DNA of 64,000 nt, from the NCBI GenBank assembly GCA_037318855.1, contig CP134874.1, positions 744,598-808,597 on the forward strand, given 5' to 3'. The notes beneath the pieces are model-generated. The model ran no database searches. It was not told the origin of the DNA and worked only from the letters and a program-made list of their open reading frames with translations. Position numbers and translations under genes: made by a program. This DNA is from Candidatus Sedimenticola sp. (ex Thyasira tokunagai). GTDB taxonomy: Bacteria > Pseudomonadota > Gammaproteobacteria > Chromatiales > Chromatiaceae. Of this stretch, positions 1 to 64,000 are shown one piece after another; the first letter of the stretch is position 1, and each line of letters begins with the position of its first letter.

Positions 1-1235
1 CCAGTTCATCACCCGTGCCTACCGGACTGCAGTGGCTGGCGGCAAACAGGTCGGACTGCTGTACCCGTTGATGGAGCGCAAGTATGGGCTGGGCGATACT
101 GTTGCCGATCCAAGCGGAGACGAAGATTGCAGCGAGAATCAGCAGGGCACCCATCGCCAGCAGGCGCAGTACGGCCCACCATACCGGTGCAAGATAGCTC
201 TCTTCTGGCAAGCCAACCTCCAGCTCGAGGCCGAGGGCCTGAAGCAGTGGTGTCTCCTCACTGCTGATCAACTGATGCTTGATATATTGGATCTGTGCAT
301 CGTAGTTATGACTGACGATCTCAACCCCCTGCTTGATCAACCTATAGTAGGCTTGGGGATTATGGGGACGGTTTTGTCTGACGATGGCCGCAAGATCAAA
401 TGCCGCAACCACGGCGCCCTGGGTGGTGTTGTAGTATTCGATGGGGGCGACGATGACCATCTGATTTTCCGGCTGCTGGATAAACAGGGTACGTTGCCCC
501 CTGGCCAAGGCGATGCGCAGCTCAGGTGACTGGTTGTAATCGGGTATATCAGCAATAGTCTGGAATACCGGGCGACCATCGAAATCAACCAGCACAAACG
601 ACACTACGTTACGACCGGCTGCAAAAGACTCCGTTAGTTTGGGTAGATAGGTCTGTCGCCCGTCAGGATCGACCGCTGATCGCCATGGAAGGCTGAAAGC
701 CGAGGCGATTAGTCCCCGATAGGCGTAGGCGCGGTTGTATGGCCGGAATTGCGACCGGCAGGGAGCGATGTAGGGCATACAAGGAGTGCATCCGAAACGC
801 CGTAGAGTCATTGCGGGAGTCATGATGGAGTAGTGCACAAGCAGCTTTGCTGCAATGTGCAATACGGAATCGTGACGTACGCAGGACGGTCGGGGCATAA
901 CGGCTGTCGCGTAGGCGAGTCGATTTTGGAGACTTGGATGTCCCAAAATCTTTCACGAGGTAGCGACACGCTTGAAGGCCGTTGATGATGAACGGGTTTT
1001 CCGTGAGCCGTTCGGTATTCTCAACCAGGTAGGCGATACGTTGCTCCATCAGCATCTGCGATGAACGTGTAGCATTTTTTAGTAGTTCATTCACCTGGTT
1101 GCTCAGTCCGCCACTGAAAAGCAGCGCGGCCAGAACTGTCACCAGCGTCATGGCGATGGCGACAAATCCCGCGACCTGCAACACCAGCCTTTTTTTCAGA
1201 CTGCGTTGCTGCTGATTGCTGTTGGAGGTGCTCAT
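1..1235 (-). pseudogene. Disrupted membrane sensor protein (probable sensor kinase), runs off the left edge
   Basis: Read on the minus strand. The 5' part (1235 down to about 975) encodes a cytoplasmic start, a membrane segment (about residues 20-42) and the beginning of an extracytoplasmic sensor domain ending in INGL. The frame is then lost. From about 673 down to 1 a second frame continues the same protein: VDPDGRQTYLPKL, a Cache-like sensor stretch, a second membrane segment (encoded near 175-90) and the start of a HAMP linker (GNSIAQPILALHQRV). About 300 bp of foreign-looking sequence (674-974) separates the halves. Its length is not a multiple of three, so the gene is frameshifted. The catalytic part lies outside the window. 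It starts 34 bp downstream of the fused binding-protein gene on the same strand, so it was probably the kinase that read that protein. The kinase assignment is by analogy with neighbours. Confidence 0.7.
674..974. repeat. ~300 bp insertion splitting the sensor gene
   Basis: Removing this stretch joins INGL to VDPDGRQ in one frame, which is how the boundaries were placed (give or take a few bases). It carries no convincing gene. I found no clear terminal inverted repeat or target duplication, so its class is unknown. It could be a small non-autonomous element or a recombined fragment. Confidence 0.45.
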
Positions 1236-1269
1236 TATCGGGGCTTCACCTGGAACCGTGCCAATCGCA

Positions 1270-3438
1270 TTATTCTCGGATGCCTAACGTTAGAGGAACG
1301 ATTGCGCCATCCTCGTCGAATTTTGCCATGCGGTAATCTTCCACTGTGAGGGCATCATGTTCTGTAGCTGTGAAGACAGGATCATATCTTTTTACCACAC
1401 CCTGATAGGGCGGCAGGTTTTCAAGGGCATTACGTACGGCCGCGCGCTCCGTAGTGCCGGCCTGCTCGATGGCCAGTGCCATGAGCTGAACGATGTCATA
1501 GGCGTGTGCGACGCCTGTGGGTGCCTTGATCTGGCGAGATGAATCGATGCCGTAGTGTGCGGCATAGCTTTTACCCAGATCCATGGCAGGTTTATTTGCA
1601 CTATCCAGTAGAGAGACAGTCTGGAAAAAGGAGAGATCTACTCTGCTTAGGGCGCTCTTGTTCATTTTCCAGAAGTCACCGCCGGTGATCCCCCAATGTG
1701 ATATGACGGAAAGTGGTGTGGCCTGCCGGGCCAGGGTATTGACGATATATTGGCCCTCCTGGGGCTTGGCAATCATGATAATGGAGTCTGCGCCTGCGGC
1801 GTTGATCCGATCAAGTAAGGGAGAGAAGTTTTTATCGCCCCGATTGAATTTTTCAATCTGAACGAAAGAGGCTCCTTTTTCCTTCAGGTTGCTGCTCATA
1901 TGACGCAGATTACCGCGTCCCCAAACGGAGTTTTCCAGCATGATGGCCGGTCGTTTGTATTCACTCAATACGTAATCGATCATAAAGGGTCCCGCCAGGC
2001 GGTCGTTTGCCGAGACCCTGAATATATAGTTGGGTTCGTGGGTGGTTTCGACCACTTCTGCAGTCGATGACCAGGATGCAAGAAACGGTATTCCGTTGGT
2101 TTGGAGCATCTCTTTTTCGGCCATGATAACGGGGCTGTGTTGGCCGCCGATGATTCCGACGACATCAGAATTGGCAACCAGCTTCGCGATGTTTCTCGTT
2201 CCCTGGCTCGGCATACCCCTGTGGTTGAGGGCAAGCAGGGCGAGTTCTCTGCCCAATACACCGCCTCGCTCGTTGATCTCATCCATTGCCAGTGTCGCCC
2301 CGCGCTTGATGGCCAGGCCGGAGATCTTGGCATCCAGGGAGAGATCAGCGTCGAGGCCAATGATAATGGGACGATTTGTACCGTCGGCAGCGAGGCGCTT
2401 CACCATCATCAGCTCTTCTGTCTTGGAGAGGACATCAGCACCGATAATCTCCTCGAACAGTGCGGGAATGTAGTCTGTTTTTGCCGCAAACCGGCGGTGG
2501 GCGCCTGTATCGAGAGTATGGATGCGAACCCCGGCCTGTCGAATGGTTTCTAGTAGTGTCCCCTCCCTACGGTGGGTCTCTTCGCGCTCCCAGGTGGTCA
2601 ACTCCCTGGCCGTTGAAATCAGGATCTCCTGTATATCGCCGGGCAGCTTATCAAATACTTTTTCGCTAATGGAAAAGACATAGCCCAGGTAGGCGTGGTT
2701 GCTGATGGTCAGGTCGGACTGAACTTCATGAAACCCCATGCTGACGATAGCGATCAGTGGATTCTCCTGACCGTCGACTACACCGTCAGCCAGTGCCTTG
2801 CGGGTGGCGTGAAAGTCGATGGGCACAGGGTGGGCGCCGAATGACTTGAACTGCTCCATGATGATGCGGCTTTTCATGGTACGAATCTTCAGACCGGCAA
2901 AATCTTCAGGGCTTTGCAGCGGTCTGTTACCGGTGAAGTGTTTGAAACCATTCTCCCAGAAGGTCACGCCGATCAATCCGATGTTCCTGAGCTTGTCCAG
3001 CAGCATTTGGCCGGGCTCACCGTCGAGCATCTCATACAGGTCTTCGGGGGTAGGGAAGTAGAAGGGCAGGTCAGCATATTGAATGGCGGGTACCGGCACG
3101 CTCATCTTGGCCGTCGGGGTGAGGATGATATCGAGCTCGCCGGCGCGGGCCATCTCGACCATTTGATGGTCATTGCCCAGTTGCTGCGCGGGATAGACTG
3201 TTACCCGGACCTTGCCCCTGGTCTTCTCTTTCACGGTTTCGGCGAAGCGTACTGAGGCCAAGTGAAGAGCGCTGGTGGCCGGGATGTTGTGGCCAAAGCG
3301 CAAATCGTAGATTGGCAGTGCGGCTTGCTGTGCCAGGTTTTGTGGCAATTTCTCGGTGGATTGCTCGGGACTCATCCAGGGTAGAAAAACAATTGCCAGC
3401 AGCACACCGAGGATGGCAATCCAGACTATTTTTTTCAT
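1270..3438 (-). CDS. Fusion of a TRAP-type (DctP) and a branched-chain-type (Peripla_BP_6) solute-binding protein
   Basis: 722 residues. The N-terminus (MKKIVWIAILGVLLAIVFLPW) is a signal peptide or anchor with no lipobox cysteine. Residues about 45-340 match DctP receptors of TRAP transporters, including the GLKIRTM strand with the carboxylate-contacting arginine and a DGQENP-type motif. Residues about 355-720 match the receptor-ligand-binding/LivJ type, with repeated Rossmann-like halves (GLDADLSLDAKISGLAIKRGA, VVGIIGGQHSPV). Two complete ligand-binding proteins are therefore joined in one periplasmic chain. No TRAP membrane subunit or ABC permease lies nearby. The next gene on the strand, 34 bp away, is a broken membrane sensor. 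I infer that it presents ligand to a kinase rather than feeding a transporter. Confidence 0.85.
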   Translation of the reverse strand: MKKIVWIAILGVLLAIVFLPWMSPEQSTEKLPQNLAQQAALPIYDLRFGHNIPATSALHLASVRFAETVKEKTRGKVRVTVYPAQQLGNDHQMVEMARAGELDIILTPTAKMSVPVPAIQYADLPFYFPTPEDLYEMLDGEPGQMLLDKLRNIGLIGVTFWENGFKHFTGNRPLQSPEDFAGLKIRTMKSRIIMEQFKSFGAHPVPIDFHATRKALADGVVDGQENPLIAIVSMGFHEVQSDLTISNHAYLGYVFSISEKVFDKLPGDIQEILISTARELTTWEREETHRREGTLLETIRQAGVRIHTLDTGAHRRFAAKTDYIPALFEEIIGADVLSKTEELMMVKRLAADGTNRPIIIGLDADLSLDAKISGLAIKRGATLAMDEINERGGVLGRELALLALNHRGMPSQGTRNIAKLVANSDVVGIIGGQHSPVIMAEKEMLQTNGIPFLASWSSTAEVVETTHEPNYIFRVSANDRLAGPFMIDYVLSEYKRPAIMLENSVWGRGNLRHMSSNLKEKGASFVQIEKFNRGDKNFSPLLDRINAAGADSIIMIAKPQEGQYIVNTLARQATPLSVISHWGITGGDFWKMNKSALSRVDLSFFQTVSLLDSANKPAMDLGKSYAAHYGIDSSRQIKAPTGVAHAYDIVQLMALAIEQAGTTERAAVRNALENLPPYQGVVKRYDPVFTATEHDALTVEDYRMAKFDEDGAIVPLTLGIRE

Positions 3439-3924
3439 TAATCAGCCCTCGAATCTATTCTGGTCGCTGCGTCTTCGATATGGCCTGCACTATGCCTGTA
3501 ATACGGTCATATCCTATAGGGGGAGCTCCCTCTAGGAAGTCTAGTACATCAGCGCTGCATCGTGTCTCATGCATCTGAATCTATGGATAATGCAAGCTGG
3601 CAGGATATATATTCCTGGCAAATCACCTGCTTTCTCTAATTTCCTAATCCATCTAAGTGGCTATGCACAATAGCCCTGAAGCACTATCTTCTTTGAAAAA
3701 GTGCATCTGTAGGAGCGAATTTATTCGCGATCAGGCGACCGGGCATGTTCTTCGCGAACAAGTTCGCTCCTACACCCGGTTCCCGGATTATTGTGCACAG
3801 CCATTTTCACCTATTCCCTCACAAAACCCCTGTATGAGAACTATGCTCAGATAAGGAGGCTTTCCCTCAGGATCGTTGTGGCTCGCTCGTTACGGGGGGT
3901 TAGTAGGCTACGCATGGGCTGCTT
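3439..3924. other. Intergenic region between divergent genes, with a REP/MITE-like element
   Basis: This is the divergent promoter region of the fused binding protein (minus) and the NMT1-like protein (plus). It contains the inverted-repeat element at 3655-3808 and a short GGGGGAGCTCCC palindrome near 3520. No gene was seen. Confidence 0.6.
3655..3808. repeat. MITE-like element with internal REP palindromes (copy 1)
   Basis: The outer arms AAGTGGCTATGCACAATA (3655-3672) and the complement of TATTGTGCACAGCCATTTT (right end) form a terminal inverted repeat. Inside are two opposed REP-like units, TGTAGGAGCGAATTTATTCG and, in inverse orientation, one ending TTCGCTCCTACA. Related units occur near 32.4 kb and 54.2 kb. 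Confidence 0.7.
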
Positions 3925-5013
3925 GTGGTCAGTAGCAACATTTTCCAGGATATGTGTTCAATGATGTCATCCAAGGTTACCCGCCGCTCTCTGCTGAAGC
4001 GTCACCACTACTGGCTGATCATTCTCGTTGTGGTCGTTGGCGTTGCGTTTATTCTGCTACCTCAGAGCACACAGCATAAGGAGAGGCCGCTATCCAGTGA
4101 GAATAGAATCAATATTCGTATAGGGCTTGCCATGCAGCCCACCAGCGCCCTGGCTATTATCGCGGCCAAGCAGGGTTACTTTGAAGCGGAGAACATAGAG
4201 GCGGTGGTGTCCGAGTTCCCCAGTGGTAAACGCGCTCTGCGGGATGGACTCTTCCAGGATAGGGTTGATGTGGCGGTCTCTGCTGATGTGCCGATCACCA
4301 TGGCTGCCCTGGAGAAAAGGTCATTCAGGATCATTGCCGCCACTTTCAACGCCGGCAATGTAAACCGGGTTATCGCCCGGACAGACCTCGGTATTCAAAC
4401 TCCGGCAGATCTGGTGGGAAAGCGTGTGGCGACCCAACGCGCTTCTGCTGTGCACTATTTCCTCGAGCTCTTCATGGGTGAACACGCTCTTCCCCATGAG
4501 CAGGTCTCCCTCCGCTACATGAAAGCGGAGAAACTGCCCCAGGCCTTGGCAGAGGGAAGTATCGATGCCTTCTCCATGCGTGAGCCCTATATCAGCCAAG
4601 CCAAAGCGTTGCTGGGTGACAAGGCAGTGGTGTTCTCCGTACCCGGCCTCTACCGGCAGATTGATATGGTGCTGATCACAGAAAAGATGCTCGTTGCCAA
4701 CCCGGGTGTAGCAGCCCGGTTGCTACGTGCATTGAACAAGGCAGAACAATTCGTACATCAGCAACCTGATGATGCGGTTGCCATGGTCGCCCAGCGCTTG
4801 GGCGTGGAGAAGGATAAGATCCATGCCCTCTGGCCGACCCTGAAATTGCGTGTATCCCTGGAGCAGTTTCATCTGCTGTTGTTGGAGAGTGAAGCGCGCT
4901 GGGCGCTCAGAAACGGGCTTACCCAGGCAACTGAGATGCCTGATTTCATGGAGTATATAGATTTTACCGGGCTTCAAGAGGTGAATCCTGAAGCAATAAC
5001 CATCTTTCGGTGA
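3925..5013 (+). CDS. Membrane-anchored NMT1/SsuA-like substrate-binding protein
   Basis: 362 residues from the GTG at 3925. ATG 3961 or 3964 (MMSSKVTRR) is a likelier start because the membrane segment follows soon after. One hydrophobic segment (about residues 29-46 of the long form) anchors the protein. The rest is an NMT1/THI5-like periplasmic fold: IGLAMQPTSALAIIAAKQGYF, a DVAVSADVP hinge, then DLVGKRVATQRAS and AFSMREPYISQ. These domains usually bind taurine, sulfonates, nitrate or pyrimidine precursors; the ligand here cannot be told. No ABC permease or ATPase is adjacent. The next gene, 36 bp on, is a sensor kinase, so a sensory co-receptor role is inferred. Confidence 0.8.
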   Translation: MVSSNIFQDMCSMMSSKVTRRSLLKRHHYWLIILVVVVGVAFILLPQSTQHKERPLSSENRINIRIGLAMQPTSALAIIAAKQGYFEAENIEAVVSEFPSGKRALRDGLFQDRVDVAVSADVPITMAALEKRSFRIIAATFNAGNVNRVIARTDLGIQTPADLVGKRVATQRASAVHYFLELFMGEHALPHEQVSLRYMKAEKLPQALAEGSIDAFSMREPYISQAKALLGDKAVVFSVPGLYRQIDMVLITEKMLVANPGVAARLLRALNKAEQFVHQQPDDAVAMVAQRLGVEKDKIHALWPTLKLRVSLEQFHLLLLESEARWALRNGLTQATEMPDFMEYIDFTGLQEVNPEAITIFR

Positions 5014-5049
5014 GATTGATCTATTCATGATAATCAGCAAGCCAATATT

Positions 5050-7749
5050 ATGAAAATCAGGACCAGGGTTTGGATGATTATTATGGTCCCGGTCCTATTC
5101 GGGATCAGCGTCACGGCTCTCCAGCAGTGGATGGCCACGCGGGTCGATGCTGCTCTGGTCTATAACAGGCTGATCACTGAGATTACTCAGAACACTTCAT
5201 CCCTCTATCATCTTGCGGCAGAATTTGTTCGCTACCCCCGGGAGAGCAGGGCAAGAAAACAGTGGCTGCTCAAACATGAGGAGCTGGCCGGCCTGATGTC
5301 CCATGCGGATACCGGCCAACAAGGGACGATTGAGCTCCTTGATAGGCTACAACAATCCCATGCCTCCTTATTGGAACTACAGCAGCGGTTTTTTATTGCC
5401 GAAAAAGCAACCCTGCATTCATCCGATCTAACGGAGCAGCAGCAGCGTATTGCCGATCAAATCTTCATGCTGACCCAGAACATGATTTCGGACGCATTGG
5501 CACTGGGCAGTTTTAGCGCTGATCAGGTGACGGCTATCCGTGACCTTCAGGATAGACTGATTATTCTCTTTACTCTGGTTCTTATCCTGCTGTTGAGTTT
5601 TTTCGGCATTATCATGGGCAGGCAGATCATCCGGCCCCTGGATAAGCTGAAGGAGGGCACTGAAGTTATCGGTGATGGCGCTCTTGACTACAGGGTGGGC
5701 CATATATCCAACGATGAGCTGGGCGACTTGGGCTTTGCCTTTGATCGGATGGCGGGACGTCTGCAGGCTACCCTGGCTTCTCGTGACCAGCTCAATACAG
5801 AAGTCGAAGAGAGAAGGCGAAATGAAGAGGCGCTACAGGCGAGTCGTAAGCGTCTGATGCACGCCGAGCATATCGCCCAGCTCGGAAGCTGGGATTGGGA
5901 TATCGAGAGCGACAAGATCATCTGCTCGGAAGAGATGTTTATCGCTTTTGGTATTCCGCCTCAAACCCAAGATGTTACTTTTGATCAAATGTTGAGCTTC
6001 GTGCACCCGGAAGAGCAGGAAGCAGTTGAAGAGTGGATGAGAGAGGCGGCGAACAGGACCGGCGGAACAGGTCGTCATCAATTTCACATGGTGCGCCCCG
6101 ACGGTACGGTACGGGTGATGCAGGTCGAGGGGGATGTGAGCGTTGATCCATCCACGGGTACCACGCACATGATGGGCACACTGCACGATATAACCGAGCG
6201 CTGGGAGATGGAGGATGCCCTGCGCGAAAGTGAGGCAAAGTACAGAAACCTGCTGGTGAACATCCCCCAGAAGGTATTCTACAAAGACCGGAACTCCATC
6301 TACATGGCAGTCAATCCCAGTTATGCAGCAGGTTTTGGCCGGAAGCCCGAAGAGTTTGTGGGCAAGGATGACTTTGTCTTCCATGACCCTGAATTTGCTG
6401 AGAGGTATCGAAGAGATGATCAGAAAATTATGCAGGGGGGGTGTGTTGTCGAAATGGATCAAGGTTATATCCTGGATGGAACGCAACATACCGTGCATAT
6501 CGTCAAGGTGCCGGTGCGAGGTGAATCGGGCAAGGTGATCGGCATTTTGGGGGTGTTTTGGGATATCTCGGAACGCAAACAGATGGAGTCTGAACTCAAT
6601 GAAACCCGCCAATATCTGCACAATGTGGTCGATTCCATGCCCTCCGTGCTTATTGGCCTGGATACCGACGGCCGTGTTACCCACTGGAATCCAGAGGCTG
6701 CTGTATTGAGTGCTATTCCCTCCTCTCAGGCCATAGGGCAGCCGATGGAACAGCTGTTGCCCCAGTTCGCAGCGCAGATGGCAGCGATCAAACAAGCGAT
6801 CACCCAGAATAGCCCTCTCAAACTGCTGCGTGTGCTCAGGCAGGTTGGAAATGAAAAGAGATATCTGGATCTTGTGCTCTACCCCCTGACGGGTGAAGGA
6901 CGGCAGGGTGCGGTGCTGCGTATCGATGATGTGACAGAGCGGGTGCGTATGGAGTCTACCATGGTGCAGACCGAGAAGATGATGTCGGTGGGTGGTTTGG
7001 CTGCCGGTATGGCTCATGAGCTGAACAATCCCCTGGGTGGTGTACTGCAGGGCTTGCAGAACGTCCAGCGCAGGTTCTCTCCGGAACTGGATAAAAACCT
7101 GGAGCTGGCCCGGGAGTTGGGGCTGGATCTGGAGAGGATGCAGGAGTACATGGAAGGACGTCAGATACGGCATTTTCTGGACGGTATCAGCGAAGCGGCC
7201 GGGCGCGCCGGCGACATCGTCAACAACATGCTGCAGTTCAGCCGCAAGGCAGAGATGGTGATGCAGTCCGAGGAGATCGTGCCACTGATCGAACGCACCT
7301 TGGAGCTGGCTTCGGTGGATTACGATCTAAAGAAGAAGTACGATTTTCGCAATATTGTGATCGAGCGTGACTATGATCCCGATGCCCCCCCTGTCTCCTG
7401 CATCGCCTCGGAAATTCAGCAAGTGTTGCTGAATCTGTTACGTAATGCGGCCCAAGCCATAAGCCTCCAGGAAGATCGTACCGATCAGGCCAGGATTGTA
7501 CTGCGGACAGCCCTCAGGGAAGAGATGGTTCTGATCGAGGTGGAGGACAACGGCCCCGGCATGGATGAATCGGCCTGTCGGCGTGTATTCGAACCCTTCT
7601 TCACCACGCGCCCGCCGGGACAGGGTACCGGGCTGGGATTGTCTGTCTCCTATTTTATCGTCAACGATGAACACAATGGGAGGTTGAGTGTCCGTTCGAT
7701 ACCGGGTAAGGGCACAATATTTTCTATTCTTCTACCTGCGGGAGGTTGA
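5050..7749 (+). CDS. Hybrid-less sensor histidine kinase: TM-sensor-TM-HAMP-PAS-PAS-PAS-HisKA-HATPase
   Basis: 899 residues. Membrane segments lie at about 7-24 and 173-196, bracketing a helical periplasmic sensor. A HAMP linker (about 197-250) and coiled coil follow, then three PAS domains (about 280-385, 395-510, 520-630). The H-box is GGLAAGMAHELNNPLGG, with the phosphoacceptor His at residue 656. The ATPase shows an N box (LLNLLRNAAQA), G1 box (DNGPGMDE) and G2 box ([10 protein letters not shown]). There is no receiver domain, so phosphate must pass to a separate receiver. It follows the NMT1-like gene by 36 bp and probably senses its ligand-bound state. The H-box and about 80 residues after it are nearly identical to those of three other kinases in this island, which suggests local duplication with swapping of the input domains. 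Confidence 0.92.
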   Translation: MKIRTRVWMIIMVPVLFGISVTALQQWMATRVDAALVYNRLITEITQNTSSLYHLAAEFVRYPRESRARKQWLLKHEELAGLMSHADTGQQGTIELLDRLQQSHASLLELQQRFFIAEKATLHSSDLTEQQQRIADQIFMLTQNMISDALALGSFSADQVTAIRDLQDRLIILFTLVLILLLSFFGIIMGRQIIRPLDKLKEGTEVIGDGALDYRVGHISNDELGDLGFAFDRMAGRLQATLASRDQLNTEVEERRRNEEALQASRKRLMHAEHIAQLGSWDWDIESDKIICSEEMFIAFGIPPQTQDVTFDQMLSFVHPEEQEAVEEWMREAANRTGGTGRHQFHMVRPDGTVRVMQVEGDVSVDPSTGTTHMMGTLHDITERWEMEDALRESEAKYRNLLVNIPQKVFYKDRNSIYMAVNPSYAAGFGRKPEEFVGKDDFVFHDPEFAERYRRDDQKIMQGGCVVEMDQGYILDGTQHTVHIVKVPVRGESGKVIGILGVFWDISERKQMESELNETRQYLHNVVDSMPSVLIGLDTDGRVTHWNPEAAVLSAIPSSQAIGQPMEQLLPQFAAQMAAIKQAITQNSPLKLLRVLRQVGNEKRYLDLVLYPLTGEGRQGAVLRIDDVTERVRMESTMVQTEKMMSVGGLAAGMAHELNNPLGGVLQGLQNVQRRFSPELDKNLELARELGLDLERMQEYMEGRQIRHFLDGISEAAGRAGDIVNNMLQFSRKAEMVMQSEEIVPLIERTLELASVDYDLKKKYDFRNIVIERDYDPDAPPVSCIASEIQQVLLNLLRNAAQAISLQEDRTDQARIVLRTALREEMVLIEVEDNGPGMDESACRRVFEPFFTTRPPGQGTGLGLSVSYFIVNDEHNGRLSVRSIPGKGTIFSILLPAGG

Positions 7750-8146
7750 TGAATCGGGACATTTGGGAATAGCGGATATTCATAAGCTATCATTAAGGTC
7801 GAGGAGTTCAATGAATGAGATCGAAGCTCTATCTTCTGGTGGGGGCGCTACCCAGTTGGACTGGATCGATTAGCCTAGGGCCTGTTAACGCTAATTGAAT
7901 GATGCCTGCTGAGGCCATTTTTTTGTTCAGCAAGGCAGAAGGAGTGCAGTGTATTGAACATACATAAACGACTGATAACGCCGCTGAGCGGAAAAATGGC
8001 CTCAGCCCTTCGGATTGCCCCTGAAAAAGCGCCACTCATCGTTGCCCGTTGCTTATTTGGAGTGACCAAACTACGCGCCTCACGCCTTGATGGGCATTTT
8101 TTCAGGGGCAACAGACACGACTCAATTAGTGTTAACAGGCCCTAGT
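7750..8146. other. Intergenic region holding a MITE and a possible short leader reading frame
   Basis: A 20-codon frame with a good GAGGAG ribosome site (7811-7873, MNEIEALSSGGG) precedes the repeat. It is in the same phase as the kinase that follows but is closed by TAG before the element. It may be a leader peptide or chance. The remainder is the repeat at 7875-8145. Confidence 0.4.
7875..8145. repeat. 271 bp MITE-like element next to a start codon
   Basis: The ends are CTAG followed by the terminal inverted repeat GGCCTGTTAACRCTAATTGA (left G, right A at R). CTAG at both ends may be a 4 bp target duplication or part of the repeat. The right end stops one base before the ATG of the next gene, so the element supplies its upstream region. 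Confidence 0.75.
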
Positions 8147-9925
8147 ATGCCCAAGAGACTCACACTGCTGGTCTGTGACTACTTCCACAGGGAGGTGGTG
8201 CGTGTTGTCGAGGAGGAGAAGTTCGGCAACGTGGACGTAGTTGCGTACACCGCCGATTGCGACCATCCGGCTGCTGTTGCCAAGACCCTGAGTCACTCCC
8301 TTGCTGAGCTGGGCGAGGGAGCAGATTCAGTGTGTGTTTTGGGTGGGCACTGCCTCTGTGAGCTTGACCAGAATATCTTATCCGAGGATGTTCGTTTTCA
8401 CCCTATGGAACAGTGCTTTGAACTGTTTCTTGGACCAGAGCAGCTTGACTGTTACCTGAAGCAGGGGGTCCATATAGTGACGCCTGGGATGCTCAATAAT
8501 TGGCAGGCACAGTATCAGAAGTGGGGCTTTGACGATGCTGACGCCAAGGCATTTTTCCTGGAGTCCACCAGTCGCCTGCTTCTGTTGGATACCGGGATCG
8601 ATCCGGCTGTGGTTGAAAAGCTGGAAGCGTTTGCCGATAAGGCCGGATTACTCTGGGAACGGGTCAATGTGGGACTCGATTCTCTACGGCTGTTTCTCAG
8701 GGCGCTGGTTGCAGAGTGGCAGAGAGGAAAACAACAAAAAGAGCAAGATGGAGTGCTCCAGGAGAAAGAGCGGCAGCTGGCGGACTACGCCATGGTCAAT
8801 GACCTGATCAGCGGTATTACTGCACTAACCGACGAGGTCTCAGTGGTGGAGCGGGTGTTGGAGCTTTTTACTATGTTCTGTGGTCCGGGACAGGTGATCT
8901 ACCTGCCGCTATCGGATGAAGGTCCGGGAGAGATCGTTTTTACACCGCCATTTAGTACGGTTGACGATGCAGAGACTAAACGGCTTGCAGGTTTTTCGGC
9001 GCGTTATCAACTGGACGACCAGGGTGGTGGGTTTACCCTGGTTATCGAACGTCAGAGCGTGCGCTATGGTGTCGTATCTGTAAAAGATATCACCTTTCCC
9101 CAGTACCGCCAGCACTACCTCAATCTCTCTCTCAGTATCACCCCGGTTATCGCCCTGGCACTGAGCAATGCCCGTACCTACCAGAAACAGGTGGCTGCTG
9201 AGGAGCGGGTCAAGGGTTTGAATCAGCAGTTAAATCAGAAACTGATCACTGTCAATGCCCTTAATAAGGAGCTGGAGGCATTCACCTATTCGGTTTCTCA
9301 TGATCTAAGAGCACCTCTGCGCAGCCTTGATGGATTCAGCCGGATGCTGGTGCGGGATTATCCCGACAGGTTGGACGACCGTGGTCAGCACTTATTGGAA
9401 CGGGTGATGGTAAATGCCCAGCGTATGGGGCAGTTGATCGATGACATGCTGCGGCTGTCGCGCCTGACCCGGGGAGAGTTGACACTGGCGCAGGTGGACC
9501 TGAGTCAGATCGCTTCCGAGATGGCTGCCGATCTGCAACAGACGGCGGAAGAGCGGCAGGTTGAGTTTGTTATCGCCGATGGGTGCATAGCCCAATGTGA
9601 TGCCGGGATGCTAACAATAGTTCTGGAGAACCTGCTGGGTAACGCCTTTAAGTATACCGGCAAGAGAGCACAGGCGATGATTGAGTTCGGTACAACAGAC
9701 GTTGATGGCGAAGCTGCCTTCTTTGTCAGGGACAACGGCGCAGGTTTCGACATGGCCTATGCGGACAAGCTGTTCAGGCCTTTTCAGCGGCTGCACACTG
9801 ATGAAGAGTTTCAGGGGACCGGCATTGGGTTGGCCACGGTACAGCGCATCATTCAACGCCACGGCGGTAAATTGTGGGGTGAGGGTAAGCTGGGCGAGGG
9901 TGCTGCTTTCTACTTCACCCTGTAA
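8147..9925 (+). CDS. DUF1638-like domain fused to a phytochrome-type histidine kinase
   Basis: 592 residues from ATG 8147. A longer in-frame TTG start at 8087 lies inside the MITE and is unlikely to be ancestral. Residues about 1-200 resemble the DUF1638 family: an alternating alpha/beta stretch with LLVCDYFHREV, VCVLGGHCLCEL and MEQCFELFLGPEQL plus several cysteines. Residues about 225-340 are a GAF-like region. A coiled coil leads to an H-box SVSHDLRAPLRSLDGF (His 385) and an ATPase with NLLGNAFKYT, DNGAGFD and GTGIGLATV. There are no membrane segments, so it is cytoplasmic. This kinase half is of the bacteriophytochrome/Rcp type, different from the other kinases here. The next gene is the matching Rcp1-like receiver. 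The DUF1638 assignment is pattern recognition and needs a profile search. Confidence 0.75.
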   Translation: MPKRLTLLVCDYFHREVVRVVEEEKFGNVDVVAYTADCDHPAAVAKTLSHSLAELGEGADSVCVLGGHCLCELDQNILSEDVRFHPMEQCFELFLGPEQLDCYLKQGVHIVTPGMLNNWQAQYQKWGFDDADAKAFFLESTSRLLLLDTGIDPAVVEKLEAFADKAGLLWERVNVGLDSLRLFLRALVAEWQRGKQQKEQDGVLQEKERQLADYAMVNDLISGITALTDEVSVVERVLELFTMFCGPGQVIYLPLSDEGPGEIVFTPPFSTVDDAETKRLAGFSARYQLDDQGGGFTLVIERQSVRYGVVSVKDITFPQYRQHYLNLSLSITPVIALALSNARTYQKQVAAEERVKGLNQQLNQKLITVNALNKELEAFTYSVSHDLRAPLRSLDGFSRMLVRDYPDRLDDRGQHLLERVMVNAQRMGQLIDDMLRLSRLTRGELTLAQVDLSQIASEMAADLQQTAEERQVEFVIADGCIAQCDAGMLTIVLENLLGNAFKYTGKRAQAMIEFGTTDVDGEAAFFVRDNGAGFDMAYADKLFRPFQRLHTDEEFQGTGIGLATVQRIIQRHGGKLWGEGKLGEGAAFYFTL

Positions 9926-9943
9926 CACCTGGTAAGGGTAAAT

Positions 9944-10399
9944 ATGACACAAAAGGTAAAGAAAATCGTCCTGCTGGTCGAAGATAACCCTGATGACCTT
10001 GAGTTGACACTCGATGCATTCAGGCAGCATGAGATGGATGATCAGATTCAGGTGGTACGCGACGGACAGGAAGCGCTCGACTGCCTCTTTGGCGAGGGTG
10101 ATTATGAGCAGCAAGGGGCATTCTGTCCAAAGCTGACGTTGCTGGATCTTAATCTGCCAAAACTGAGCGGTCTTCAGGTACTTAAGCGGTTGCGTCAGGA
10201 CCAAAGAACAAGAGTGTTGCCAGTAGTTGTTTTGACCTCTTCCTCTCAGGAGGAGGACCGATTGATCAGCTATAATTTAGGAGCCAACGGTTATGTGCGT
10301 AAACCGGTCAGCTACGAGGCGTTTATGGGGGCGGTGAAGGCCTTGAGGCTTTATTGGTTGGGTCTGAATGAACTACCGGGTGAAGGGATTGGAGAGTAA
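9944..10399 (+). CDS. Rcp1-like single-domain response regulator
   Basis: 151 residues, one receiver domain. The acidic pair is EDNPDD, the phosphoacceptor is Asp68 in LLDLNLPKLSG, the conserved Thr/Ser lies in VVVLTSSSQEED, and Lys is in YVRKPVSYEAF. The insertion after the second strand and the NLPKLSG and long C-terminal helix signature are those of Rcp1-type partners of phytochrome-like kinases. It starts 18 bp after the DUF1638-kinase gene and overlaps the next gene by one base (10399), so it is translationally coupled to both. It has no output domain and acts as a phosphate shuttle or by protein contact. Confidence 0.88.
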   Translation: MTQKVKKIVLLVEDNPDDLELTLDAFRQHEMDDQIQVVRDGQEALDCLFGEGDYEQQGAFCPKLTLLDLNLPKLSGLQVLKRLRQDQRTRVLPVVVLTSSSQEEDRLISYNLGANGYVRKPVSYEAFMGAVKALRLYWLGLNELPGEGIGE

Positions 10400-12000
10400 T
10401 GGGCAGCCGACTCAACATTCTATTGGTCGAAGACTCGGAAGACGAGGCGTTACTACTGGAGGATGCCCTTCTCCAAGGTGGTTTTGCACCGATAATAGAG
10501 CGGGTGGAGACTGAGGCTGAGATGCGCTCGGCCCTGGAAGGTCAAGCGTGGGATCTTCTGCTTGTCGATTATGTATTGCCTCACTTCAGCGCGCCTGAGG
10601 CACTAGCCGTTTACCACTCACTGCTTCTGGAGATCCCCTTTATTGTGGTTTCAGGCCAAGTGAACGAGGAGAGTGCAGTCGGCATCATGCGTAGCGGCGC
10701 CCACGACTATATTTCCAAACAGAAGTTGGCACGTCTGATACCAGCTATAGAACGGGAGTTGGCTGAAGCCGAAAGCCGCTGGCAGCGACGACAGGCGGAA
10801 GACGAACTGGATCGACTGCGTCACTACCTCCAGAATGTCATCGACTCCATGCCGTCAGTATTGGTGGGTGTGGATGAAGAGGGTGTCATCACCCACTGGA
10901 ACCGAGAGGCGGAACAGTACAGTGGTGTAGGCAGGGAGCAGGCGGCGGGGAGGGGCCTGGAGCAGGTGATACCGGTACTCTCGGAACAGATGGAGCGGGT
11001 GCGTACGGCTATCCGTGAAAATCAGGCCCAGTCGGTAGAGCGCCATATTCACGAGGTTGAAGGCGAGCACCGCTATGCAGACATCACGATTTTCCCGCTG
11101 GTAGCCAATGCTGCCGTCGGCGCTGTCATACGTTTCGATGACGTGACCGAAAGAGTGCGTATGGAAGAGATGATGATGCAGACCGAGAAGATGATGTCGG
11201 TGGGTGGTCTGGCCGCAGGCATGGCCCACGAGATCAACAACCCTTTGGGCGGTATGTTGCAGGGTATGCAGAATGTACGCAGGCGCCTCAGTCCGGAACT
11301 CCTAAAGAACCGTGAAGCTGCCAAGTCACTGGGGCTCGATCTAGACCTGGTGGACAAATATCTTCAGCAGCGGGAGGTCTACCATCTCATGGAGGGCATC
11401 GCTGAGGCCGGTCGGCGTGCCAGCGGTATTGTTGAAAATATGTTGAGTTTCAGCCGCAAGACCGAGCCGGGTTTCTCTGCCGTTGAGATGACATCGCTGG
11501 CAGATACGACGCTTGAGCTGGCCTCAGTGGACTATGATCTGAAGAAGCGATACGATTTTCGAAGGATTGAGGTGGTACGTGACTATGAGGCCGCTCTGCC
11601 GGCGGTGAGATGTGTGGTAACCGAGATTCAGCAGGTGCTACTCAACCTGCTGCGCAATGCAGCTCAAGCACTGTTCGCGAGGGTGGATAAGGAGGAAGTG
11701 GCGAGAATTCGGTTGGGTCTCCACAGAGAGGGCGGCATGGTGCGGATCGAGGTGGAGGACAACGGTGTGGGAATGACCGAGACGGCTCGGAACCGGGCCT
11801 TTGAGCCCTTTTTTACCACCCGTCCGCCAGGGGAAGGTACAGGGTTGGGACTCTCGGTCTCCTACTTCATTGTCTGCGATGAGCATGGAGGTGAAATGTT
11901 TGTTGATTCCATGCCTGATAAGGGTGCCAAGTTTATCATCAAGCTGCCGTTGTGGCAGGAGAGTGATTTGCGGGGCGAGGATCGATGGCCGGAACGATAA
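10399..12000 (+). CDS. Receiver-PAS-histidine kinase
   Basis: 533 residues, soluble. The N-terminal receiver (about 5-122, Asp57 in LLLVDYVLPHF) is followed by a linker helix, a PAS domain (about 140-250) and a HisKA/HATPase core. The H-box is GGLAAGMAHEINNPLGG (His 277), with DNGVGMTE and [10 protein letters not shown] in the ATPase. The kinase core is paralogous to that of the 5050-7749 protein. With its receiver at the N-terminus it can accept phosphate or signal from an upstream kinase, such as the Rcp-type pair it overlaps, and control its own kinase. The stop is one base upstream of the next start. Confidence 0.9.
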   Translation: MGSRLNILLVEDSEDEALLLEDALLQGGFAPIIERVETEAEMRSALEGQAWDLLLVDYVLPHFSAPEALAVYHSLLLEIPFIVVSGQVNEESAVGIMRSGAHDYISKQKLARLIPAIERELAEAESRWQRRQAEDELDRLRHYLQNVIDSMPSVLVGVDEEGVITHWNREAEQYSGVGREQAAGRGLEQVIPVLSEQMERVRTAIRENQAQSVERHIHEVEGEHRYADITIFPLVANAAVGAVIRFDDVTERVRMEEMMMQTEKMMSVGGLAAGMAHEINNPLGGMLQGMQNVRRRLSPELLKNREAAKSLGLDLDLVDKYLQQREVYHLMEGIAEAGRRASGIVENMLSFSRKTEPGFSAVEMTSLADTTLELASVDYDLKKRYDFRRIEVVRDYEAALPAVRCVVTEIQQVLLNLLRNAAQALFARVDKEEVARIRLGLHREGGMVRIEVEDNGVGMTETARNRAFEPFFTTRPPGEGTGLGLSVSYFIVCDEHGGEMFVDSMPDKGAKFIIKLPLWQESDLRGEDRWPER

Positions 12001-12001
12001 G

Positions 12002-14185
12002 ATGATGCGCCACTTGACCAGTATTTTTGTGCTGCTGCTTCTCGCCTGCCTGTATCCCAATATGCAGGCCTTTGGGCAGCAGGCAGAGCGCCTGGTGGTC
12101 GCCATGCCGGGGGATTTCCCACCCCACTACCATGTGGACGAGAAACAGAAGCCGGGCGGCTTCGCCGTGGAGCTTCTGGATGAGGTCGCTCAAATAGCCG
12201 GGGTTCAACTGGAGTACCGTATATTCGACGGTTGGGCAGCTACCATGGAGGCGCTTAAAAACGGTGAGGCTGATCTTATACCCAATTTGGGAATTACTCC
12301 TCAGCGGGCGGAGTACGCCTCATTTACCGATCCGGTGGAGACCTTCGCTATCGGCCTCTTCGTGCGCGAAACAAACCAGCAGATCACTGGACTGAAAGAC
12401 CTTGCCGGCAAGCGTGCCGCCGGTGTGGTGCAGAACGTGGGCCTCAGGCTGCTCAAGGCCGCAGAGAATATCGAGGTCGTCACTTACGATGCCCATGAGC
12501 ATGCGCTGTTCGCCCTGTTGGCGGGTGAAGTGGAGGCCCTCGCATTTCCCATACCTGTGGCCTGGAAGAGCGCGAGAGGGGCGGGTGTGGACGGGCTGAT
12601 CAAGCAGGTCGGGTCGCCACTGAAAGAGATCAAGCGGGCGATTGCTGTACGTAAGGGTGATGATGCACTGCTCGCCGGCATGAATGCCGCCGTAAAGCAG
12701 TTTGTCGGCAGCACAACCTATGCAGAGATCTACAGCCGCTGGTTCGGTACTCCTGAACCCTACTGGACGGTACAGCGCGTTCTGTGGGTGGGTGGCGGTG
12801 GCGGTGGCTTGCTGCTGTTTGTGGTCGTCATCGCCATGACCTACTGGCGCTACCGTGCCACGGTGGTGCTCTACCGGGATCTGAAGGCAAGCATGGAGGA
12901 TAGGGACAAGGCTCAGCAGGCACTGCAGCAGTTGAATGTAGATCTGGAGTCGCGGGTCGACCAGCGCACCGTGGAGCTGCAACAGGAGATCCATGAGCGC
13001 AAGCAGACTGAGGAGCTTCTGAGAAGCAGTGAGAAAAGTCTGGAAAAGGCCCAGCGAATCGCCAATCTGGGTAACTGGGAGTGGGATATACCGAGCGGCG
13101 GCCTCACTTGGTCTGACGAAATCTACCGTATTTTCGGTCTCCAGCCCGGAGAGTTTGCCGCCTCCTATGAGGCGTTTCTGGAGACGATCCATCCGGAAGA
13201 CCGGGATAAAGTTATCGAGGCTGTCGATAGAGCAGTGAAGGGTATTGCACCCTACTTGATTGAGCACAGAGTGATCCGCCCTGATGGTGAAGTGCGGTAT
13301 GTTCAAGAGCAGGGGGAGGTGAGTAGGGGTGACTCCGGTAAACCTCTGCGTATGCTTGGTGTGGTGCATGATGTCACCGAGCGTAAACGTATGGAGTCCA
13401 CCATGGTGCAGACTGAGAAGATGATGTCGGTGGGCGGCTTGGCTGCGGGAATGGCTCACGAACTGAACAATCCACTCGGAGGTATTCTGCAGGGGCTGCA
13501 AAATATCAAACGCAGACTCTCTCCTGAGCTGGATAAAAATCTCGAGGTGGCCTCGCAACTGGGCCTGGATCTGGAACTGGTTCAGAACTACACGGCGCAA
13601 CGCCAGATCGATAGTTTTATGACAGGTATGGCCGAGGCGGGTGAGCGTGCCAGCGCGATCGTGCGTAATATGCTGCAGTTCAGCCGCAGGTCGGAGATGG
13701 TGAAGAGTGAAGAGGATATCGCGCAACTGATAGAGCAGACTCTGGAACTGGCGGCGGTGGACTACAGCCTCAAAAAACGTTTCGATTTCAGGGATATTGA
13801 GATTGTCAGAGAGTTTGAGTCCGGGGGGGTGGCAGTGAAGTGTATTGCCTCCGAGATCCAGCAGGTGCTGCTGAATTTGCTGCGCAATGCGGCACAGTCG
13901 TTCGGTGAAAAGCCTAAAGAGGCTACTCCCAGGATCACTCTGCGTGTCCGCTTGGAGAGAGAGATGTTGCTCCTTGAGGTGGAGGATAATGGTCCGGGTA
14001 TGGATGAGGCGACTCGCAAAAGGATTTTTGAACCCTTCTTTACTACCCGGCCACCGGGTGAGGGGACAGGGCTTGGACTGTCGGTCTCCTACTTTATTAT
14101 CTGTGATGAGCATGGTGGCCTGATGGAAGTGGAGTCTGCTCCGGGAGAGGGCAGCAGATTCATTATTGGCCTACCCTTAAGCTAA
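12002..14185 (+). CDS. Sensor kinase with fused bac_3 solute-binding sensor (SBP-TM-PAS-HisKA-HATPase)
   Basis: 727 residues from ATG 12002 (or 12005), chosen because a signal peptide (MMRHLTSIFVLLLLACLYP) follows and the previous gene ends at 12000. Residues about 30-255 are a bac_3-type periplasmic binding domain (AMPGDFPPHYHVDEKQKPGG, PNLGITPQRAEYASFTDPV). A membrane segment (about 262-285), coiled coil and PAS domain (about 345-455) follow. The H-box is GGLAAGMAHELNNPLGG (His 486), and the ATPase carries DNGPGMDE and [10 protein letters not shown]. This is the EvgS/BvgS-like way of sensing small polar ligands directly, but with no attached receiver or Hpt domain. It is the third kinase of the local paralogous set. 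Confidence 0.92.
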   Translation: MMRHLTSIFVLLLLACLYPNMQAFGQQAERLVVAMPGDFPPHYHVDEKQKPGGFAVELLDEVAQIAGVQLEYRIFDGWAATMEALKNGEADLIPNLGITPQRAEYASFTDPVETFAIGLFVRETNQQITGLKDLAGKRAAGVVQNVGLRLLKAAENIEVVTYDAHEHALFALLAGEVEALAFPIPVAWKSARGAGVDGLIKQVGSPLKEIKRAIAVRKGDDALLAGMNAAVKQFVGSTTYAEIYSRWFGTPEPYWTVQRVLWVGGGGGGLLLFVVVIAMTYWRYRATVVLYRDLKASMEDRDKAQQALQQLNVDLESRVDQRTVELQQEIHERKQTEELLRSSEKSLEKAQRIANLGNWEWDIPSGGLTWSDEIYRIFGLQPGEFAASYEAFLETIHPEDRDKVIEAVDRAVKGIAPYLIEHRVIRPDGEVRYVQEQGEVSRGDSGKPLRMLGVVHDVTERKRMESTMVQTEKMMSVGGLAAGMAHELNNPLGGILQGLQNIKRRLSPELDKNLEVASQLGLDLELVQNYTAQRQIDSFMTGMAEAGERASAIVRNMLQFSRRSEMVKSEEDIAQLIEQTLELAAVDYSLKKRFDFRDIEIVREFESGGVAVKCIASEIQQVLLNLLRNAAQSFGEKPKEATPRITLRVRLEREMLLLEVEDNGPGMDEATRKRIFEPFFTTRPPGEGTGLGLSVSYFIICDEHGGLMEVESAPGEGSRFIIGLPLS

Positions 14186-14261
14186 GGATCTTCTGATTAA
14201 GAGGTTAACCCAAGCATGCGTATAGGAAGAGCATTGTATAAACAGAGAAGAGGTTATCCCT

Positions 14262-14630
14262 ATGTCCCTAATACTCGTGGTTGATGACGAGGAATCTGTA
14301 CTGCTTAACCTCGTGGCCTATGTTGAGGATGAGGGCTATGAAGTGGTTTCCGCCTCCAATGGTGAGAAGGCGCTTGAACTGATTGCTGAGCGCAAGCCTG
14401 ATCTTGGCATCATGGATATGCGCCTGCCGGGAATGGACGGCAATGAATTGATAGTGAAGGCCCATCAAGCCCATCCACAAATGAAATTTATTGTGCACAC
14501 AGGCTCGGCGGATTATGCAGTACCGGCTGAGCTGGAACGGATCGGCTTGGGAGAAGGAAGTGTATTCAAAAAGCCAGTATCTGATATGGCTGTTTTCACC
14601 GAGGCCATTAATCGTTTGCTGGCTGAGTGA
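14262..14630 (+). CDS. Stand-alone response-regulator receiver
   Basis: 122 residues, a single CheY-like receiver: acidic pocket DDEE, phosphoacceptor Asp52 in IMDMRLPGMDG, Thr in VHTGSADY and Lys in VFKKPVSDM. An AAGAGG ribosome site lies 8 bases upstream of ATG 14262. It sits between the bac_3-fused kinase and the HD-GYP regulator. Like the receiver at 9944 it has no output domain, so it is a candidate phosphate carrier or kinase modulator for the receiver-less kinases of the island. Confidence 0.9.
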   Translation: MSLILVVDDEESVLLNLVAYVEDEGYEVVSASNGEKALELIAERKPDLGIMDMRLPGMDGNELIVKAHQAHPQMKFIVHTGSADYAVPAELERIGLGEGSVFKKPVSDMAVFTEAINRLLAE

Positions 14631-14665
14631 TGTCACCGGTAATTTGACAAGAAGAGAGAGGTTCG

Positions 14666-16492
14666 ATGGGTGAATCGAATAACAGCACCATACTGGTAGT
14701 GGATGATGATCCGGTACTGCGCGAAAGTGTAGCCGCCTACCTTGAAGACAGTGATTTTGAGGTGGTTCAGTCGACCAATGGCCGTGACGGGCTGGAGGTG
14801 TTTACCTCCCAGTTGCCGGACCTCGTACTGCTGGATCTACGTATGCCGGTGATGGATGGTATAGACGCCCTGCCCATGATGGTGGAAGCGAGACCGGATA
14901 CGCCTGTGATCATTGTTTCCGGTATGGGTACTCTGGATGATGCCATCGAGGCACTGCGCTTGGGAGCTTGGGATTTCATCACCAAACCGGTGCACGATTT
15001 GGCTTTTCTCGAACACTCGGTAAGGCGGGCGCTGGAGCGTGCAGAACTGATCAAGGAGAATAGACGTTACAGTGAGCACCTTGAGGATGAGGTGAACCTG
15101 CGAACCGAGGAACTGGCCAACCGAAACGATGAACTGGAGCAGAGCCGGCGGGTGATTCAACAGGCTGCACTCGATTGGGATGATGCTTTTAACGCGGTGC
15201 AGGATCCTCTCTTTATTCATGACGGTCAGCTACGCATCGTCAACGCCAATCGTGCCTATTTCGAACGTGCCGGCCTGACTCACGAGGAGGCAGTCGGCAG
15301 GATTTACTGGGAGCTGTTCCCAAAACTGGATGGGCCGATACCCGGGTGTAAAGAGGCGTTGGTAACAAAAAAGGCTGCGAAATCCAGCGAAATCACGGTG
15401 AGCTCGGGGGAGGTCTTTCTCTCACGCTCTTATACCATTCTCAATCCGGACAGCAGCTACAAGCATTCGCTTCACATTCTGCAGGACATCACCGAGCGCA
15501 AGTGGGCCCAGGAGGCGCTACGCGCCAGCGAGGAGCGTTACCGCCTGATCTTCGAACAGGGTGGTGATTCTATTTTGCTCATTGATCCAAGGAGTGGCGA
15601 TATACTCGATTTCAATGAGCAGGCCTACAAAACCCTGGGCTATACCAAGGTGGAGTTCGCCAGCCTGAAGGTTGCCGATTTTGAAGAAAATGAGCTACAG
15701 GAAGAGGTGCAACATCATTTCGATCTGATATTGCAGACGGGTGGAGACGTTTTTGTTACAAGGCACAGAACCAAGGGGGGTGATCTGCGTGATGTTCAGG
15801 TTACTGCCAGAAAGATCATGCTGGGTGGCAACCCTTATATCCAGGCGATCTTTACCGACTTTACCGAGCGTAAGCGGGCTGAAGAGGAGCGCCGTAAGGG
15901 TATTGAACGACTGCACGGAGTTCTGGTCAAGACCATTCAGGCTATCGCTCTCACCGTTGAAAAGCGTGACCCGTACACCGCCGGTCACCAAGAGCGGGTT
16001 GCAGAACTGGCTGCAGCAATAGCTGGAGAAATGGGACTGGAAGATGAAAGGGTGGAAGGCATACGCATGGGTGCCATGATTCATGATATCGGCAAGGTCT
16101 ATGTGCCGGGTGAGTTTCTCAATCGCCCTGGTAAGCTCACTGAGGATGAGTTCTCCATTATCAAGAGTCACGCCCAGGTGGGCTACGATATCGTCAAGGA
16201 CATCGATTTTTCCTGGCCGGTGCCCCTGATGATTTTGCAACACCACGAGCGTTTGGATGGATCCGGCTATCCCAACGGATTGAAAGGGGATGAGATTATC
16301 CTGGAAGCACGGATCATGGCCGTAGCTGATGTGGTCGAGGCAATCTCTTCCCATCGCCCCTACCGTCCCGGCCTGGGTATGGATGTGGCACTGGGTGAGA
16401 TTACGGATTTCCGTGGTTCACATTATGCCCCCGATGTAGTGGATGCCTGCCTGCGCCTATTCAATGAGAAGGGCTATGTGATTGAGCATTGA
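14666..16492 (+). CDS. Receiver-PAS-PAS-HD-GYP c-di-GMP phosphodiesterase
   Basis: 608 residues. The receiver (about 7-125, Asp57 in LLDLRMPVMDG) is followed by a coiled coil, two PAS domains (about 170-275 and 285-405) and an HD-GYP domain (about 415-600). The HD-GYP metal and substrate motifs are complete: HQERV, MIHDIGKV and HHERLDGSGYPNGLKGDEI, then ADVVEAISSHRPYR. It should therefore hydrolyse cyclic di-GMP when phosphorylated. It is the only recognisable output domain in the first 20 kb. An AGAGAGAGG ribosome site is 7 bases before the ATG. It lies 35 bp after the small receiver and probably shares its transcript. Confidence 0.93.
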   Translation: MGESNNSTILVVDDDPVLRESVAAYLEDSDFEVVQSTNGRDGLEVFTSQLPDLVLLDLRMPVMDGIDALPMMVEARPDTPVIIVSGMGTLDDAIEALRLGAWDFITKPVHDLAFLEHSVRRALERAELIKENRRYSEHLEDEVNLRTEELANRNDELEQSRRVIQQAALDWDDAFNAVQDPLFIHDGQLRIVNANRAYFERAGLTHEEAVGRIYWELFPKLDGPIPGCKEALVTKKAAKSSEITVSSGEVFLSRSYTILNPDSSYKHSLHILQDITERKWAQEALRASEERYRLIFEQGGDSILLIDPRSGDILDFNEQAYKTLGYTKVEFASLKVADFEENELQEEVQHHFDLILQTGGDVFVTRHRTKGGDLRDVQVTARKIMLGGNPYIQAIFTDFTERKRAEEERRKGIERLHGVLVKTIQAIALTVEKRDPYTAGHQERVAELAAAIAGEMGLEDERVEGIRMGAMIHDIGKVYVPGEFLNRPGKLTEDEFSIIKSHAQVGYDIVKDIDFSWPVPLMILQHHERLDGSGYPNGLKGDEIILEARIMAVADVVEAISSHRPYRPGLGMDVALGEITDFRGSHYAPDVVDACLRLFNEKGYVIEH

Positions 16493-16500
16493 TCAGAAAC

Positions 16501-16650
16501 TTTTGTAACTATTCAGCTCACCCCTGTGCGTCTCCATGACTACGTTAAAAAATCATCATTTACACTTGTAAACTCATATTTTTCGCCTTGTCCTGGAGAC
16601 GCACAGGGGCAATCTGAACAGTTACAACATTATGCTGAATAGTTACAAAC
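16501..16650. repeat. 150 bp long inverted-repeat element
   Basis: The outer arms are TTTTGTAACTATTCAGC (16501-16517) and GCTGAATAGTTACAAA (16634-16649). The inner arms CCCCTGTGCGTCTCCA (16521-16536) and TGGAGACGCACAGGGG (16594-16609) are exactly complementary. It lies between convergent genes and can fold into one long hairpin. With no T-run it is a MITE-like repeat rather than a standard terminator, though it may still block read-through. Confidence 0.75.
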
Positions 16651-19503
16651 GTTCCGAAATTTTGTAGTTTATTTCACAAGGAAATCTACCTCTGTTTACC
16701 CTGAAGAGTGGGGTAATTGGGTAACTACTGGAACTCCCCTGTGGCTACAGGGATTTTTAGGGTAAAGCGGCTTCCTTTACCCGGCGCGGACTCCACACTT
16801 ATTTCACCGGCATGTTCGTCATGCACTATATAGTAGGAGACGGATAGCCCCAAACCTGTCCCTTTGCCAGGTGGTTTTGTGGTGAAAAATGGCTCGAATA
16901 CACGTCTGCGTATCTCTTCATCCATGCCTGGCCCATTGTCTGCCACCTGGATACACACCATGTTCTTCTCAAGCCATGCGCTTAGGCTGATGCGGTGCTC
17001 TTTATATATGTCAGGCAGCTCATGCATTGCCTGTGCAGCGTTGCGCACAAGATTCAGGAGTACCTGCTGGATCTCTCCTGCGATACAGTACAGCTTAGGC
17101 AAACCACTCTGGTAATCACGCTCTATGATGATACTGCGGAAGTCGTACTTCCTTTTCATATCGTAATCCATAGCAGCCAGCTCTATGGTCCTGTCGATCA
17201 GTGCAACCGGATCGACGCTCTCAAAACCACTTTCAGCTTTGCGACTGAAGTGAAGCATATTGTTGACGATATCACCGGCACGCTTTCCAGACCGGGATAT
17301 GCCGTCCATAAAGCTGAATATTTCCCGTTTTTCCAGATAGTGTTGCAAGCTGTTGATGTCGATGCCAAGTTCGGTGGCAATCTGTACATTTTTATTCAGT
17401 TCCGGTGAAAGTCTGCGGCGGATATTCTGAAGGCCCTGCATCATCCCGCCCAATGGATTGTTGATCTCGTGAGCCATACCGGCTGCCAGCCCCCCCACCG
17501 AAAGCATTTTCTCGGTCTGCACCATCATATCTTCCATACGTGTTCGATCGGTCACGTCATCGATACGAATCATCGCTCCTTCACTGCCGACGGTGGTCAG
17601 TGGATAGATCGCCGCCTCGGCAAAATGGCTTTCCCCTCGTCTTATGTAGGCGAATTTTTCTATTTTTACTGCTTGGCCACTGGTTATTGCATACCCAATT
17701 GTTTTTACAGTATCTGGGATCATCGGCAGCAGTTCACCGATAGGTCTGCCCATGGCCTGGGTTGCGGTGATGCCGGTATCCTCTTCTGCATGCAGGTTCC
17801 AGTGAACCACATTACCGGTACTGTCCACGCCCGCCAGGATCGAGGGCATTGCATTGAACACATTCTGTAGGTAATTACGCAGGTCACCGCTCTCCTCTTC
17901 CGCATGCCGCCGTTCGGTGATATCACGCACTATGGCGACGAAACGTGGTGCCTGATCAGGCGTTGAGATATATTGCAGGAAAACCTCCACCGGTAACTCT
18001 GTTCCATTTTTGCGCCTGTGTATGGTTTCGAATGTCGTTGCATGTTCCGGGCCTTGAATCAGTGCTTCGGATATCGACCTGAATTGATACTCATCAAACT
18101 CCGGTTTTATATCGAGCGGTGTCATCTGTAACAGCTCTTCAAAGCTGTAGTTGACCTGTTCCATGGCACCACGATTCACATAAAAGAATTTAAGTGTTTG
18201 GGGGTCGAACATAAAGATGCAGTCCAGCGTCTGATCGAGGGTGAATTTAAAGCGGCTCAACGCATTCTGGGCGTGTATCCGTTCTGTGATCTCCTTGTTC
18301 AATTCATCCCTGGAGGCAAGTGTCTTTTGTAAGCGTGTGGCCATTCTGTCAAATGAGTTGGCCACCGCGCCGAATTCATCCCGCTGTTGGATATCAATAC
18401 GGTGGTTGAGGTTCCCGTTACCTATGGTTTGTGCACCTCTCTTCAGTTTAGTGAGTGGGTCTGTGATGGATCGAGACAATAGGATACCCAGGAGGGCTGC
18501 CAACAGCAGTGCAACTACGGCGAGTCCAATGGACACTGTGCGTATAATTTCTAGTGGTTCGAACGCAACTCGCTTATCCTGCTCTGATATCACGTGCCAG
18601 GATAGGGTTTGAAATTTCTCACCCCTGATCCCTTTCAGGGCGCCGCTGGCTATTCTTGCGCTGAATCTGTGCCCTACCGGCGCGTGAGCACCCAGGTAAC
18701 CGGAGTCTCCGTGAGAGTCTTCCCACCAGCCGCCGGCACTCGTGGAGGTTATCTCCTCTTCATGCCCGATCAGTCCGTTCTCCATGGCAGGGTTTGAGCT
18801 GACGATAAGCCCACCCGTGGAGCGTACAAGCCCGATTATCTGCTCTGTTTTGGCTGTCTTCTTTGTAACGATTTCAAGGATGCTCTTTACCTTGTAGTTG
18901 ATCTTGAATACGCCGATGGTTTCGCTGCCGTCACGGACAGGGACTGTCACACCGACGACGATCGATTTTACCGTCTCGTCATAACCCCGGTCATCGAAAA
19001 AGGCGCCGCGCTCTCCAATCTTACTCCCCGCCTGCCACCAGTATTCATCCGCCTGGTAGAAATCCGACAGGGTTTTTGTCATGGCTAAAGTTGCACCCAG
19101 CCGGTTGGTTACGAACATCTCTCCATACTCATCCGGTCGACGTTGCTGTATTTTTTTGAGGGTGCTGGAGAGCGTATTGCCGAATATTTCTCGGGCTTTG
19201 TCGGTTATCCCCTTGTTAGTGATCCAGGCTTTGTCATGGCGTAATATATGTGACATCACCTCTTCACGGTCTCTCTCTGAGTATTGCCGGTTAGATGCCT
19301 GAACAGCGGCTATGACGGCAGGGTGCTGGGCCAGCAGCCTGGTCTCATTGATGCGGTCATCGAGAATGCGGGTGATTGCGTCGGCCTTCTCCAGGGTAAC
19401 CAGCATGTTGTGCCGAGCAATGATCTGTTTAAGAGCCTCCTCTCCAATATATGCGGTCAGGAGTGGTAATCCCCCCATTTATAGTGGCGCTCAAAAGTAG
19501 CAG

Positions 19504-20355
19504 TTATGCGGCCTGAGCCAACTTCTGTGCTGGTGTTATTCCTCCCAGCGCCATATGGGGTCTTTCATTATTGTAACGCCATAGCCATTGGGTCGCAGTA
19601 TCTTGTGCATGGACGATGGATTCGAATAGATGTTGATCCAGCCATTCGTGCCTCACGGTACGATTGAATCGCTCCACATAAGCGTTTTGCTGAGGATTGC
19701 CTGGTTGAATGTAATGGAGGACAATTTTTCTTTTGGCGGCCCATTCCACAAGCTGATGGCTGATGTATTCAGGGCCATTGTCACAACGTATTGCCCTGGG
19801 TTCCCCACGCCACTCAATGATTCGTTCCAGTGAGCGTATCACTCGAAGTGCGGGTAACGATAAGTCCACCTCAATGCCCAGCCCTTCACGGTTGTAGTCA
19901 TCGATTACATTGAAAGTGCGGAAGCTGCGACCATCATTCAGCCGGTCATGCATGAAGTCCATCGACCACATGTCATTGATCTGCCGGGGTACTGACAGTT
20001 CATCCGGCCTGTCCCGCTTGAGGCGGCGTTTTGGTTTGATTCGCAGGTTCAGCTCAAGCTCCCGGTATATCCGGTATACGCGCTTGTGATTGTAGCCGTA
20101 GCCTTTCACATTGCGTAGATACAGGAAACAGAGGCCGAAACCCCATGTGCGGTTAGTCGTTGTCAGGCGCAGCAGCCAATCTGCTATGTACGCATTATCA
20201 CCGGACAGCTTTGCCTGGTAACGGTAACAGGTCTCGCTGATGCTGAAGGCCTGGCAGACGAGGCGAATAGAGGCGTGGCGTTCTTCTACCGCACGTTTGG
20301 CCATCTCTTTTCGTCGAGATGGCTTCACCACTTTTTTCAAGGGCTTCCTGAACAA
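19504..20355 (-). CDS. IS3-family transposase OrfB (integrase catalytic domain)
   Basis: 283 residues. It has an HTH_21-like region, then an rve integrase core with the DDE triad: Asp in SMDFMHD, Asp in RCDNGPEY and Glu in [15 protein letters not shown]. The 3' end ends in the typical [11 protein letters not shown] motif. It is expressed by -1 frameshifting from OrfA at the A-AAA-AAG heptamer (complement of 20331-20337). The fusion joins QEALEK to [10 protein letters not shown]. No disabling mutation was seen. Confidence 0.93.
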
Positions 20356-20590
20356 TCTCAGCCTTCAGTCGCTCTTCGGCATACATCTTTTTTAGGCGCC
20401 GGTTCTCTTCTTCCAGCTCTTTCATCCGCTTCATCATGGAGACGTCCATGCCACCATATTTGGAGCGCCAATTGTAGAAAGTGGCATCACTCATACCATG
20501 CTTTCGGCAGAGTTCGGCAACCGGTATACCGCTTTCAGCCTCTTTCAGGATACTGATGATCTGTGACTCGCTGTAGCGTGATCTCTTCAT
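20198..20590 (-). CDS. IS3-family transposase OrfA (HTH_Tnp_1)
   Basis: The real start is [19 protein letters not shown] at 20590. Unshifted it gives 130 residues. A helix-turn-helix ([21 protein letters not shown]) is followed by a leucine-zipper-like coiled coil ([18 protein letters not shown]). This is the IS407-group OrfA signature. Its 3' part overlaps OrfB in a different frame. Confidence 0.92.
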
Positions 20591-20762
20591 GTAGATTCTC
20601 CTTGAACCTCTATATTGGAAAATTCTACTTATAAACGCCACTATTTCTCGGGGGGATTACCGAGTGATATCAATGCCAAGGGCAGTAGTGACAGCAGTAT
20701 TAGCGCGAAATAGATTCTCTTTTTTATTGACATCAACTAACCCCAATATTTCACAAAATAAA

Positions 20763-20828
20763 AGGCAGAATCCTCGTATATTCGATATAATTCAGTTACT
20801 TACACTGTAATCGAAAAGGATTCTGCCT
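20763..20828 (+). promoter_or_regulatory. Stem-loop covering the transposase ribosome site, with an internal -10 box
   Basis: AGGCAGAATCCT (20763-20774) is perfectly complementary to AGGATTCTGCCT (20817-20828). The latter contains the AGGA ribosome site and abuts the GTG start at 20829. Between the arms lies a perfect TATAAT (20786-20791), so an internal transcript would start near 20798 and lack the left arm. A read-through transcript from outside would fold and hide the site. The same arrangement is at 40913-40978 in copy 2. Confidence 0.65.
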
Positions 20829-22142
20829 GTGACAAACTGTAACCAAACTGTTCTGGAATTTCCAGTCCTTAAACGCCGCAAGGTACAGGCCGAATTTAGC
20901 GGCGGCGACATTACTTCAGATGGGGGTGTGCTTCTACTGAGACAGATCGACAGGCGACTCGGTTTAATGAAAGCGGTTGATGCCGTCATTCCAGATCCGC
21001 GAAATCCTGATTACATCACTCACTCCCAACTGAGCCTGCTACGACAACGTGTTTACGGTCTAGGCTTGGGCTATGAAGACCTCAACGATCACAAAACCCT
21101 GCGTAATGATCCTGCTTTGCAGACGGCTGTCGACCGGGAACAGAAATTGGGTAGTCAGTCTACCCTCTGTCGGCTTGAGGGCCGTACTGGAAGAAAGGCG
21201 GCAGTCGATATCCATAGGGTGTTGATCGACCAATTCATCGCTTCTTTTGACTCTCCTCCCGATGAGTTGATCCTGGACTTTGATGCCACCGATGATCAAG
21301 TTCATGGTATGCAGGAGGGACGCTTTTTCCATGGCTATTATGACCACTACTGTTTTCTTCCCCTCTATGTCTTTTGTGGTGATCAATTGCTCATCAGCTA
21401 CCTGAGGCCCAGCAATGTTGACGGGGCGAAACATACATGGGCGATTCTGGCGTTACTGACGAAACGGCTGCGCCAGGAATGGCCCGATGTTCAGATCATC
21501 TTCCGAGGAGACTCCGGGTTCTGTCGCCATAGAATGCTGGACTGGTGTGAACGCCGTGGTGTGAAGTACATCATTGGTATTGCCCGCAATAAGCGGCTGG
21601 AGCAGATGATTGAACCGGGTATGCAGATTGTTGAACAACTTGTCGAACTGACTGGCGAGAAACAGCGGGAGTTCTTCCGGTTGCACTATGCCGCCAAGAG
21701 TTGGAAACATACTCGCCAGGTCATTGCTAAGCTGGAGGTCACAGACAAGGGGCGCAATCCACGTTTCATCGTCACCAATCTGGAAGGTGACAAGCAGGCA
21801 CTCTACGATGATCTCTACTGTGCCCGTGGCGAGATGGAGAACCGGATTAAAGAGCAGCAGATGGGGCTCTTTGCAGATCGTACCAGTGCCCACTATTGGT
21901 GGGCGAATCAGTTCCGGTTACTCCTCTCCAGCCTGGCTTATGTGCTGATGGAGAGTATCCGCCGGTTGGCGCTCAAGGGCACAGAACTGGCGAGAGGCCA
22001 AGTAGGCACGCTTCGGATCAAGTTGTTAAAGATCGGTGCAGTTATGCTGCGCAATACGCGCCGTATCCGCTTCCTGCTCTCCAGCGCTTACCCTTATCAG
22101 GATCTCTTCGCCTTGGTGGTTGCTCGTCTGCGACCCGGATAG
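20829..22142 (+). CDS. IS1380-family transposase, copy 1
   Basis: 437 residues, GTG start. It has the DDE_Tnp_1 (IS4-like, IS1380 group) catalytic fold: Asp in LILDFDATDDQVHG, Asp in IIFRGDSGFCRHRMLDW and Glu in YCARGEMENRIKEQQ. The C-terminus carries the RLLLSSLAYVLM helix. The protein is identical to the copy at 40979-42292, which indicates recent transposition and probable activity. Translation is likely limited by the upstream stem-loop. Confidence 0.93.
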   Translation: MTNCNQTVLEFPVLKRRKVQAEFSGGDITSDGGVLLLRQIDRRLGLMKAVDAVIPDPRNPDYITHSQLSLLRQRVYGLGLGYEDLNDHKTLRNDPALQTAVDREQKLGSQSTLCRLEGRTGRKAAVDIHRVLIDQFIASFDSPPDELILDFDATDDQVHGMQEGRFFHGYYDHYCFLPLYVFCGDQLLISYLRPSNVDGAKHTWAILALLTKRLRQEWPDVQIIFRGDSGFCRHRMLDWCERRGVKYIIGIARNKRLEQMIEPGMQIVEQLVELTGEKQREFFRLHYAAKSWKHTRQVIAKLEVTDKGRNPRFIVTNLEGDKQALYDDLYCARGEMENRIKEQQMGLFADRTSAHYWWANQFRLLLSSLAYVLMESIRRLALKGTELARGQVGTLRIKLLKIGAVMLRNTRRIRFLLSSAYPYQDLFALVVARLRPG

Positions 22143-22942
22143 TTCTCAAGGAGTGCCGCCCCGGCACGATGATAAACAATGGGGGTAAGGGGGAGGTGTG
22201 CTTTGATTGTCAGAAAACCACCTTCGATAAGATATACATTCCTATCTTGCTTCTGACTTGCTTAGTATGGGTTAAAAAGCATCGAATCGAATGCTGGGTG
22301 AAACATGCGGGCTAACCCCAAGCATGCCCCCTGTTTACTTGAGTGTAGATCTTTTTATCGGAGGTGTGGTTGAGATGGTGCAGATTAGACTTTGTTGGTG
22401 TGTGGGTTTGAATTAGTAGTTTAATCGTCAGCGAAAAGTTGGCTGGAAATTCTCAAAGAGATACTCTCTGTCATATTAGAGAACGAACCCAGTTAGTCAT
22501 GGAGTTTGTTGTGAATAGTTACGTCATAGTGCCGAATAGATACATTGGCTATTAATTTAGTAACTGTTCAGTATCTTTTGATAACCCCCGTCAGTTTTCA
22601 GGTCATCCAAAGCCTGTTGCCATTTTTGTATAATCTTATCATCCGTGTTTTTGTTGAATGCATAGTAGAGCTCTCCCTCTTTCAAGGTATAAACGGCTTC
22701 ATATTTGTCTGGATCATATCCATGTATCTTTGCGCCGTATTTTATAACATTGAGCTCGTAAGCAAAAAGATCGATTCGGTTGTTCTCCATTTTTTTGAAT
22801 GACAGGTCGATTACATTTTTTCCGCTGATCGATTGTATATTTCTCTTGTTAACACCCTTTTCCAGTAGGAGTTGCTCGCCGATATCTTTTAAGACCACAC
22901 CTATCTGATAGTTATTGAGATCTTGAATACCATTAACTTTTA

Positions 22943-23972
22943 CCTGATTACCCACCAGGCTCAGCTATTGAGCCTGTGGTGGCCGCATAATGGAACCCTC
23001 TGAATATACGAGGGTTTCCATCATGCTAAAAAATACTATCCAGTTTCAAAAAGGGCTTGGTTTGCACGAATTTCTGGAAAAATATGGTACCGATACTCAA
23101 TGCAGCCAAGCGCTGCATCGACTTCGCTGGCCAAGTGGATATGTTTGCCCAGAGTGCGGTAACGCAACGTGCTGCGAACTCAAAAGCCGCAAGATATACC
23201 AGTGTCATAAATGTCATCACCAGACATCGCTTACTGCGGGTACCATTTTTCATGGCACAAAGTTGCCTTTGAAGAAATGGTTTCTGGCCATCTATTTGCT
23301 GACCCAGCGTAAAAAGAGCACCTCTGCCTTGCAACTGTCTCGTGAGATTGGAGTGAACTACAACACTGCGTGGAAGCTCAAGCACAAACTGATGCAGGTA
23401 ATGATGGAACGCCAGGGTAAGAAAAAGCTGACTGGCCGCATTGAAATGGATGATGCATATATTGGCGGTGAAAAACCTGGTAAGCGTGGACGAGGCTCCC
23501 GCAACAAAATCCCTTTCGTAGCCGCCGTTGAGACGACGCAGGACGGCAGGCCTTTGAAAATTCATCTGCGTCGTGTGCGTGGTTTTCGTAGTGCAGAAAT
23601 TGCTCGATATGCCAAGTCCAGTCTGGTTTCTGGTAGCACTGTATTCTCTGATGGTCTCTGCTGCTTCAGAGCTGTCACTGATGCTGAATGCGATCATGTG
23701 GCCATTGTGACTGGTGGCGGTCGAAAAAGCGCACAGAGCTCCACCTTCAAGTGGGTGAACACCATGCTTGGCAACGTCAAGAATTCTTTGCAGGGAACTT
23801 TTCATGCTATACGAAAAAAACATGTACCTCGTTATCTTGCCGAATTCGAATATCGGTTTAATCGTCGCTTCAATCTTCCAGAAATGATTGAGCGATTGCT
23901 CTTTGTTGCGTTGCGTACACCACCAATGCCTTATCGCTTCTTGAGAATGGCTGAGGTTTATGGGTAATCGGG
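22943..23972 (+). mobile_element. IS1595-family insertion sequence, 1030 bp
   Basis: The ends are the inverted repeat CCYGATTACCCA. It is flanked by the 8 bp direct repeat AACTTTTA (22935-22942 and 23973-23980), the duplication length expected for IS1595. One transposase gene is present. Confidence 0.92.
23023..23967 (+). CDS. IS1595-family transposase
   Basis: 314 residues from ATG 23023 (MLKNTIQFQKGLG). An upstream in-frame start at 22990 would add 11 residues and is less likely. The N-terminal zinc ribbon shows CPECGNATCC and CHKCHHQTSLTAGTIFHGT. The catalytic ISXO2-like DDE region includes EMDDAYIGGEKPGKRG, VFSDGLCCF and VNTMLGNVKNSLQGTFH. The stop TAA lies inside the right terminal repeat. 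It appears intact. Confidence 0.93.
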   Translation: MLKNTIQFQKGLGLHEFLEKYGTDTQCSQALHRLRWPSGYVCPECGNATCCELKSRKIYQCHKCHHQTSLTAGTIFHGTKLPLKKWFLAIYLLTQRKKSTSALQLSREIGVNYNTAWKLKHKLMQVMMERQGKKKLTGRIEMDDAYIGGEKPGKRGRGSRNKIPFVAAVETTQDGRPLKIHLRRVRGFRSAEIARYAKSSLVSGSTVFSDGLCCFRAVTDAECDHVAIVTGGGRKSAQSSTFKWVNTMLGNVKNSLQGTFHAIRKKHVPRYLAEFEYRFNRRFNLPEMIERLLFVALRTPPMPYRFLRMAEVYG

Positions 23973-24351
23973 AACTTTTATATTCTTCTCTTTAAGAGCC
24001 AATAGTACTATGGTGGTCTTTGCTATGGGTCCAACCCACTTAAATAGATTCTCTCTCTTCTCTGTTCTGGTAGTGGAAAAAACCATTGTATTTTTCTTGG
24101 TTTTTGCAAGCGAGTAACCCCTTGACCAGCTTGCGAAGTTCACATTTTCCTTGGTTTTTTTTGAGCCTATTCTTTTTAATATCACTGCCAATATATCGAC
24201 GGATAGACCGGTTAGCCTGTGATTTTCGATCATGTTGTAGGGGGGGTAGTCTTCTGTATATATTTCTACCTCTTGTGTCGCCTGCAGAGCTGAGCTGAAC
24301 AGCACGAGAAGCAGCAGTTTTACAGCGCTCGTGACCTTCATATCCAGCATC

Positions 24352-25086
24352 CTATTTTTCCTGCTTTACAACGGCATCCAGTGCCTCTTGCATGCTGGTT
24401 ACAACCGTATCGTCGGTATCTTTCTGAAGGGCGATGTAGAGCATTGACTCCTCAAGCAGATACAGAACTTCGTAATCATCTGAGTTCTCGCCAATCTCCA
24501 TCAGATTCCACAGCGCCACCTGGGACTCGTAGGCCCACATGTCGATGCGTCCGGATGCGAGCATTTTCGCCGTGCTGACTGACGAGTTGGTCAAGTGGAT
24601 GTTGCTGGAGCTGAGGCCATTTTTCTTCAGTAGCAGTTCTCCAATATCGTCACGAATTGCGCCGATCTTGTACTTGTTCAAATCCGTAAAATTGTCGATT
24701 TTTGCTCTCAGGCTCTTTTTGGCAATCACGGCAATGGTGGTGGGGGTGATGGGACCAACCCACTTGAACATGTTTTCCCTGCTCTTGGTCCGTGTCATCA
24801 CAAACAGTACCGTGTTTTTCTTATCCTGCGCCAGCCGGTAGGCCCTTGCCCAAGGCAGTAGCTGGATGTCATTCACCGTCTTGGATGATCCGGCCCGCTT
24901 AAATATCCTGAGCATCAGACCGATGGATATACCCTGGAGCTTACCGTCCTTACTGTAGTTGTAAGGTGCATAGTTTTCGGTTAGGAAAGTCAGATTTTTG
25001 AAAGGGTCCGCCATCACGTTGGCTGAGCTAAACAGGATTCCAACCAGGAGTGATGCGAGGATGCCGAGAGAGTGTAGGTTTTTCAT
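24352..25086 (-). CDS. bac_3-type periplasmic solute-binding protein
   Basis: 244 residues. The signal peptide MKNLHSLGILASLLVGILFS ends near the ANVMA site. The two-lobed type II fold shows FLTENYAPYNYSKDGKLQG, VMTRTKSRENMFKWVGPITP, IGAIRDDIGELLLKK and RIDMWAYESQ. This short single-domain type with WVGPI is common in gammaproteobacteria, often without transporter genes and in sensory contexts. No permease or ATPase is adjacent. The downstream tandem paralogue is IS-disrupted. Promoter signals should lie in the AT-rich region 25087-25424, shared with the divergent chemoreceptor gene. Confidence 0.87.
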   Translation of the reverse strand: MKNLHSLGILASLLVGILFSSANVMADPFKNLTFLTENYAPYNYSKDGKLQGISIGLMLRIFKRAGSSKTVNDIQLLPWARAYRLAQDKKNTVLFVMTRTKSRENMFKWVGPITPTTIAVIAKKSLRAKIDNFTDLNKYKIGAIRDDIGELLLKKNGLSSSNIHLTNSSVSTAKMLASGRIDMWAYESQVALWNLMEIGENSDDYEVLYLLEESMLYIALQKDTDDTVVTSMQEALDAVVKQEK

Positions 25087-25424
25087 TTTAGGTCTCTGCC
25101 GTTTCTATGCTTGTACCCCAATACTAGACAAATCTTTGGCGATTTGGAGGTTTTTGTAAAAACGTAGGTTATATGTTTAATTGTGATTTGTTGTTATCAC
25201 TCATAAACATGATCGAACGTGTTGAAAATAGTACTTTATTGCTGCTAATGTCGGTGTTTTGAGATTTTAATTAATGGCTACCCGGATCAAGATTATTCTC
25301 CTATGATTTAAGTTAATCCTGTAGCTGACGACTACCTTGTAGGAAGCGCATGGATGTGGCGCTAAGGTTGGGGTATGTTTAAAAAATAATTTCCAATTCT
25401 CTTAGCAGTCAGAACCATGGATAG
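25087..25424. other. Divergent promoter region between binding protein and chemoreceptor
   Basis: About 340 bp of AT-rich DNA with no convincing reading frame and no clear repeat. It must hold the start signals of both divergent genes. Confidence 0.5.
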
Positions 25425-26975
25425 ATGGTTGTTCGGACTCTCGGAATGATGATACGAAGCCTTAAAGTAAAACTGAATCTGAGCTTTGTTGTGATAGTCA
25501 CACTGGTGCTGACACTGTCAGGCGGGTATGGCTATTTCCAACAGCAGGGGCAACTGACCGCTACCTACCAGCGACAAATCGACAATGCTCTGGATCGCAT
25601 GGAAGCGAGTCTTTCTGAACCTCTATGGAATTTCGATGAAGGTGTGGTCAAACAGATCGTTCAATCCGAGTTAGCTGATAATGGTATCCACGCCATACTG
25701 GTTTTTAGCTCAGAAGAGATCCTGATAGCGGGTTTCAGCAAGGGCGATGAGCAACAGCTTGTTGAGCTTGAGGCGCCGCCATCCAGTGAATCTGAAAAAA
25801 TCCATAGGCCGTTACACTATGGTGATGGTGACTCACGGAAGGTCATTGGTCAGGTTGAGTTGTATCCTGATCACACGGAGATGGAGCAGACGCTCAGGGA
25901 GCTTGTCATTTTTTCCCTGCTGGAGATAGTTCTACTTGATCTGGTTATTCTTGTGGCACTCTCATGGCTGCTCTCCCGGTTTGTCCTTGAACCCATACGA
26001 AAAGTGGCTGATGGCATACGTGGAGTGGCAGAGGGAGATGGTGATTTAACGCAGCGGTTAGCTGCTGAAAGTCAGGATGAGCTTGGGGATCTGAGTGATT
26101 GGTTTGATGCTGTAATGGATAAGCTGCAGATGGCGATGCTCGATCTCTCCGAGAATGCAGGCCGCCTGACCGAGACAGCCAAGCAAGCCACGACTTTGAT
26201 TGAGAGAACTACAGAAGGGGTTGAAGAACAGCGGGGGAAGAGTGAGATGGTTGCCACGGCGGTTAACCAGGTCTCAGCCACAGTTCACGAGATTGCTAAA
26301 AATGCGACAGAAGCGTCTGATGCAGCAGACGAGGCCCAGGATAATGTAGGAAATGGGCTGCAAGTCGTGAATCAAACCATCGAATCGATCAACAACCTCT
26401 CCATGGAGATTGATGAGACCGGTCGAGTAATTCAGCGTGTTGCCGAAGAGAGTAATAAAATCACCTCAATACTGAGTGTGATTCGTGCGATTGCCGATCA
26501 GACCAATCTCCTGGCACTGAATGCTGCGATTGAATCGGCTCGAGCAGGTGAGATGGGGCGTGGTTTTGCTGTGGTTGCTGATGAGGTGAGGACGCTGGCC
26601 CAACGTACACAGCAATCCACCGAAGAGATTCAGTCAATGATTGAGTCATTGGAGGCAGGTATTGGCGAGGCGGTGGAGGTGACGGTCAAGGGTCGGCAGT
26701 TGACCGATGAGGTCATTGGAAAAGCGAATAAGGCCGGGGAGTCCCTGCAGGATATCAATGGCTCAGTGAGTTTGATTACCGGTCTGGCTGCACAAATTGC
26801 GACAGCCACTGAAGAGCAGAGCGCGGTAACCAACGAGGTGGCTGAAAATGTTACCGATATACGGGACATTGCTGAGAGTACGGCTCTTGGCATCAGTGAA
26901 TCGCAACTGGGAAAGGATGAGCTCTATACTCTGGCCAAAAATTTAGAGGATGTGGTTAAAAAGTTCAGTACTTGA
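25425..26975 (+). CDS. Methyl-accepting chemotaxis protein
   Basis: 516 residues from ATG 25425. ATG 25446 or 25449 (MMIRSLKVKLNLSF) is equally plausible and keeps the whole first membrane segment. Membrane helices lie at about 17-37 and 165-187 around a roughly 125-residue periplasmic sensor. HAMP (LEPIRKVADGIRGVAEGDGD) and the long signalling coil follow. The hairpin tip is complete: IADQTNLLALNAAIESARAG then GRGFAVVADEVRTLAQR. The C-terminus lacks a CheR-binding pentapeptide. No che genes are nearby. Lying next to the two binding proteins on the opposite strand, it may use them as ligand carriers; this is inference. Confidence 0.93.
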   Translation: MVVRTLGMMIRSLKVKLNLSFVVIVTLVLTLSGGYGYFQQQGQLTATYQRQIDNALDRMEASLSEPLWNFDEGVVKQIVQSELADNGIHAILVFSSEEILIAGFSKGDEQQLVELEAPPSSESEKIHRPLHYGDGDSRKVIGQVELYPDHTEMEQTLRELVIFSLLEIVLLDLVILVALSWLLSRFVLEPIRKVADGIRGVAEGDGDLTQRLAAESQDELGDLSDWFDAVMDKLQMAMLDLSENAGRLTETAKQATTLIERTTEGVEEQRGKSEMVATAVNQVSATVHEIAKNATEASDAADEAQDNVGNGLQVVNQTIESINNLSMEIDETGRVIQRVAEESNKITSILSVIRAIADQTNLLALNAAIESARAGEMGRGFAVVADEVRTLAQRTQQSTEEIQSMIESLEAGIGEAVEVTVKGRQLTDEVIGKANKAGESLQDINGSVSLITGLAAQIATATEEQSAVTNEVAENVTDIRDIAESTALGISESQLGKDELYTLAKNLEDVVKKFST

Positions 26976-26998
26976 TGTTGAGTGCCGGTCACCGGGTT

Positions 26999-27334
26999 TT
27001 ACCCGTCGATGATTTTGAACTCTGTCTCACCGCTCGTCTTATCGATACGGATCTCCATCTCGCAATTGGCGCTTGCCGTCAAGGGGTCATCACCACAGCT
27101 ACAGCCGCCAATCACTTCACTGAAAAATACACCGACTCTGGCGCGGATACTTCGGCCTTCGTCTGTGGCGCCCAGAACGGTGATCGCAACGTCGCTATCA
27201 TCAACAATACCTCCCTGAGTAGTTGCAAGGTGCAGCGGTAGGGTGCCGGATTTCAGGTTTGTCAGTTCATCTTTGAGGGTTTGATTGAATGATTCGGATT
27301 GCCAGTCGCGTAGGGTATTGGTGAGTTTGGTCAC
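26999..27334 (-). CDS. Conserved hypothetical protein, 111 residues
   Basis: I do not recognise a named family. The protein is small, acidic and soluble, with no signal peptide: a helical N-terminus (NTLRDWQSESFNQTLKDEL), then a predicted beta-rich part (SDVAITVLGATDEGRSIRARVGVFFSEVIGGCSCGDDPL) containing a CSC motif and ending EIRIDKTSGETEFKII. It is convergent with the chemoreceptor gene (23 bp apart) and divergent from the FAH-family gene. The coding pattern looks real. Confidence 0.7.
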   Translation of the reverse strand: MTKLTNTLRDWQSESFNQTLKDELTNLKSGTLPLHLATTQGGIVDDSDVAITVLGATDEGRSIRARVGVFFSEVIGGCSCGDDPLTASANCEMEIRIDKTSGETEFKIIDG

Positions 27335-27422
27335 TGTATATTGCCTGTAAACAGTCGGATGCTGCGTTGAATAGTAAGCAATCTTACCTCTTCATTCCAA
27401 TAATCTTCGGTCGCTATATTTT

Positions 27423-28085
27423 ATGAGTGGTTATTATCATCAACGGATGGGTGGTAACTCCTGGGATCTGCCTCTGGGAAAAATCGTCTGTGTCGGGCGT
27501 AACTATGCAGACCATGCAAAAGAGCTGAATAACCCTATACCCAAGCAGCCGTTACTCTTTATCAAGCCTGCAACAGCAGCCGTCTCTATGGCTCAACCTA
27601 TCGCCATTCCCCATGGCTTTGGTGAGTGTCACCATGAACTTGAGATGGCGGTGCTGGTGGGGCGCAAGCTGAAAGATGCTGAGCCTGCAGGTATAGCGAC
27701 TGCAATTGCCGCCATTGGCCTGGGGCTGGATCTGACACTGCGTGATGTTCAGTCCCAGCTAAAAGAGAAGAGGCATCCGTGGGAGCGGGCGAAGGGTTTT
27801 GACGCTTCCTGTCCGCTCTCTGAATTTGTTGAGGCCGACGGTGTTGACTTGGCCTGCCTGTCGCTACAGCTCTACCGTAATGAGCTACTGCAACAGTCAG
27901 GCAGCACCCAGGATATGCTTTTCCCAGTGGCTGATCTGCTGGCTGATATCAGTCGCGTCTTTACCCTGCTACCGGGGGATGTAGTAATGACCGGCACTCC
28001 CGCCGGCGTCGGCCCCTTGCATTCAGGTGATCGGCTGCGTGCGGAGCTCGGTAGTCTGCTATCGGTGGGTGCGCGGGTGGTGTGA
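27423..28085 (+). CDS. Fumarylacetoacetate hydrolase (FAH) family protein, YcgM-like
   Basis: 220 residues. FAH-fold motifs appear in order: IVCVGRNYADHAKEL, LLFIKPATA, the metal-binding acidic set around CHHELEMAVLVG, LDLTLRDVQ, AKGFDASCPLSEF and the C-terminal GDVVMTGTPAGVGPL. It is the single-domain length of the E. coli YcgM/human FAHD1 group, which act as acylpyruvate hydrolases or oxaloacetate decarboxylase/tautomerases. The substrate cannot be told from sequence. It is probably monocistronic. Confidence 0.88.
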   Translation: MSGYYHQRMGGNSWDLPLGKIVCVGRNYADHAKELNNPIPKQPLLFIKPATAAVSMAQPIAIPHGFGECHHELEMAVLVGRKLKDAEPAGIATAIAAIGLGLDLTLRDVQSQLKEKRHPWERAKGFDASCPLSEFVEADGVDLACLSLQLYRNELLQQSGSTQDMLFPVADLLADISRVFTLLPGDVVMTGTPAGVGPLHSGDRLRAELGSLLSVGARVV

Positions 28086-28139
28086 CCCCGGCCTCTTTGC
28101 TTTCCGCTGTTTATCGGACGACACCAACCTTGATGCGAC

Positions 28140-29051
28140 TCAGTTCCCACCGTAGAGGCTGACCCCCGCCACTGCGAAATCCCCACTGTTGTTGGTAATG
28201 GCAAACTGCTTGAACGGGTAGCGGAATGAGTGGTCACGGGCACGGATCACCCGGTTGCCATCCAGCAGTACCTCAATTTGGCCATTGGCATCACGCCGCC
28301 ACTGAAGTTGGTGGCTGTTGCCGTCACCGATGTCGTCGATATCGACTCTGTCGATGACGCCGGTGCGGCCGCTGCGCCGGCTCAGCAGTTCCAGTGATGC
28401 TCTGCGGCCGGTGTAGAGTACCAGCCGGTAACCCGAGTTGCCCTCCGCACCCTGATAGAGGCCAAACTCAATCTCTCCCTCTTCAGATGGGGCGTTGTGA
28501 ACCGACAGTTCCAGTTCGGCAGCGAAGACACTGGGGACCGCTACCGGTAGTTGGATCTCTGCAGATTGGTAGCGATCTACCGCCGCAGGCGGGGGAGTGG
28601 CCTGCTGCTGTCGATCTCGCTTCTGCAGTGCGCCTTGGAGTAGTGCGCCCAGCAGTGCCTTGCCGATATCCTCTTTCTCTCTTCGCTGTTGCGGCTGTTC
28701 AGGCTTCGGCTCAGCAACTTGTTGCTGACGGCTGCGGGAGCGAAGTCCCAAGCGCCCATCCACCCAGAACTGACCCGAACGTACCTGCCATGCGGGATCC
28801 TGCTGGAAATCGCCGTCGGAAAAGTCCTCCATCACCAACTGGGTGCGCCAGGGCCAGTTGTACTGCTCGACCAGATCCTCCAGTGCGTTGAGTAGCCAGC
28901 GATCGGCAGCTCGCTGATCTCTTGCCTTTTCGGTGACCTCTTTCAGCTGATCTACCAGTTTTTGTAACTGCTCATTATCTGAGTCGGCAGCATAGCTTGA
29001 GGTGGTAATTGTTGTCAGAAACAGCAGGAGGGCGATAACGGTAATACGCAT
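28140..29051 (-). CDS. Exported protein of unknown function with a concanavalin-like C-terminal region
   Basis: 303 residues, starting with the signal peptide MRITVIALLLFLTTITTSSYA. A coiled coil (QLQKLVDQLKEVTEKARDQ) is followed by a Gln/Arg-rich low-complexity linker (about 105-150). A beta-rich C-terminal domain (about 160-300: EIEFGLYQGAEGNSGYRLVL, SHQLQWRRDANGQIEVLLDG) has the look of a laminin-G/DUF1080-type jelly roll. No catalytic motif was recognised. It is expected in the periplasm. It is divergent from glyA. Confidence 0.75.
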   Translation of the reverse strand: MRITVIALLLFLTTITTSSYAADSDNEQLQKLVDQLKEVTEKARDQRAADRWLLNALEDLVEQYNWPWRTQLVMEDFSDGDFQQDPAWQVRSGQFWVDGRLGLRSRSRQQQVAEPKPEQPQQRREKEDIGKALLGALLQGALQKRDRQQQATPPPAAVDRYQSAEIQLPVAVPSVFAAELELSVHNAPSEEGEIEFGLYQGAEGNSGYRLVLYTGRRASLELLSRRSGRTGVIDRVDIDDIGDGNSHQLQWRRDANGQIEVLLDGNRVIRARDHSFRYPFKQFAITNNSGDFAVAGVSLYGGN

Positions 29052-29149
29052 GGCGGGATTTCCTCTCAGGGTTACTATCCCATTTCAGTACAGAGACGAC
29101 GATAATTCAACCGTTAGATTCCGAATTTACCGACTTTGTTTCACAAATA

Positions 29150-29167
29150 GGCCTGCCTTGGCAGGCC
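29150..29167. other. 18 bp palindrome upstream of glyA
   Basis: GGCCTGCCTTGGCAGGCC has an 8 bp stem. It lies between the divergent exported-protein gene and glyA, about 125 bp before the glyA start. It could be an operator or a hairpin; no regulator is identified. Confidence 0.35.
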
Positions 29168-29292
29168 AAAAACTCTGTATCGGCCAATATGGTGGGACGG
29201 CAGGAGGTGAAATAGCCCGGATGGCTGGTGAGTTTCTCTCCCAAGGTGTTAAAATGGCCGTCTTTTTTCGATTTTACCGGGGTAGATAGACC

Positions 29293-30546
29293 ATGTTCAG
29301 CAAAGATATGCAGATTGGCGGTTATGACGACGAGCTGTGGGCGGCAATAGAGGGTGAGGTGTGCCGCCAGGAAGAGCATATCGAGCTGATTGCATCGGAG
29401 AACTACACCAGCCCACGAGTGATGCAGGCTCAGGGCTCTGTCTTGACCAATAAATATGCGGAAGGCTATCCCGGCAAGCGTTACTACGGCGGTTGTGAGT
29501 TTGTGGACAAAGCCGAGCAATTGGCAATTGATCGCGCCAAGCAGCTGTTTGGCGCCGATTACGCCAATGTCCAGCCTCACTCCGGCTCTCAGGCCAATGC
29601 TGCTGTCTATATGGCTCTCTGCGCACCCGGTGATACCGTGCTCGGCATGAGTCTGGCCCATGGTGGTCACCTTACTCATGGCGCCAAGCCCAATTTCTCC
29701 GGCAAGCTCTACAATGCTGTTCAGTACGGCCTGAATCCCGAGACCGGTGAGATCGATTACGATGAGGTGGCGAGTCTCGCTCGTGAGCACAAGCCGAAGA
29801 TGATTGTTGCAGGATTCTCAGCTTACTCGCGTGTCATCGACTGGCAGCGTTTCCGTGATATTGCCGACGAAGTGGGTGCTTACCTCTTTGTCGATATGGC
29901 CCATGTCGCCGGTTTGATTGCAGCAGGTCACTACCCCAGTCCAGTACAGATTGCCGATGTCACCACTACCACCACCCACAAGACCCTGCGCGGTCCCCGT
30001 GGTGGTCTGATTCTGGCCAAGTCCAATGAGGCAATCGAGAAGAAACTCAACTCCCTGGTCTTTCCCGGTATTCAGGGCGGCCCATTGATGCATGTGATCG
30101 CCGCCAAGGCGGTCGCTTTCAAAGAGGCGATGGAGCCGGACTTCAAGGTTTACCAGCAGCAGGTTATAACCAATGCCAAGGCGATGGCCCAGGTGTTTAT
30201 CGCTCGCGGTTACGATGTGGTCTCCGGTGGTACCGACGATCACCTGTTCCTGGTCAGCTTTATCGAAGCGGGTCTTACCGGTAAGGATGTCGACGCATGG
30301 CTGGGTGCCGCCAATATCACCGTCAACAAAAACTCCGTACCCAACGATCCCCAGTCACCCTTTGTCACCAGCGGTATCCGTGTTGGTACCCCGGCACTGA
30401 CCACTCGTGGTATCGGTGAAGCCGCTGCGGCTGATCTGGCGGGCTGGATGTGCGATCTGATCGACAGTCGTGGTGATCAGGCGATGATCGATCAGGTGAA
30501 GGCCAAGGCACTTGAACTGTGCAAGAGCCATCCCGTCTATAAATAA
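29293..30546 (+). CDS. glyA: Serine hydroxymethyltransferase
   Basis: 417 residues, the usual length. It converts serine and tetrahydrofolate to glycine and methylene-THF with PLP. Motifs seen: [20 protein letters not shown] near the N-terminus, [29 protein letters not shown] and the PLP-lysine segment [14 protein letters not shown]. The start ATG 29293 follows GGGGTAGATAG. The next gene nrdR starts 14 bp downstream, the order found in many gammaproteobacteria (glyA-nrdR-ribD), so a shared transcript is likely. Confidence 0.98.
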
Positions 30547-30560
30547 CCAGGGTGTAACCC

Positions 30561-31070
30561 ATGAGATGTCCTTTTTGTGGCGCCCAGGATACCAAGGTCG
30601 TAGACTCCCGCCTTTTTGGCGAGGGTGATCAGGTGCGCCGCAGACGGGAGTGCGCAGTCTGCAAAGAGCGTTTTACCACCTACGAGTCAGCAGAGCTCAA
30701 TCTCCCTCGGGTGGTTAAACAGGATGGCAGCCGTGTTCCGTTCGACGGCCGAAAGCTGGCGGCAGGGATGATACGGTCGCTGGAGAAGCGTCCGGTAGGT
30801 ACTGAACAGGTGGATGACGCCATTAATCATATTCGTCGCAAGCTGCTGGCAACGGGGGATCGTGAGGTCCCTTCCCGGCAGATCGGTGAGTGGGTAATGG
30901 ACGAGCTGCGTAAACTGGATCAGGTGGCCTATGTCCGCTTTGCCTCGGTCTATCGTAAGTTCGAGGACGTCAATGCCTTCCGCGAAGAGATTGAGCGCCT
31001 GGAGACACAGCTTCCCCCTGAGGTCAGGCGGCAACAGCTAGACCTGCTGGACGGGGGAAAGGACGATTGA
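30561..31070 (+). CDS. nrdR: Transcriptional repressor NrdR
   Basis: 169 residues. The zinc ribbon is complete ([15 protein letters not shown] and [12 protein letters not shown]). An ATP-cone domain follows (about 49-139: [20 protein letters not shown]). NrdR senses the dATP/ATP state and represses ribonucleotide reductase operons. No nrd gene or NrdR box pair was seen in this window, so its targets lie elsewhere. It overlaps the start of ribD by 4 bases. Confidence 0.97.
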
Positions 31071-32191
31071 GTACAACTGATGGCAGCCGACATATGGCGC
31101 GGGCCTTACGTTTGGCTGAGCGGGGGCTCTACACCACGCATCCCAATCCCCGGGTAGGTTGTGTTTTGGTGCGCGGTGGCGAAGTCGTGGGTGAGGGCTA
31201 CCATCGCCGCGCCGGGGGTCCCCATGCAGAGCGCTTTGCATTGGCTGCGGCAGGTGGTCTGGCACGCGGTGCCACTGCCTATGTCACTCTTGAACCCTGT
31301 TGCCACCAGGGCAGAACCCCTCCCTGTACCGATGGGTTGATCGAAGCGGGTGTGAGTCGGGTGGTGGCTGCCATGCAGGACCCCAATCCACAGGTGGCCG
31401 GCAGAGGTTTAGCGTTGCTGTCCGAGGCCGGCATTAGTGTCGAGCATGGGCTTATGGCGGCCCAGGCCAAGGCGCTTAACCCCGGTTTTGTTAAGCGCAT
31501 GACGGCGGGTCTTCCCTATGTTCGCTGCAAGTTGGCGATGAGTCTGGATGGGCGCACGGCGATGGCCAGTGGTGAGAGTAAGTGGATTACCGGCACTGAA
31601 GCGCGAGCTGATGTGCAGCGTCTGCGTGCCCGCAGTGATGCTGTCGTCACCGGCATCGGTACCGTGCTGGCGGATGATCCGTCGATGAATGTGAGAATTG
31701 AGCATCAGCAGCTCCCTGGCGTTGAGTCAGAGGATGAGCTGCCCCAGCCGATGCGTGTGGTGCTCGATCCCCGGCTGGAGATGCCGCTGGATGCAGGAAT
31801 GTTTCAGTGTGAAGGTAGAACTCAGGTGATCTGCAGTGGTAAGCCGGGAGCATCTGGTGATGCTGTGGTGGCTGCAGGTGGGGAGCTTTTCTCCCTCTCG
31901 GGCGATGAACGATCAATAGATCTCAACGAAGTGATGAAGCATCTTGCGGGTCAGGAGATCAACGAGGTGCTGATTGAAGCGGGTGCAACGCTTGCCGGCG
32001 CTGCGCTGGCCGCCGGGATTGTCGATGAGCTGGTGATCTACGCGGCGCCTCATATCATGGGTGACGGTGGCCGGGGTCTGTTTCATCTCCCTGGTCTTGA
32101 GCGGATGCTGGATAGGATCGAGTTGGAATTCAGTGATGTTCGGATGGTTGGGCGGGATTTGAGAATTACAGCCAAGCCCGTCAGCCAGTGA
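31067..32191 (+). CDS. ribD: Bifunctional riboflavin deaminase/reductase RibD
   Basis: 374 residues from the TTG at 31067, which overlaps the nrdR stop. An alternative ATG at 31094 would cut into the conserved [11 protein letters not shown] helix. The N-terminal deaminase has the zinc motifs HAERFAL and [11 protein letters not shown]. The C-terminal reductase (about 150-370) has [22 protein letters not shown], the NADPH loop region and [15 protein letters not shown]. It performs the second and third steps of riboflavin synthesis. Its stop codon touches the left end of an inverted-repeat element. Confidence 0.96.
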
Positions 32192-32346
32192 ACCTCTGAA
32201 TGAATCTGGTCACAGCAGATTGGTGATCGGAATTTGTCAATTTGAGGCGTGAATCGCACGTAATAGCAGGCTATTGCGAAGATTCACAACGATAAAGTGG
32301 CGAATTCCGGCGCCAAGATGCGTGTTCATGATTCGTTCAGAGGTTC
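32190..32346. repeat. 157 bp MITE-like element at the ribD stop codon
   Basis: The terminal arms GAACCTCTGAATGAATC (32190-32206) and GATTCGTTCAGAGGTTC (32330-32346) are inverted repeats with one mismatch. A central hairpin is built from GTGAATC...GATTCAC and AATAGC...GCTATT, and a further pair GATCGGAATTTGTC / GGCGAATTCCGGC nests around it. The left arm overlaps the last two bases of the ribD stop. No clear target duplication was found. Confidence 0.72.
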
Positions 32347-32373
32347 CCCAGGAAACAGTGTTCGATATTTCTA

Positions 32374-32486
32374 TGTAGGAGCGGCGCCCTCGCCGCGATG
32401 GGTGTCGCACAGAGCGTGCTATATTCCATCGCCCCGAGGGCGGTGCTCCTACAGCGGATTACAGGATTATTGCGCAGAGCCACTTA
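32374..32486. repeat. REP pair plus one arm of the AAGTGGCT element (copy 2, partial)
   Basis: TGTAGGAGCGGCGCCCTCG (from 32374) and its inverse, ending GGTGCTCCTACA (to 32453), form an opposed REP pair. The right arm GGATTATTGCGCAGAGCCAC follows at 32464. The matching left arm is missing; the element at 32190-32346 ends 27 bp upstream and may have displaced it. The stretch 32192-32557 holds no gene and no recognisable FMN riboswitch. Confidence 0.65.
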
Positions 32487-32557
32487 AGTTTTTTTCAGCG
32501 AACGAATAAACGTTGGAAATTTGTTTGTAAACCCAGGTTAGAGACCGGATAGAGAAG

Positions 32558-33226
32558 ATGTTTACAGGTATTATTCAGGCAGTCGGCACTATTGCCGCTA
32601 TTGAGTCCCGCGGTGGCGACGTAAGGCTGCGTATTCAGAGTGGTGGCCTGCCACTGTCTGACGTGCAACTGGGCGACAGTATTGCCACCAACGGCATCTG
32701 CCTGACAGCGGTTGAGTTGCCTGGGGATGGCTTCGCTGCCGATGTCTCGCGGGAGACGTTGTCGTTGAGCACCCTGGGTGGGCTGAGATCCGGCAGCCGG
32801 GTTAATCTGGAGAAGGCGCTGACACTCTCCACTCCCCTGGGTGGTCATCTGGTCAGTGGACACGTTGATGGTGTTGGTCAGGTAGTGGATCGGCATGAGG
32901 ATGGTCGTTCCATCCGTTTTAGCGTCGAGGCACCCGCTGAGCTGGCCCGCTATATCGCTCATAAGGGCTCGATCTGTGTCGATGGTGCCAGTCTTACGGT
33001 CAATCGTGTAGATGGTAGTCGTTTCGATCTTAATATTGTTCCGCATACGATGGTGGAGACAGTGATGGCCGACTACCGCAGCGGTACACAGGTGAATCTG
33101 GAAGTGGATTTGGTGGCGCGCTACCTGGAGCGACTGTTACTGGGTGAGTCGGCGGCCGTTGCCGGGCAGGCTGCAGCTTCCGGTATCGATATGACGTTGC
33201 TGGCAAAGAGTGGATTTCTCCGCTGA
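32558..33226 (+). CDS. ribE: Riboflavin synthase alpha chain
   Basis: 222 residues. It has two lumazine-binding repeats: MFTGIIQAVG with the GICLTAVEL motif in the first, and HLVSGHVDGVG then GASLTVNRVDG in the second. It dismutates two lumazines to riboflavin and a pyrimidinedione. An AGAGAAG ribosome site lies before ATG 32558. Repeats, rather than a riboswitch, separate it from ribD. Confidence 0.97.
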   Translation: MFTGIIQAVGTIAAIESRGGDVRLRIQSGGLPLSDVQLGDSIATNGICLTAVELPGDGFAADVSRETLSLSTLGGLRSGSRVNLEKALTLSTPLGGHLVSGHVDGVGQVVDRHEDGRSIRFSVEAPAELARYIAHKGSICVDGASLTVNRVDGSRFDLNIVPHTMVETVMADYRSGTQVNLEVDLVARYLERLLLGESAAVAGQAAASGIDMTLLAKSGFLR

Positions 33227-33332
33227 TTTCCCGCTTTTCCCTACTGTTTAGTCCCGGAAGCTTGGGTGTTGCTCCCAGGTTTGTTAAACTTCGCGGTTCA
33301 TTTTTGTGTGCACTGAAGGCGCAGTAGTAGTT

Positions 33333-34448
33333 ATGGCATTCAATACAACTGAAGAAATCATAGAAGACCTGCGGCAGGGCAAGATGGTTGTCATCATGGA
33401 TGATGAGGACCGGGAAAATGAGGGTGATCTGCTGATGGCGGCGGAGATGGTGACGCCGGAGGCGGTCAACTTTATGGCACGCTACGGGCGCGGCCTGATC
33501 TGTTTGACTCTCACCAAGGAGCGTTGTCAACAGTTGCGCCTGCCTTTGATGGTGGATGTCAACGAGGCCCAGTACTCCACCAACTTCACTGTATCCATTG
33601 AAGCCGCTGAAGGGGTTACTACGGGTATCTCTGCTGCTGATCGTGCCATCACCGTTCAAGCTGCGGTGAAAGAGGATGCGCTACCACAGGATCTGGTACA
33701 GCCTGGACATATCTTCCCGTTGATGGCTCAACCGGGTGGTGTGCTGGTGCGTGCCGGTCACACCGAGGCAGGATGCGATCTGGCGCGTCTTGCCGGTGTC
33801 ACGCCGGCAGCGATGATTGTCGAAATCCTCAATGAAGATGGCACCATGGCACGCCGCCCCGACCTGGAGAGGTTTGCCGAAGAGCACGACCTCAAGATTG
33901 GCACCATCGCCGATCTGATCCACTATCGTGTCAGTAATGAAAAGACCATCGAGCGTGTTAGTGAGTGTATGCTGCCGACCGAGTATGGTGATTTCCGCCT
34001 GGTCGCCTATCAGGACAGCATTGACAATGAGCTGCATCTGGCACTGGTGTTAGGGGATATTGAGGCGGAGAAGCCGGCTTTGGTGCGTGTGCACATGCAA
34101 AATACCTTGTGTGACCTTTTCTCCACCTCTCGCAAAGGGTGCAGCAGTTGGCCCCTGGAGAGTGCCATGAGGCGAATAGCGGAAGAGGGTGAAGGGATCG
34201 TTGTGCTGCTACGAAACCATGACACTAGTAGGGAAATTCTTCAGCGGATGCACGACTTTAAGATCCACGGCAAGGAGGATCCGGCACCTCAGCGTGAGAT
34301 ACCGGGGCATCTGCGTACCTTTGGTATTGGTGCCCAAATCATCGCTGATTTGGGTGTGCGTAAGATGCGGGTGCTGAGTGCACCCATGAGTATGCATGGC
34401 ATCTCCGGTTTCGACCTTGAGGTGGTGGAGTACGTCAACTGCAAGTAA
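33333..34448 (+). CDS. ribBX: 3,4-dihydroxy-2-butanone-4-phosphate synthase with degenerate GTP cyclohydrolase II domain (RibBX type)
   Basis: 371 residues from ATG 33333 ([10 protein letters not shown]). An in-frame GTG at 33306 would add nine residues of poor quality. The RibB half (about 1-205) is complete: [36 protein letters not shown] and [12 protein letters not shown]. The C-terminal half has the RibA scaffold ([19 protein letters not shown]) but not its active site. Where active enzymes have HSECLTGD and RCDCG, this has HMQNTLCD and STSRKGCS, and the RQEGRNIG loop is replaced by RNHDTSREI. The zinc cysteines and catalytic residues are therefore lost. This matches the RibBX variant known from proteobacteria, so a separate ribA is expected elsewhere. 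Confidence 0.93.
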
Positions 34449-34562
34449 ATTTCGATATGCACCGGTTCAGCGGCCTGTAGAAAAGGGTGCTGGACCGATA
34501 TCGCAGTTTTTAATTCGATCAACGAACAGGTTACTAACCTGTCGAATGTAAGGTCTGACAAT

Positions 34563-35033
34563 ATGGCAATTAAAACCATCGAGGGCGCACTGACCGTCCA
34601 TAACACCCGCTTCTGTCTGGTTGTAGCACGCTTTAACAGCTTTGTTGTTGAGAGCCTGCTGGAAGGTGCCATAGACGCGTTGAAGCGTCATGGCGCGGAG
34701 GATTCAGATATCACGATCATCCGCGTGCCGGGTGCTTTCGAGATGCCTCTGGTGTTGGAGAAAATAGCCGCTAAAGATGATTACGATGCCATTGTTGCCT
34801 TGGGTGCAGTGATCCGTGGTGGAACACCCCACTTCGACTTTGTTGCAGGCGAGTGCGTCAAAGGGATGGCTCAGGTGACTTTGAAATACCAGATGCCGAT
34901 CGCCTTCGGTGTCTTGACTGTCGATACCATTGAGCAGGCAATTGAGCGTGCCGGTACCAAAGCGGGTAACAAGGGTGCGGAGGCGGCAATGTCTGCCGTC
35001 GAGATGGTCAACGTATTGCGCCAGATCGGCTGA
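34563..35033 (+). CDS. ribH: 6,7-dimethyl-8-ribityllumazine synthase
   Basis: 156 residues. Lumazine synthase motifs: [55 protein letters not shown] (catalytic His in PHFDF) and [19 protein letters not shown]. It condenses the RibB product with the RibD product. It forms icosahedral or pentameric shells in the family. It overlaps nusB by one base, the standard ribH-nusB arrangement. Confidence 0.97.
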
Positions 35034-35464
35034 TGAGTAAAAAACGCAGCCAGGCTCGCCACCATGCAGTACAGGCGGTTTACCAGTGGCAGGTGACCGG
35101 CCAGGATATCCGCGATATCCATAACCAGTTTCTTTCTGAGCAGGATACCGGCACCTTTGAACTGGACTATTTTGATGCGCTGCTGCACGGAATTCCAAAC
35201 CACCTGAGTGAGTTGGACGAGAAGTTGGCTCCCTGTCTCGACCGCTCGATTGAGAGTGTCGATCCGGTGGAGCGTGCAATTCTCCGCCTGGGGGCATTCG
35301 AACTGCTGCATCAGCTCGAGGTGCCCTACCGGGTGGTGATTAATGAGGCTGTGGAGTTGGCAAAGGTGTTCGGTGCCGAGCAGGGCCATCGCTACGTCAA
35401 TGGTGTCCTCGATAAACTGGCTCAGCAGGTGCGTGAGACGGAGATCAAGTCGAAGCGGTCCTGA
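35033..35464 (+). CDS. nusB: Transcription antitermination factor NusB
   Basis: 143 residues, all-helical NusB fold: RRSQARHHAVQAVYQWQ-like start (KKRSQARHHAVQAVYQWQV), ERAILRLGAFELLHQLEVPY and VVINEAVELAKVFGAEQGHRYVNGVLD. It acts with NusE/S10 and boxA in rRNA antitermination. It is translationally coupled to ribH by the overlapping TGATG. Confidence 0.97.
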   Translation: MSKKRSQARHHAVQAVYQWQVTGQDIRDIHNQFLSEQDTGTFELDYFDALLHGIPNHLSELDEKLAPCLDRSIESVDPVERAILRLGAFELLHQLEVPYRVVINEAVELAKVFGAEQGHRYVNGVLDKLAQQVRETEIKSKRS

Positions 35465-35479
35465 CCCTAATATATTGAT

Positions 35480-35605
35480 AATAGCCGCGAATAAACGCAA
35501 ATGAACGCGAATTATTGTATTGCTGATGCTGCAATTGAGGCGCTGGAATGAGACAAGAGGCTTTTCTTGTATTTGCGTTTATTTGCGTGCATTTGCGGCT
35601 AAATC
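35480..35605. repeat. 126 bp inverted repeat of tandem AACGCAAAT units
   Basis: The left arm ATAGCCGCGAATAAACGCAA and the complement of the right arm (TTTAGCCGCAAATGCACGCA) match over about 35 bp. Each arm contains repeated (A/C)GCAAAT units. It sits between nusB and thiL. Similar AGCCGCAAAT repeats occur in many proteobacterial intergenic regions. Confidence 0.7.
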
Positions 35606-35635
35606 CCGTAACTCTTTCTGCCATTATCTTCCCCT

Positions 35636-36604
35636 ATGGCACTCTCCGAATTTGAACTGATCCGCAGCTATTTTTCTCACACCGGCAGCCGTCGCAATGA
35701 CGTGTTGCTGGGGGTGGGGGATGACTGCGCGCTGTTGCAGCCACCTTCAGGTATGCAACTGGCGGTAAGTATCGATACCCTGGTTGAGGGGGTACACTTT
35801 TTCCCTAATACTGATCCCGAATCCTTGGGCCACAAGACGCTGGCCGTCAATCTTAGCGATCTGGCCGCCATGGGTGCACAGCCCGCGTGGGTGACTCTTG
35901 CCCTGACACTTCCTCGCAGTGACCCCTCTTGGCTGGAGGGTTTCAGTCGCGGTTTTGCCGATTTGGCCGAGCGCTATGGTGTTCAGCTGATAGGGGGGGA
36001 CACCACCTCCGGTCCACTCAATATCTCTGTGCAGGTACACGGTTTTGTTGAACCCGCCAAGGCACTGCACCGTGATGCAGCGCAGCCGGGTGATCTCATC
36101 TATGTCACAGGTACTCTGGGTGATGCCGGTTTGGCCCTGCTTCAGGCTCAGGGGCGTTATGCTCTGAATGCCGCTGTTGAGGAGCTGAAGCTGCACCTGG
36201 AAAAGCCTGAGCCGAGAATCAATGTAGGGATTGCCGTGGCGGGTATTGCCGCTGCCGGCATCGATATTTCGGATGGACTCTTGTCCGATCTTGGCCATAT
36301 CTGCCGCGCCAGTGGTGTGGGTGCCACACTGCAGTTGACGCAGATACCTCTTTCGGCGGCAGTAGCGGCTTATATCGAAGAGAGCGGCGATTGGACGGTG
36401 CCGCTTGCGGCGGGGGACGATTATGAACTCTGCTTGACGGTACCCGACCACAGGCGTGAAGTGTTTGAGTCGCTGGCCAGTGATATGGATGTTGAGCTGA
36501 CGTTGATAGGTAGAGTCGAGGAGGGTAGTGGCGTGCGCATTGTCGACGGCAGTGGTGAAGTGGTTAGCATTAGACGGCAGGGCTTTGAGCACTTTTATGA
36601 CTGA
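35636..36604 (+). CDS. thiL: Thiamine-monophosphate kinase
   Basis: 322 residues. It phosphorylates thiamine phosphate to thiamine diphosphate. PurM-like/AIRS fold motifs: GVGDDCALLQPP, VNLSDLAAMGAQPAW, YGVQLIGGDTTSGPLNI, YVTGTLGDAG, ISDGLLSDLGHIC and AAGDDYELC. It sits between nusB and pgpA, the usual gammaproteobacterial order. It overlaps pgpA by 8 bases. Confidence 0.97.
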   Translation: MALSEFELIRSYFSHTGSRRNDVLLGVGDDCALLQPPSGMQLAVSIDTLVEGVHFFPNTDPESLGHKTLAVNLSDLAAMGAQPAWVTLALTLPRSDPSWLEGFSRGFADLAERYGVQLIGGDTTSGPLNISVQVHGFVEPAKALHRDAAQPGDLIYVTGTLGDAGLALLQAQGRYALNAAVEELKLHLEKPEPRINVGIAVAGIAAAGIDISDGLLSDLGHICRASGVGATLQLTQIPLSAAVAAYIEESGDWTVPLAAGDDYELCLTVPDHRREVFESLASDMDVELTLIGRVEEGSGVRIVDGSGEVVSIRRQGFEHFYD

Positions 36605-37070
36605 CCGGGGCCCCAATTGGAAAAATCCGATCCATCTACTTGCCTTTGGGCTGGGATCGGGCGCAGCCCCCAAGGCACCCGGCACCTTCGGCACTTTGGC
36701 GGCGGTGCCTCTCTATCTGTTGATGCAACCGCTGTCGCCCGAGATTTATCTGTTACTTGTAATACTGCTATTTGCCCTTGGGGTCTGGTTATGTGACCGT
36801 ACTTCGAAAGATTTGGGGGTACATGACCACGGCGGTATCGTTTGGGACGAGTGGGTCGGTTTTCTCTTTACCCTCTGGCTGGCCCCCCCCGGATTCGGCT
36901 GGCTGGTGGCGGGCTTTATCCTCTTTCGTCTGTTCGATATCCTCAAGCCCTGGCCCATTGGCTGGCTCGATCGGCAGGTGGCAGGCGGTTGGGGTATTAT
37001 GCTTGATGACATGCTGGCCGGGCTCTTCGGCTTTATTCTCCTGCAGCTGGGTGTTTACCTGGTGCGGTAA
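36597..37070 (+). CDS. pgpA: Phosphatidylglycerophosphatase A
   Basis: 157 residues from ATG 36597, inside the end of thiL. PgpA motifs: GLGSGAAPKAPGTFGTLAAVPL, DHGGIVWDEWVGF (metal-binding Asp/Glu) and LFDILKPWPIGWLDRQV...MLDDMLAG. It has several membrane helices. It dephosphorylates phosphatidylglycerophosphate in the inner membrane. Confidence 0.96.
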   Translation: MTDRGPNWKNPIHLLAFGLGSGAAPKAPGTFGTLAAVPLYLLMQPLSPEIYLLLVILLFALGVWLCDRTSKDLGVHDHGGIVWDEWVGFLFTLWLAPPGFGWLVAGFILFRLFDILKPWPIGWLDRQVAGGWGIMLDDMLAGLFGFILLQLGVYLVR

Positions 37071-37080
37071 TTGTGTTGAA

Positions 37081-37096
37081 CCTGGATTAATCCAGG
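37081..37096. promoter_or_regulatory. Perfect 16 bp palindrome overlapping the ribosome-site region of the IalB-like gene
   Basis: CCTGGATTAATCCAGG is fully self-complementary. It ends inside CCAGGGAGG, the ribosome site of the gene at 37105. It could be an operator or a small hairpin limiting translation. Confidence 0.4.
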
Positions 37097-37104
37097 GAGG
37101 TGTC

Positions 37105-37629
37105 ATGCGCCAGTGCGTGAACTCTTTTGCTTCGCTCATCTATCTGCTGTTTCTCTCCATGCTTTTTGGAGCGGCCCATGCTGTCGCCGGGCCCGAACCG
37201 GGTAAACAGTTTGGAAATTGGCTGCATGAGTGTGAGTCCGGCAGTGAAGAGAAACGAATTTGTGCCTTAACTCATACAGTGCACTCTACCGATGGCAAGG
37301 GCGTCATTCTCAAACTGACGATCCGCAAACTGGGGAGCGAGCAGACCCCGGTGCTGGTGGCACTGGTGCCTCTAGGCATCTATCTTCCCGCTGGCGTTGT
37401 CGCTATGGTCGATAGCAGTCCCCAGTTTCCGCTTGTAGTGCAGAGATGCACTGTTCAGGGGTGTGAAGCGTTTTCTCCGTTGGATCCAAAGCAGCTATGG
37501 CGGCTGAAAGCGGGTAAGCGGCTTTTAATTGGCTTCAAGGCCCGGCGTGGTCCATCAACAGTGACTCTGCCTGTCTCTTTGTCGGGCGTCTCCGATGGAT
37601 TGCAGGCGATGGGCTGGAAAGGGTGGTGA
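37105..37629 (+). CDS. IalB (invasion-associated locus B) family periplasmic protein
   Basis: 174 residues. The start is set by a strong GGGAGG eight bases before ATG 37105; longer in-frame starts lie inside pgpA. A signal peptide (SLIYLLFLSMLFGAAHAVA) is followed by the IalB-type beta domain: FGNWLHECE...KRICALTHTV, LVALVPLGIYLPAGVVAMVD, QRCTVQGCEAFSPLD and the ARRGPSTVTLPVSLSG end. Conserved cysteine pairs suggest disulfides in the periplasm. Function in free-living proteobacteria is not established. It lies 34 bp after pgpA and may be co-transcribed. Confidence 0.85.
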   Translation: MRQCVNSFASLIYLLFLSMLFGAAHAVAGPEPGKQFGNWLHECESGSEEKRICALTHTVHSTDGKGVILKLTIRKLGSEQTPVLVALVPLGIYLPAGVVAMVDSSPQFPLVVQRCTVQGCEAFSPLDPKQLWRLKAGKRLLIGFKARRGPSTVTLPVSLSGVSDGLQAMGWKGW

Positions 37630-37782
37630 ACCATGTGGTCAAAGAAGATTTTGAGCTGAAACAGTTGCTGAAAGGCTATTCTTATGATTATGTTGTCTGA
37701 TTGATTCTCATCCGCACCGGGTGTAGCCTCTTTTCACTCCCAGGGAAGATTTTTGACTACACCTCAGAACCGCGAGATCTCT

Positions 37783-38439
37783 ATGAAAGGAAAGCCGGTC
37801 TCTACTCTTATCCTGCTGTTTGCGCTTCTATCTCTCCCTCTTACAGCTGCCGCTGTCGATAAAATAAAGGTGCTGGCCCTGTTCCCGGGAAAGGCGATGG
37901 TGGAGGTTGACGGCACCCGCCGATTTTTACGCCAGGGACAACCCTCACCTGAGGGGGTGCTTTTGATCTCGGCAACCTCCAAGGAGGCAGTGATCGAAGT
38001 TGATGGTCGACAGGAGCGCTATGGCCTGGGTTCTCAGTTTGGGGGTAGTTTCGCCAAGCGCCAGATGGCCGAGGTAAAGATTGTACGTGATGCCTCGGGC
38101 GCCTTTAACACCACCGGCAGCATCAACGGCCGACTTACCAGTATGATGGTGGACACCGGGGCTACTCTGATCGCCATGAGCGAGCCTGAAGCGAGGCGAC
38201 TGGGTATCCAGTACCGCCTGCATGGAGAGCGGATGGCAGTGCGGACCGCCTCCGGTACGGCTGCCGCCTACTATGTGACTCTGGATAGGGTTCAGGTAGG
38301 GGAGATTATTCTGCGGCAGGTCAAGGCTGTGGTTGTTGACGGTACCAGTCCCAGGACTGTTCTACTTGGTATGAGTTTTCTGAAGCGCCTTGAGATGGAG
38401 AATCGCGGTGAACTGTTGATGCTTCGGCGGAAATTCTGA
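37783..38439 (+). CDS. Exported retropepsin-like aspartic protease (clan AA, TIGR02281-like)
   Basis: 218 residues from ATG 37783; an upstream TTG at 37753 is less likely. The signal peptide is TLILLFALLSLPLTAAAV. A small beta domain (about 20-95) precedes the single-chain retropepsin fold, with the catalytic motif MMVDTGATLIAMS and the flap/psi-loop region VVDGTSPRTVLLGMSFLKRLEM. These proteins act as homodimers in the periplasm. The substrate is unknown. It lies downstream of the IalB-like gene and convergent to the disrupted lipoprotein gene. Confidence 0.87.
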   Translation: MKGKPVSTLILLFALLSLPLTAAAVDKIKVLALFPGKAMVEVDGTRRFLRQGQPSPEGVLLISATSKEAVIEVDGRQERYGLGSQFGGSFAKRQMAEVKIVRDASGAFNTTGSINGRLTSMMVDTGATLIAMSEPEARRLGIQYRLHGERMAVRTASGTAAAYYVTLDRVQVGEIILRQVKAVVVDGTSPRTVLLGMSFLKRLEMENRGELLMLRRKF

Positions 38440-38639
38440 GCTCAACAATAAGTCTTCGAATTATAGCTGAAGTACATTTCCCTCAAGAAATTGCCGATAG
38501 CGGACCACCGGCTTGAGTTGACCGTTCTTGTCAGGGCGGTATTTACGGTAAGTTCCGTTCAGTTCGCCTATCATTCGGCAGCCCTCTTTCCTTTCACCAA
38601 ACTGTAGGCAGATCTCTCCCTTTTCGTTGATTGTAGTGG

Positions 38640-39816
<1,177 letters not shown>

Positions 39817-40167
39817 TTGTCACCTGTATTGTATTGAGGGTGATGATATCACCCATAATCAGGTGGCCAAATTAACTATGCCACTACAGATACGCCAGTT
39901 GCCAAGGCGGTGTTCCCACAAGCGTTCCTGTCTGGCTTTGCCGTCTTCTGAGTAGTAGGTGAAACTGCTCGTTCCAGTGCTCAGGTTGAGGGCTTCTACC
40001 GTTTTGCCGACAAAGAGCGTCCCCGTCTCTTTGCCGTTCAGGAATGACAGCCGGCCACTACCCTCTCTCACCTGATTGCAGCCATTGATCAAGGCTGCCA
40101 TGAGGAGAAGAGAGGTGATGGATAGTGGAGCGATGTGCATTACGGTTATTCCCTAAATGAGTGCTTT

Positions 40168-40869
40168 TCAGTCAGCTTTATTTCGCAGTTTTCTTACGAT
40201 ACGCATAATGTTTAGAGGTGTGGCCTGCCCTGGTGGGAGGACTGCAATCAGTTGCTTGGTTCTGCTCTTTCCGTTCTTGTGTGAAATGGTTTTTACCACC
40301 CATGATTTTTTCGGATCATAGTAGAAGTCGACCTGCTCCTTCAGCACAAGGAACTGTTTCGACCATGAATTACGGGAGCATGTTGTTTTAAAGGTGTGTG
40401 TGGATTTCCCCATCGCCTTGATCGTGCTGTTTTCAACAGAGGAGCAGGACCAGTTACGTGTAAATTCATCACCATTGGCTCTTTTTTTGATGACGGTAAA
40501 GCTTGAGTGCTTCGATTGATCGAGTGGAAACAGTGTGTCTGGATCACCGTTGCTGACAGATTGCAGGTAGCTTGAGGTGAGGCTTCTGTACTCGAGAGTG
40601 GGTATGGTGAAGTTAATATCACGTTTGTAACGCCGTTTTCGCATATCCTCCAGCAGATACCAGGAGTCATTTTTCTCCAGCAGTTTCTCCACCTGGCCGT
40701 TGGAGTAGATGAAGACAGTGTCGACTGAGTAGTTAGGCTGGGATAGCGCGGATCTGGCGGCACTTGATGCCTGGGGTGTTACCCAGCAGAGCAGCGTCGC
40801 CATCAACAGTGAAAGAGTATGTCTACCAGTTGCCATCCTATGGTCTCTCGTAAAATCGGTTCTACTCAT
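40168..40869 (-). CDS. Exported protein of unknown function
   Basis: 233 residues from 40869, but ATG 40836 (MATGRHTLSLLMATLLCWV) places the signal peptide correctly, ending near ASSA. The mature part (about 195 residues) is basic and has three cysteines (WSCSSVENS, TTCSRNSW), so one disulfide is possible. No family was recognised. It is followed 27 bp downstream by the disrupted lipoprotein gene on the same strand. An IS1380 copy lies 21 bp upstream of the long start and probably separates it from its promoter. Confidence 0.7.
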   Translation of the reverse strand: MSRTDFTRDHRMATGRHTLSLLMATLLCWVTPQASSAARSALSQPNYSVDTVFIYSNGQVEKLLEKNDSWYLLEDMRKRRYKRDINFTIPTLEYRSLTSSYLQSVSNGDPDTLFPLDQSKHSSFTVIKKRANGDEFTRNWSCSSVENSTIKAMGKSTHTFKTTCSRNSWSKQFLVLKEQVDFYYDPKKSWVVKTISHKNGKSRTKQLIAVLPPGQATPLNIMRIVRKLRNKAD

Positions 40870-40890
40870 TGGTAGCTGTCATCATCCTAG

Positions 40891-42461
40891 CCCCAATATT
40901 TCACAAAATAAAAGGCAGAATCCTCGTATATTCGATATAATTCAGTTACTTACACTGTAATCGAAAAGGATTCTGCCTGTGACAAACTGTAACCAAACTG
41001 TTCTGGAATTTCCAGTCCTTAAACGCCGCAAGGTACAGGCCGAATTTAGCGGCGGCGACATTACTTCAGATGGGGGTGTGCTTCTACTGAGACAGATCGA
41101 CAGGCGACTCGGTTTAATGAAAGCGGTTGATGCCGTCATTCCAGATCCGCGAAATCCTGATTACATCACTCACTCCCAACTGAGCCTGCTACGACAACGT
41201 GTTTACGGTCTAGGCTTGGGCTATGAAGACCTCAACGATCACAAAACCCTGCGTAATGATCCTGCTTTGCAGACGGCTGTCGACCGGGAACAGAAATTGG
41301 GTAGTCAGTCTACCCTCTGTCGGCTTGAGGGCCGTACTGGAAGAAAGGCGGCAGTCGATATCCATAGGGTGTTGATCGACCAATTCATCGCTTCTTTTGA
41401 CTCTCCTCCCGATGAGTTGATCCTGGACTTTGATGCCACCGATGATCAAGTTCATGGTATGCAGGAGGGACGCTTTTTCCATGGCTATTATGACCACTAC
41501 TGTTTTCTTCCCCTCTATGTCTTTTGTGGTGATCAATTGCTCATCAGCTACCTGAGGCCCAGCAATGTTGACGGGGCGAAACATACATGGGCGATTCTGG
41601 CGTTACTGACGAAACGGCTGCGCCAGGAATGGCCCGATGTTCAGATCATCTTCCGAGGAGACTCCGGGTTCTGTCGCCATAGAATGCTGGACTGGTGTGA
41701 ACGCCGTGGTGTGAAGTACATCATTGGTATTGCCCGCAATAAGCGGCTGGAGCAGATGATTGAACCGGGTATGCAGATTGTTGAACAACTTGTCGAACTG
41801 ACTGGCGAGAAACAGCGGGAGTTCTTCCGGTTGCACTATGCCGCCAAGAGTTGGAAACATACTCGCCAGGTCATTGCTAAGCTGGAGGTCACAGACAAGG
41901 GGCGCAATCCACGTTTCATCGTCACCAATCTGGAAGGTGACAAGCAGGCACTCTACGATGATCTCTACTGTGCCCGTGGCGAGATGGAGAACCGGATTAA
42001 AGAGCAGCAGATGGGGCTCTTTGCAGATCGTACCAGTGCCCACTATTGGTGGGCGAATCAGTTCCGGTTACTCCTCTCCAGCCTGGCTTATGTGCTGATG
42101 GAGAGTATCCGCCGGTTGGCGCTCAAGGGCACAGAACTGGCGAGAGGCCAAGTAGGCACGCTTCGGATCAAGTTGTTAAAGATCGGTGCAGTTATGCTGC
42201 GCAATACGCGCCGTATCCGCTTCCTGCTCTCCAGCGCTTACCCTTATCAGGATCTCTTCGCCTTGGTGGTTGCTCGTCTGCGACCCGGATAGTTCTCAAG
42301 GAGTGCCGCCCCGGCACGATGATAAACAATGGGGGTAAGGGGGAGGTGTGCTTTGATTGTCAGAAAACCACCTTCGATAAGATATACATTCCTATCTTGC
42401 TTCTGACTTGCTTAGTATGGGTTAAAAAGCATCGAATCGAATGCTGGGTGAAACATGCGGG
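40891..42461 (+). mobile_element. IS1380-family insertion sequence, copy 2 (1571 bp)
   Basis: It has the same ends and length as the copy at 20741-22311, with no difference noticed. It is flanked by CTAG (40887-40890 and 42462-42465). The duplicated CTAG belongs to the terminal repeat of the surrounding MITE, so this IS arrived after the MITE. Confidence 0.92.
40979..42292 (+). CDS. IS1380-family transposase, copy 2
   Basis: 437 residues, identical in sequence to the transposase at 20829-22142, with GTG start, DDE-type motifs (LDFDATDDQVHG, FRGDSGFCRHR, ARGEMENR) and the same inhibitory stem-loop upstream (40913-40978). Full identity implies very recent spread or gene conversion between the copies. 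Confidence 0.93.
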   Translation: MTNCNQTVLEFPVLKRRKVQAEFSGGDITSDGGVLLLRQIDRRLGLMKAVDAVIPDPRNPDYITHSQLSLLRQRVYGLGLGYEDLNDHKTLRNDPALQTAVDREQKLGSQSTLCRLEGRTGRKAAVDIHRVLIDQFIASFDSPPDELILDFDATDDQVHGMQEGRFFHGYYDHYCFLPLYVFCGDQLLISYLRPSNVDGAKHTWAILALLTKRLRQEWPDVQIIFRGDSGFCRHRMLDWCERRGVKYIIGIARNKRLEQMIEPGMQIVEQLVELTGEKQREFFRLHYAAKSWKHTRQVIAKLEVTDKGRNPRFIVTNLEGDKQALYDDLYCARGEMENRIKEQQMGLFADRTSAHYWWANQFRLLLSSLAYVLMESIRRLALKGTELARGQVGTLRIKLLKIGAVMLRNTRRIRFLLSSAYPYQDLFALVVARLRPG

Positions 42462-42699
42462 CTAGAATCCTCAGTTGGCCGCTTCATTCTACAAGCAACA
42501 CATTGATTTTAATTGCATTGACTGCGATCGCCTATTTCACTCTCAGGGTGAATCATGCTGCAGGGCGGATAGCACACTTGCGGTGGCGCATTACGGCGTT
42601 ACAACTCCTTGGAATAGAACAACTATTCCCCGTCGTTGTGCCTTGTGCTGCACCATCGCAAGTGCACTCTCCACCCTGCCCAACTGAGGATTCTAGGAT

Positions 42700-43030
42700 C
42701 ATACGTGCTGTTTCTTAGCGAAATCTTAATTTGCTTCCATGCTCGCTGGGGGATTTCCCTGGGTAGTTTTCGGTGCCTTACCTAGAAATAACGGTTTGCA
42801 GCAGTTTTTACTCCCTTGCTGATGTAATTATTGGGAGGGGGTGGCTGCGTATTAGTATCAGTATTACTATTAACGGATCTGACTTGCTGAAACTGGGAGG
42901 CTGGGGTACCTCCCACACTTATCATAAAGCCCATTGGGTGGGTTTTTATGTATCCACCCTGAATGGGTGGGTGAGGTACGACCTATTGAGGGTATGATGA
43001 GTACCCCGGCATTGCTGTTGCCGGGGCTAA
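42700..43030. other. Intergenic region downstream of folE2
   Basis: No gene seen. It contains a G+C hairpin CCCCGGCATTGCTGTTGCCG (from 43003) just beyond the folE2 stop. With no U-run it is a weak terminator candidate. A repeated GGGTGGG motif occurs around 42930-42975. Confidence 0.45.
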
Positions 43031-43819
43031 CTACTTCTCGTTTTCTATCAGTGCGTATGCCGAGTGGTTGTGAATGGATTCAAAATTCTCTGATTCCACC
43101 ACGTATGAGCCGAAACGTTGATCATTGTTGAGACGTCCGGCGACATCCCGCACCATATCTTCAACAAATTTCGGGTTATCGTAAGCGTGTTCTGTAACCT
43201 GCTTCTCATCAGGGCGCTTGAGCAGGCTATAGAGCTGACATGACGCCTCCTCTTCAACCAGATCAATAATCTCCTCTATCCAGACAAAACCACTGGTTTT
43301 TGCCTGAACCGTGACATGTGAGCGTTGGTTATGGGCGCCACGGTCTGAGATCTTCTTCGAGCAGGGGCAGAGGCTGGTGACCGGCACTACCACCTTGACA
43401 TGCATACTGGCTTCACCATCGTGGATCTCGCCAATCAGTGTCACGTCATAGTCGAGCAGGCTCTGTACACCGGAGACCGGTGCGGTCTTATTGACAAAGT
43501 AGGGGAAGTTCATCTCAAGATGACCTGAGTTGGCTTCCAGCTTGTCAGCCATCTCGTGTAGCATCTCGCGGAATGAGGTGACGCTGATCTCTTTTTCATG
43601 GGCGTTCAGAATCTCCACAAAACGGGACATGTGGGTGCCCTTGAAGTTGTGTGGGAGATTGACGTACATGTTGAAGTTGGCAACAGTGTGTTGCTCACCG
43701 TCAGTGCGGTCTTTTACCCTTATCGGGTGGCGGATATCCTTGATCCCCACCTTATTAATGGCAATCTGGCGAGTATCTTCGCTGTTCTGAACGTCAGCGA
43801 TGTCACAGCTGGTTGTCAC
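43031..43819 (-). CDS. folE2: GTP cyclohydrolase FolE2 (type IB)
   Basis: 262 residues, the usual length of COG1469. It makes dihydroneopterin triphosphate for folate or queuosine, using various metals instead of only zinc. Motifs: [23 protein letters not shown], catalytic Cys in [23 protein letters not shown], and [18 protein letters not shown]. FolE2 is often kept where zinc is limiting. No Zur box was identified upstream in the 230 bp to ispA. Confidence 0.96.
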
Positions 43820-44049
43820 TATATCAATCCTCGATGCAGTCAGTGCTACCAGAGCGTTTGCTGCAATGATTCTATAATCAGTAGCGGCACACTAGCGCAC
43901 TGGCGTTGGCAGAAAAACCAGCAAATAGGCGGGTTTTCATTGTCTTAGGCCAATGGCATTGCCGCTGGGAAACGGGCAATTATGAACGTAGCGGCAGTCG
44001 GGCGCAAGAAAATGAACTTTTAGGGGTATTGTTTTGTTGTATGGCGCGC

Positions 44050-44952
44050 TCAATGGGAACGGGAGATTATGTAGTTGGCGATCCAGCGTAGCGGGTCGGC
44101 GCATTCATCCAGGGCGTCCAGGCTGACCAGTGCCTCATGGTGGAGCCGCTGGGACATCTCCTTGGCGGCTTCCAGGCCCATGAGGGAGGGGTACGTCGGC
44201 TTGTCGTTGGCGCTATCCTTTCCTTTGGTCTTGCCGATAACCTCTGTTTCACCCTCGATATCGAGGATATCATCCTGCACCTGGAAGGCGAGACCGATAC
44301 ATTTTGCGTAGTGATCCAGGCTTTGTGTCTGCTCTCTCGTCGCCGTCGTGGCACTGAGTGCACCCAGGCGGACGCTGGCGCGAATCAGTGCGCCGGTTTT
44401 GTGGATATGCATTGTCTCCAACTGAGTGAGGTCGATCTGTTGCCCTACCGCCTCAAGGTCTAACGCCTGTCCCCCTGCCATACCACGAGAGCCGCTGGCG
44501 TTAGCCAGCTCTTCTATCATTTGCAGGCGGGTTGAGGGAGATATTGCGAGGTCACCCTCTTTACACAGCACCTTGAAGGCAAGAGTTTGTAGTGCATCAC
44601 CGGCGAGAATCGCGGTTGCTTCGTCAAAGGCGATGTGGCAAGTAGGTTGACCCCGGCGTAGTTCATCGTCATCCATCGCCGGCAGGTCGTCATGAACCAG
44701 GGAGTAGGCGTGGATCAGTTCAACGGCACAAGCGGCGCCATTGAGCTGTTCGGCAGGAACCCCCAAGGCACGTCCGCTGGCGTAGACCAGTAGCGGGCGT
44801 ACCCGTTTGCCGCCGTTGAGAGTGGCATGACGCATTGCCTGATGCAGTTTTCCCGGTTGAATGCCGGCTGCCGGCAGGTGCTGTTCAAGCGCCTGCTCGA
44901 CTCTTTCGCGGCAGCTATCGAGGTAGGGTTTGAGAAGGTGTTCAGTGGTCAC
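44050..44952 (-). CDS. ispA: Polyprenyl (farnesyl) diphosphate synthase
   Basis: 300 residues from GTG 44952, which overlaps the xseB stop and fits the family length; ATG 44976 would add eight residues. The first aspartate-rich motif is LVHDDLPAMDDDELRRGQPT and the second is FQVQDDILDIEGETEVIGKTKGKD, with KRVRPLLVY near the start. The bulky residues before the first motif fit a short-chain (C15) product. The xseB-ispA pair is standard in gammaproteobacteria. dxs, often next, is not here. Confidence 0.95.
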   Translation of the reverse strand: MTTEHLLKPYLDSCRERVEQALEQHLPAAGIQPGKLHQAMRHATLNGGKRVRPLLVYASGRALGVPAEQLNGAACAVELIHAYSLVHDDLPAMDDDELRRGQPTCHIAFDEATAILAGDALQTLAFKVLCKEGDLAISPSTRLQMIEELANASGSRGMAGGQALDLEAVGQQIDLTQLETMHIHKTGALIRASVRLGALSATTATREQTQSLDHYAKCIGLAFQVQDDILDIEGETEVIGKTKGKDSANDKPTYPSLMGLEAAKEMSQRLHHEALVSLDALDECADPLRWIANYIISRSH

Positions 44953-45181
44953 TGTTAAAGGCTTCCGGCTCGGCATCGATACGTTTATCCGAGAGGATTT
45001 GTACTTTCTGCTCGGCCTCTTTCAGGGCCTGTTGGCAGTTACGGGTAAGCTCGACTCCCCGGCTGAAAGAGGCCAATGACTCCTCCAGGTTGAGGTCGCC
45101 ACGCTCAAGTGTCTCCACCAGAGCCTCCAGTTCACTCAGCCCCTCTTCAAACGAGAGGCTCTTCTTTCTCTTTGCCGTCAC
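44942..45181 (-). CDS. xseB: Exodeoxyribonuclease VII small subunit
   Basis: 79 residues from GTG 45181 (VTAKRKKSLSFEEGL). A longer frame to 45229 would run into the divergent parE leader. XseB signature: SFEEGLSELEALVETLERGDLNLEESLASFSRGVELTRNCQQAL. It is helical and forms the non-catalytic part of ExoVII; xseA is not in the window. It overlaps ispA. Confidence 0.93.
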   Translation of the reverse strand: MTAKRKKSLSFEEGLSELEALVETLERGDLNLEESLASFSRGVELTRNCQQALKEAEQKVQILSDKRIDAEPEAFNSDH

Positions 45182-45323
45182 GGTACAACTCGCTGCTGTT
45201 ATGTGTTTGTGCAACCTTACCGAGCTCAATGGTGAGGGTCAATCCATTGCTGTAGATGAGTGTCGGACTGGCTCTCGCGTGGAGTGGGTGCGGCGTGTAA
45301 ACTCTGCGGTCAAGTTTAAGTTT

Positions 45324-47231
45324 ATGGAAGATTTCTCCACGATGAGCAGCAGTTCTTACGACGCCTCGGATATTGAAGTACTGAGTGGCCTGGAGCCGGT
45401 ACGCAAACGACCGGGCATGTATACCGATACCACGCGCCCCAACCACTTGGCTCAGGAGGTCATTGATAACAGTATCGATGAGGCGATCGTAGGTCATGCG
45501 GATAGCATTGAGGTGACGCTGTTCAAGGACGGGTCCCTTGAAGTGCAGGACAACGGGCGCGGTATGCCGGTGGATATTCATCCACAGCAGGGGCTGCCTG
45601 GGGTTGAAGTGATTCTGACCAAACTCCATGCCGGCGGAAAATTCTCCAATAAAAATTATCAGTTCTCCGGTGGCCTGCACGGTGTCGGTGTCTCGGTGGT
45701 CAATGCCCTTTCGAAACATTTGGAGGTGTGGGTCAAGCGCGGAGGAATGGAGTACAACATCGCCTTTGCTGACGGCCATAAGGCTTCCGACCTGGAAGAG
45801 GTGGGGAAGGTTGGCCGTAATAACACCGGTACCCGGGTCCGTTTCTGGCCCAACCAGAAATATTTTGATTCCAGCAAATTTTCACTGCGGCAACTGCGCC
45901 ACGTGCTGCGTGCCAAGGCGGTACTCTGCCCCGGCCTGAAGGTGACCTTGAGTGATGAGGCCAGTGGTGACCGGGACCACTGGTGCTATGAGGATGGCCT
46001 GAAAGATTATCTGCTTGATGCCCTGAATGGACTGGAGCGGCTCCCCCAGGAACCGTTTGTCGGCACTATGAAAGGCAACTCAGAGGCTGCTGATTGGGCG
46101 CTGGTCTGGCTGCCCGAGGGGGGGGAGGGGGTGGCTGAAAGTTATGTCAACCTGATACCAACCTCCCAGGGGGGAACCCATGTCAACGGGCTGCGCAGTG
46201 GCTTGACCGATGCGGTGCGGGAGTTTTGTGAATTTCGCAACCTGTTGCCGAGGGGGGTTAAACTGGCGCCGGACGATGTCTGGAACGGCTGCAGCTATGT
46301 GCTGTCGGTCAAGTTGATTGATCCCCAGTTTTCAGGGCAGACCAAGGAACGCCTCTCCTCCAGGGAGTGCGCCGCCTTTGTCTCCGGGGTAGTAAAAGAT
46401 TCGTTCAGTCTGTGGCTCAATCAGCATACCGAATGGGGTGAATTGATTGCCGAGCTGGCGATCAACTCTGCTCAGTCCCGTCTGCGTGCCGGACGCAAGG
46501 TACAACGTAAGAAGGTGACTCAGGGGCCGGCGCTGCCGGGTAAGCTGGCCGACTGTAGTGCCGTCGACCCTTTGCGGAGTGAGCTGTTCCTGGTGGAGGG
46601 TGATTCGGCGGGTGGCTCGGCGAAGCAGGCACGTGATCGGGAGTTTCAGGCGATTATGCCGTTGCGTGGCAAAATCCTGAATACCTGGGAAGTGCATCCG
46701 GCAGAGGTGCTTGCTTCACAGGAGGTGCATGATATCTCGGTGGCGATCGGCGTAGAGCCGGGTACCGATGATCTGAGCAAGCTACGTTTTGGTAAGGTCT
46801 GCATTCTGGCTGATGCCGATTCCGACGGTCTGCATATCGCCACCTTGCTGTGTGCACTCTTCCTGCGGCATTTTCGTAAATTGGTACAGGAGGGGCACGT
46901 CTATGTGGCGATGCCGCCACTCTATCGTATTGATATCGGCAAGCAGGTGTTCTACGCCCTCGATGATGCAGAAAAGCAGGGTATTATCGACAGAATTGCG
47001 GCGGAGAAGATCAAGGGGAAGGTCTCGGTTCAGCGTTTTAAAGGGTTGGGCGAGATGAATCCGTCACAGTTGCGTGAGACCACAATCCACCCGGACACCC
47101 GTCGCCTGGTGCGCTTGACGGTGGACGCCGGTGACGATACCAACAGTATGATGGATATGTTGCTGGCGAAGAAGCGTGCCTCAGATAGAAAAAGCTGGTT
47201 GCAGGAGAAGGGGGATCTGGCGGAAGTGTAA
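45324..47231 (+). CDS. parE: DNA topoisomerase IV subunit B
   Basis: 635 residues from ATG 45324; ATG 45342 is also possible. The upstream in-frame extension is antisense to xseB and is not coding. GHKL ATPase motifs: EVIDNSIDEAI, DNGRGMPVDIH, GGLHGVGVSVVNALS. TOPRIM motifs: LVEGDSAGGSAKQARDREFQ and ADADSDGLHI. It ends with RFKGLGEMNPSQLRETT. The opening VRKRPGMYTDTTRPNHLAQE distinguishes ParE from GyrB. parC lies 4.6 kb downstream, with a two-component pair, a cytochrome and a remnant gene in between. Confidence 0.97.
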   Translation: MEDFSTMSSSSYDASDIEVLSGLEPVRKRPGMYTDTTRPNHLAQEVIDNSIDEAIVGHADSIEVTLFKDGSLEVQDNGRGMPVDIHPQQGLPGVEVILTKLHAGGKFSNKNYQFSGGLHGVGVSVVNALSKHLEVWVKRGGMEYNIAFADGHKASDLEEVGKVGRNNTGTRVRFWPNQKYFDSSKFSLRQLRHVLRAKAVLCPGLKVTLSDEASGDRDHWCYEDGLKDYLLDALNGLERLPQEPFVGTMKGNSEAADWALVWLPEGGEGVAESYVNLIPTSQGGTHVNGLRSGLTDAVREFCEFRNLLPRGVKLAPDDVWNGCSYVLSVKLIDPQFSGQTKERLSSRECAAFVSGVVKDSFSLWLNQHTEWGELIAELAINSAQSRLRAGRKVQRKKVTQGPALPGKLADCSAVDPLRSELFLVEGDSAGGSAKQARDREFQAIMPLRGKILNTWEVHPAEVLASQEVHDISVAIGVEPGTDDLSKLRFGKVCILADADSDGLHIATLLCALFLRHFRKLVQEGHVYVAMPPLYRIDIGKQVFYALDDAEKQGIIDRIAAEKIKGKVSVQRFKGLGEMNPSQLRETTIHPDTRRLVRLTVDAGDDTNSMMDMLLAKKRASDRKSWLQEKGDLAEV

Positions 47232-47337
47232 AGGAACTGCGGATCAATTGGTGACTCTGTATCTTATATCCAAAATTAATTAGTGACTCCTGAAATTGCC
47301 GTTTGCAGTGGCATGTATAGGTTAGAGGTGGGGCGTA

Positions 47338-47901
47338 ATGGGTGTTGAAATAGTTAAGAAGCTTATTCTCTTATTGATGCTTAGCCTTTGGATAGGTTCT
47401 GTTCCGGCGAGGGAGATGGGACCGGTATCCAGTGAGGAAGATAACTTCTATGTGGAGGATTATGTATGGGAAGAGAGAGCCATCACACTCCCATCCTACC
47501 CAAAAGAGAGCGATCTGCTGGAGTTTGATGTCGATGTGGCGGACTCCCCTTTTCGTTATTACATCGATCCGGAATCACTCAGCTTTAACCTCGAAGAGGG
47601 TGTTGTTCGTTACACTCTGGTGATTCGTTCCGGTAGGGGGGGGGAGAATGTCGCATACGAGGGAATTCGCTGTACCACCTCAGAGTATAAGGTCTACGCT
47701 TACGGCAGTAGAGGGCGCTTGCGGCCAACCTCAAATCCCAAGTGGAGAAGTGTCTCCAATATCGGCAATACACGCTATCGGGGTGACCTGTCGGTGCATT
47801 ACCTTTGTGGTCGGAAATTCGAAGTGATGAGTAAGGAGAAGATGTTGCAGAATCTCCGCTATGGTGGAGCGCCTACGGGGAGTATATTCAATAAGCGGTA
47901 A
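47338..47901 (+). CDS. CNP1-like family exported protein
   Basis: 187 residues. A signal peptide (LILLLMLSLWIGSVPA) is followed by EEDNFYVEDYVWEERAITLP and the CNP1-like core (LEFDVDVADSPFRYYIDPESL, VRYTLVIRSGRGGENVAYEG IRC, NPKWRSV). It has two cysteines. Function is unknown; the family is widespread in beta- and gammaproteobacteria, expected in the periplasm. Confidence 0.83.
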   Translation: MGVEIVKKLILLLMLSLWIGSVPAREMGPVSSEEDNFYVEDYVWEERAITLPSYPKESDLLEFDVDVADSPFRYYIDPESLSFNLEEGVVRYTLVIRSGRGGENVAYEGIRCTTSEYKVYAYGSRGRLRPTSNPKWRSVSNIGNTRYRGDLSVHYLCGRKFEVMSKEKMLQNLRYGGAPTGSIFNKR

Positions 47902-48100
47902 AACTGTATCAATATTGACCCACCCACCCTCACTTTATTTCAGCTCGTTCGTTGATCGGCATATCGATCGGTGGACGCTATTCTTACGATAACTAACTGA
48001 AAATCATGCCAATAGACTACTATTGGTTATTGATGACACCCCTTGTGATCTTGCATCGTCTGAACGCAGTTCAATTGACATGGACTCAATTCGAAGGCTT

Positions 48101-48139
48101 CTTAAGATCCTTATTGGTCCAACCTAAGAATTCCTTAAG
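48101..48139 (+). promoter_or_regulatory. PmrA/QseB-type binding boxes upstream of the two-component pair
   Basis: CCTAAG-N5-CTTAAG occupies 48123-48139, and another CTTAAG lies at 48101-48106. PmrA/QseB-family regulators bind CTTAAG-N5-CTTAAG-like repeats. The regulator encoded 130 bp downstream is of that family, so autoregulation is inferred. The rest of 47902-48271 shows no gene. Confidence 0.6.
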
Positions 48140-48271
48140 AAACATTTGGTAAAAAATAGATCACCCTATCGATTCACACTTGTGAGCGCTAGGGGAGGGG
48201 CCGCCACCGAGTGGTAGAGGATTCATATTGATTGTCTGCGAAGACGCACCAATACCGGGATAGCTAAGTCA

Positions 48272-48943
48272 ATGAGAGTGTTGCTGGTTGAAGACGATCC
48301 ACTGCTGGGTGATGGTATTGCCGTCGGCCTGGAGCAGTTGGGTTATACCGTCGATTGGGTGCAGGACGGTAATCAGGCGGAACACGCACTGCAGGATGAA
48401 GCATTTGATCTGACTGTGCTGGATATCGGCTTGCCGGGCCAGGATGGATTAACCCTGCTCAAGAAGGTACGAAGCAGCGGCAGTGACCTGCCCATACTCC
48501 TGCTCACCGCCCGGGATGGAATTCAAGATAGGGTGGCTGGTCTCGATGCTGGTGCGGATGACTATCTGGTGAAGCCATTTGATCTGGATGAGTTGTCTGC
48601 CAGGCTGCGAGCGATCTCCAGAAGGCGGGGCGGGCGGGCGGTCTCACAGATCACCTATGGTGACATTCTCCTCGATCCCGCTGCACACACAGTCATGCTC
48701 AGTGGTGACGATGTGGTCTGTACCACCCATGAGTTTGCTATTATTGAGGCGCTCTTGTCGAACTGTGGTCGGGTATTGTCAAGGCAGCGCCTTGAAGAGG
48801 CGCTCTATGGCTGGGATGACGGTGTCGAGAGTAACGCGATAGAGGTCTATATCCATCACTTGAGAAAAAAGCTGGGGAAAACGCTGATTAGAACAGTACG
48901 GGGAGTAGGCTACATGATCCCGAGGGAACAGCATTGCCAATGA
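48272..48943 (+). CDS. OmpR-family response regulator, QseB/PmrA-like
   Basis: 223 residues. The receiver has Asp51 in VLDIGLPGQDGL, Thr in LLTARDG and Lys in YLVKPFDLDEL. The winged-helix output (about 125-220) shows HEFAIIEALLSNCGRVLSRQ, SNAIEVYIHHLRKKLG and IRTVRGVGYM. The LDIGLPGQDGLTLL and FDLDELSARLRA features point to the QseB/PmrA/TctD branch. It overlaps its kinase by four bases (ATGA). Targets are unknown beyond the probable self-box. Confidence 0.93.
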   Translation: MRVLLVEDDPLLGDGIAVGLEQLGYTVDWVQDGNQAEHALQDEAFDLTVLDIGLPGQDGLTLLKKVRSSGSDLPILLLTARDGIQDRVAGLDAGADDYLVKPFDLDELSARLRAISRRRGGRAVSQITYGDILLDPAAHTVMLSGDDVVCTTHEFAIIEALLSNCGRVLSRQRLEEALYGWDDGVESNAIEVYIHHLRKKLGKTLIRTVRGVGYMIPREQHCQ

Positions 48944-50316
48944 ATGATGGCGCTTCGATCAGAAAGCGTTTGCTGCTGCTGTTGCTTGGGATGATAAGTT
49001 TGGCATGGGCGGCTGTTCTACAGCTGGCAGCCTATGATGCCCGCCATGAGATTGAAGAGATATATGACGCCTCGCTGGCACAGAATGCACGGATGCTTTT
49101 TGCGGTACTGCAGCAGAAGGCGACTACGGAGGGGGCTGATCTGATTGTGGGATTGGATCTGGTGCAGTCGGACCAACACGAATATGAGTTAAAACTTGCC
49201 ACCCGGATCCGCTATGGAAGCAGCCTGTTTCAGTCCCAGGGGGCGCCCATTTTCCCCAAAACAGCCCCCGTGGGATTTAGTGAATTCTCAGACAATAAAA
49301 GCCGTGAGGTGTGGCGTCTCTTTACACTGAAAGATGATGCTCTGGGACTCAGCCTGATGATGGCACAAAGTCTTGAAGCAAGAGAGGAGCTGGTTGGCGA
49401 CCTGCTGGAGAAGATCCTGCTGGCATTTTTTATCGGTCTGCCGCTGCTTGGTCTGATTATCTGGTGGGGAGTGGGGCGGGGGCTTATGCCTCTTAGAAGG
49501 CTTGCTACCGAGGTTGAAGGTCTAGGGCCGGATTCGCTGCATCCGATCGAAAGCAGTCAGGTGCCCTTTGAAGTAAAAGGATTGGTAACGGCACTCAACC
49601 GACTACTGCAGCGGCTTGGAACGGCACTGGAGAACGAGCGCCGTTTTACTTCAGATGCTTCACACGAGCTGCGTACTCCCCTGGCGGCACTGAAGATACA
49701 GGCGCAGGTGGCGCAACGGGTGATTGATGAAGGGCAGCGTAATCAGGCACTGGAAAAAATCGTAATGGGTATTGATCGTGCCACTCACCTGGTGAGTCAG
49801 TTGCTGGAGTTGGCTAGGGCGGATGCCAATAGTGACTACACTCATGGTGAGTCTGTGGCAGATCTACATGCCATCGCGCTTGAGGTTGCCGGAGAGATGG
49901 CTGGAGATGCGGTGGCGCGTCGTATCGATTTGAGCCTGGAAGTTGAGGGTGACGGCTATCAGGTTATGGGTGATGCCGGCACGATTGCCGTGTTGTTACG
50001 TAATCTGCTGGAGAATGCAGTTCGTTATTCACATGAGGGAGGCAGAGTAAAGATAGAGTTGCAACATAGCGCTCACAGCGTCGAGCTGATAGTCGAAGAT
50101 GATGGTCCTGGTATCTCTGAGAGTGAGCGGGAAAGCATGCTGCAGCGATTTACACGTGGAGAGAGCAGCGCTGTTGCCGGCAGCGGTCTTGGCCTCTCCA
50201 TCGTCAAACGTATCTGTGAGATACATAACGCACCAATTCTACTTGAAGAAGCTATTAACAGTGCAAGCGGCTTACGGGTGGTTATTGGTTTCTCCTTGCC
50301 ACCAAGTGGTTTGTGA
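48940..50316 (+). CDS. Sensor histidine kinase, QseC/PmrB-like
   Basis: 458 residues from ATG 48940 (TTG 48934 is possible). Membrane helices lie at about 12-32 and 162-183, around a roughly 130-residue periplasmic sensor of the QseC N-terminal type. A short HAMP (GRGLMPLRRLATEVEGLGPDSL) follows, with HisKA SDASHELRTPLAALKIQAQVA and an ATPase with NLLENAVRYS, EDDGPGISE and GSGLGLSIVKRI. It is translationally coupled to the regulator. The signal is unknown. Confidence 0.93.
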   Translation: MNDGASIRKRLLLLLLGMISLAWAAVLQLAAYDARHEIEEIYDASLAQNARMLFAVLQQKATTEGADLIVGLDLVQSDQHEYELKLATRIRYGSSLFQSQGAPIFPKTAPVGFSEFSDNKSREVWRLFTLKDDALGLSLMMAQSLEAREELVGDLLEKILLAFFIGLPLLGLIIWWGVGRGLMPLRRLATEVEGLGPDSLHPIESSQVPFEVKGLVTALNRLLQRLGTALENERRFTSDASHELRTPLAALKIQAQVAQRVIDEGQRNQALEKIVMGIDRATHLVSQLLELARADANSDYTHGESVADLHAIALEVAGEMAGDAVARRIDLSLEVEGDGYQVMGDAGTIAVLLRNLLENAVRYSHEGGRVKIELQHSAHSVELIVEDDGPGISESERESMLQRFTRGESSAVAGSGLGLSIVKRICEIHNAPILLEEAINSASGLRVVIGFSLPPSGL

Positions 50317-50737
50317 GCGGCCGGATTTATTCTAAGAGGTGTTGCCAATTCTGTGGTTAGCTCGTCTTCTGTCAGGGCTGTGCCTGGAGGACGGGATGGT
50401 CGATGCGGGTCACAAATTACAAAAAAATGACAAATGTCAGTAAAAGAAGTGATATAAGTACTAATAGGCATTTGTTGCCCGCCATCTGTACCGCGCCCAG
50501 TTAGCTGATCCCCAGTTTGATATCAAACTGGAGAAGATGGTGGAGGTTGTTATCTACTGCATATATTTAGGGGTAGAGCAGGCATTGCTCTCCTCCTCTT
50601 TGTTGGGTTAACCGGTCAAGTAACAGAGTTGTCAATATTGGCCATAGGCTTTCCCAGGAGATACCCCCTGTATATGAGATTTAATTAGGCACATATTCAT
50701 GATGTTCCAATTACAAAACTTGATGAGGTGATAGTCG
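50317..50737. other. Intergenic region with a 20 bp palindrome and a possible gene remnant
   Basis: A perfect palindrome lies at 50512-50531. A frame without a start codon (50468-50608: AFVARHLYRAQLADPQFD...) is protein-like and covers the palindrome. It could be the tail of a lost gene. No complete gene was seen. The cytochrome promoter should be here. Confidence 0.4.
50512..50531. promoter_or_regulatory. Perfect 20 bp palindrome
   Basis: CCAGTTTGATATCAAACTGG is fully self-complementary, about 205 bp upstream of the dihaem cytochrome gene. It is a candidate dimer-binding operator, or chance within a coding remnant. Confidence 0.4.
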
Positions 50738-51445
50738 ATGAAAATGAAAATTATAGTGGGTCTGCTTACAGCGGCTTCGATGGTGGGTTTTTCACAGTTC
50801 ACTATGGCAGAGGAAGAGGTCTCCTCTATTGCTCGTGGCGGTAAACTCTACGATAAATGGTTCAAAGTGATCGGTGCGGAGAAACCTGCTGATACCCATC
50901 CCGCTTGGCCGGCATCCAATACCAAGAAAAAGGGCAATGCCACCCATCGATGCAAATCTTGCCACGGCTGGGACATGCAGGGTAAAGACGGTGCATATGC
51001 TTCAGGCTCCTACAAGACAGGCATTAAAGGCTTGAAGAGTATGGCGGGGGCCTCAAATGCAACAGTCATCGCGGCAATGAAAGACAAAACACACGGCTAC
51101 ACCGGAAAGATGAGTGATGAAGATTTTACCGATCTGGCCAACTTTGTCACCAAGTCGCAGTTTGATATGGATACGGTCATCGATCGTAAATCGAAAACCG
51201 CCAAAGGCGATAAGGCCAAGGGCGAGCGCTACTACAATACGGTCTGTGCCGGTTGCCATGACAAGTCAGGGAAATTGCCGAAAGGTATGCCTGCACTAGG
51301 CATGTTGGCCAACAAAAACCCGTGGGAGATTATCCAGAAGATCCTCAATGGTCAGCCCGATGAGGAGATGCCTTCTATGCGTGCTTTTGATCTTCAGGTT
51401 TCTGTAGATATTTTGGCGCACTTGCAGACCTTGCCTAAGAAGTAA
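50738..51445 (+). CDS. Periplasmic dihaem cytochrome c
   Basis: 235 residues. The signal peptide MKMKIIVGLLTAASMVGFS ends near TMA. There are two class I haem motifs: CKSCH (about residue 72) followed by GWDMQGKDGAYASGSY, and CAGCH (about 171) in a second cytochrome domain, with candidate distal methionines (KMSDEDF, MPSMRAFD). The first domain resembles the AYASGSYKTG-type cytochromes of sulfur- and nitrate-respiring proteobacteria. It probably passes electrons in the periplasm; the partner is unknown. An AUGAGGTGATAG ribosome site is upstream, and a clear terminator lies 68 bp after the stop. Confidence 0.9.
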   Translation: MKMKIIVGLLTAASMVGFSQFTMAEEEVSSIARGGKLYDKWFKVIGAEKPADTHPAWPASNTKKKGNATHRCKSCHGWDMQGKDGAYASGSYKTGIKGLKSMAGASNATVIAAMKDKTHGYTGKMSDEDFTDLANFVTKSQFDMDTVIDRKSKTAKGDKAKGERYYNTVCAGCHDKSGKLPKGMPALGMLANKNPWEIIQKILNGQPDEEMPSMRAFDLQVSVDILAHLQTLPKK

Positions 51446-51512
51446 GGCCCTACCAACTACCAATCTCGAAAATAATTGGTGAGATGGTATGGTCAAGCTT
51501 TAATTTTTTGAC

Positions 51513-51543
51513 AAAACCGCCCCTTGTTTAAGGGGCGGTTTTC
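51513..51543 (+). terminator. Rho-independent terminator after the cytochrome gene
   Basis: AAAACCGCCCC and GGGGCGGTTTT form an 11 bp stem with a short TTGTTTAA-type loop, and T-rich sequence follows on both strands, so it may work in both directions. Confidence 0.85.
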
Positions 51544-51545
51544 AT

Positions 51546-51794
51546 ATCGCACTTGAGAAGAGCAAGCGTCTGGAGTTGGCGGAAAAGGTATGGCGTTCCA
51601 TGCGGGAGTCGGATTCACGGGAGTGCCGCAACCGTCACGCCTATGAGTATATGGATTTTCATAAGCAGCGCCGTCGTTCAGCCGAGAAGATGCAGGAGGC
51701 GGTTGAGAAGAGAAGTAAAGAGAGCTGCATCGACTGTCACAAGGGTATAGCCCACAAAATACCAAAAAATGATGACGAGGATGATCATCTGTGA
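51546..51794 (+). pseudogene. NapC/NirT-type cytochrome C-terminal remnant
   Basis: The frame (IALEKSKRLELAEKVW... to the stop at 51794) matches the end of NapC/NirT multihaem quinol dehydrogenases: RMRESDSRECRN-H, MDFHKQRRRSAEKMQEAVEK and the last haem motif CIDCH-KGIAHKIP. The N-terminal membrane anchor and first haems are missing; upstream is the cytochrome terminator. The penultimate haem motif reads CRNRH where CRNCH is expected, so a haem ligand cysteine is lost. It is a decayed fragment. An internal TTG start at 51576 would give 72 residues, unlikely to be functional. Confidence 0.8.
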
Positions 51795-51817
51795 CAACCG
51801 AAGCCGCTTTTCGTATG

Positions 51818-51854
51818 ATCCACCCTCGAATATCTCTTCAAGGGTGGATTTTTC
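51818..51854 (+). terminator. Terminator-like hairpin covering the parC leader
   Basis: ATCCACCCT (51818-51826) pairs with AGGGTGGAT (51841-51849), followed by TTTTT. It ends six bases before parC ATG 51861 and includes GGTGGA, the only visible ribosome site. It may end the upstream transcript and also regulate parC translation. Confidence 0.65.
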
Positions 51855-51860
51855 GCGTCT

Positions 51861-54110
51861 ATGAGCGACCTATTTGATTTAAGCCTCGAAGGCATCGAGC
51901 AGATGCCTCTCAAGACCTTCTCTGAAAAGGCGTACCTGGACTACTCCATGTACGTCATTCTCGACCGAGCACTCCCCCATATCGGTGACGGACTCAAGCC
52001 GGTGCAGCGGCGTATCATCTACGCCATGTCGGAACTGGGCCTCTCCGCCGCTTCCAAGCACAAAAAATCGGCTCGTACAGTGGGTGATGTGTTGGGTAAA
52101 TTCCATCCCCATGGTGACTCAGCCTGCTACGAGGCGATGGTGCTGATGGCTCAGTCCTTCTCCTACCGCTATCCGCTGGTGGATGGGCAGGGCAACTGGG
52201 GTGCACCTGATGATCCCAAATCTTTTGCCGCCATGCGCTACACTGAGGCGCGCTTGCGCCCTTATGCCCAAGCGCTGTTGCAAGAGCTCGGTCAGGGCAC
52301 TGTTGACTGGACCCCCAACTTTGACGGCACTCTGAAAGAGCCCACGGTGTTGCCGGCGCGGCTGCCCAATCTACTGCTCAACGGCACCACCGGTATCGCC
52401 GTCGGAATGGCCACCGATGTACCTCCTCATAACCTGCGTGAGGTGGCGAGCGCCTGTATTCGCTTGCTGGAGAGTCCTTCAACTACCCTTGAGGATCTGT
52501 GCGAGCATATTTCCGGGCCTGACTATCCCACAGAAGCGGAGATAGTCACCCCGCGCCGCGATCTGGAGAAGATGTACCGCACTGGTAGCGGCGGTATTCG
52601 CATGCGTGCCCGTTATGAGCGGGAGCAGGGGGATGTCGTTATTACTGCGCTTCCCCACCAGGCTTCCGGTGCCAAGATTCTGGAGCAGATTGCTCAGCAG
52701 ATGCAGGCAAAGAAGCTGCCGATGGTTGAAGATCTGCGAGACGAGTCAGATCATGAAAACCCCACCCGCCTGGTGATTGTTCCCCGCTCCAATCGGGTGG
52801 ATGTGGAGCGGCTGATGCTCCACCTCTTCGCTACCACTGACCTGGAACGTAGCTACCGGGTCAATATGAATGTCATTGGTCTCAACGGCCGGCCCCAGGT
52901 GAAGAATCTACGGGACATGCTTAAGGAGTGGCTTGAGTTCCGCTTTGAGACGGTACGTCGCCGCCTCGAATACCGCCTCGGCAAAGTGAATGAACGGCTC
53001 CACCTGCTCGACGGCCTGCTCATCGCTTTCCTTAATATCGACGAAGTGATTCAGATCGTTCGCAACGAGGATGATCCCAAAGCGGAATTGATTCGCCGTT
53101 TTTCCCTTACAGAAGTGCAGGCTGATTATATCCTCGACACCAAACTGCGGCAGCTGGCGCGACTTGAGGAGATGAAGATCAGGGCAGAGCAGGAGGCGCT
53201 GGCTGAGGAGCGGGGCTCCCTGGAGAAGATACTTGGCTCCAAACAGCGAATGAAGACCCTGATTCGCAAGGAGATTGAGGCGGATGCAGAGAAGTACGGA
53301 GATGACCGCCGCTCCCCGATCATCGAGCGTGAAGCCGCCGAGGCGTTGGATGAGACGGAACTGGCACCGAGTGAACCGGTGACAGTAGTGCTCTCTGAAA
53401 AGGGTTGGGTGCGTGCCGCCAAAGGGCATGATATCGACCCGGCTGGACTCAACTATAAAGCCGGTGACAAATACCTCGACTCTGCACACCTGCGCAGCAA
53501 TCAGCCTGCTGTATTTATCGACAGTTCCGGGCGCAGTTACTCAATACAGGCCCATACACTGCCTTCGGCGCGCAGTCAGGGTGAGCCATTGACCGGGCGG
53601 CTCTCCCCGCCCGCCGGCGCCCTCTTCACAACGGTACTGGGGGGAGACCCGGAACAGTGGTATCTGGTGGCTTCCGATGCAGGCTACGGATTTCTGGTCA
53701 AACTCAAAGAGTTGTTTGCCAAGAACAAGGCGGGTAAAGCACTACTGACCCTGCCCAAGGGTGCAAAGGTGCTGCCTCCGATGCCTGTCACCGGCATAGA
53801 GAGTGACCGGGTATTGGCGATTACCAATGAAGGGCGGATGCTCACCTTCCCCATCGCTGAGTTGCCTGCACTCTCCCGTGGCAAGGGTAATAAGATTATC
53901 GGTATTCCCGGCAAACGGGTGGAGAGCCGCGAAGAGTACGTAGTGGCCATCGCCAGCATTCCGGAGGGTGGGAGATTAACTGCCTTCTCCGGTAAACGAC
54001 ATATCACTCTGAAAGCGGCTGACCTGGACCATTATCAGGGTGAGCGGGGGCGGCGCGGTAACAAGCTGCCCCGTGGTTTCCAGAAGGTGGATGGTGTGAC
54101 GGTAGAGTAA
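51861..54110 (+). CDS. parC: DNA topoisomerase IV subunit A
   Basis: 749 residues, near E. coli ParC length. The N-terminal opening [19 protein letters not shown] is ParC-like. The quinolone-region sequence is [19 protein letters not shown] (Ser present at the position mutated in resistance). The catalytic tyrosine is in [13 protein letters not shown]. The coiled-coil tower shows [20 protein letters not shown], and a degenerate C-terminal beta-pinwheel follows. It decatenates chromosomes with ParE. Confidence 0.97.
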
Positions 54111-54137
54111 TCCACCCTCTCATGAAGATGAGTAAAA

Positions 54138-54398
54138 TTAAATGGCTGTGTACAAAACTACTGTTCCACGCAGTTTATTCATACGCAGATAGTGAGCAGT
54201 GTGCCCGCCCTATCGCCCCGAGGGCGGGGCTCCTACACGCACTTATCCAGAAAGGCAGTGCCCCCTTGTAGGAGCGGCGCCCTCGCCGCGATGAAAACCG
54301 CACATTTTCTACCACATGGCTTTATGCCATTGCCTGGAATCAACTGCAGTCAGAGCACCATAGGCGTGGAACGGTAAGATAGTACATAGCCACTTAAA
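54138..54398. repeat. MITE-like element with internal REP palindromes (copy 3)
   Basis: The outer arms AAATGGCTGTGTAC (left) and the complement of GTACATAGCCACTT (right, to 54396) form the terminal repeat seen at 3655. Inside are two REP units in tail-to-tail order: one ending GGGCGGGGCTCCTACA at 54237 and one starting TGTAGGAGCGGCGCCCTCG at 54267. Confidence 0.7.
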
Positions 54399-55002
54399 AT
54401 TATATTGATCCTACCTTCTTCCTGGTGGAGTGGGTGTTAATGGACTCTGAAACTTGAGTCTTGAGATGCTCCAATTTGGCATTCATGTCAAGATTCTTCT
54501 TCTGTAAATGTCCATCAATGACCGTCCGGTTTTGATGCGGAATTCGTGGTAAATAATTACACTAATGGGAACTTTCTTGGCGAAGGAGTTTGCATTTTCG
54601 CTCTCTGATCGGGCTACTTTTGCCGGAAATCTGCAAAAAAAGAGGGTTGATTAGGCTATAAAAAGAGAGCAAGGTACGCCACCTTGGACGATTTTGAACC
54701 TTTTGCCTACCCTGCTTTTAACGCGGTTTAGAATCTGTCTATTCACCTGAGGCCGTGGGGGTAGCCGCCATCGTATCTTGTTGAAATAAAAAGATAAATA
54801 TAATTCATCGGTCACTCTGTTCTGGGGGCGATATAGCCTCTATTTGAGTGCAATTATGACTGCTTCATGCACTGCATCTATTGTTATTTCTTATGGTAAC
54901 GATAACAAAACGTGAGTCTCGTTTATTGTTAAGAAGCGATTCCGATGGGGTATCCTGTTTTCCTCAAATTACGGCAGATAATAATTTTTAACGAGGCAAT
55001 GA
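54399..55002. other. Long leader/promoter region before the Hdr operon
   Basis: About 600 bp, AT-rich toward the 3' end, with no convincing reading frame. TTATGGTAACGATAAC (near 54892) is a short palindrome-like motif. The operon promoter should lie here. Confidence 0.45.
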
Positions 55003-55395
55003 ATGCTGATTCGTCCTTCACATCAAGACCACGAAGCGATTCGGGAATTGGAGCTGGCCACTGGCGAGACTCTGTCTGACTGCTATCAGTGTGGTAAGTG
55101 TACGGCGGGTTGTCCTGCCTCAATGAATACTCCACCCAGTGTCCTGATTCGCAAATTGAAACTCGGCCTCTATCAGCAAGCCTTGGACTCAGAGTCGATC
55201 TGGTCCTGTATGGCCTGCCTCACATGCTCAGAACGCTGCCCAAAGGATGTCAGTCCTGCTGCCATCATTGAGGGGCTGAAGCTGATCCATCTGCGTGAGT
55301 TGGATCCCCGAGCGGATGTCGGTGCGCTGGGACAGGAGTTTCTGGCTCAGTCGACGCAACAGGCCGTAGTCAGCGGCTTTCGTAAATTCATCTAA
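55003..55395 (+). CDS. hdrC: Heterodisulfide reductase subunit C-like iron-sulfur protein
   Basis: 130 residues. It has two complete 4Fe-4S motifs: CYQCGKCTAGCP and CMACLTCSERCP, in the HdrC arrangement (TPPSVLIRKLKLG between them). It is soluble. It relays electrons between HdrA and HdrB in Hdr complexes. The second motif ends a conserved SPAAIIEGLKLIHLRE. It is the first gene of a nine-gene co-directional operon, 9 bp before hdrB. Confidence 0.93.
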   Translation: MLIRPSHQDHEAIRELELATGETLSDCYQCGKCTAGCPASMNTPPSVLIRKLKLGLYQQALDSESIWSCMACLTCSERCPKDVSPAAIIEGLKLIHLRELDPRADVGALGQEFLAQSTQQAVVSGFRKFI

Positions 55396-55404
55396 GGATC
55401 CTGA

Positions 55405-56319
55405 ATGTCTTCTGAAGAACATATCCATATTCCTTACTACCCAGGTTGTACCCTGAAGACCAAAGCGCTGGGCTTTGAACGCTCGGCCATGGATTGCGCA
55501 CGCGAGCTTGGTTTTGAGATGAATGAGTTGAAGGATTGGAACTGCTGCGGCGCCTCTTTTCCTCTGACCGACAGCAACCTGATGGGGCTTGCAGGCCCTA
55601 CGAACGTACTAATAGAAGCGGAACTCCACTGTAAGGAACATGAGCTTGATCCTCGTGTTATCACTCTCTGCTCCTTCTGCTACAACACCCTGAAGCGTAC
55701 AAGTCATGCTTTCGAAAAGCAGCCCGAGAAGCGGACAACACTGAACGCTTTCCTGGATCGTGAATATAAGGGTACCGTTAAGGTTGAGCACTACCTTGAG
55801 TACCTCAGGGATGGTCTCGGCTTCGACAAGTTGGCCGAGATGGTCAAGGTCGATATGAGCAGCTTTAAAGTAGCGCCCTATTATGGTTGCCTGCTGCTCA
55901 AGCCCGGCAAGGAGATCGGGCTGGATGACCCGGAAGAGCCGACCATCCTGCACGATTTCCTCGACGCCTTGGGTTGTACCCTGGTCGATTTTCCCGGACA
56001 GGTGGATTGCTGTGGCTCCTACCTTGTCATGCGGGAGCCGGAGAAGGCGAAGGCGTTATCTAACGGCATCGTCGATGAAGCGAGTGACTATGGTGCAGAG
56101 ACCATTGTGACGGCCTGCCCGCTCTGTCACTCCAACCTGGATAAAGCCCAGGCGGCAAATGAGGGCGAGGGTGTTCCCATCCTCTACTTTACCCAGCTGC
56201 TGGCAATTGCCCTGGGTCTGAGTACCGAAGAACATAAACTTGAAGATAACCGTGTTGATCCATTAGCGGTAATAACTTCCTGCGGTGCCTTTGATGCCGC
56301 AGCCAAAAAGAGCGCATAG
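55405..56319 (+). CDS. hdrB: Heterodisulfide reductase subunit B-like protein (two CCG domains)
   Basis: 304 residues. Both cysteine-rich CCG domains are complete: YYPGCTLKTKA...WNCCGASFPL...CSFCYNTL, and YYGCLLLKPG...VDCCGSYLVM...CPLCHSNL. In HdrB these hold the non-cubane 4Fe-4S clusters that cleave disulfides. No membrane segment. The C-terminus overlaps the frame region before the next gene, whose AGGAG site follows the stop directly. Here it may act on a thiol/disulfide or serve as electron relay to the fumarate-reductase-like pair. Confidence 0.93.
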   Translation: MSSEEHIHIPYYPGCTLKTKALGFERSAMDCARELGFEMNELKDWNCCGASFPLTDSNLMGLAGPTNVLIEAELHCKEHELDPRVITLCSFCYNTLKRTSHAFEKQPEKRTTLNAFLDREYKGTVKVEHYLEYLRDGLGFDKLAEMVKVDMSSFKVAPYYGCLLLKPGKEIGLDDPEEPTILHDFLDALGCTLVDFPGQVDCCGSYLVMREPEKAKALSNGIVDEASDYGAETIVTACPLCHSNLDKAQAANEGEGVPILYFTQLLAIALGLSTEEHKLEDNRVDPLAVITSCGAFDAAAKKSA

Positions 56320-56329
56320 GAGCCGATCC

Positions 56330-57118
56330 GTGGAAGCAAGTGGCCAAAAAATTGAAACTGTAATGGTCGGTGACCGGACGATTCCGCCGGAGGGAGCCCG
56401 TTACATCACCATCTATATCATGGGGCAGGCGTATCAGGTTCCCGAGACCCTGACCATCCTCAAGGCGATGGAGTTTGCCGGTTACCAGTACAAGCGTGGT
56501 TGTGGTTGTCGCGGTGGTATCTGCGGCGCCTGCGGTACCGTCTACCGCAAACAGGGCGACCATACCCTGCACACCGGCCTCGCCTGTCAGACCGTTGCCG
56601 AGGATGACATGATCCTGGCGCAGATCCCGTTTTTTCCGGCCAACCGGGCGGATCACGGCGGGGTCGATACCTCACTCTCCCCGGATGAGCAGATCGCAAC
56701 CCTCTATCCGGAGATCTTCCGCTGTGTCGGTTGTGGTACCTGTACCCGCACCTGTCCGATGGATATTGATGTCATGGGTTACATCGCACACTTCAAACGG
56801 GGTGATGTGATGCGTGGGGCCAAGACCTCTTTTGACTGCATCATGTGCGGACTCTGTGTCAGTCGCTGTCCGGCCAACATCTCACAGATGAATGTCGCCA
56901 TGGCAGCGCGCCGTATCGCTGCCGGTCAGATGACCCCTCGCTCCGAGACCACCAAGAACCGGGCGGAACAGGTCAACGCAGGTCGCTATGAGGAGATGCT
57001 GGCTGAACTCGGTCAGATGGATAAAGAGGAGCTGAAAACGCTCTATGTCGAACGTGAGCGCGAGCCCGATCTCTCCCTGCCGGGTGAGTGGATGCCTCAT
57101 GACCAGACCAAACTATAA
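56330..57118 (+). CDS. Fumarate reductase/succinate dehydrogenase-like iron-sulfur subunit
   Basis: 262 residues from GTG 56330, chosen because AGGAG (56320-56324 region) precedes it; an ATG at 56285 lies within hdrB. The N-terminal [2Fe-2S] ferredoxin domain shows KRGCGCRGGICGACG and a distal Cys in GLACQT. Two full 4Fe-4S motifs follow, CVGCGTCTRTCP and CIMCGLCVSRCP. Classical FrdB has a 3Fe-4S site, so this version resembles the N-terminal part of TfrB of thiol:fumarate reductase. TfrB fuses this to an HdrB part; here HdrB is the separate gene just upstream. Confidence 0.88.
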   Translation: MEASGQKIETVMVGDRTIPPEGARYITIYIMGQAYQVPETLTILKAMEFAGYQYKRGCGCRGGICGACGTVYRKQGDHTLHTGLACQTVAEDDMILAQIPFFPANRADHGGVDTSLSPDEQIATLYPEIFRCVGCGTCTRTCPMDIDVMGYIAHFKRGDVMRGAKTSFDCIMCGLCVSRCPANISQMNVAMAARRIAAGQMTPRSETTKNRAEQVNAGRYEEMLAELGQMDKEELKTLYVEREREPDLSLPGEWMPHDQTKL

Positions 57119-57131
57119 GTAGGGTATACCA

Positions 57132-58802
57132 ATGCAAGAAGGTTACACTCCCGAGATGCTGGAGCTGATCAAGCGGGTAGAGGCGAGTCGCCCTGAACGC
57201 TTGGCTCAGTCGCGAGCCGGTAAAAGTTATCCCGCCATGTCGATGGATGACCGCGACGTTGTTTTGAACGCGTTTCATCCTGATTACTCCGAGGAGGGGC
57301 GTCGAGCCCTGGGCATCGGCCAAAATCAGGGCGAGGTCTACCCGGAAGAGCTGGTGGATCTGCTGGAATCACGCAGTATGCTTGAGTCTGTTTCGGTCGA
57401 CGTCACCCAGCCTGACATGGAGACCGACGTATTGGTGATCGGCGGTGGCGGTGGCGGCACAGCTGCAGCACTGGCGGCGGCAGGTGAGGGCAATCAAGTG
57501 CTCTTAGCCACCAAGTTGCGCCATGGTGACTCCAACACGGTGATGGCAGAAGGCGGTATTCAAGGTGCCGACCAGGAGCCCGACTCCCCCTACTATCACT
57601 ACCTGGATGTGATTGGCGGCGGCCACTTTACCAACGAGCCCTCGCTGGTTGCAGCGATGACCAATGATGCCCCCCTGATTATCGAGTGGCTTGAGTCGCT
57701 CGGAATGATGTTCGATAAGCACCCCGACGGTCGTATGAAGGTGCGTCACGGTGGTGGCACCAGTCGCAAGCGCATGCACTCTTCCGGTGATATGACCGGT
57801 GCGGAGATCATGCGGGTGGTGCGTGACGAGGCGCGTAACCGTGCTGAACAGATCAAAGTGCTTGAGTTCTCCCCGGCGGTAGAGTTGCTGATGGATGACG
57901 ATGGCCGTTGTGCCGGCGCTATCCTGCACAATTTGGAGACTTCCACTTTTCAGGTGGTTAAGGCTAAGGCGGTGATTATCGCTACCGGCGGTACCGGGCG
58001 TCTGCACTATCGCGGCTTCGCCTGCACCAACCACTACGGCGCCACCGGCGACGGTCTGGTGATGGCCTATCGTGCAGGCGCCAAACTCGGTTATATGGAC
58101 TCCGTCCAGTACCACCCCACCGGCACCGCTTATCCAGAGCAGAACGTGGGTCTGTTGGTAACGGAGAAGGTACGTGGCCTTGGTGGTCAGCTGCTGAACA
58201 TCAATGGCGAGCAGTTTGTTTTCCCACTGGAGCCGCGAGACGTGGAGTCTGCCGCTATCATTCGCGAGTGTACCGGTGAAGGCAGAGGTGTCAGAACCCC
58301 TACCGGGCGCCTTGGCGTGTGGCTGGACTCGCCACTTATTGATCAGCTCCATGGCGAAGGTACAGTGCAGCGTGAGTTGCCGGCCAAGTATATCCAGTTC
58401 AAGCGTTTCGGTATCGATATCGCCAAGGTCCCGATGCTGGTCTACCCGACCTTGCACTATCAAAATGGCGGTATTGCCATCAACGACCTGGGCGAGAGCA
58501 CCATTCCAGGACTTTACGCCGCAGGTGAGACCACCGGTGGCGTTCATGGCCATAACCGGCTGATGGGCAACTCACTGCTTGATATTCTGGTGTTTGGCCG
58601 CCGCGCCGGACTCAATGCCGCCAAGTCTATTGCCGGCGGTGAGGTACCTGGTGCCCCTAACATGGAGCATCTCCAGAGCTATGGTGAGGCACTGGCCGAT
58701 GCCGGTCTGGACCGCGGCGTGCTGAGCCCGATGATCCTGCCCAACTACGCTACCGATGAGATCCGTAAACAGCGCTGGGATGTCCAGTCCCCGGTAGTCT
58801 GA
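57132..58802 (+). CDS. Fumarate reductase-like flavoprotein subunit
   Basis: 556 residues. The FAD site is VLVIGGGGGGTAAALAAAG. Where FrdA/SdhA bind FAD covalently (RSHTVAAEGG) this has DSNTVMAEGG, so the linking His is Asn and FAD should be non-covalent. Catalytic positions of the family are kept: His in VQYHPTG, Glu in LVTEKVRGLGG, Arg in EPRDVES, His in PTLHYQNGG and Arg in HNRLMGNSL. A roughly 95-residue N-terminal extension precedes the FAD fold. It is soluble, with no membrane anchor genes nearby, so it likely works with the Hdr proteins rather than quinone. Fumarate is the likely acceptor, but related dicarboxylates are possible. Confidence 0.87.
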   Translation: MQEGYTPEMLELIKRVEASRPERLAQSRAGKSYPAMSMDDRDVVLNAFHPDYSEEGRRALGIGQNQGEVYPEELVDLLESRSMLESVSVDVTQPDMETDVLVIGGGGGGTAAALAAAGEGNQVLLATKLRHGDSNTVMAEGGIQGADQEPDSPYYHYLDVIGGGHFTNEPSLVAAMTNDAPLIIEWLESLGMMFDKHPDGRMKVRHGGGTSRKRMHSSGDMTGAEIMRVVRDEARNRAEQIKVLEFSPAVELLMDDDGRCAGAILHNLETSTFQVVKAKAVIIATGGTGRLHYRGFACTNHYGATGDGLVMAYRAGAKLGYMDSVQYHPTGTAYPEQNVGLLVTEKVRGLGGQLLNINGEQFVFPLEPRDVESAAIIRECTGEGRGVRTPTGRLGVWLDSPLIDQLHGEGTVQRELPAKYIQFKRFGIDIAKVPMLVYPTLHYQNGGIAINDLGESTIPGLYAAGETTGGVHGHNRLMGNSLLDILVFGRRAGLNAAKSIAGGEVPGAPNMEHLQSYGEALADAGLDRGVLSPMILPNYATDEIRKQRWDVQSPVV

Positions 58803-58828
58803 ACGGATAGACGGTAAGAGGAAAAGCT

Positions 58829-60877
58829 ATGGCTAAAATTGGGGTCTTTGTCTGCGACTGCGGCAACAACATTGCGCGCACGGTGGATACACCTGATGTG
58901 ACGAGGGATGCCGCCGAGCAGAACGGCGTGGCTTTTGTCGAAAACCACAAGTTTATGTGCTCCAACCCCGGACAGGAGTCCTTTAAAAAAGCGATCAGGG
59001 ATGAGGGGCTGGATGGCTGTATCGTTGCCGCCTGTAGTCCGAAGATGCACGAGGCGACCTTCCGTAACGCCGCTGAAGCGGCGGGGCTGAACCCCTTCCG
59101 GGTGGAGATCGCCAATATCCGTGAGCACTGCTCCTGGGTACATGACGATAAGGAGATCGGTACGGTCAAGGCCAAAGACCTGACCAAGATGATGGTCGAG
59201 AGAATCAAGTTTAACCGTCCTCTCGAACGTTACCTTATGCCGTTGACCAAACGCGCTCTGATCATCGGCGGTGGTATCGCCGGTATCCAGGCAGCGCTTG
59301 ATCTGGGCAATGCCGGTTACTCGGTCACTATCGTCGAGAAGGAGCCCTCCCTCGGCGGCAACATGGCACGCCTGTCGGAGACCTTCCCCACACTCGACTG
59401 TTCACAGTGCATCCTGACGCCGAAGATGGTGGAGGTGCAGAACCACCCCAACATCACCGTTCATGCTTATGCAGAGATGGAGAAGTTGGAGGGTTACATC
59501 GGTAACTTCCGCGCCACCATCCGGCAGAAGGCGAAGTCGGTTATCGACTCGGAGTGTACCGGCTGTGGTGAGTGCTGGGAGAAGTGTCCGTTTACCGCTG
59601 AGAGTGAGTTCGATATGAACCTCAATCCGCGGAAGCTGATCTATATGCCTTTCCCCCAGGCGGTACCCACCGTGCCGGTGATCGACCGGGAGAACTGTCC
59701 CAAGTTTCTGAAAGACTCCTGCGGCCTTTGTGCCGATGTGTGCGGACCCGATTGTATCGACTTCACTCAGCAGGACGAGATAATTGAAGAGGAGTTCGGT
59801 GCGGTCATCGTCGCCACCGGCTACAAGCTGATGCCCAACGTCTACCCCGAGTATGGTGGTACACGTCCGCAGCATATGACCCCCAAGAAGCTGACGAAAA
59901 AGCTTAAAAAACTGCAGCCCCGATCCACCGCCGGACGCCTGGTGGATGTAATCAACGGTATGGAGTTTGAGCGCCTGGCTTCCGCTTCCGGCCCCACCGG
60001 CGGTGAGATCCGACGCCCCTCCGATGGCAAAAAGCCGGAGTCTATCGCCTTTATCGCCTGTGTTGGGTCCCGTGACTGCAACAAGGGTGTTGAGTACTGC
60101 TCCAAGATCTGCTGCATGTACACCGCCAAGCACACCATGCTCTATAACCACAGCAACCATGAAGGCAAGGCTTACGTCTTCTATATGGATATACGCGCCG
60201 GTGGCAAGGGCTATGAAGAGTTTATCAACCGCGCCCAGAGTGACGGCACCGAGTACATACGCGGGCGTGTTTCACGTCTGTCGAAAAAGGGTGACAAGAT
60301 TCTGGTGAAAGGTGCCGATACTCTGCTTGGTGAGGCGCTGGATATAGAGGTCGATATGGTTGTCCTCGCCACCGCCATGGTGCCCCAGGAAGACGCCATG
60401 GATCTGGCCAAGGTGATCGGCATCAGTTACGATCAGCACGGTTTCTACTCAGAGCAGCATCCCAAGTTGATGCCGGTGGATTCATCTACCGGCGGCATCT
60501 ATCTCGCTGGTGCCTGTCAGGGGGTCAAGGATATCCCGGAGACGGTGGCCCAGGCCTCCGCTGCGGCATCCAAGGTGATGCAACTCTTCTCCAAAGAGGA
60601 GCTGCAGCGCGAGCCGGAAGTGGCCATCGTCGATCAGGAGTTCTGCATGAACTGCTGGGACTGCGTGACGGTCTGCCCCTATCTGGCGATCAGCCGGGAG
60701 GAGAAGAGAGACCGCAACGGCAACCTGCAGAAGATGGTTGCGACTGTGAACCCCGGCTTGTGCCAGGGCTGCGGAATCTGTAACACCGTCTGCCGTTCCA
60801 AAAGCATATCACTTCAGGGCTATACCGATGAGCAGGTGTACGCCCAGATCACCGCATTCGATGGAGCTTTCGTTTAA
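58829..60877 (+). CDS. hdrA: Heterodisulfide reductase subunit A
   Basis: 682 residues, full-length HdrA. The N-terminal cluster domain (FVCDCGNNIARTVD, CSNPGQES, AACSPKMHE) precedes a thioredoxin-reductase-like FAD domain (ALIIGGGIAGIQAALDLGNAG, LDCSQCILTPKM). An inserted ferredoxin (CTGCGECWEKCP, CGLCADVCGPDC) and a C-terminal ferredoxin with two motifs (CMNCWDCVTVCP, CQGCGICNTVCR) follow. HdrA carries the bifurcating flavin in Hdr complexes. It connects HdrBC to the MvhD-like protein encoded three bases downstream. Confidence 0.95.
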   Translation: MAKIGVFVCDCGNNIARTVDTPDVTRDAAEQNGVAFVENHKFMCSNPGQESFKKAIRDEGLDGCIVAACSPKMHEATFRNAAEAAGLNPFRVEIANIREHCSWVHDDKEIGTVKAKDLTKMMVERIKFNRPLERYLMPLTKRALIIGGGIAGIQAALDLGNAGYSVTIVEKEPSLGGNMARLSETFPTLDCSQCILTPKMVEVQNHPNITVHAYAEMEKLEGYIGNFRATIRQKAKSVIDSECTGCGECWEKCPFTAESEFDMNLNPRKLIYMPFPQAVPTVPVIDRENCPKFLKDSCGLCADVCGPDCIDFTQQDEIIEEEFGAVIVATGYKLMPNVYPEYGGTRPQHMTPKKLTKKLKKLQPRSTAGRLVDVINGMEFERLASASGPTGGEIRRPSDGKKPESIAFIACVGSRDCNKGVEYCSKICCMYTAKHTMLYNHSNHEGKAYVFYMDIRAGGKGYEEFINRAQSDGTEYIRGRVSRLSKKGDKILVKGADTLLGEALDIEVDMVVLATAMVPQEDAMDLAKVIGISYDQHGFYSEQHPKLMPVDSSTGGIYLAGACQGVKDIPETVAQASAAASKVMQLFSKEELQREPEVAIVDQEFCMNCWDCVTVCPYLAISREEKRDRNGNLQKMVATVNPGLCQGCGICNTVCRSKSISLQGYTDEQVYAQITAFDGAFV

Positions 60878-60880
60878 ACC

Positions 60881-61360
60881 ATGAGTAAGAAGATCGAAAG
60901 GCACGACTTTGAACCGAAGATTCTCGGGTTTGTGTGCAAATGGTGCACCTACTCGGGCGCCGACCTGGCCGGCACCAGCCGCATGGACTACTCGCCCAAT
61001 GTGCGTATGGTACGCCTGCCCTGTTCCGGTCGAATCGACCCGCAGTTCCTGATCAAGGCATTTGAGCAGGGGGCAGACGGTGTCATCGTCTCCGGTTGTC
61101 ATCCGGGTGACTGCCACTACAACGAGGGTAACTACTACGCCCGTCGACGCAATCTCGCTTTTCGCGAGCTGTTGGAGTTCAATGGGATCGATGTTGAGCG
61201 TCTTGAGTTCTCCTGGATCTCAGCTGCTGAAGCGATCAAGTGGACCCAGGTGATCGATAAGTTTACTGATCGTGTACGTGACTTGGGCCCCCATACAGCG
61301 TATGACGCATTGGTTGACCCCTATGCGGATCGTCTGGTTAAAGAAGGCGCATCAACATGA
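60881..61360 (+). CDS. MvhD/FloxD-like iron-sulfur subunit
   Basis: 159 residues of the MvhD/FrhD (hydrogenase delta) family: FVCKWCTYSGADLAGTSRMDY, RLPCSGRIDPQFLIKAFEQGADGVIVSGCHPGDCHYNEGNYYARRR. The cysteines hold one [2Fe-2S] cluster. In Hdr complexes this protein brings electrons to HdrA from a hydrogenase, formate dehydrogenase or Flox module. No hydrogenase genes are here; the genes that follow are Flox-like. It overlaps the next gene by four bases. Confidence 0.93.
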   Translation: MSKKIERHDFEPKILGFVCKWCTYSGADLAGTSRMDYSPNVRMVRLPCSGRIDPQFLIKAFEQGADGVIVSGCHPGDCHYNEGNYYARRRNLAFRELLEFNGIDVERLEFSWISAAEAIKWTQVIDKFTDRVRDLGPHTAYDALVDPYADRLVKEGAST

Positions 61361-62253
61361 TCGAAGAGCTCCGTAAACATGCCAAAGAGCTGCTCGAGTA
61401 TGGAGAGCTGGACGTTGTTATCGGTTATGCCGAGGGCAGCGATCCGACCCGTACCTCACCTGTTTTTATACGCAAGGGAGATGATGTAGATAAGCTGGTT
61501 TTTGATGCACGCTGCATCAATTCTCTCCCCCTCTACCTTAACAAACGACATGAGTATCCGGATAAAAAGCTAAAAAAGACCGGTATTTTTGCTAAGGGCT
61601 GCGATGTCAGAGCAATCACACAGCTGATTGCAGAAAATCAGCTGAAGCGTGAAGAGGTCTATATTTTTAGTGCCCCTTGTGAAGGTGTCGTTTCACACCC
61701 TGAAAATTGGGATGGCGCTCTGCATGATGGCAACTGTGCGAGTAAGTGCGTTGGCTGTGATGTGAAGATTCCAGCAGATGCAGATTTCTACTCTGGTGGT
61801 GAGCTGCCCAAAGTTGAACGCAACGAACCCTATCAGGCGTCCGCACCCCAACTGGTCAATCTTATAGGAATGGCGAAGGATGACCGTTTTGCCTTCTGGC
61901 GAAACGATTTCGATCGCTGCTTCAAGTGTTATGCCTGCCGTGAGGTCTGTCCTCACTGCTCCTGTAATATCTGCATTACCGACCGTACTCAGCCCAATTG
62001 GATCGATCAGGCGGCACACCAGAAGGGTGTTTTCGCTTGGCATATGACCCGGGCGATGCATCTGGTTGGACGCTGCACCGGCTGTGGTGAGTGTACACGG
62101 GCATGTCCGGTCGATATTCAGGTGGACCTGTTCAATCAGCGGATGAAAGAGGTGATCCAGGAGACTTACGGTTATAAATCCGGCTACTCTGAGTCAGAGA
62201 AGCCACCGTTGATCACCTATAAAACCGATGACCCGCAAGAATTTATCCGTTAG
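61357..62253 (+). CDS. Iron-sulfur protein of the Flox-like module (two 4Fe-4S motifs plus N-terminal F420-hydrogenase-beta-like region)
   Basis: 298 residues. The N-terminal part (FAKGCDVRAITQLIAENQL, SAPCEGVVSHP, CVGCDVKIPADADF) resembles the coenzyme-F420-reducing hydrogenase beta/FloxC type. The C-terminal ferredoxin region has CFKCYACREVCPHCSCNIC and CTGCGECTRACP. It probably carries electrons within the NADH-oxidising branch. Exact equivalence to FloxB or FloxC is uncertain. It lies 12 bp before the next gene. Confidence 0.8.
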   Translation: MIEELRKHAKELLEYGELDVVIGYAEGSDPTRTSPVFIRKGDDVDKLVFDARCINSLPLYLNKRHEYPDKKLKKTGIFAKGCDVRAITQLIAENQLKREEVYIFSAPCEGVVSHPENWDGALHDGNCASKCVGCDVKIPADADFYSGGELPKVERNEPYQASAPQLVNLIGMAKDDRFAFWRNDFDRCFKCYACREVCPHCSCNICITDRTQPNWIDQAAHQKGVFAWHMTRAMHLVGRCTGCGECTRACPVDIQVDLFNQRMKEVIQETYGYKSGYSESEKPPLITYKTDDPQEFIR

Positions 62254-62265
62254 GCCTATGTAATT

Positions 62266-63369
62266 ATGAAAACGGCACTTATTAACAAGAGCGACATCGA
62301 CCAGTGTATTGACCTGCTTTCTCAGGCCGACTACCGGGTTATCGCGCCTCGCCTCCAGCCACGACTGGATGGGCCGGATGGCGTCGATATCCATGTATTT
62401 CAGGAGGTCAAGCCAGGGGATGTGCATTCCATTGGTGAAGGACTCTCCACCACAGGCATCAAAGAGTTTCTCTTTGCCAAGCACGAACCGCTGTTTGCCT
62501 ATGAGAAAAGTGGCAAGAAGGTCAATATCACGCCGGTAAGTCACGACTTTCCACGTACCGTGATAATGGGTGTTCGGCCATGCGATGCAGCATCCAGCAT
62601 CTCTTTGAATGCCGTCTTCTCTGACTCCAATGTCGGCTATGACGATACGCTTTTCACCAAGCGGCTCGAACAGACCTCCTTTGTCACCTACTCCTGTACC
62701 GATCCCGATGCCAGTTGCTTCTGCACCTCGGTAGGACTTGGACCCGATAGCGACAAAGGCTCCGATCTACACATGACGGAGATTGGTGATGGACGGATTC
62801 ATCTTGAGGTGAAGACGGAGAAGGGCGCTGCCTTGGCTGAGATACTTGGGTCACTACTCCAGGGTGAAGGTGACCAGAGTGCGCGGGATCAGGCAGGAGC
62901 CGAGGCCCAGAAAAAGATCTCCCGTATCCGCAATGCCAATCCAATCAGGGCATGGCTGGATGACACTACCAATTTTGAAGATGAGATGTGGCAGAGGCTG
63001 GGCGAGAAGTGTCTGGGCTGTGGTGCCTGTACCTTTGAGTGTCCGACTTGTCACTGCTTCGATATGGTGGATGAAGATCGCGGCGGAAAAGGCTATCGGG
63101 TCAAGTTCTGGGATTCATGCCAGTTCGACCATTTCACCCTTCACGCTTCCGGTCACAATCCCAGAGACTGGCAGTTCAAGCGCTACCGTAACCGCTTTAG
63201 CTGCAAGTTCAAAATATACGAAGAGAAATTCGAGGCCCAGGGATGTGTAGGCTGTGGCCGTTGCATTCGCGGCTGTCCAGTAAATCTGGATATCACCGAA
63301 TATATGGCCGAAGTTGCCCATAAAGCAGCAATTCCTGCAGCCATGCAGACCGATCCAAGTTACGAGTAG
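62266..63369 (+). CDS. 4Fe-4S protein like anaerobic sulfite reductase A/hydrogenase beta (Flox-type)
   Basis: 367 residues. A long N-terminal alpha/beta region (KEFLFAKHEPLFAYEKSGKKV, TVIMGVRPCDAASSISLNAVF, TYSCTDPDASCFCTSVG) precedes two 4Fe-4S motifs, CLGCGACTFECPTCHC and CVGCGRCIRGCP. The family includes AsrA and the beta subunits of soluble hydrogenases, and FloxB of Hdr-Flox complexes. The partner FAD/NAD protein is encoded 18 bp downstream, as in those systems. Confidence 0.85.
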   Translation: MKTALINKSDIDQCIDLLSQADYRVIAPRLQPRLDGPDGVDIHVFQEVKPGDVHSIGEGLSTTGIKEFLFAKHEPLFAYEKSGKKVNITPVSHDFPRTVIMGVRPCDAASSISLNAVFSDSNVGYDDTLFTKRLEQTSFVTYSCTDPDASCFCTSVGLGPDSDKGSDLHMTEIGDGRIHLEVKTEKGAALAEILGSLLQGEGDQSARDQAGAEAQKKISRIRNANPIRAWLDDTTNFEDEMWQRLGEKCLGCGACTFECPTCHCFDMVDEDRGGKGYRVKFWDSCQFDHFTLHASGHNPRDWQFKRYRNRFSCKFKIYEEKFEAQGCVGCGRCIRGCPVNLDITEYMAEVAHKAAIPAAMQTDPSYE

Positions 63370-63386
63370 TACAGAGGAAAATATCT

Positions 63387-64000
63387 GTGTCGAACATCTA
63401 TCAGCCTCACCTGATGACTATCAAGAGTGTCATCCAGGAGACTCCGGACATCAAGACCTTCCACCTGGTTTTTCAGGATGAGGAGATGCGGAAAAATTTC
63501 CGCTTCGAGACCGGACAGTTTGCCGAATATTCTGCCTTTGGTTCGGGTGAAAGTACTTTTTGTATTGCCTCTTCGCCCACTCGTATGGACTATATCGAGT
63601 GCTGTTTCCGCAAGACGGGAAAGGTCACCGACGCCCTGTTCGGTCTGTCAGAGGGTGACACCATCGGCTTCCGTGGCCCCTATGGCAACATCTTTCCCCT
63701 GGATAAGTTTGAGGGTAAGAATCTGATTTTTATCGGTGGAGGTATTGCACTGCCACCGCTGCGCTCAGTAATCTGGAACGTTCTCGACACTCGTGACCGC
63801 TTTGGTGATATCTCCATCGTCTATGGCGCACGTAGCGTGGATGATCTGGTTTACAAACGAGAGCTTAAAGAGTGGCATGAGCGTGACGATGTGACGCTGG
63901 TCAAGACGGTTGATCCCGGTGGTGAAACTGATAATTGGGATGGACACGTCGGATTTGTCCCTACCATTCTCGAAAACGAGTTTGCTCCCAAACCGGACAA
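63387..64000 (+). CDS. FAD/NAD(P)-binding oxidoreductase (FloxA/AsrB/HydG-like), runs off the right edge
   Basis: The GTG start at 63387 has AGAGGAAA seven bases upstream. The first about 204 residues are present. The FAD-binding barrel begins HLMTIKSVIQETPDIKTFHL and includes FRFETGQFAEYSAFG and CIASSPTRMDY. The NAD domain begins LIFIGGGIALPPLRSVIWN. The C-terminal [2Fe-2S] cysteines lie outside. In related complexes it oxidises NADH and feeds the MvhD-like subunit and HdrA. Confidence 0.88.
   Translation, partial: MSNIYQPHLMTIKSVIQETPDIKTFHLVFQDEEMRKNFRFETGQFAEYSAFGSGESTFCIASSPTRMDYIECCFRKTGKVTDALFGLSEGDTIGFRGPYGNIFPLDKFEGKNLIFIGGGIALPPLRSVIWNVLDTRDRFGDISIVYGARSVDDLVYKRELKEWHERDDVTLVKTVDPGGETDNWDGHVGFVPTILENEFAPKPD

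Follow-up and report, generated by a model that had tools for sequence, protein, structure and literature searches.

In the LuxP-LuxQ system of Vibrio, a periplasmic type I binding protein is paired with a Cache-type sensor kinase, and in NspS-MbaA a solute-binding protein (SBP) controls a GGDEF-EAL protein. The DctB protein of Bacillus subtilis is of the DctP type. Within the DctB-DctS-DctA system, it is the membrane co-receptor for C4-dicarboxylates and works with a sensor kinase, according to excerpts of PMC6978683. PMC11113362 reports that in 10 of the 11 SBP-kinase couples characterised the two genes are neighbours or nearly so, and that at least 13 families contain SBPs that activate receptors, diguanylate cyclases and phosphodiesterases being among these receptors; the same source warns that adjacency of SBP and kinase genes is not always a functional link, as AgtS and AruS showed no binding. 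Judged by titles and abstract openings, the openly licensed literature yielded no description of a fusion between DctP and Peripla_BP_6, and the words "fused", "fusion" and "tandem" are absent from a paper on SBP repertoires as far as its main text goes (PMC9602780). The pair of fused receptor and sensor analysed here is a new, widespread form of SBP-dependent sensing and does not constitute a new category.

The receptor gene occupies positions 1270-3438 (minus strand) of the window, that is, the whole stretch of 64,000 nucleotides that was analysed, and is an unbroken frame of 722 codons with an ATG start. As the original prediction held, two binding proteins of unrelated families lie in this one chain, both far above the Pfam cut-offs: a DctP (TRAP solute-binding) domain at residues 48-321 (positions 2476-3297, minus strand; PF03480, 266.7 bits against a cut-off of 23.4, 3e-79) and a Peripla_BP_6 (BP6; type I binding protein) domain at residues 358-711 (positions 1306-2367, minus strand; PF13458, 139.5 bits against 31.7, 3e-40). 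The NCBIfam models TRAP_S1 and TIGR00787 also score above their own cut-offs on the 722-aa protein, and the Liv/Urt models score below theirs. AlphaFold2, given 69 sequences (our own and those of 68 of the 80 scan loci described below), folded the whole chain with a mean pLDDT of 94.2 and a pTM of 0.90; only six residues separate the last helix of the DctP module (334-351) from the first strand of the BP6 module (358-364), and the model suggests that the two modules are held in a defined mutual arrangement. In Foldseek, the first half matches TRAP SBPs (4ovs, target-normalised TM 0.84) and the second half matches the type I binding protein 4q6w (TM 0.87), a Bordetella protein with a hydroxybenzoate-type ligand in the structure.

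The chain was originally said to carry a single signal peptide. There is indeed one hydrophobic N-terminal helix (residues 2-21, positions 3376-3435, minus strand), recognised from the AlphaFold2 model and the hydropathy of relatives, 72/80 of which have a stretch of 19 residues with a mean hydropathy above 1.6; by eye, this end of the sequence looks more like an uncleaved membrane anchor. Tethering of the receptor is suggested because the helix follows basic residues and mostly comes without a lipobox, a simple pattern for which, missing some cases, matched 3/80 relatives.

In the DctP half, R186 of the TRAP carboxylate motif, which we take to be the equivalent of SiaP R147, is kept in 69/69 sequences and N226 in 67/69. 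In the BP6 half, F473, R474, D479 and G507 are kept in all 69, W456 and Q606 in 68, W506 in 67, H581 in 64 and W582 in 59. Several conserved residues directly follow predicted strands in the AlphaFold2 model, positions that may line a binding cleft. W456, W506, W582 and Q606 are all kept in 12/12 aligned relatives that have a BP6 domain only; the two Liv-type SBPs encoded in the same genome, just two proteins compared through a distant alignment, differ from the sensor-linked BP6 domains at 456 (a gap in one of them), 474, 506, 508, 581 and 582, and do not share the set W456, W506-G507-R508 and H581-W582 as a whole. The sequences thus point to a candidate sensor-dedicated Peripla_BP_6 subfamily comprising fused and BP6-only proteins. 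Given these conserved residue sets, both halves look like live putative binding sites, the second one sensor-specific; the amino-acid-type ligand first envisaged for it is doubtful, since the set is not that of the two Liv-type proteins.

In one scan of about 85,000 species genomes, 258 of the 316 stretches returned encode relatives. The 80 loci retained from it are the top matches to the fused query, not a random sample. The fusion is present in 80/80 of these best loci, each time as a single frame that crosses the junction of the halves, with contig ends cutting three of the frames at query residues 652-690. The 80 loci belong to gamma- and betaproteobacteria, Magnetococcales, Campylobacterota, Nitrospirota and desulfobacteria, and further to Nitrospinota, SAR324 and one Planctomycetota MAG. 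Type strains are among the carriers, and the isolates include Parazoarcus communis DSM 12120, Amphritea atlantica DSM 18887, Dechloromonas denitrificans ATCC BAA-841 and Desulfobacter vibrioformis DSM 8776. Counted by hand from the rows listed, in three genome draws that overlap one another, full-length fusions made up 3 of 92 relatives, 8 of 369 in the class-level draw (E 1e-45) and 24 of 398 in the phylum-level draw (E 1e-90; 26 genomes matched, two of them partly). An assembly join of two genes, which had been named as the finding that would overturn the fusion, is ruled out as far as these searches go, because the same fusion recurs in many independent genomes of several phyla, type strains included. 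In a tree of the BP6 domain with 90 rows (76 fused, 12 BP6-only and 2 transport proteins; five of the 80 scan loci and the BP6-only L029, L066 and L070 were left out), one branch has all fused domains on the same side of it; the support of that branch is 19, so a single origin of the fusion is not established. A 2119-aa open frame in one genome (G463), taken for a single-chain fusion of receptor and kinase, proved to be false, with two separate genes.

In 76/80 loci the receptor is followed on the same strand by a frame of 150 aa or longer, at a spacing of -65 to +108 bases; the two genes overlap in 44 loci, and in 33 of these the overlap is exactly 4 bases. A profile of one dCache-type periplasmic domain, made from the first 310 residues of the sensor in 38 of the 80 loci, matches 77/80, including one locus (L151) that has no downstream frame in the gene-order count. 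The other three (L155, L168 and L176) stop at contig ends and have no sequence past the receptor. Adjacency of an SBP gene and a sensor gene, the mark of an SBP-dependent sensor system, is therefore found in 77/80 loci. Among the 76 downstream proteins scanned, 55 contain HisKA and 18 contain GGDEF and EAL; dCache_1 (PF02743) is matched at E 0.001 or better by 46/76, with the single-protein scores that were printed lying below the 45-bit cut-off (30 bits, for example). A fold search with the modelled sensor part (pLDDT 89.7) leads to dCache domains such as those in DctB, KinD and PctA, amino-acid chemoreceptors among them; the sensor profile matched no PDB sequence below E 0.17. Only 14/80 loci have a same-strand gene for a REC-HD-GYP protein at a distance of up to 1.5 kb, and we therefore do not claim c-di-GMP as the common output.

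How does this arrangement compare with the described systems? As in LuxP-LuxQ, a binding protein is encoded beside a sensor with two PAS-like periplasmic lobes, and the output is a hybrid kinase; LuxP, however, has just one binding domain, from another family, whereas here two unrelated folds are joined and anchored, and neither LuxQ nor LuxP appears among the sequence and structure matches listed. Like NspS-MbaA, the 18 loci with GGDEF-EAL partners would place a c-di-GMP enzyme under SBP control, but NspS is a single SBP of another family and most partners here are histidine kinases. DctB-DctS-DctA includes the transporter DctA and lacks a BP6 half. With the TRAP SBPs (DctP, SiaP; 4ovs, 7bbr, 3b50) the receptor shares its fold and the conserved arginine of the carboxylate site, while it differ​s from them in having no adjacent DctQ/DctM, in being fused to a second SBP and in being apparently anchored. 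With the Liv-family type I SBPs (4mpt, 4q6w, LivJ) it shares the fold, but the conserved residue set is another one and no Liv permease is adjacent.

Because the receptor gene stands directly beside a membrane-sensor gene in species after species, the 722-aa protein is most likely a two-pocket antenna for the neighbouring sensor rather than a component of a nutrient importer. We propose the following mechanism. First, the DctP module would bind a carboxylate-type solute, and a second solute would be bound by the sensor-specific Peripla_BP_6 module. Second, the liganded, closed receptor would dock on the sensor whose gene follows directly downstream, at its dCache-type periplasmic domain, and docking would alter the output of the sensor: in most relatives a phosphorelay through a histidine kinase, in others c-di-GMP turnover by GGDEF-EAL. 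Two-ligand binding, docking and conformational signalling are what we infer here; taken as a whole, a membrane-tethered co-receptor of two modules that docks on the downstream dCache-type sensor and changes its output is an explanation in which we have good confidence. A broader reading is offered tentatively, at slightly less than an even chance: such receptors may be widespread two-input devices, coincidence or either-or detectors for one dCache sensor with interchangeable outputs, in which the DctP module was added to an older BP6-sensor pair.

In the genome at hand, the adjacent membrane sensor of the original prediction does exist as a gene beside the receptor; it is split by a repeat. 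The first piece (positions 975-1235, minus strand) encodes TM1 together with the first part of the dCache-type domain (profile positions 3-86). A repeat of 301 bp follows (positions 674-974), with no target duplication seen. The second piece (positions 1-673, minus strand) resumes at profile position 86, in a different frame, reaches position 310 and continues past the window as far as C1:742961; PAS, HisKA and HATPase_c domains lie in the remainder. The repeat is strongly structured and has 44 matches in the genome, 30 of which are almost full length and at least 90% identical. A self-splicing element that restores the sensor was considered and rejected; the only Rfam match is sub-threshold and to an unrelated family, and the flanks of ten copies have no consensus by eye, so we treat the element as a plain mobile repeat. 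A search of the genome revealed neither a second full-length copy of the sensor domain nor an intact paralogue. If the assembly is correct at the repeat, the receptor is therefore orphaned here, and with its sensor gene broken, the system is probably decaying or silent in this genome. The dual receptor for an adjacent sensor, as first described, agrees with the conserved gene order of many species and probably lacks a working pair in its own genome.

The receptor gene may be a relic here, partnerless and drifting, and we give this about the same weight as its opposite. The split of the sensor domain at profile position 86 into different frames and the lack of a second full-length copy in the genome speak for it. 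On the other side, the receptor frame is intact with all checked conserved residues present, the insertion looks recent, the copies of the repeat being nearly identical, and an internal start could still allow translation of the downstream piece of the sensor. Decay would in any case bear on this genome only and not on the family.

It is also possible, though we hold it rather unlikely, that only one half of the receptor binds a ligand while the other serves for docking or as a spacer, with DctP docking and BP6 sensing or the reverse. Indeed, across 75 loci the divergence of the sensor domain is tracked more closely by the DctP half (Spearman 0.82) than by the BP6 half (0.48), the pairwise identities of the two halves correlating at 0.38, and the DctP half is retained where BP6 is missing or truncated. 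Within clades, however, the correlations of the DctP and BP6 halves with the sensor are about equal in the betaproteobacteria (0.95 and 0.96) and the Magnetococcales (0.88 and 0.88), higher for BP6 in the gamma-campylo clade (0.59 and 0.67) and higher for DctP in the delta-nitrospira clade (0.83 and 0.61). Since the values even out in this way, much of the gap lies between clades, and the idea that DctP is the docking half, once drawn from co-divergence, is weakened and not pressed. Two further points stand against a single ligand-binding half: residues just after the cleft strands are kept in both halves, and the same sensor family is paired with BP6-only relatives.

The single-domain relatives bear on the same question. 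A sensor domain lies nearby in 13/15 BP6-only relatives from two draws, and a DctP-only relative (G029, L048) adjoins a sensor of the same family. In another relative (G501; L196, positions 6924-8612), the DctP half is intact and BP6 is reduced to its first part, with most of the core lost; its gene adjoins a sensor gene, recognised by eye from its N-terminus, and a response regulator gene. Each half thus occurs alone in sensor pairs, as the BP6-only relatives, G029 and G501 have sensors, and because DctP-only, BP6-only and fused proteins share one sensor family, a modular periplasmic co-receptor is the parsimonious reading. BP6-only relatives that adjoin sensors of this family were noted at L050, L051, L052, L053 and L091-L096.

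That the fusion serves an unlinked TRAP or branched-chain ABC transporter is very improbable, even though both domains come from SBP families of transporters and a TRAP locus and two liv loci occur elsewhere in the genome: these already have their own SBPs, both Liv-type SBPs lying in liv operons and one DctP paralogue lying with DctQM, and the N-terminus of the receptor looks anchored. Searches with tblastn for DctQ, DctM, LivH and LivM found none within about 8 kb at any of the 80 fusion loci, 77 of which have the sensor, and LivF/G-like ATPases were matched at 3/80; as controls, five TRAP and two liv loci were all detected. Standalone DctP loci behave in the opposite way, with DctQ/M in the short flanks of 30/32 and the sensor domain in 0/32; these 32 are the DctP-only loci of two draws, excluding the sensor-linked L018 and not counting the genome's own paralogues L002 and L003. 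In our genome, open reading frames and the permease search revealed no transporter gene for the receptor in the surrounding 18.6 kb. The statement that no transporter is nearby is borne out at this locus and at the 80 relatives, and gene order (0/80 against 30/32) rules out a known transporter part as far as the searches go. A free SBP for a distant TRAP or ABC permease keeps a small probability on gene order alone. A second cluster of SBP and sensor genes was seen in the same genome (L182, G000:C1:2390000-2404000, positions 6623-8678); it has a DctP-like gene, a second binding-protein-like gene, and kinase and response-regulator-like genes, their kinds assigned by eye, and no match to a TRAP permease.

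The signals of most sensor kinases are unknown. The putative co-receptor and its sensor offer a handle on this problem, with two identifiable pockets beside a likely sensor and with culturable strains, and the integration of signals by one periplasmic protein would become testable with purified parts. They would also set apart a class of DctP and BP6 domains dedicated to sensors, which would pass for transporter parts if profile searches were the only guide.

Other features of the window lie around the receptor gene. A REP-like inverted repeat (positions 3708-3774; 23-nt arms, 91% complementary) separates the divergent receptor gene from the next operon. Positions 3925-19478 hold a dense sensor array, in which an NMT1-type SBP adjoins a PAS kinase and further kinases and response regulators follow, together with a kinase that has its own SBP_bac_3 domain, a REC-PAS-HD-GYP-like protein and a dCache-type kinase. 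An element at positions 7875-8145 has terminal inverted repeats of 37 nt (84% complementary), inner hairpins and related copies elsewhere in the genome; it is MITE-like and sits just ahead of a histidine kinase gene. The histidine kinase at positions 8087-9925 has an N-terminal DUF1638 domain, an unusual combination.
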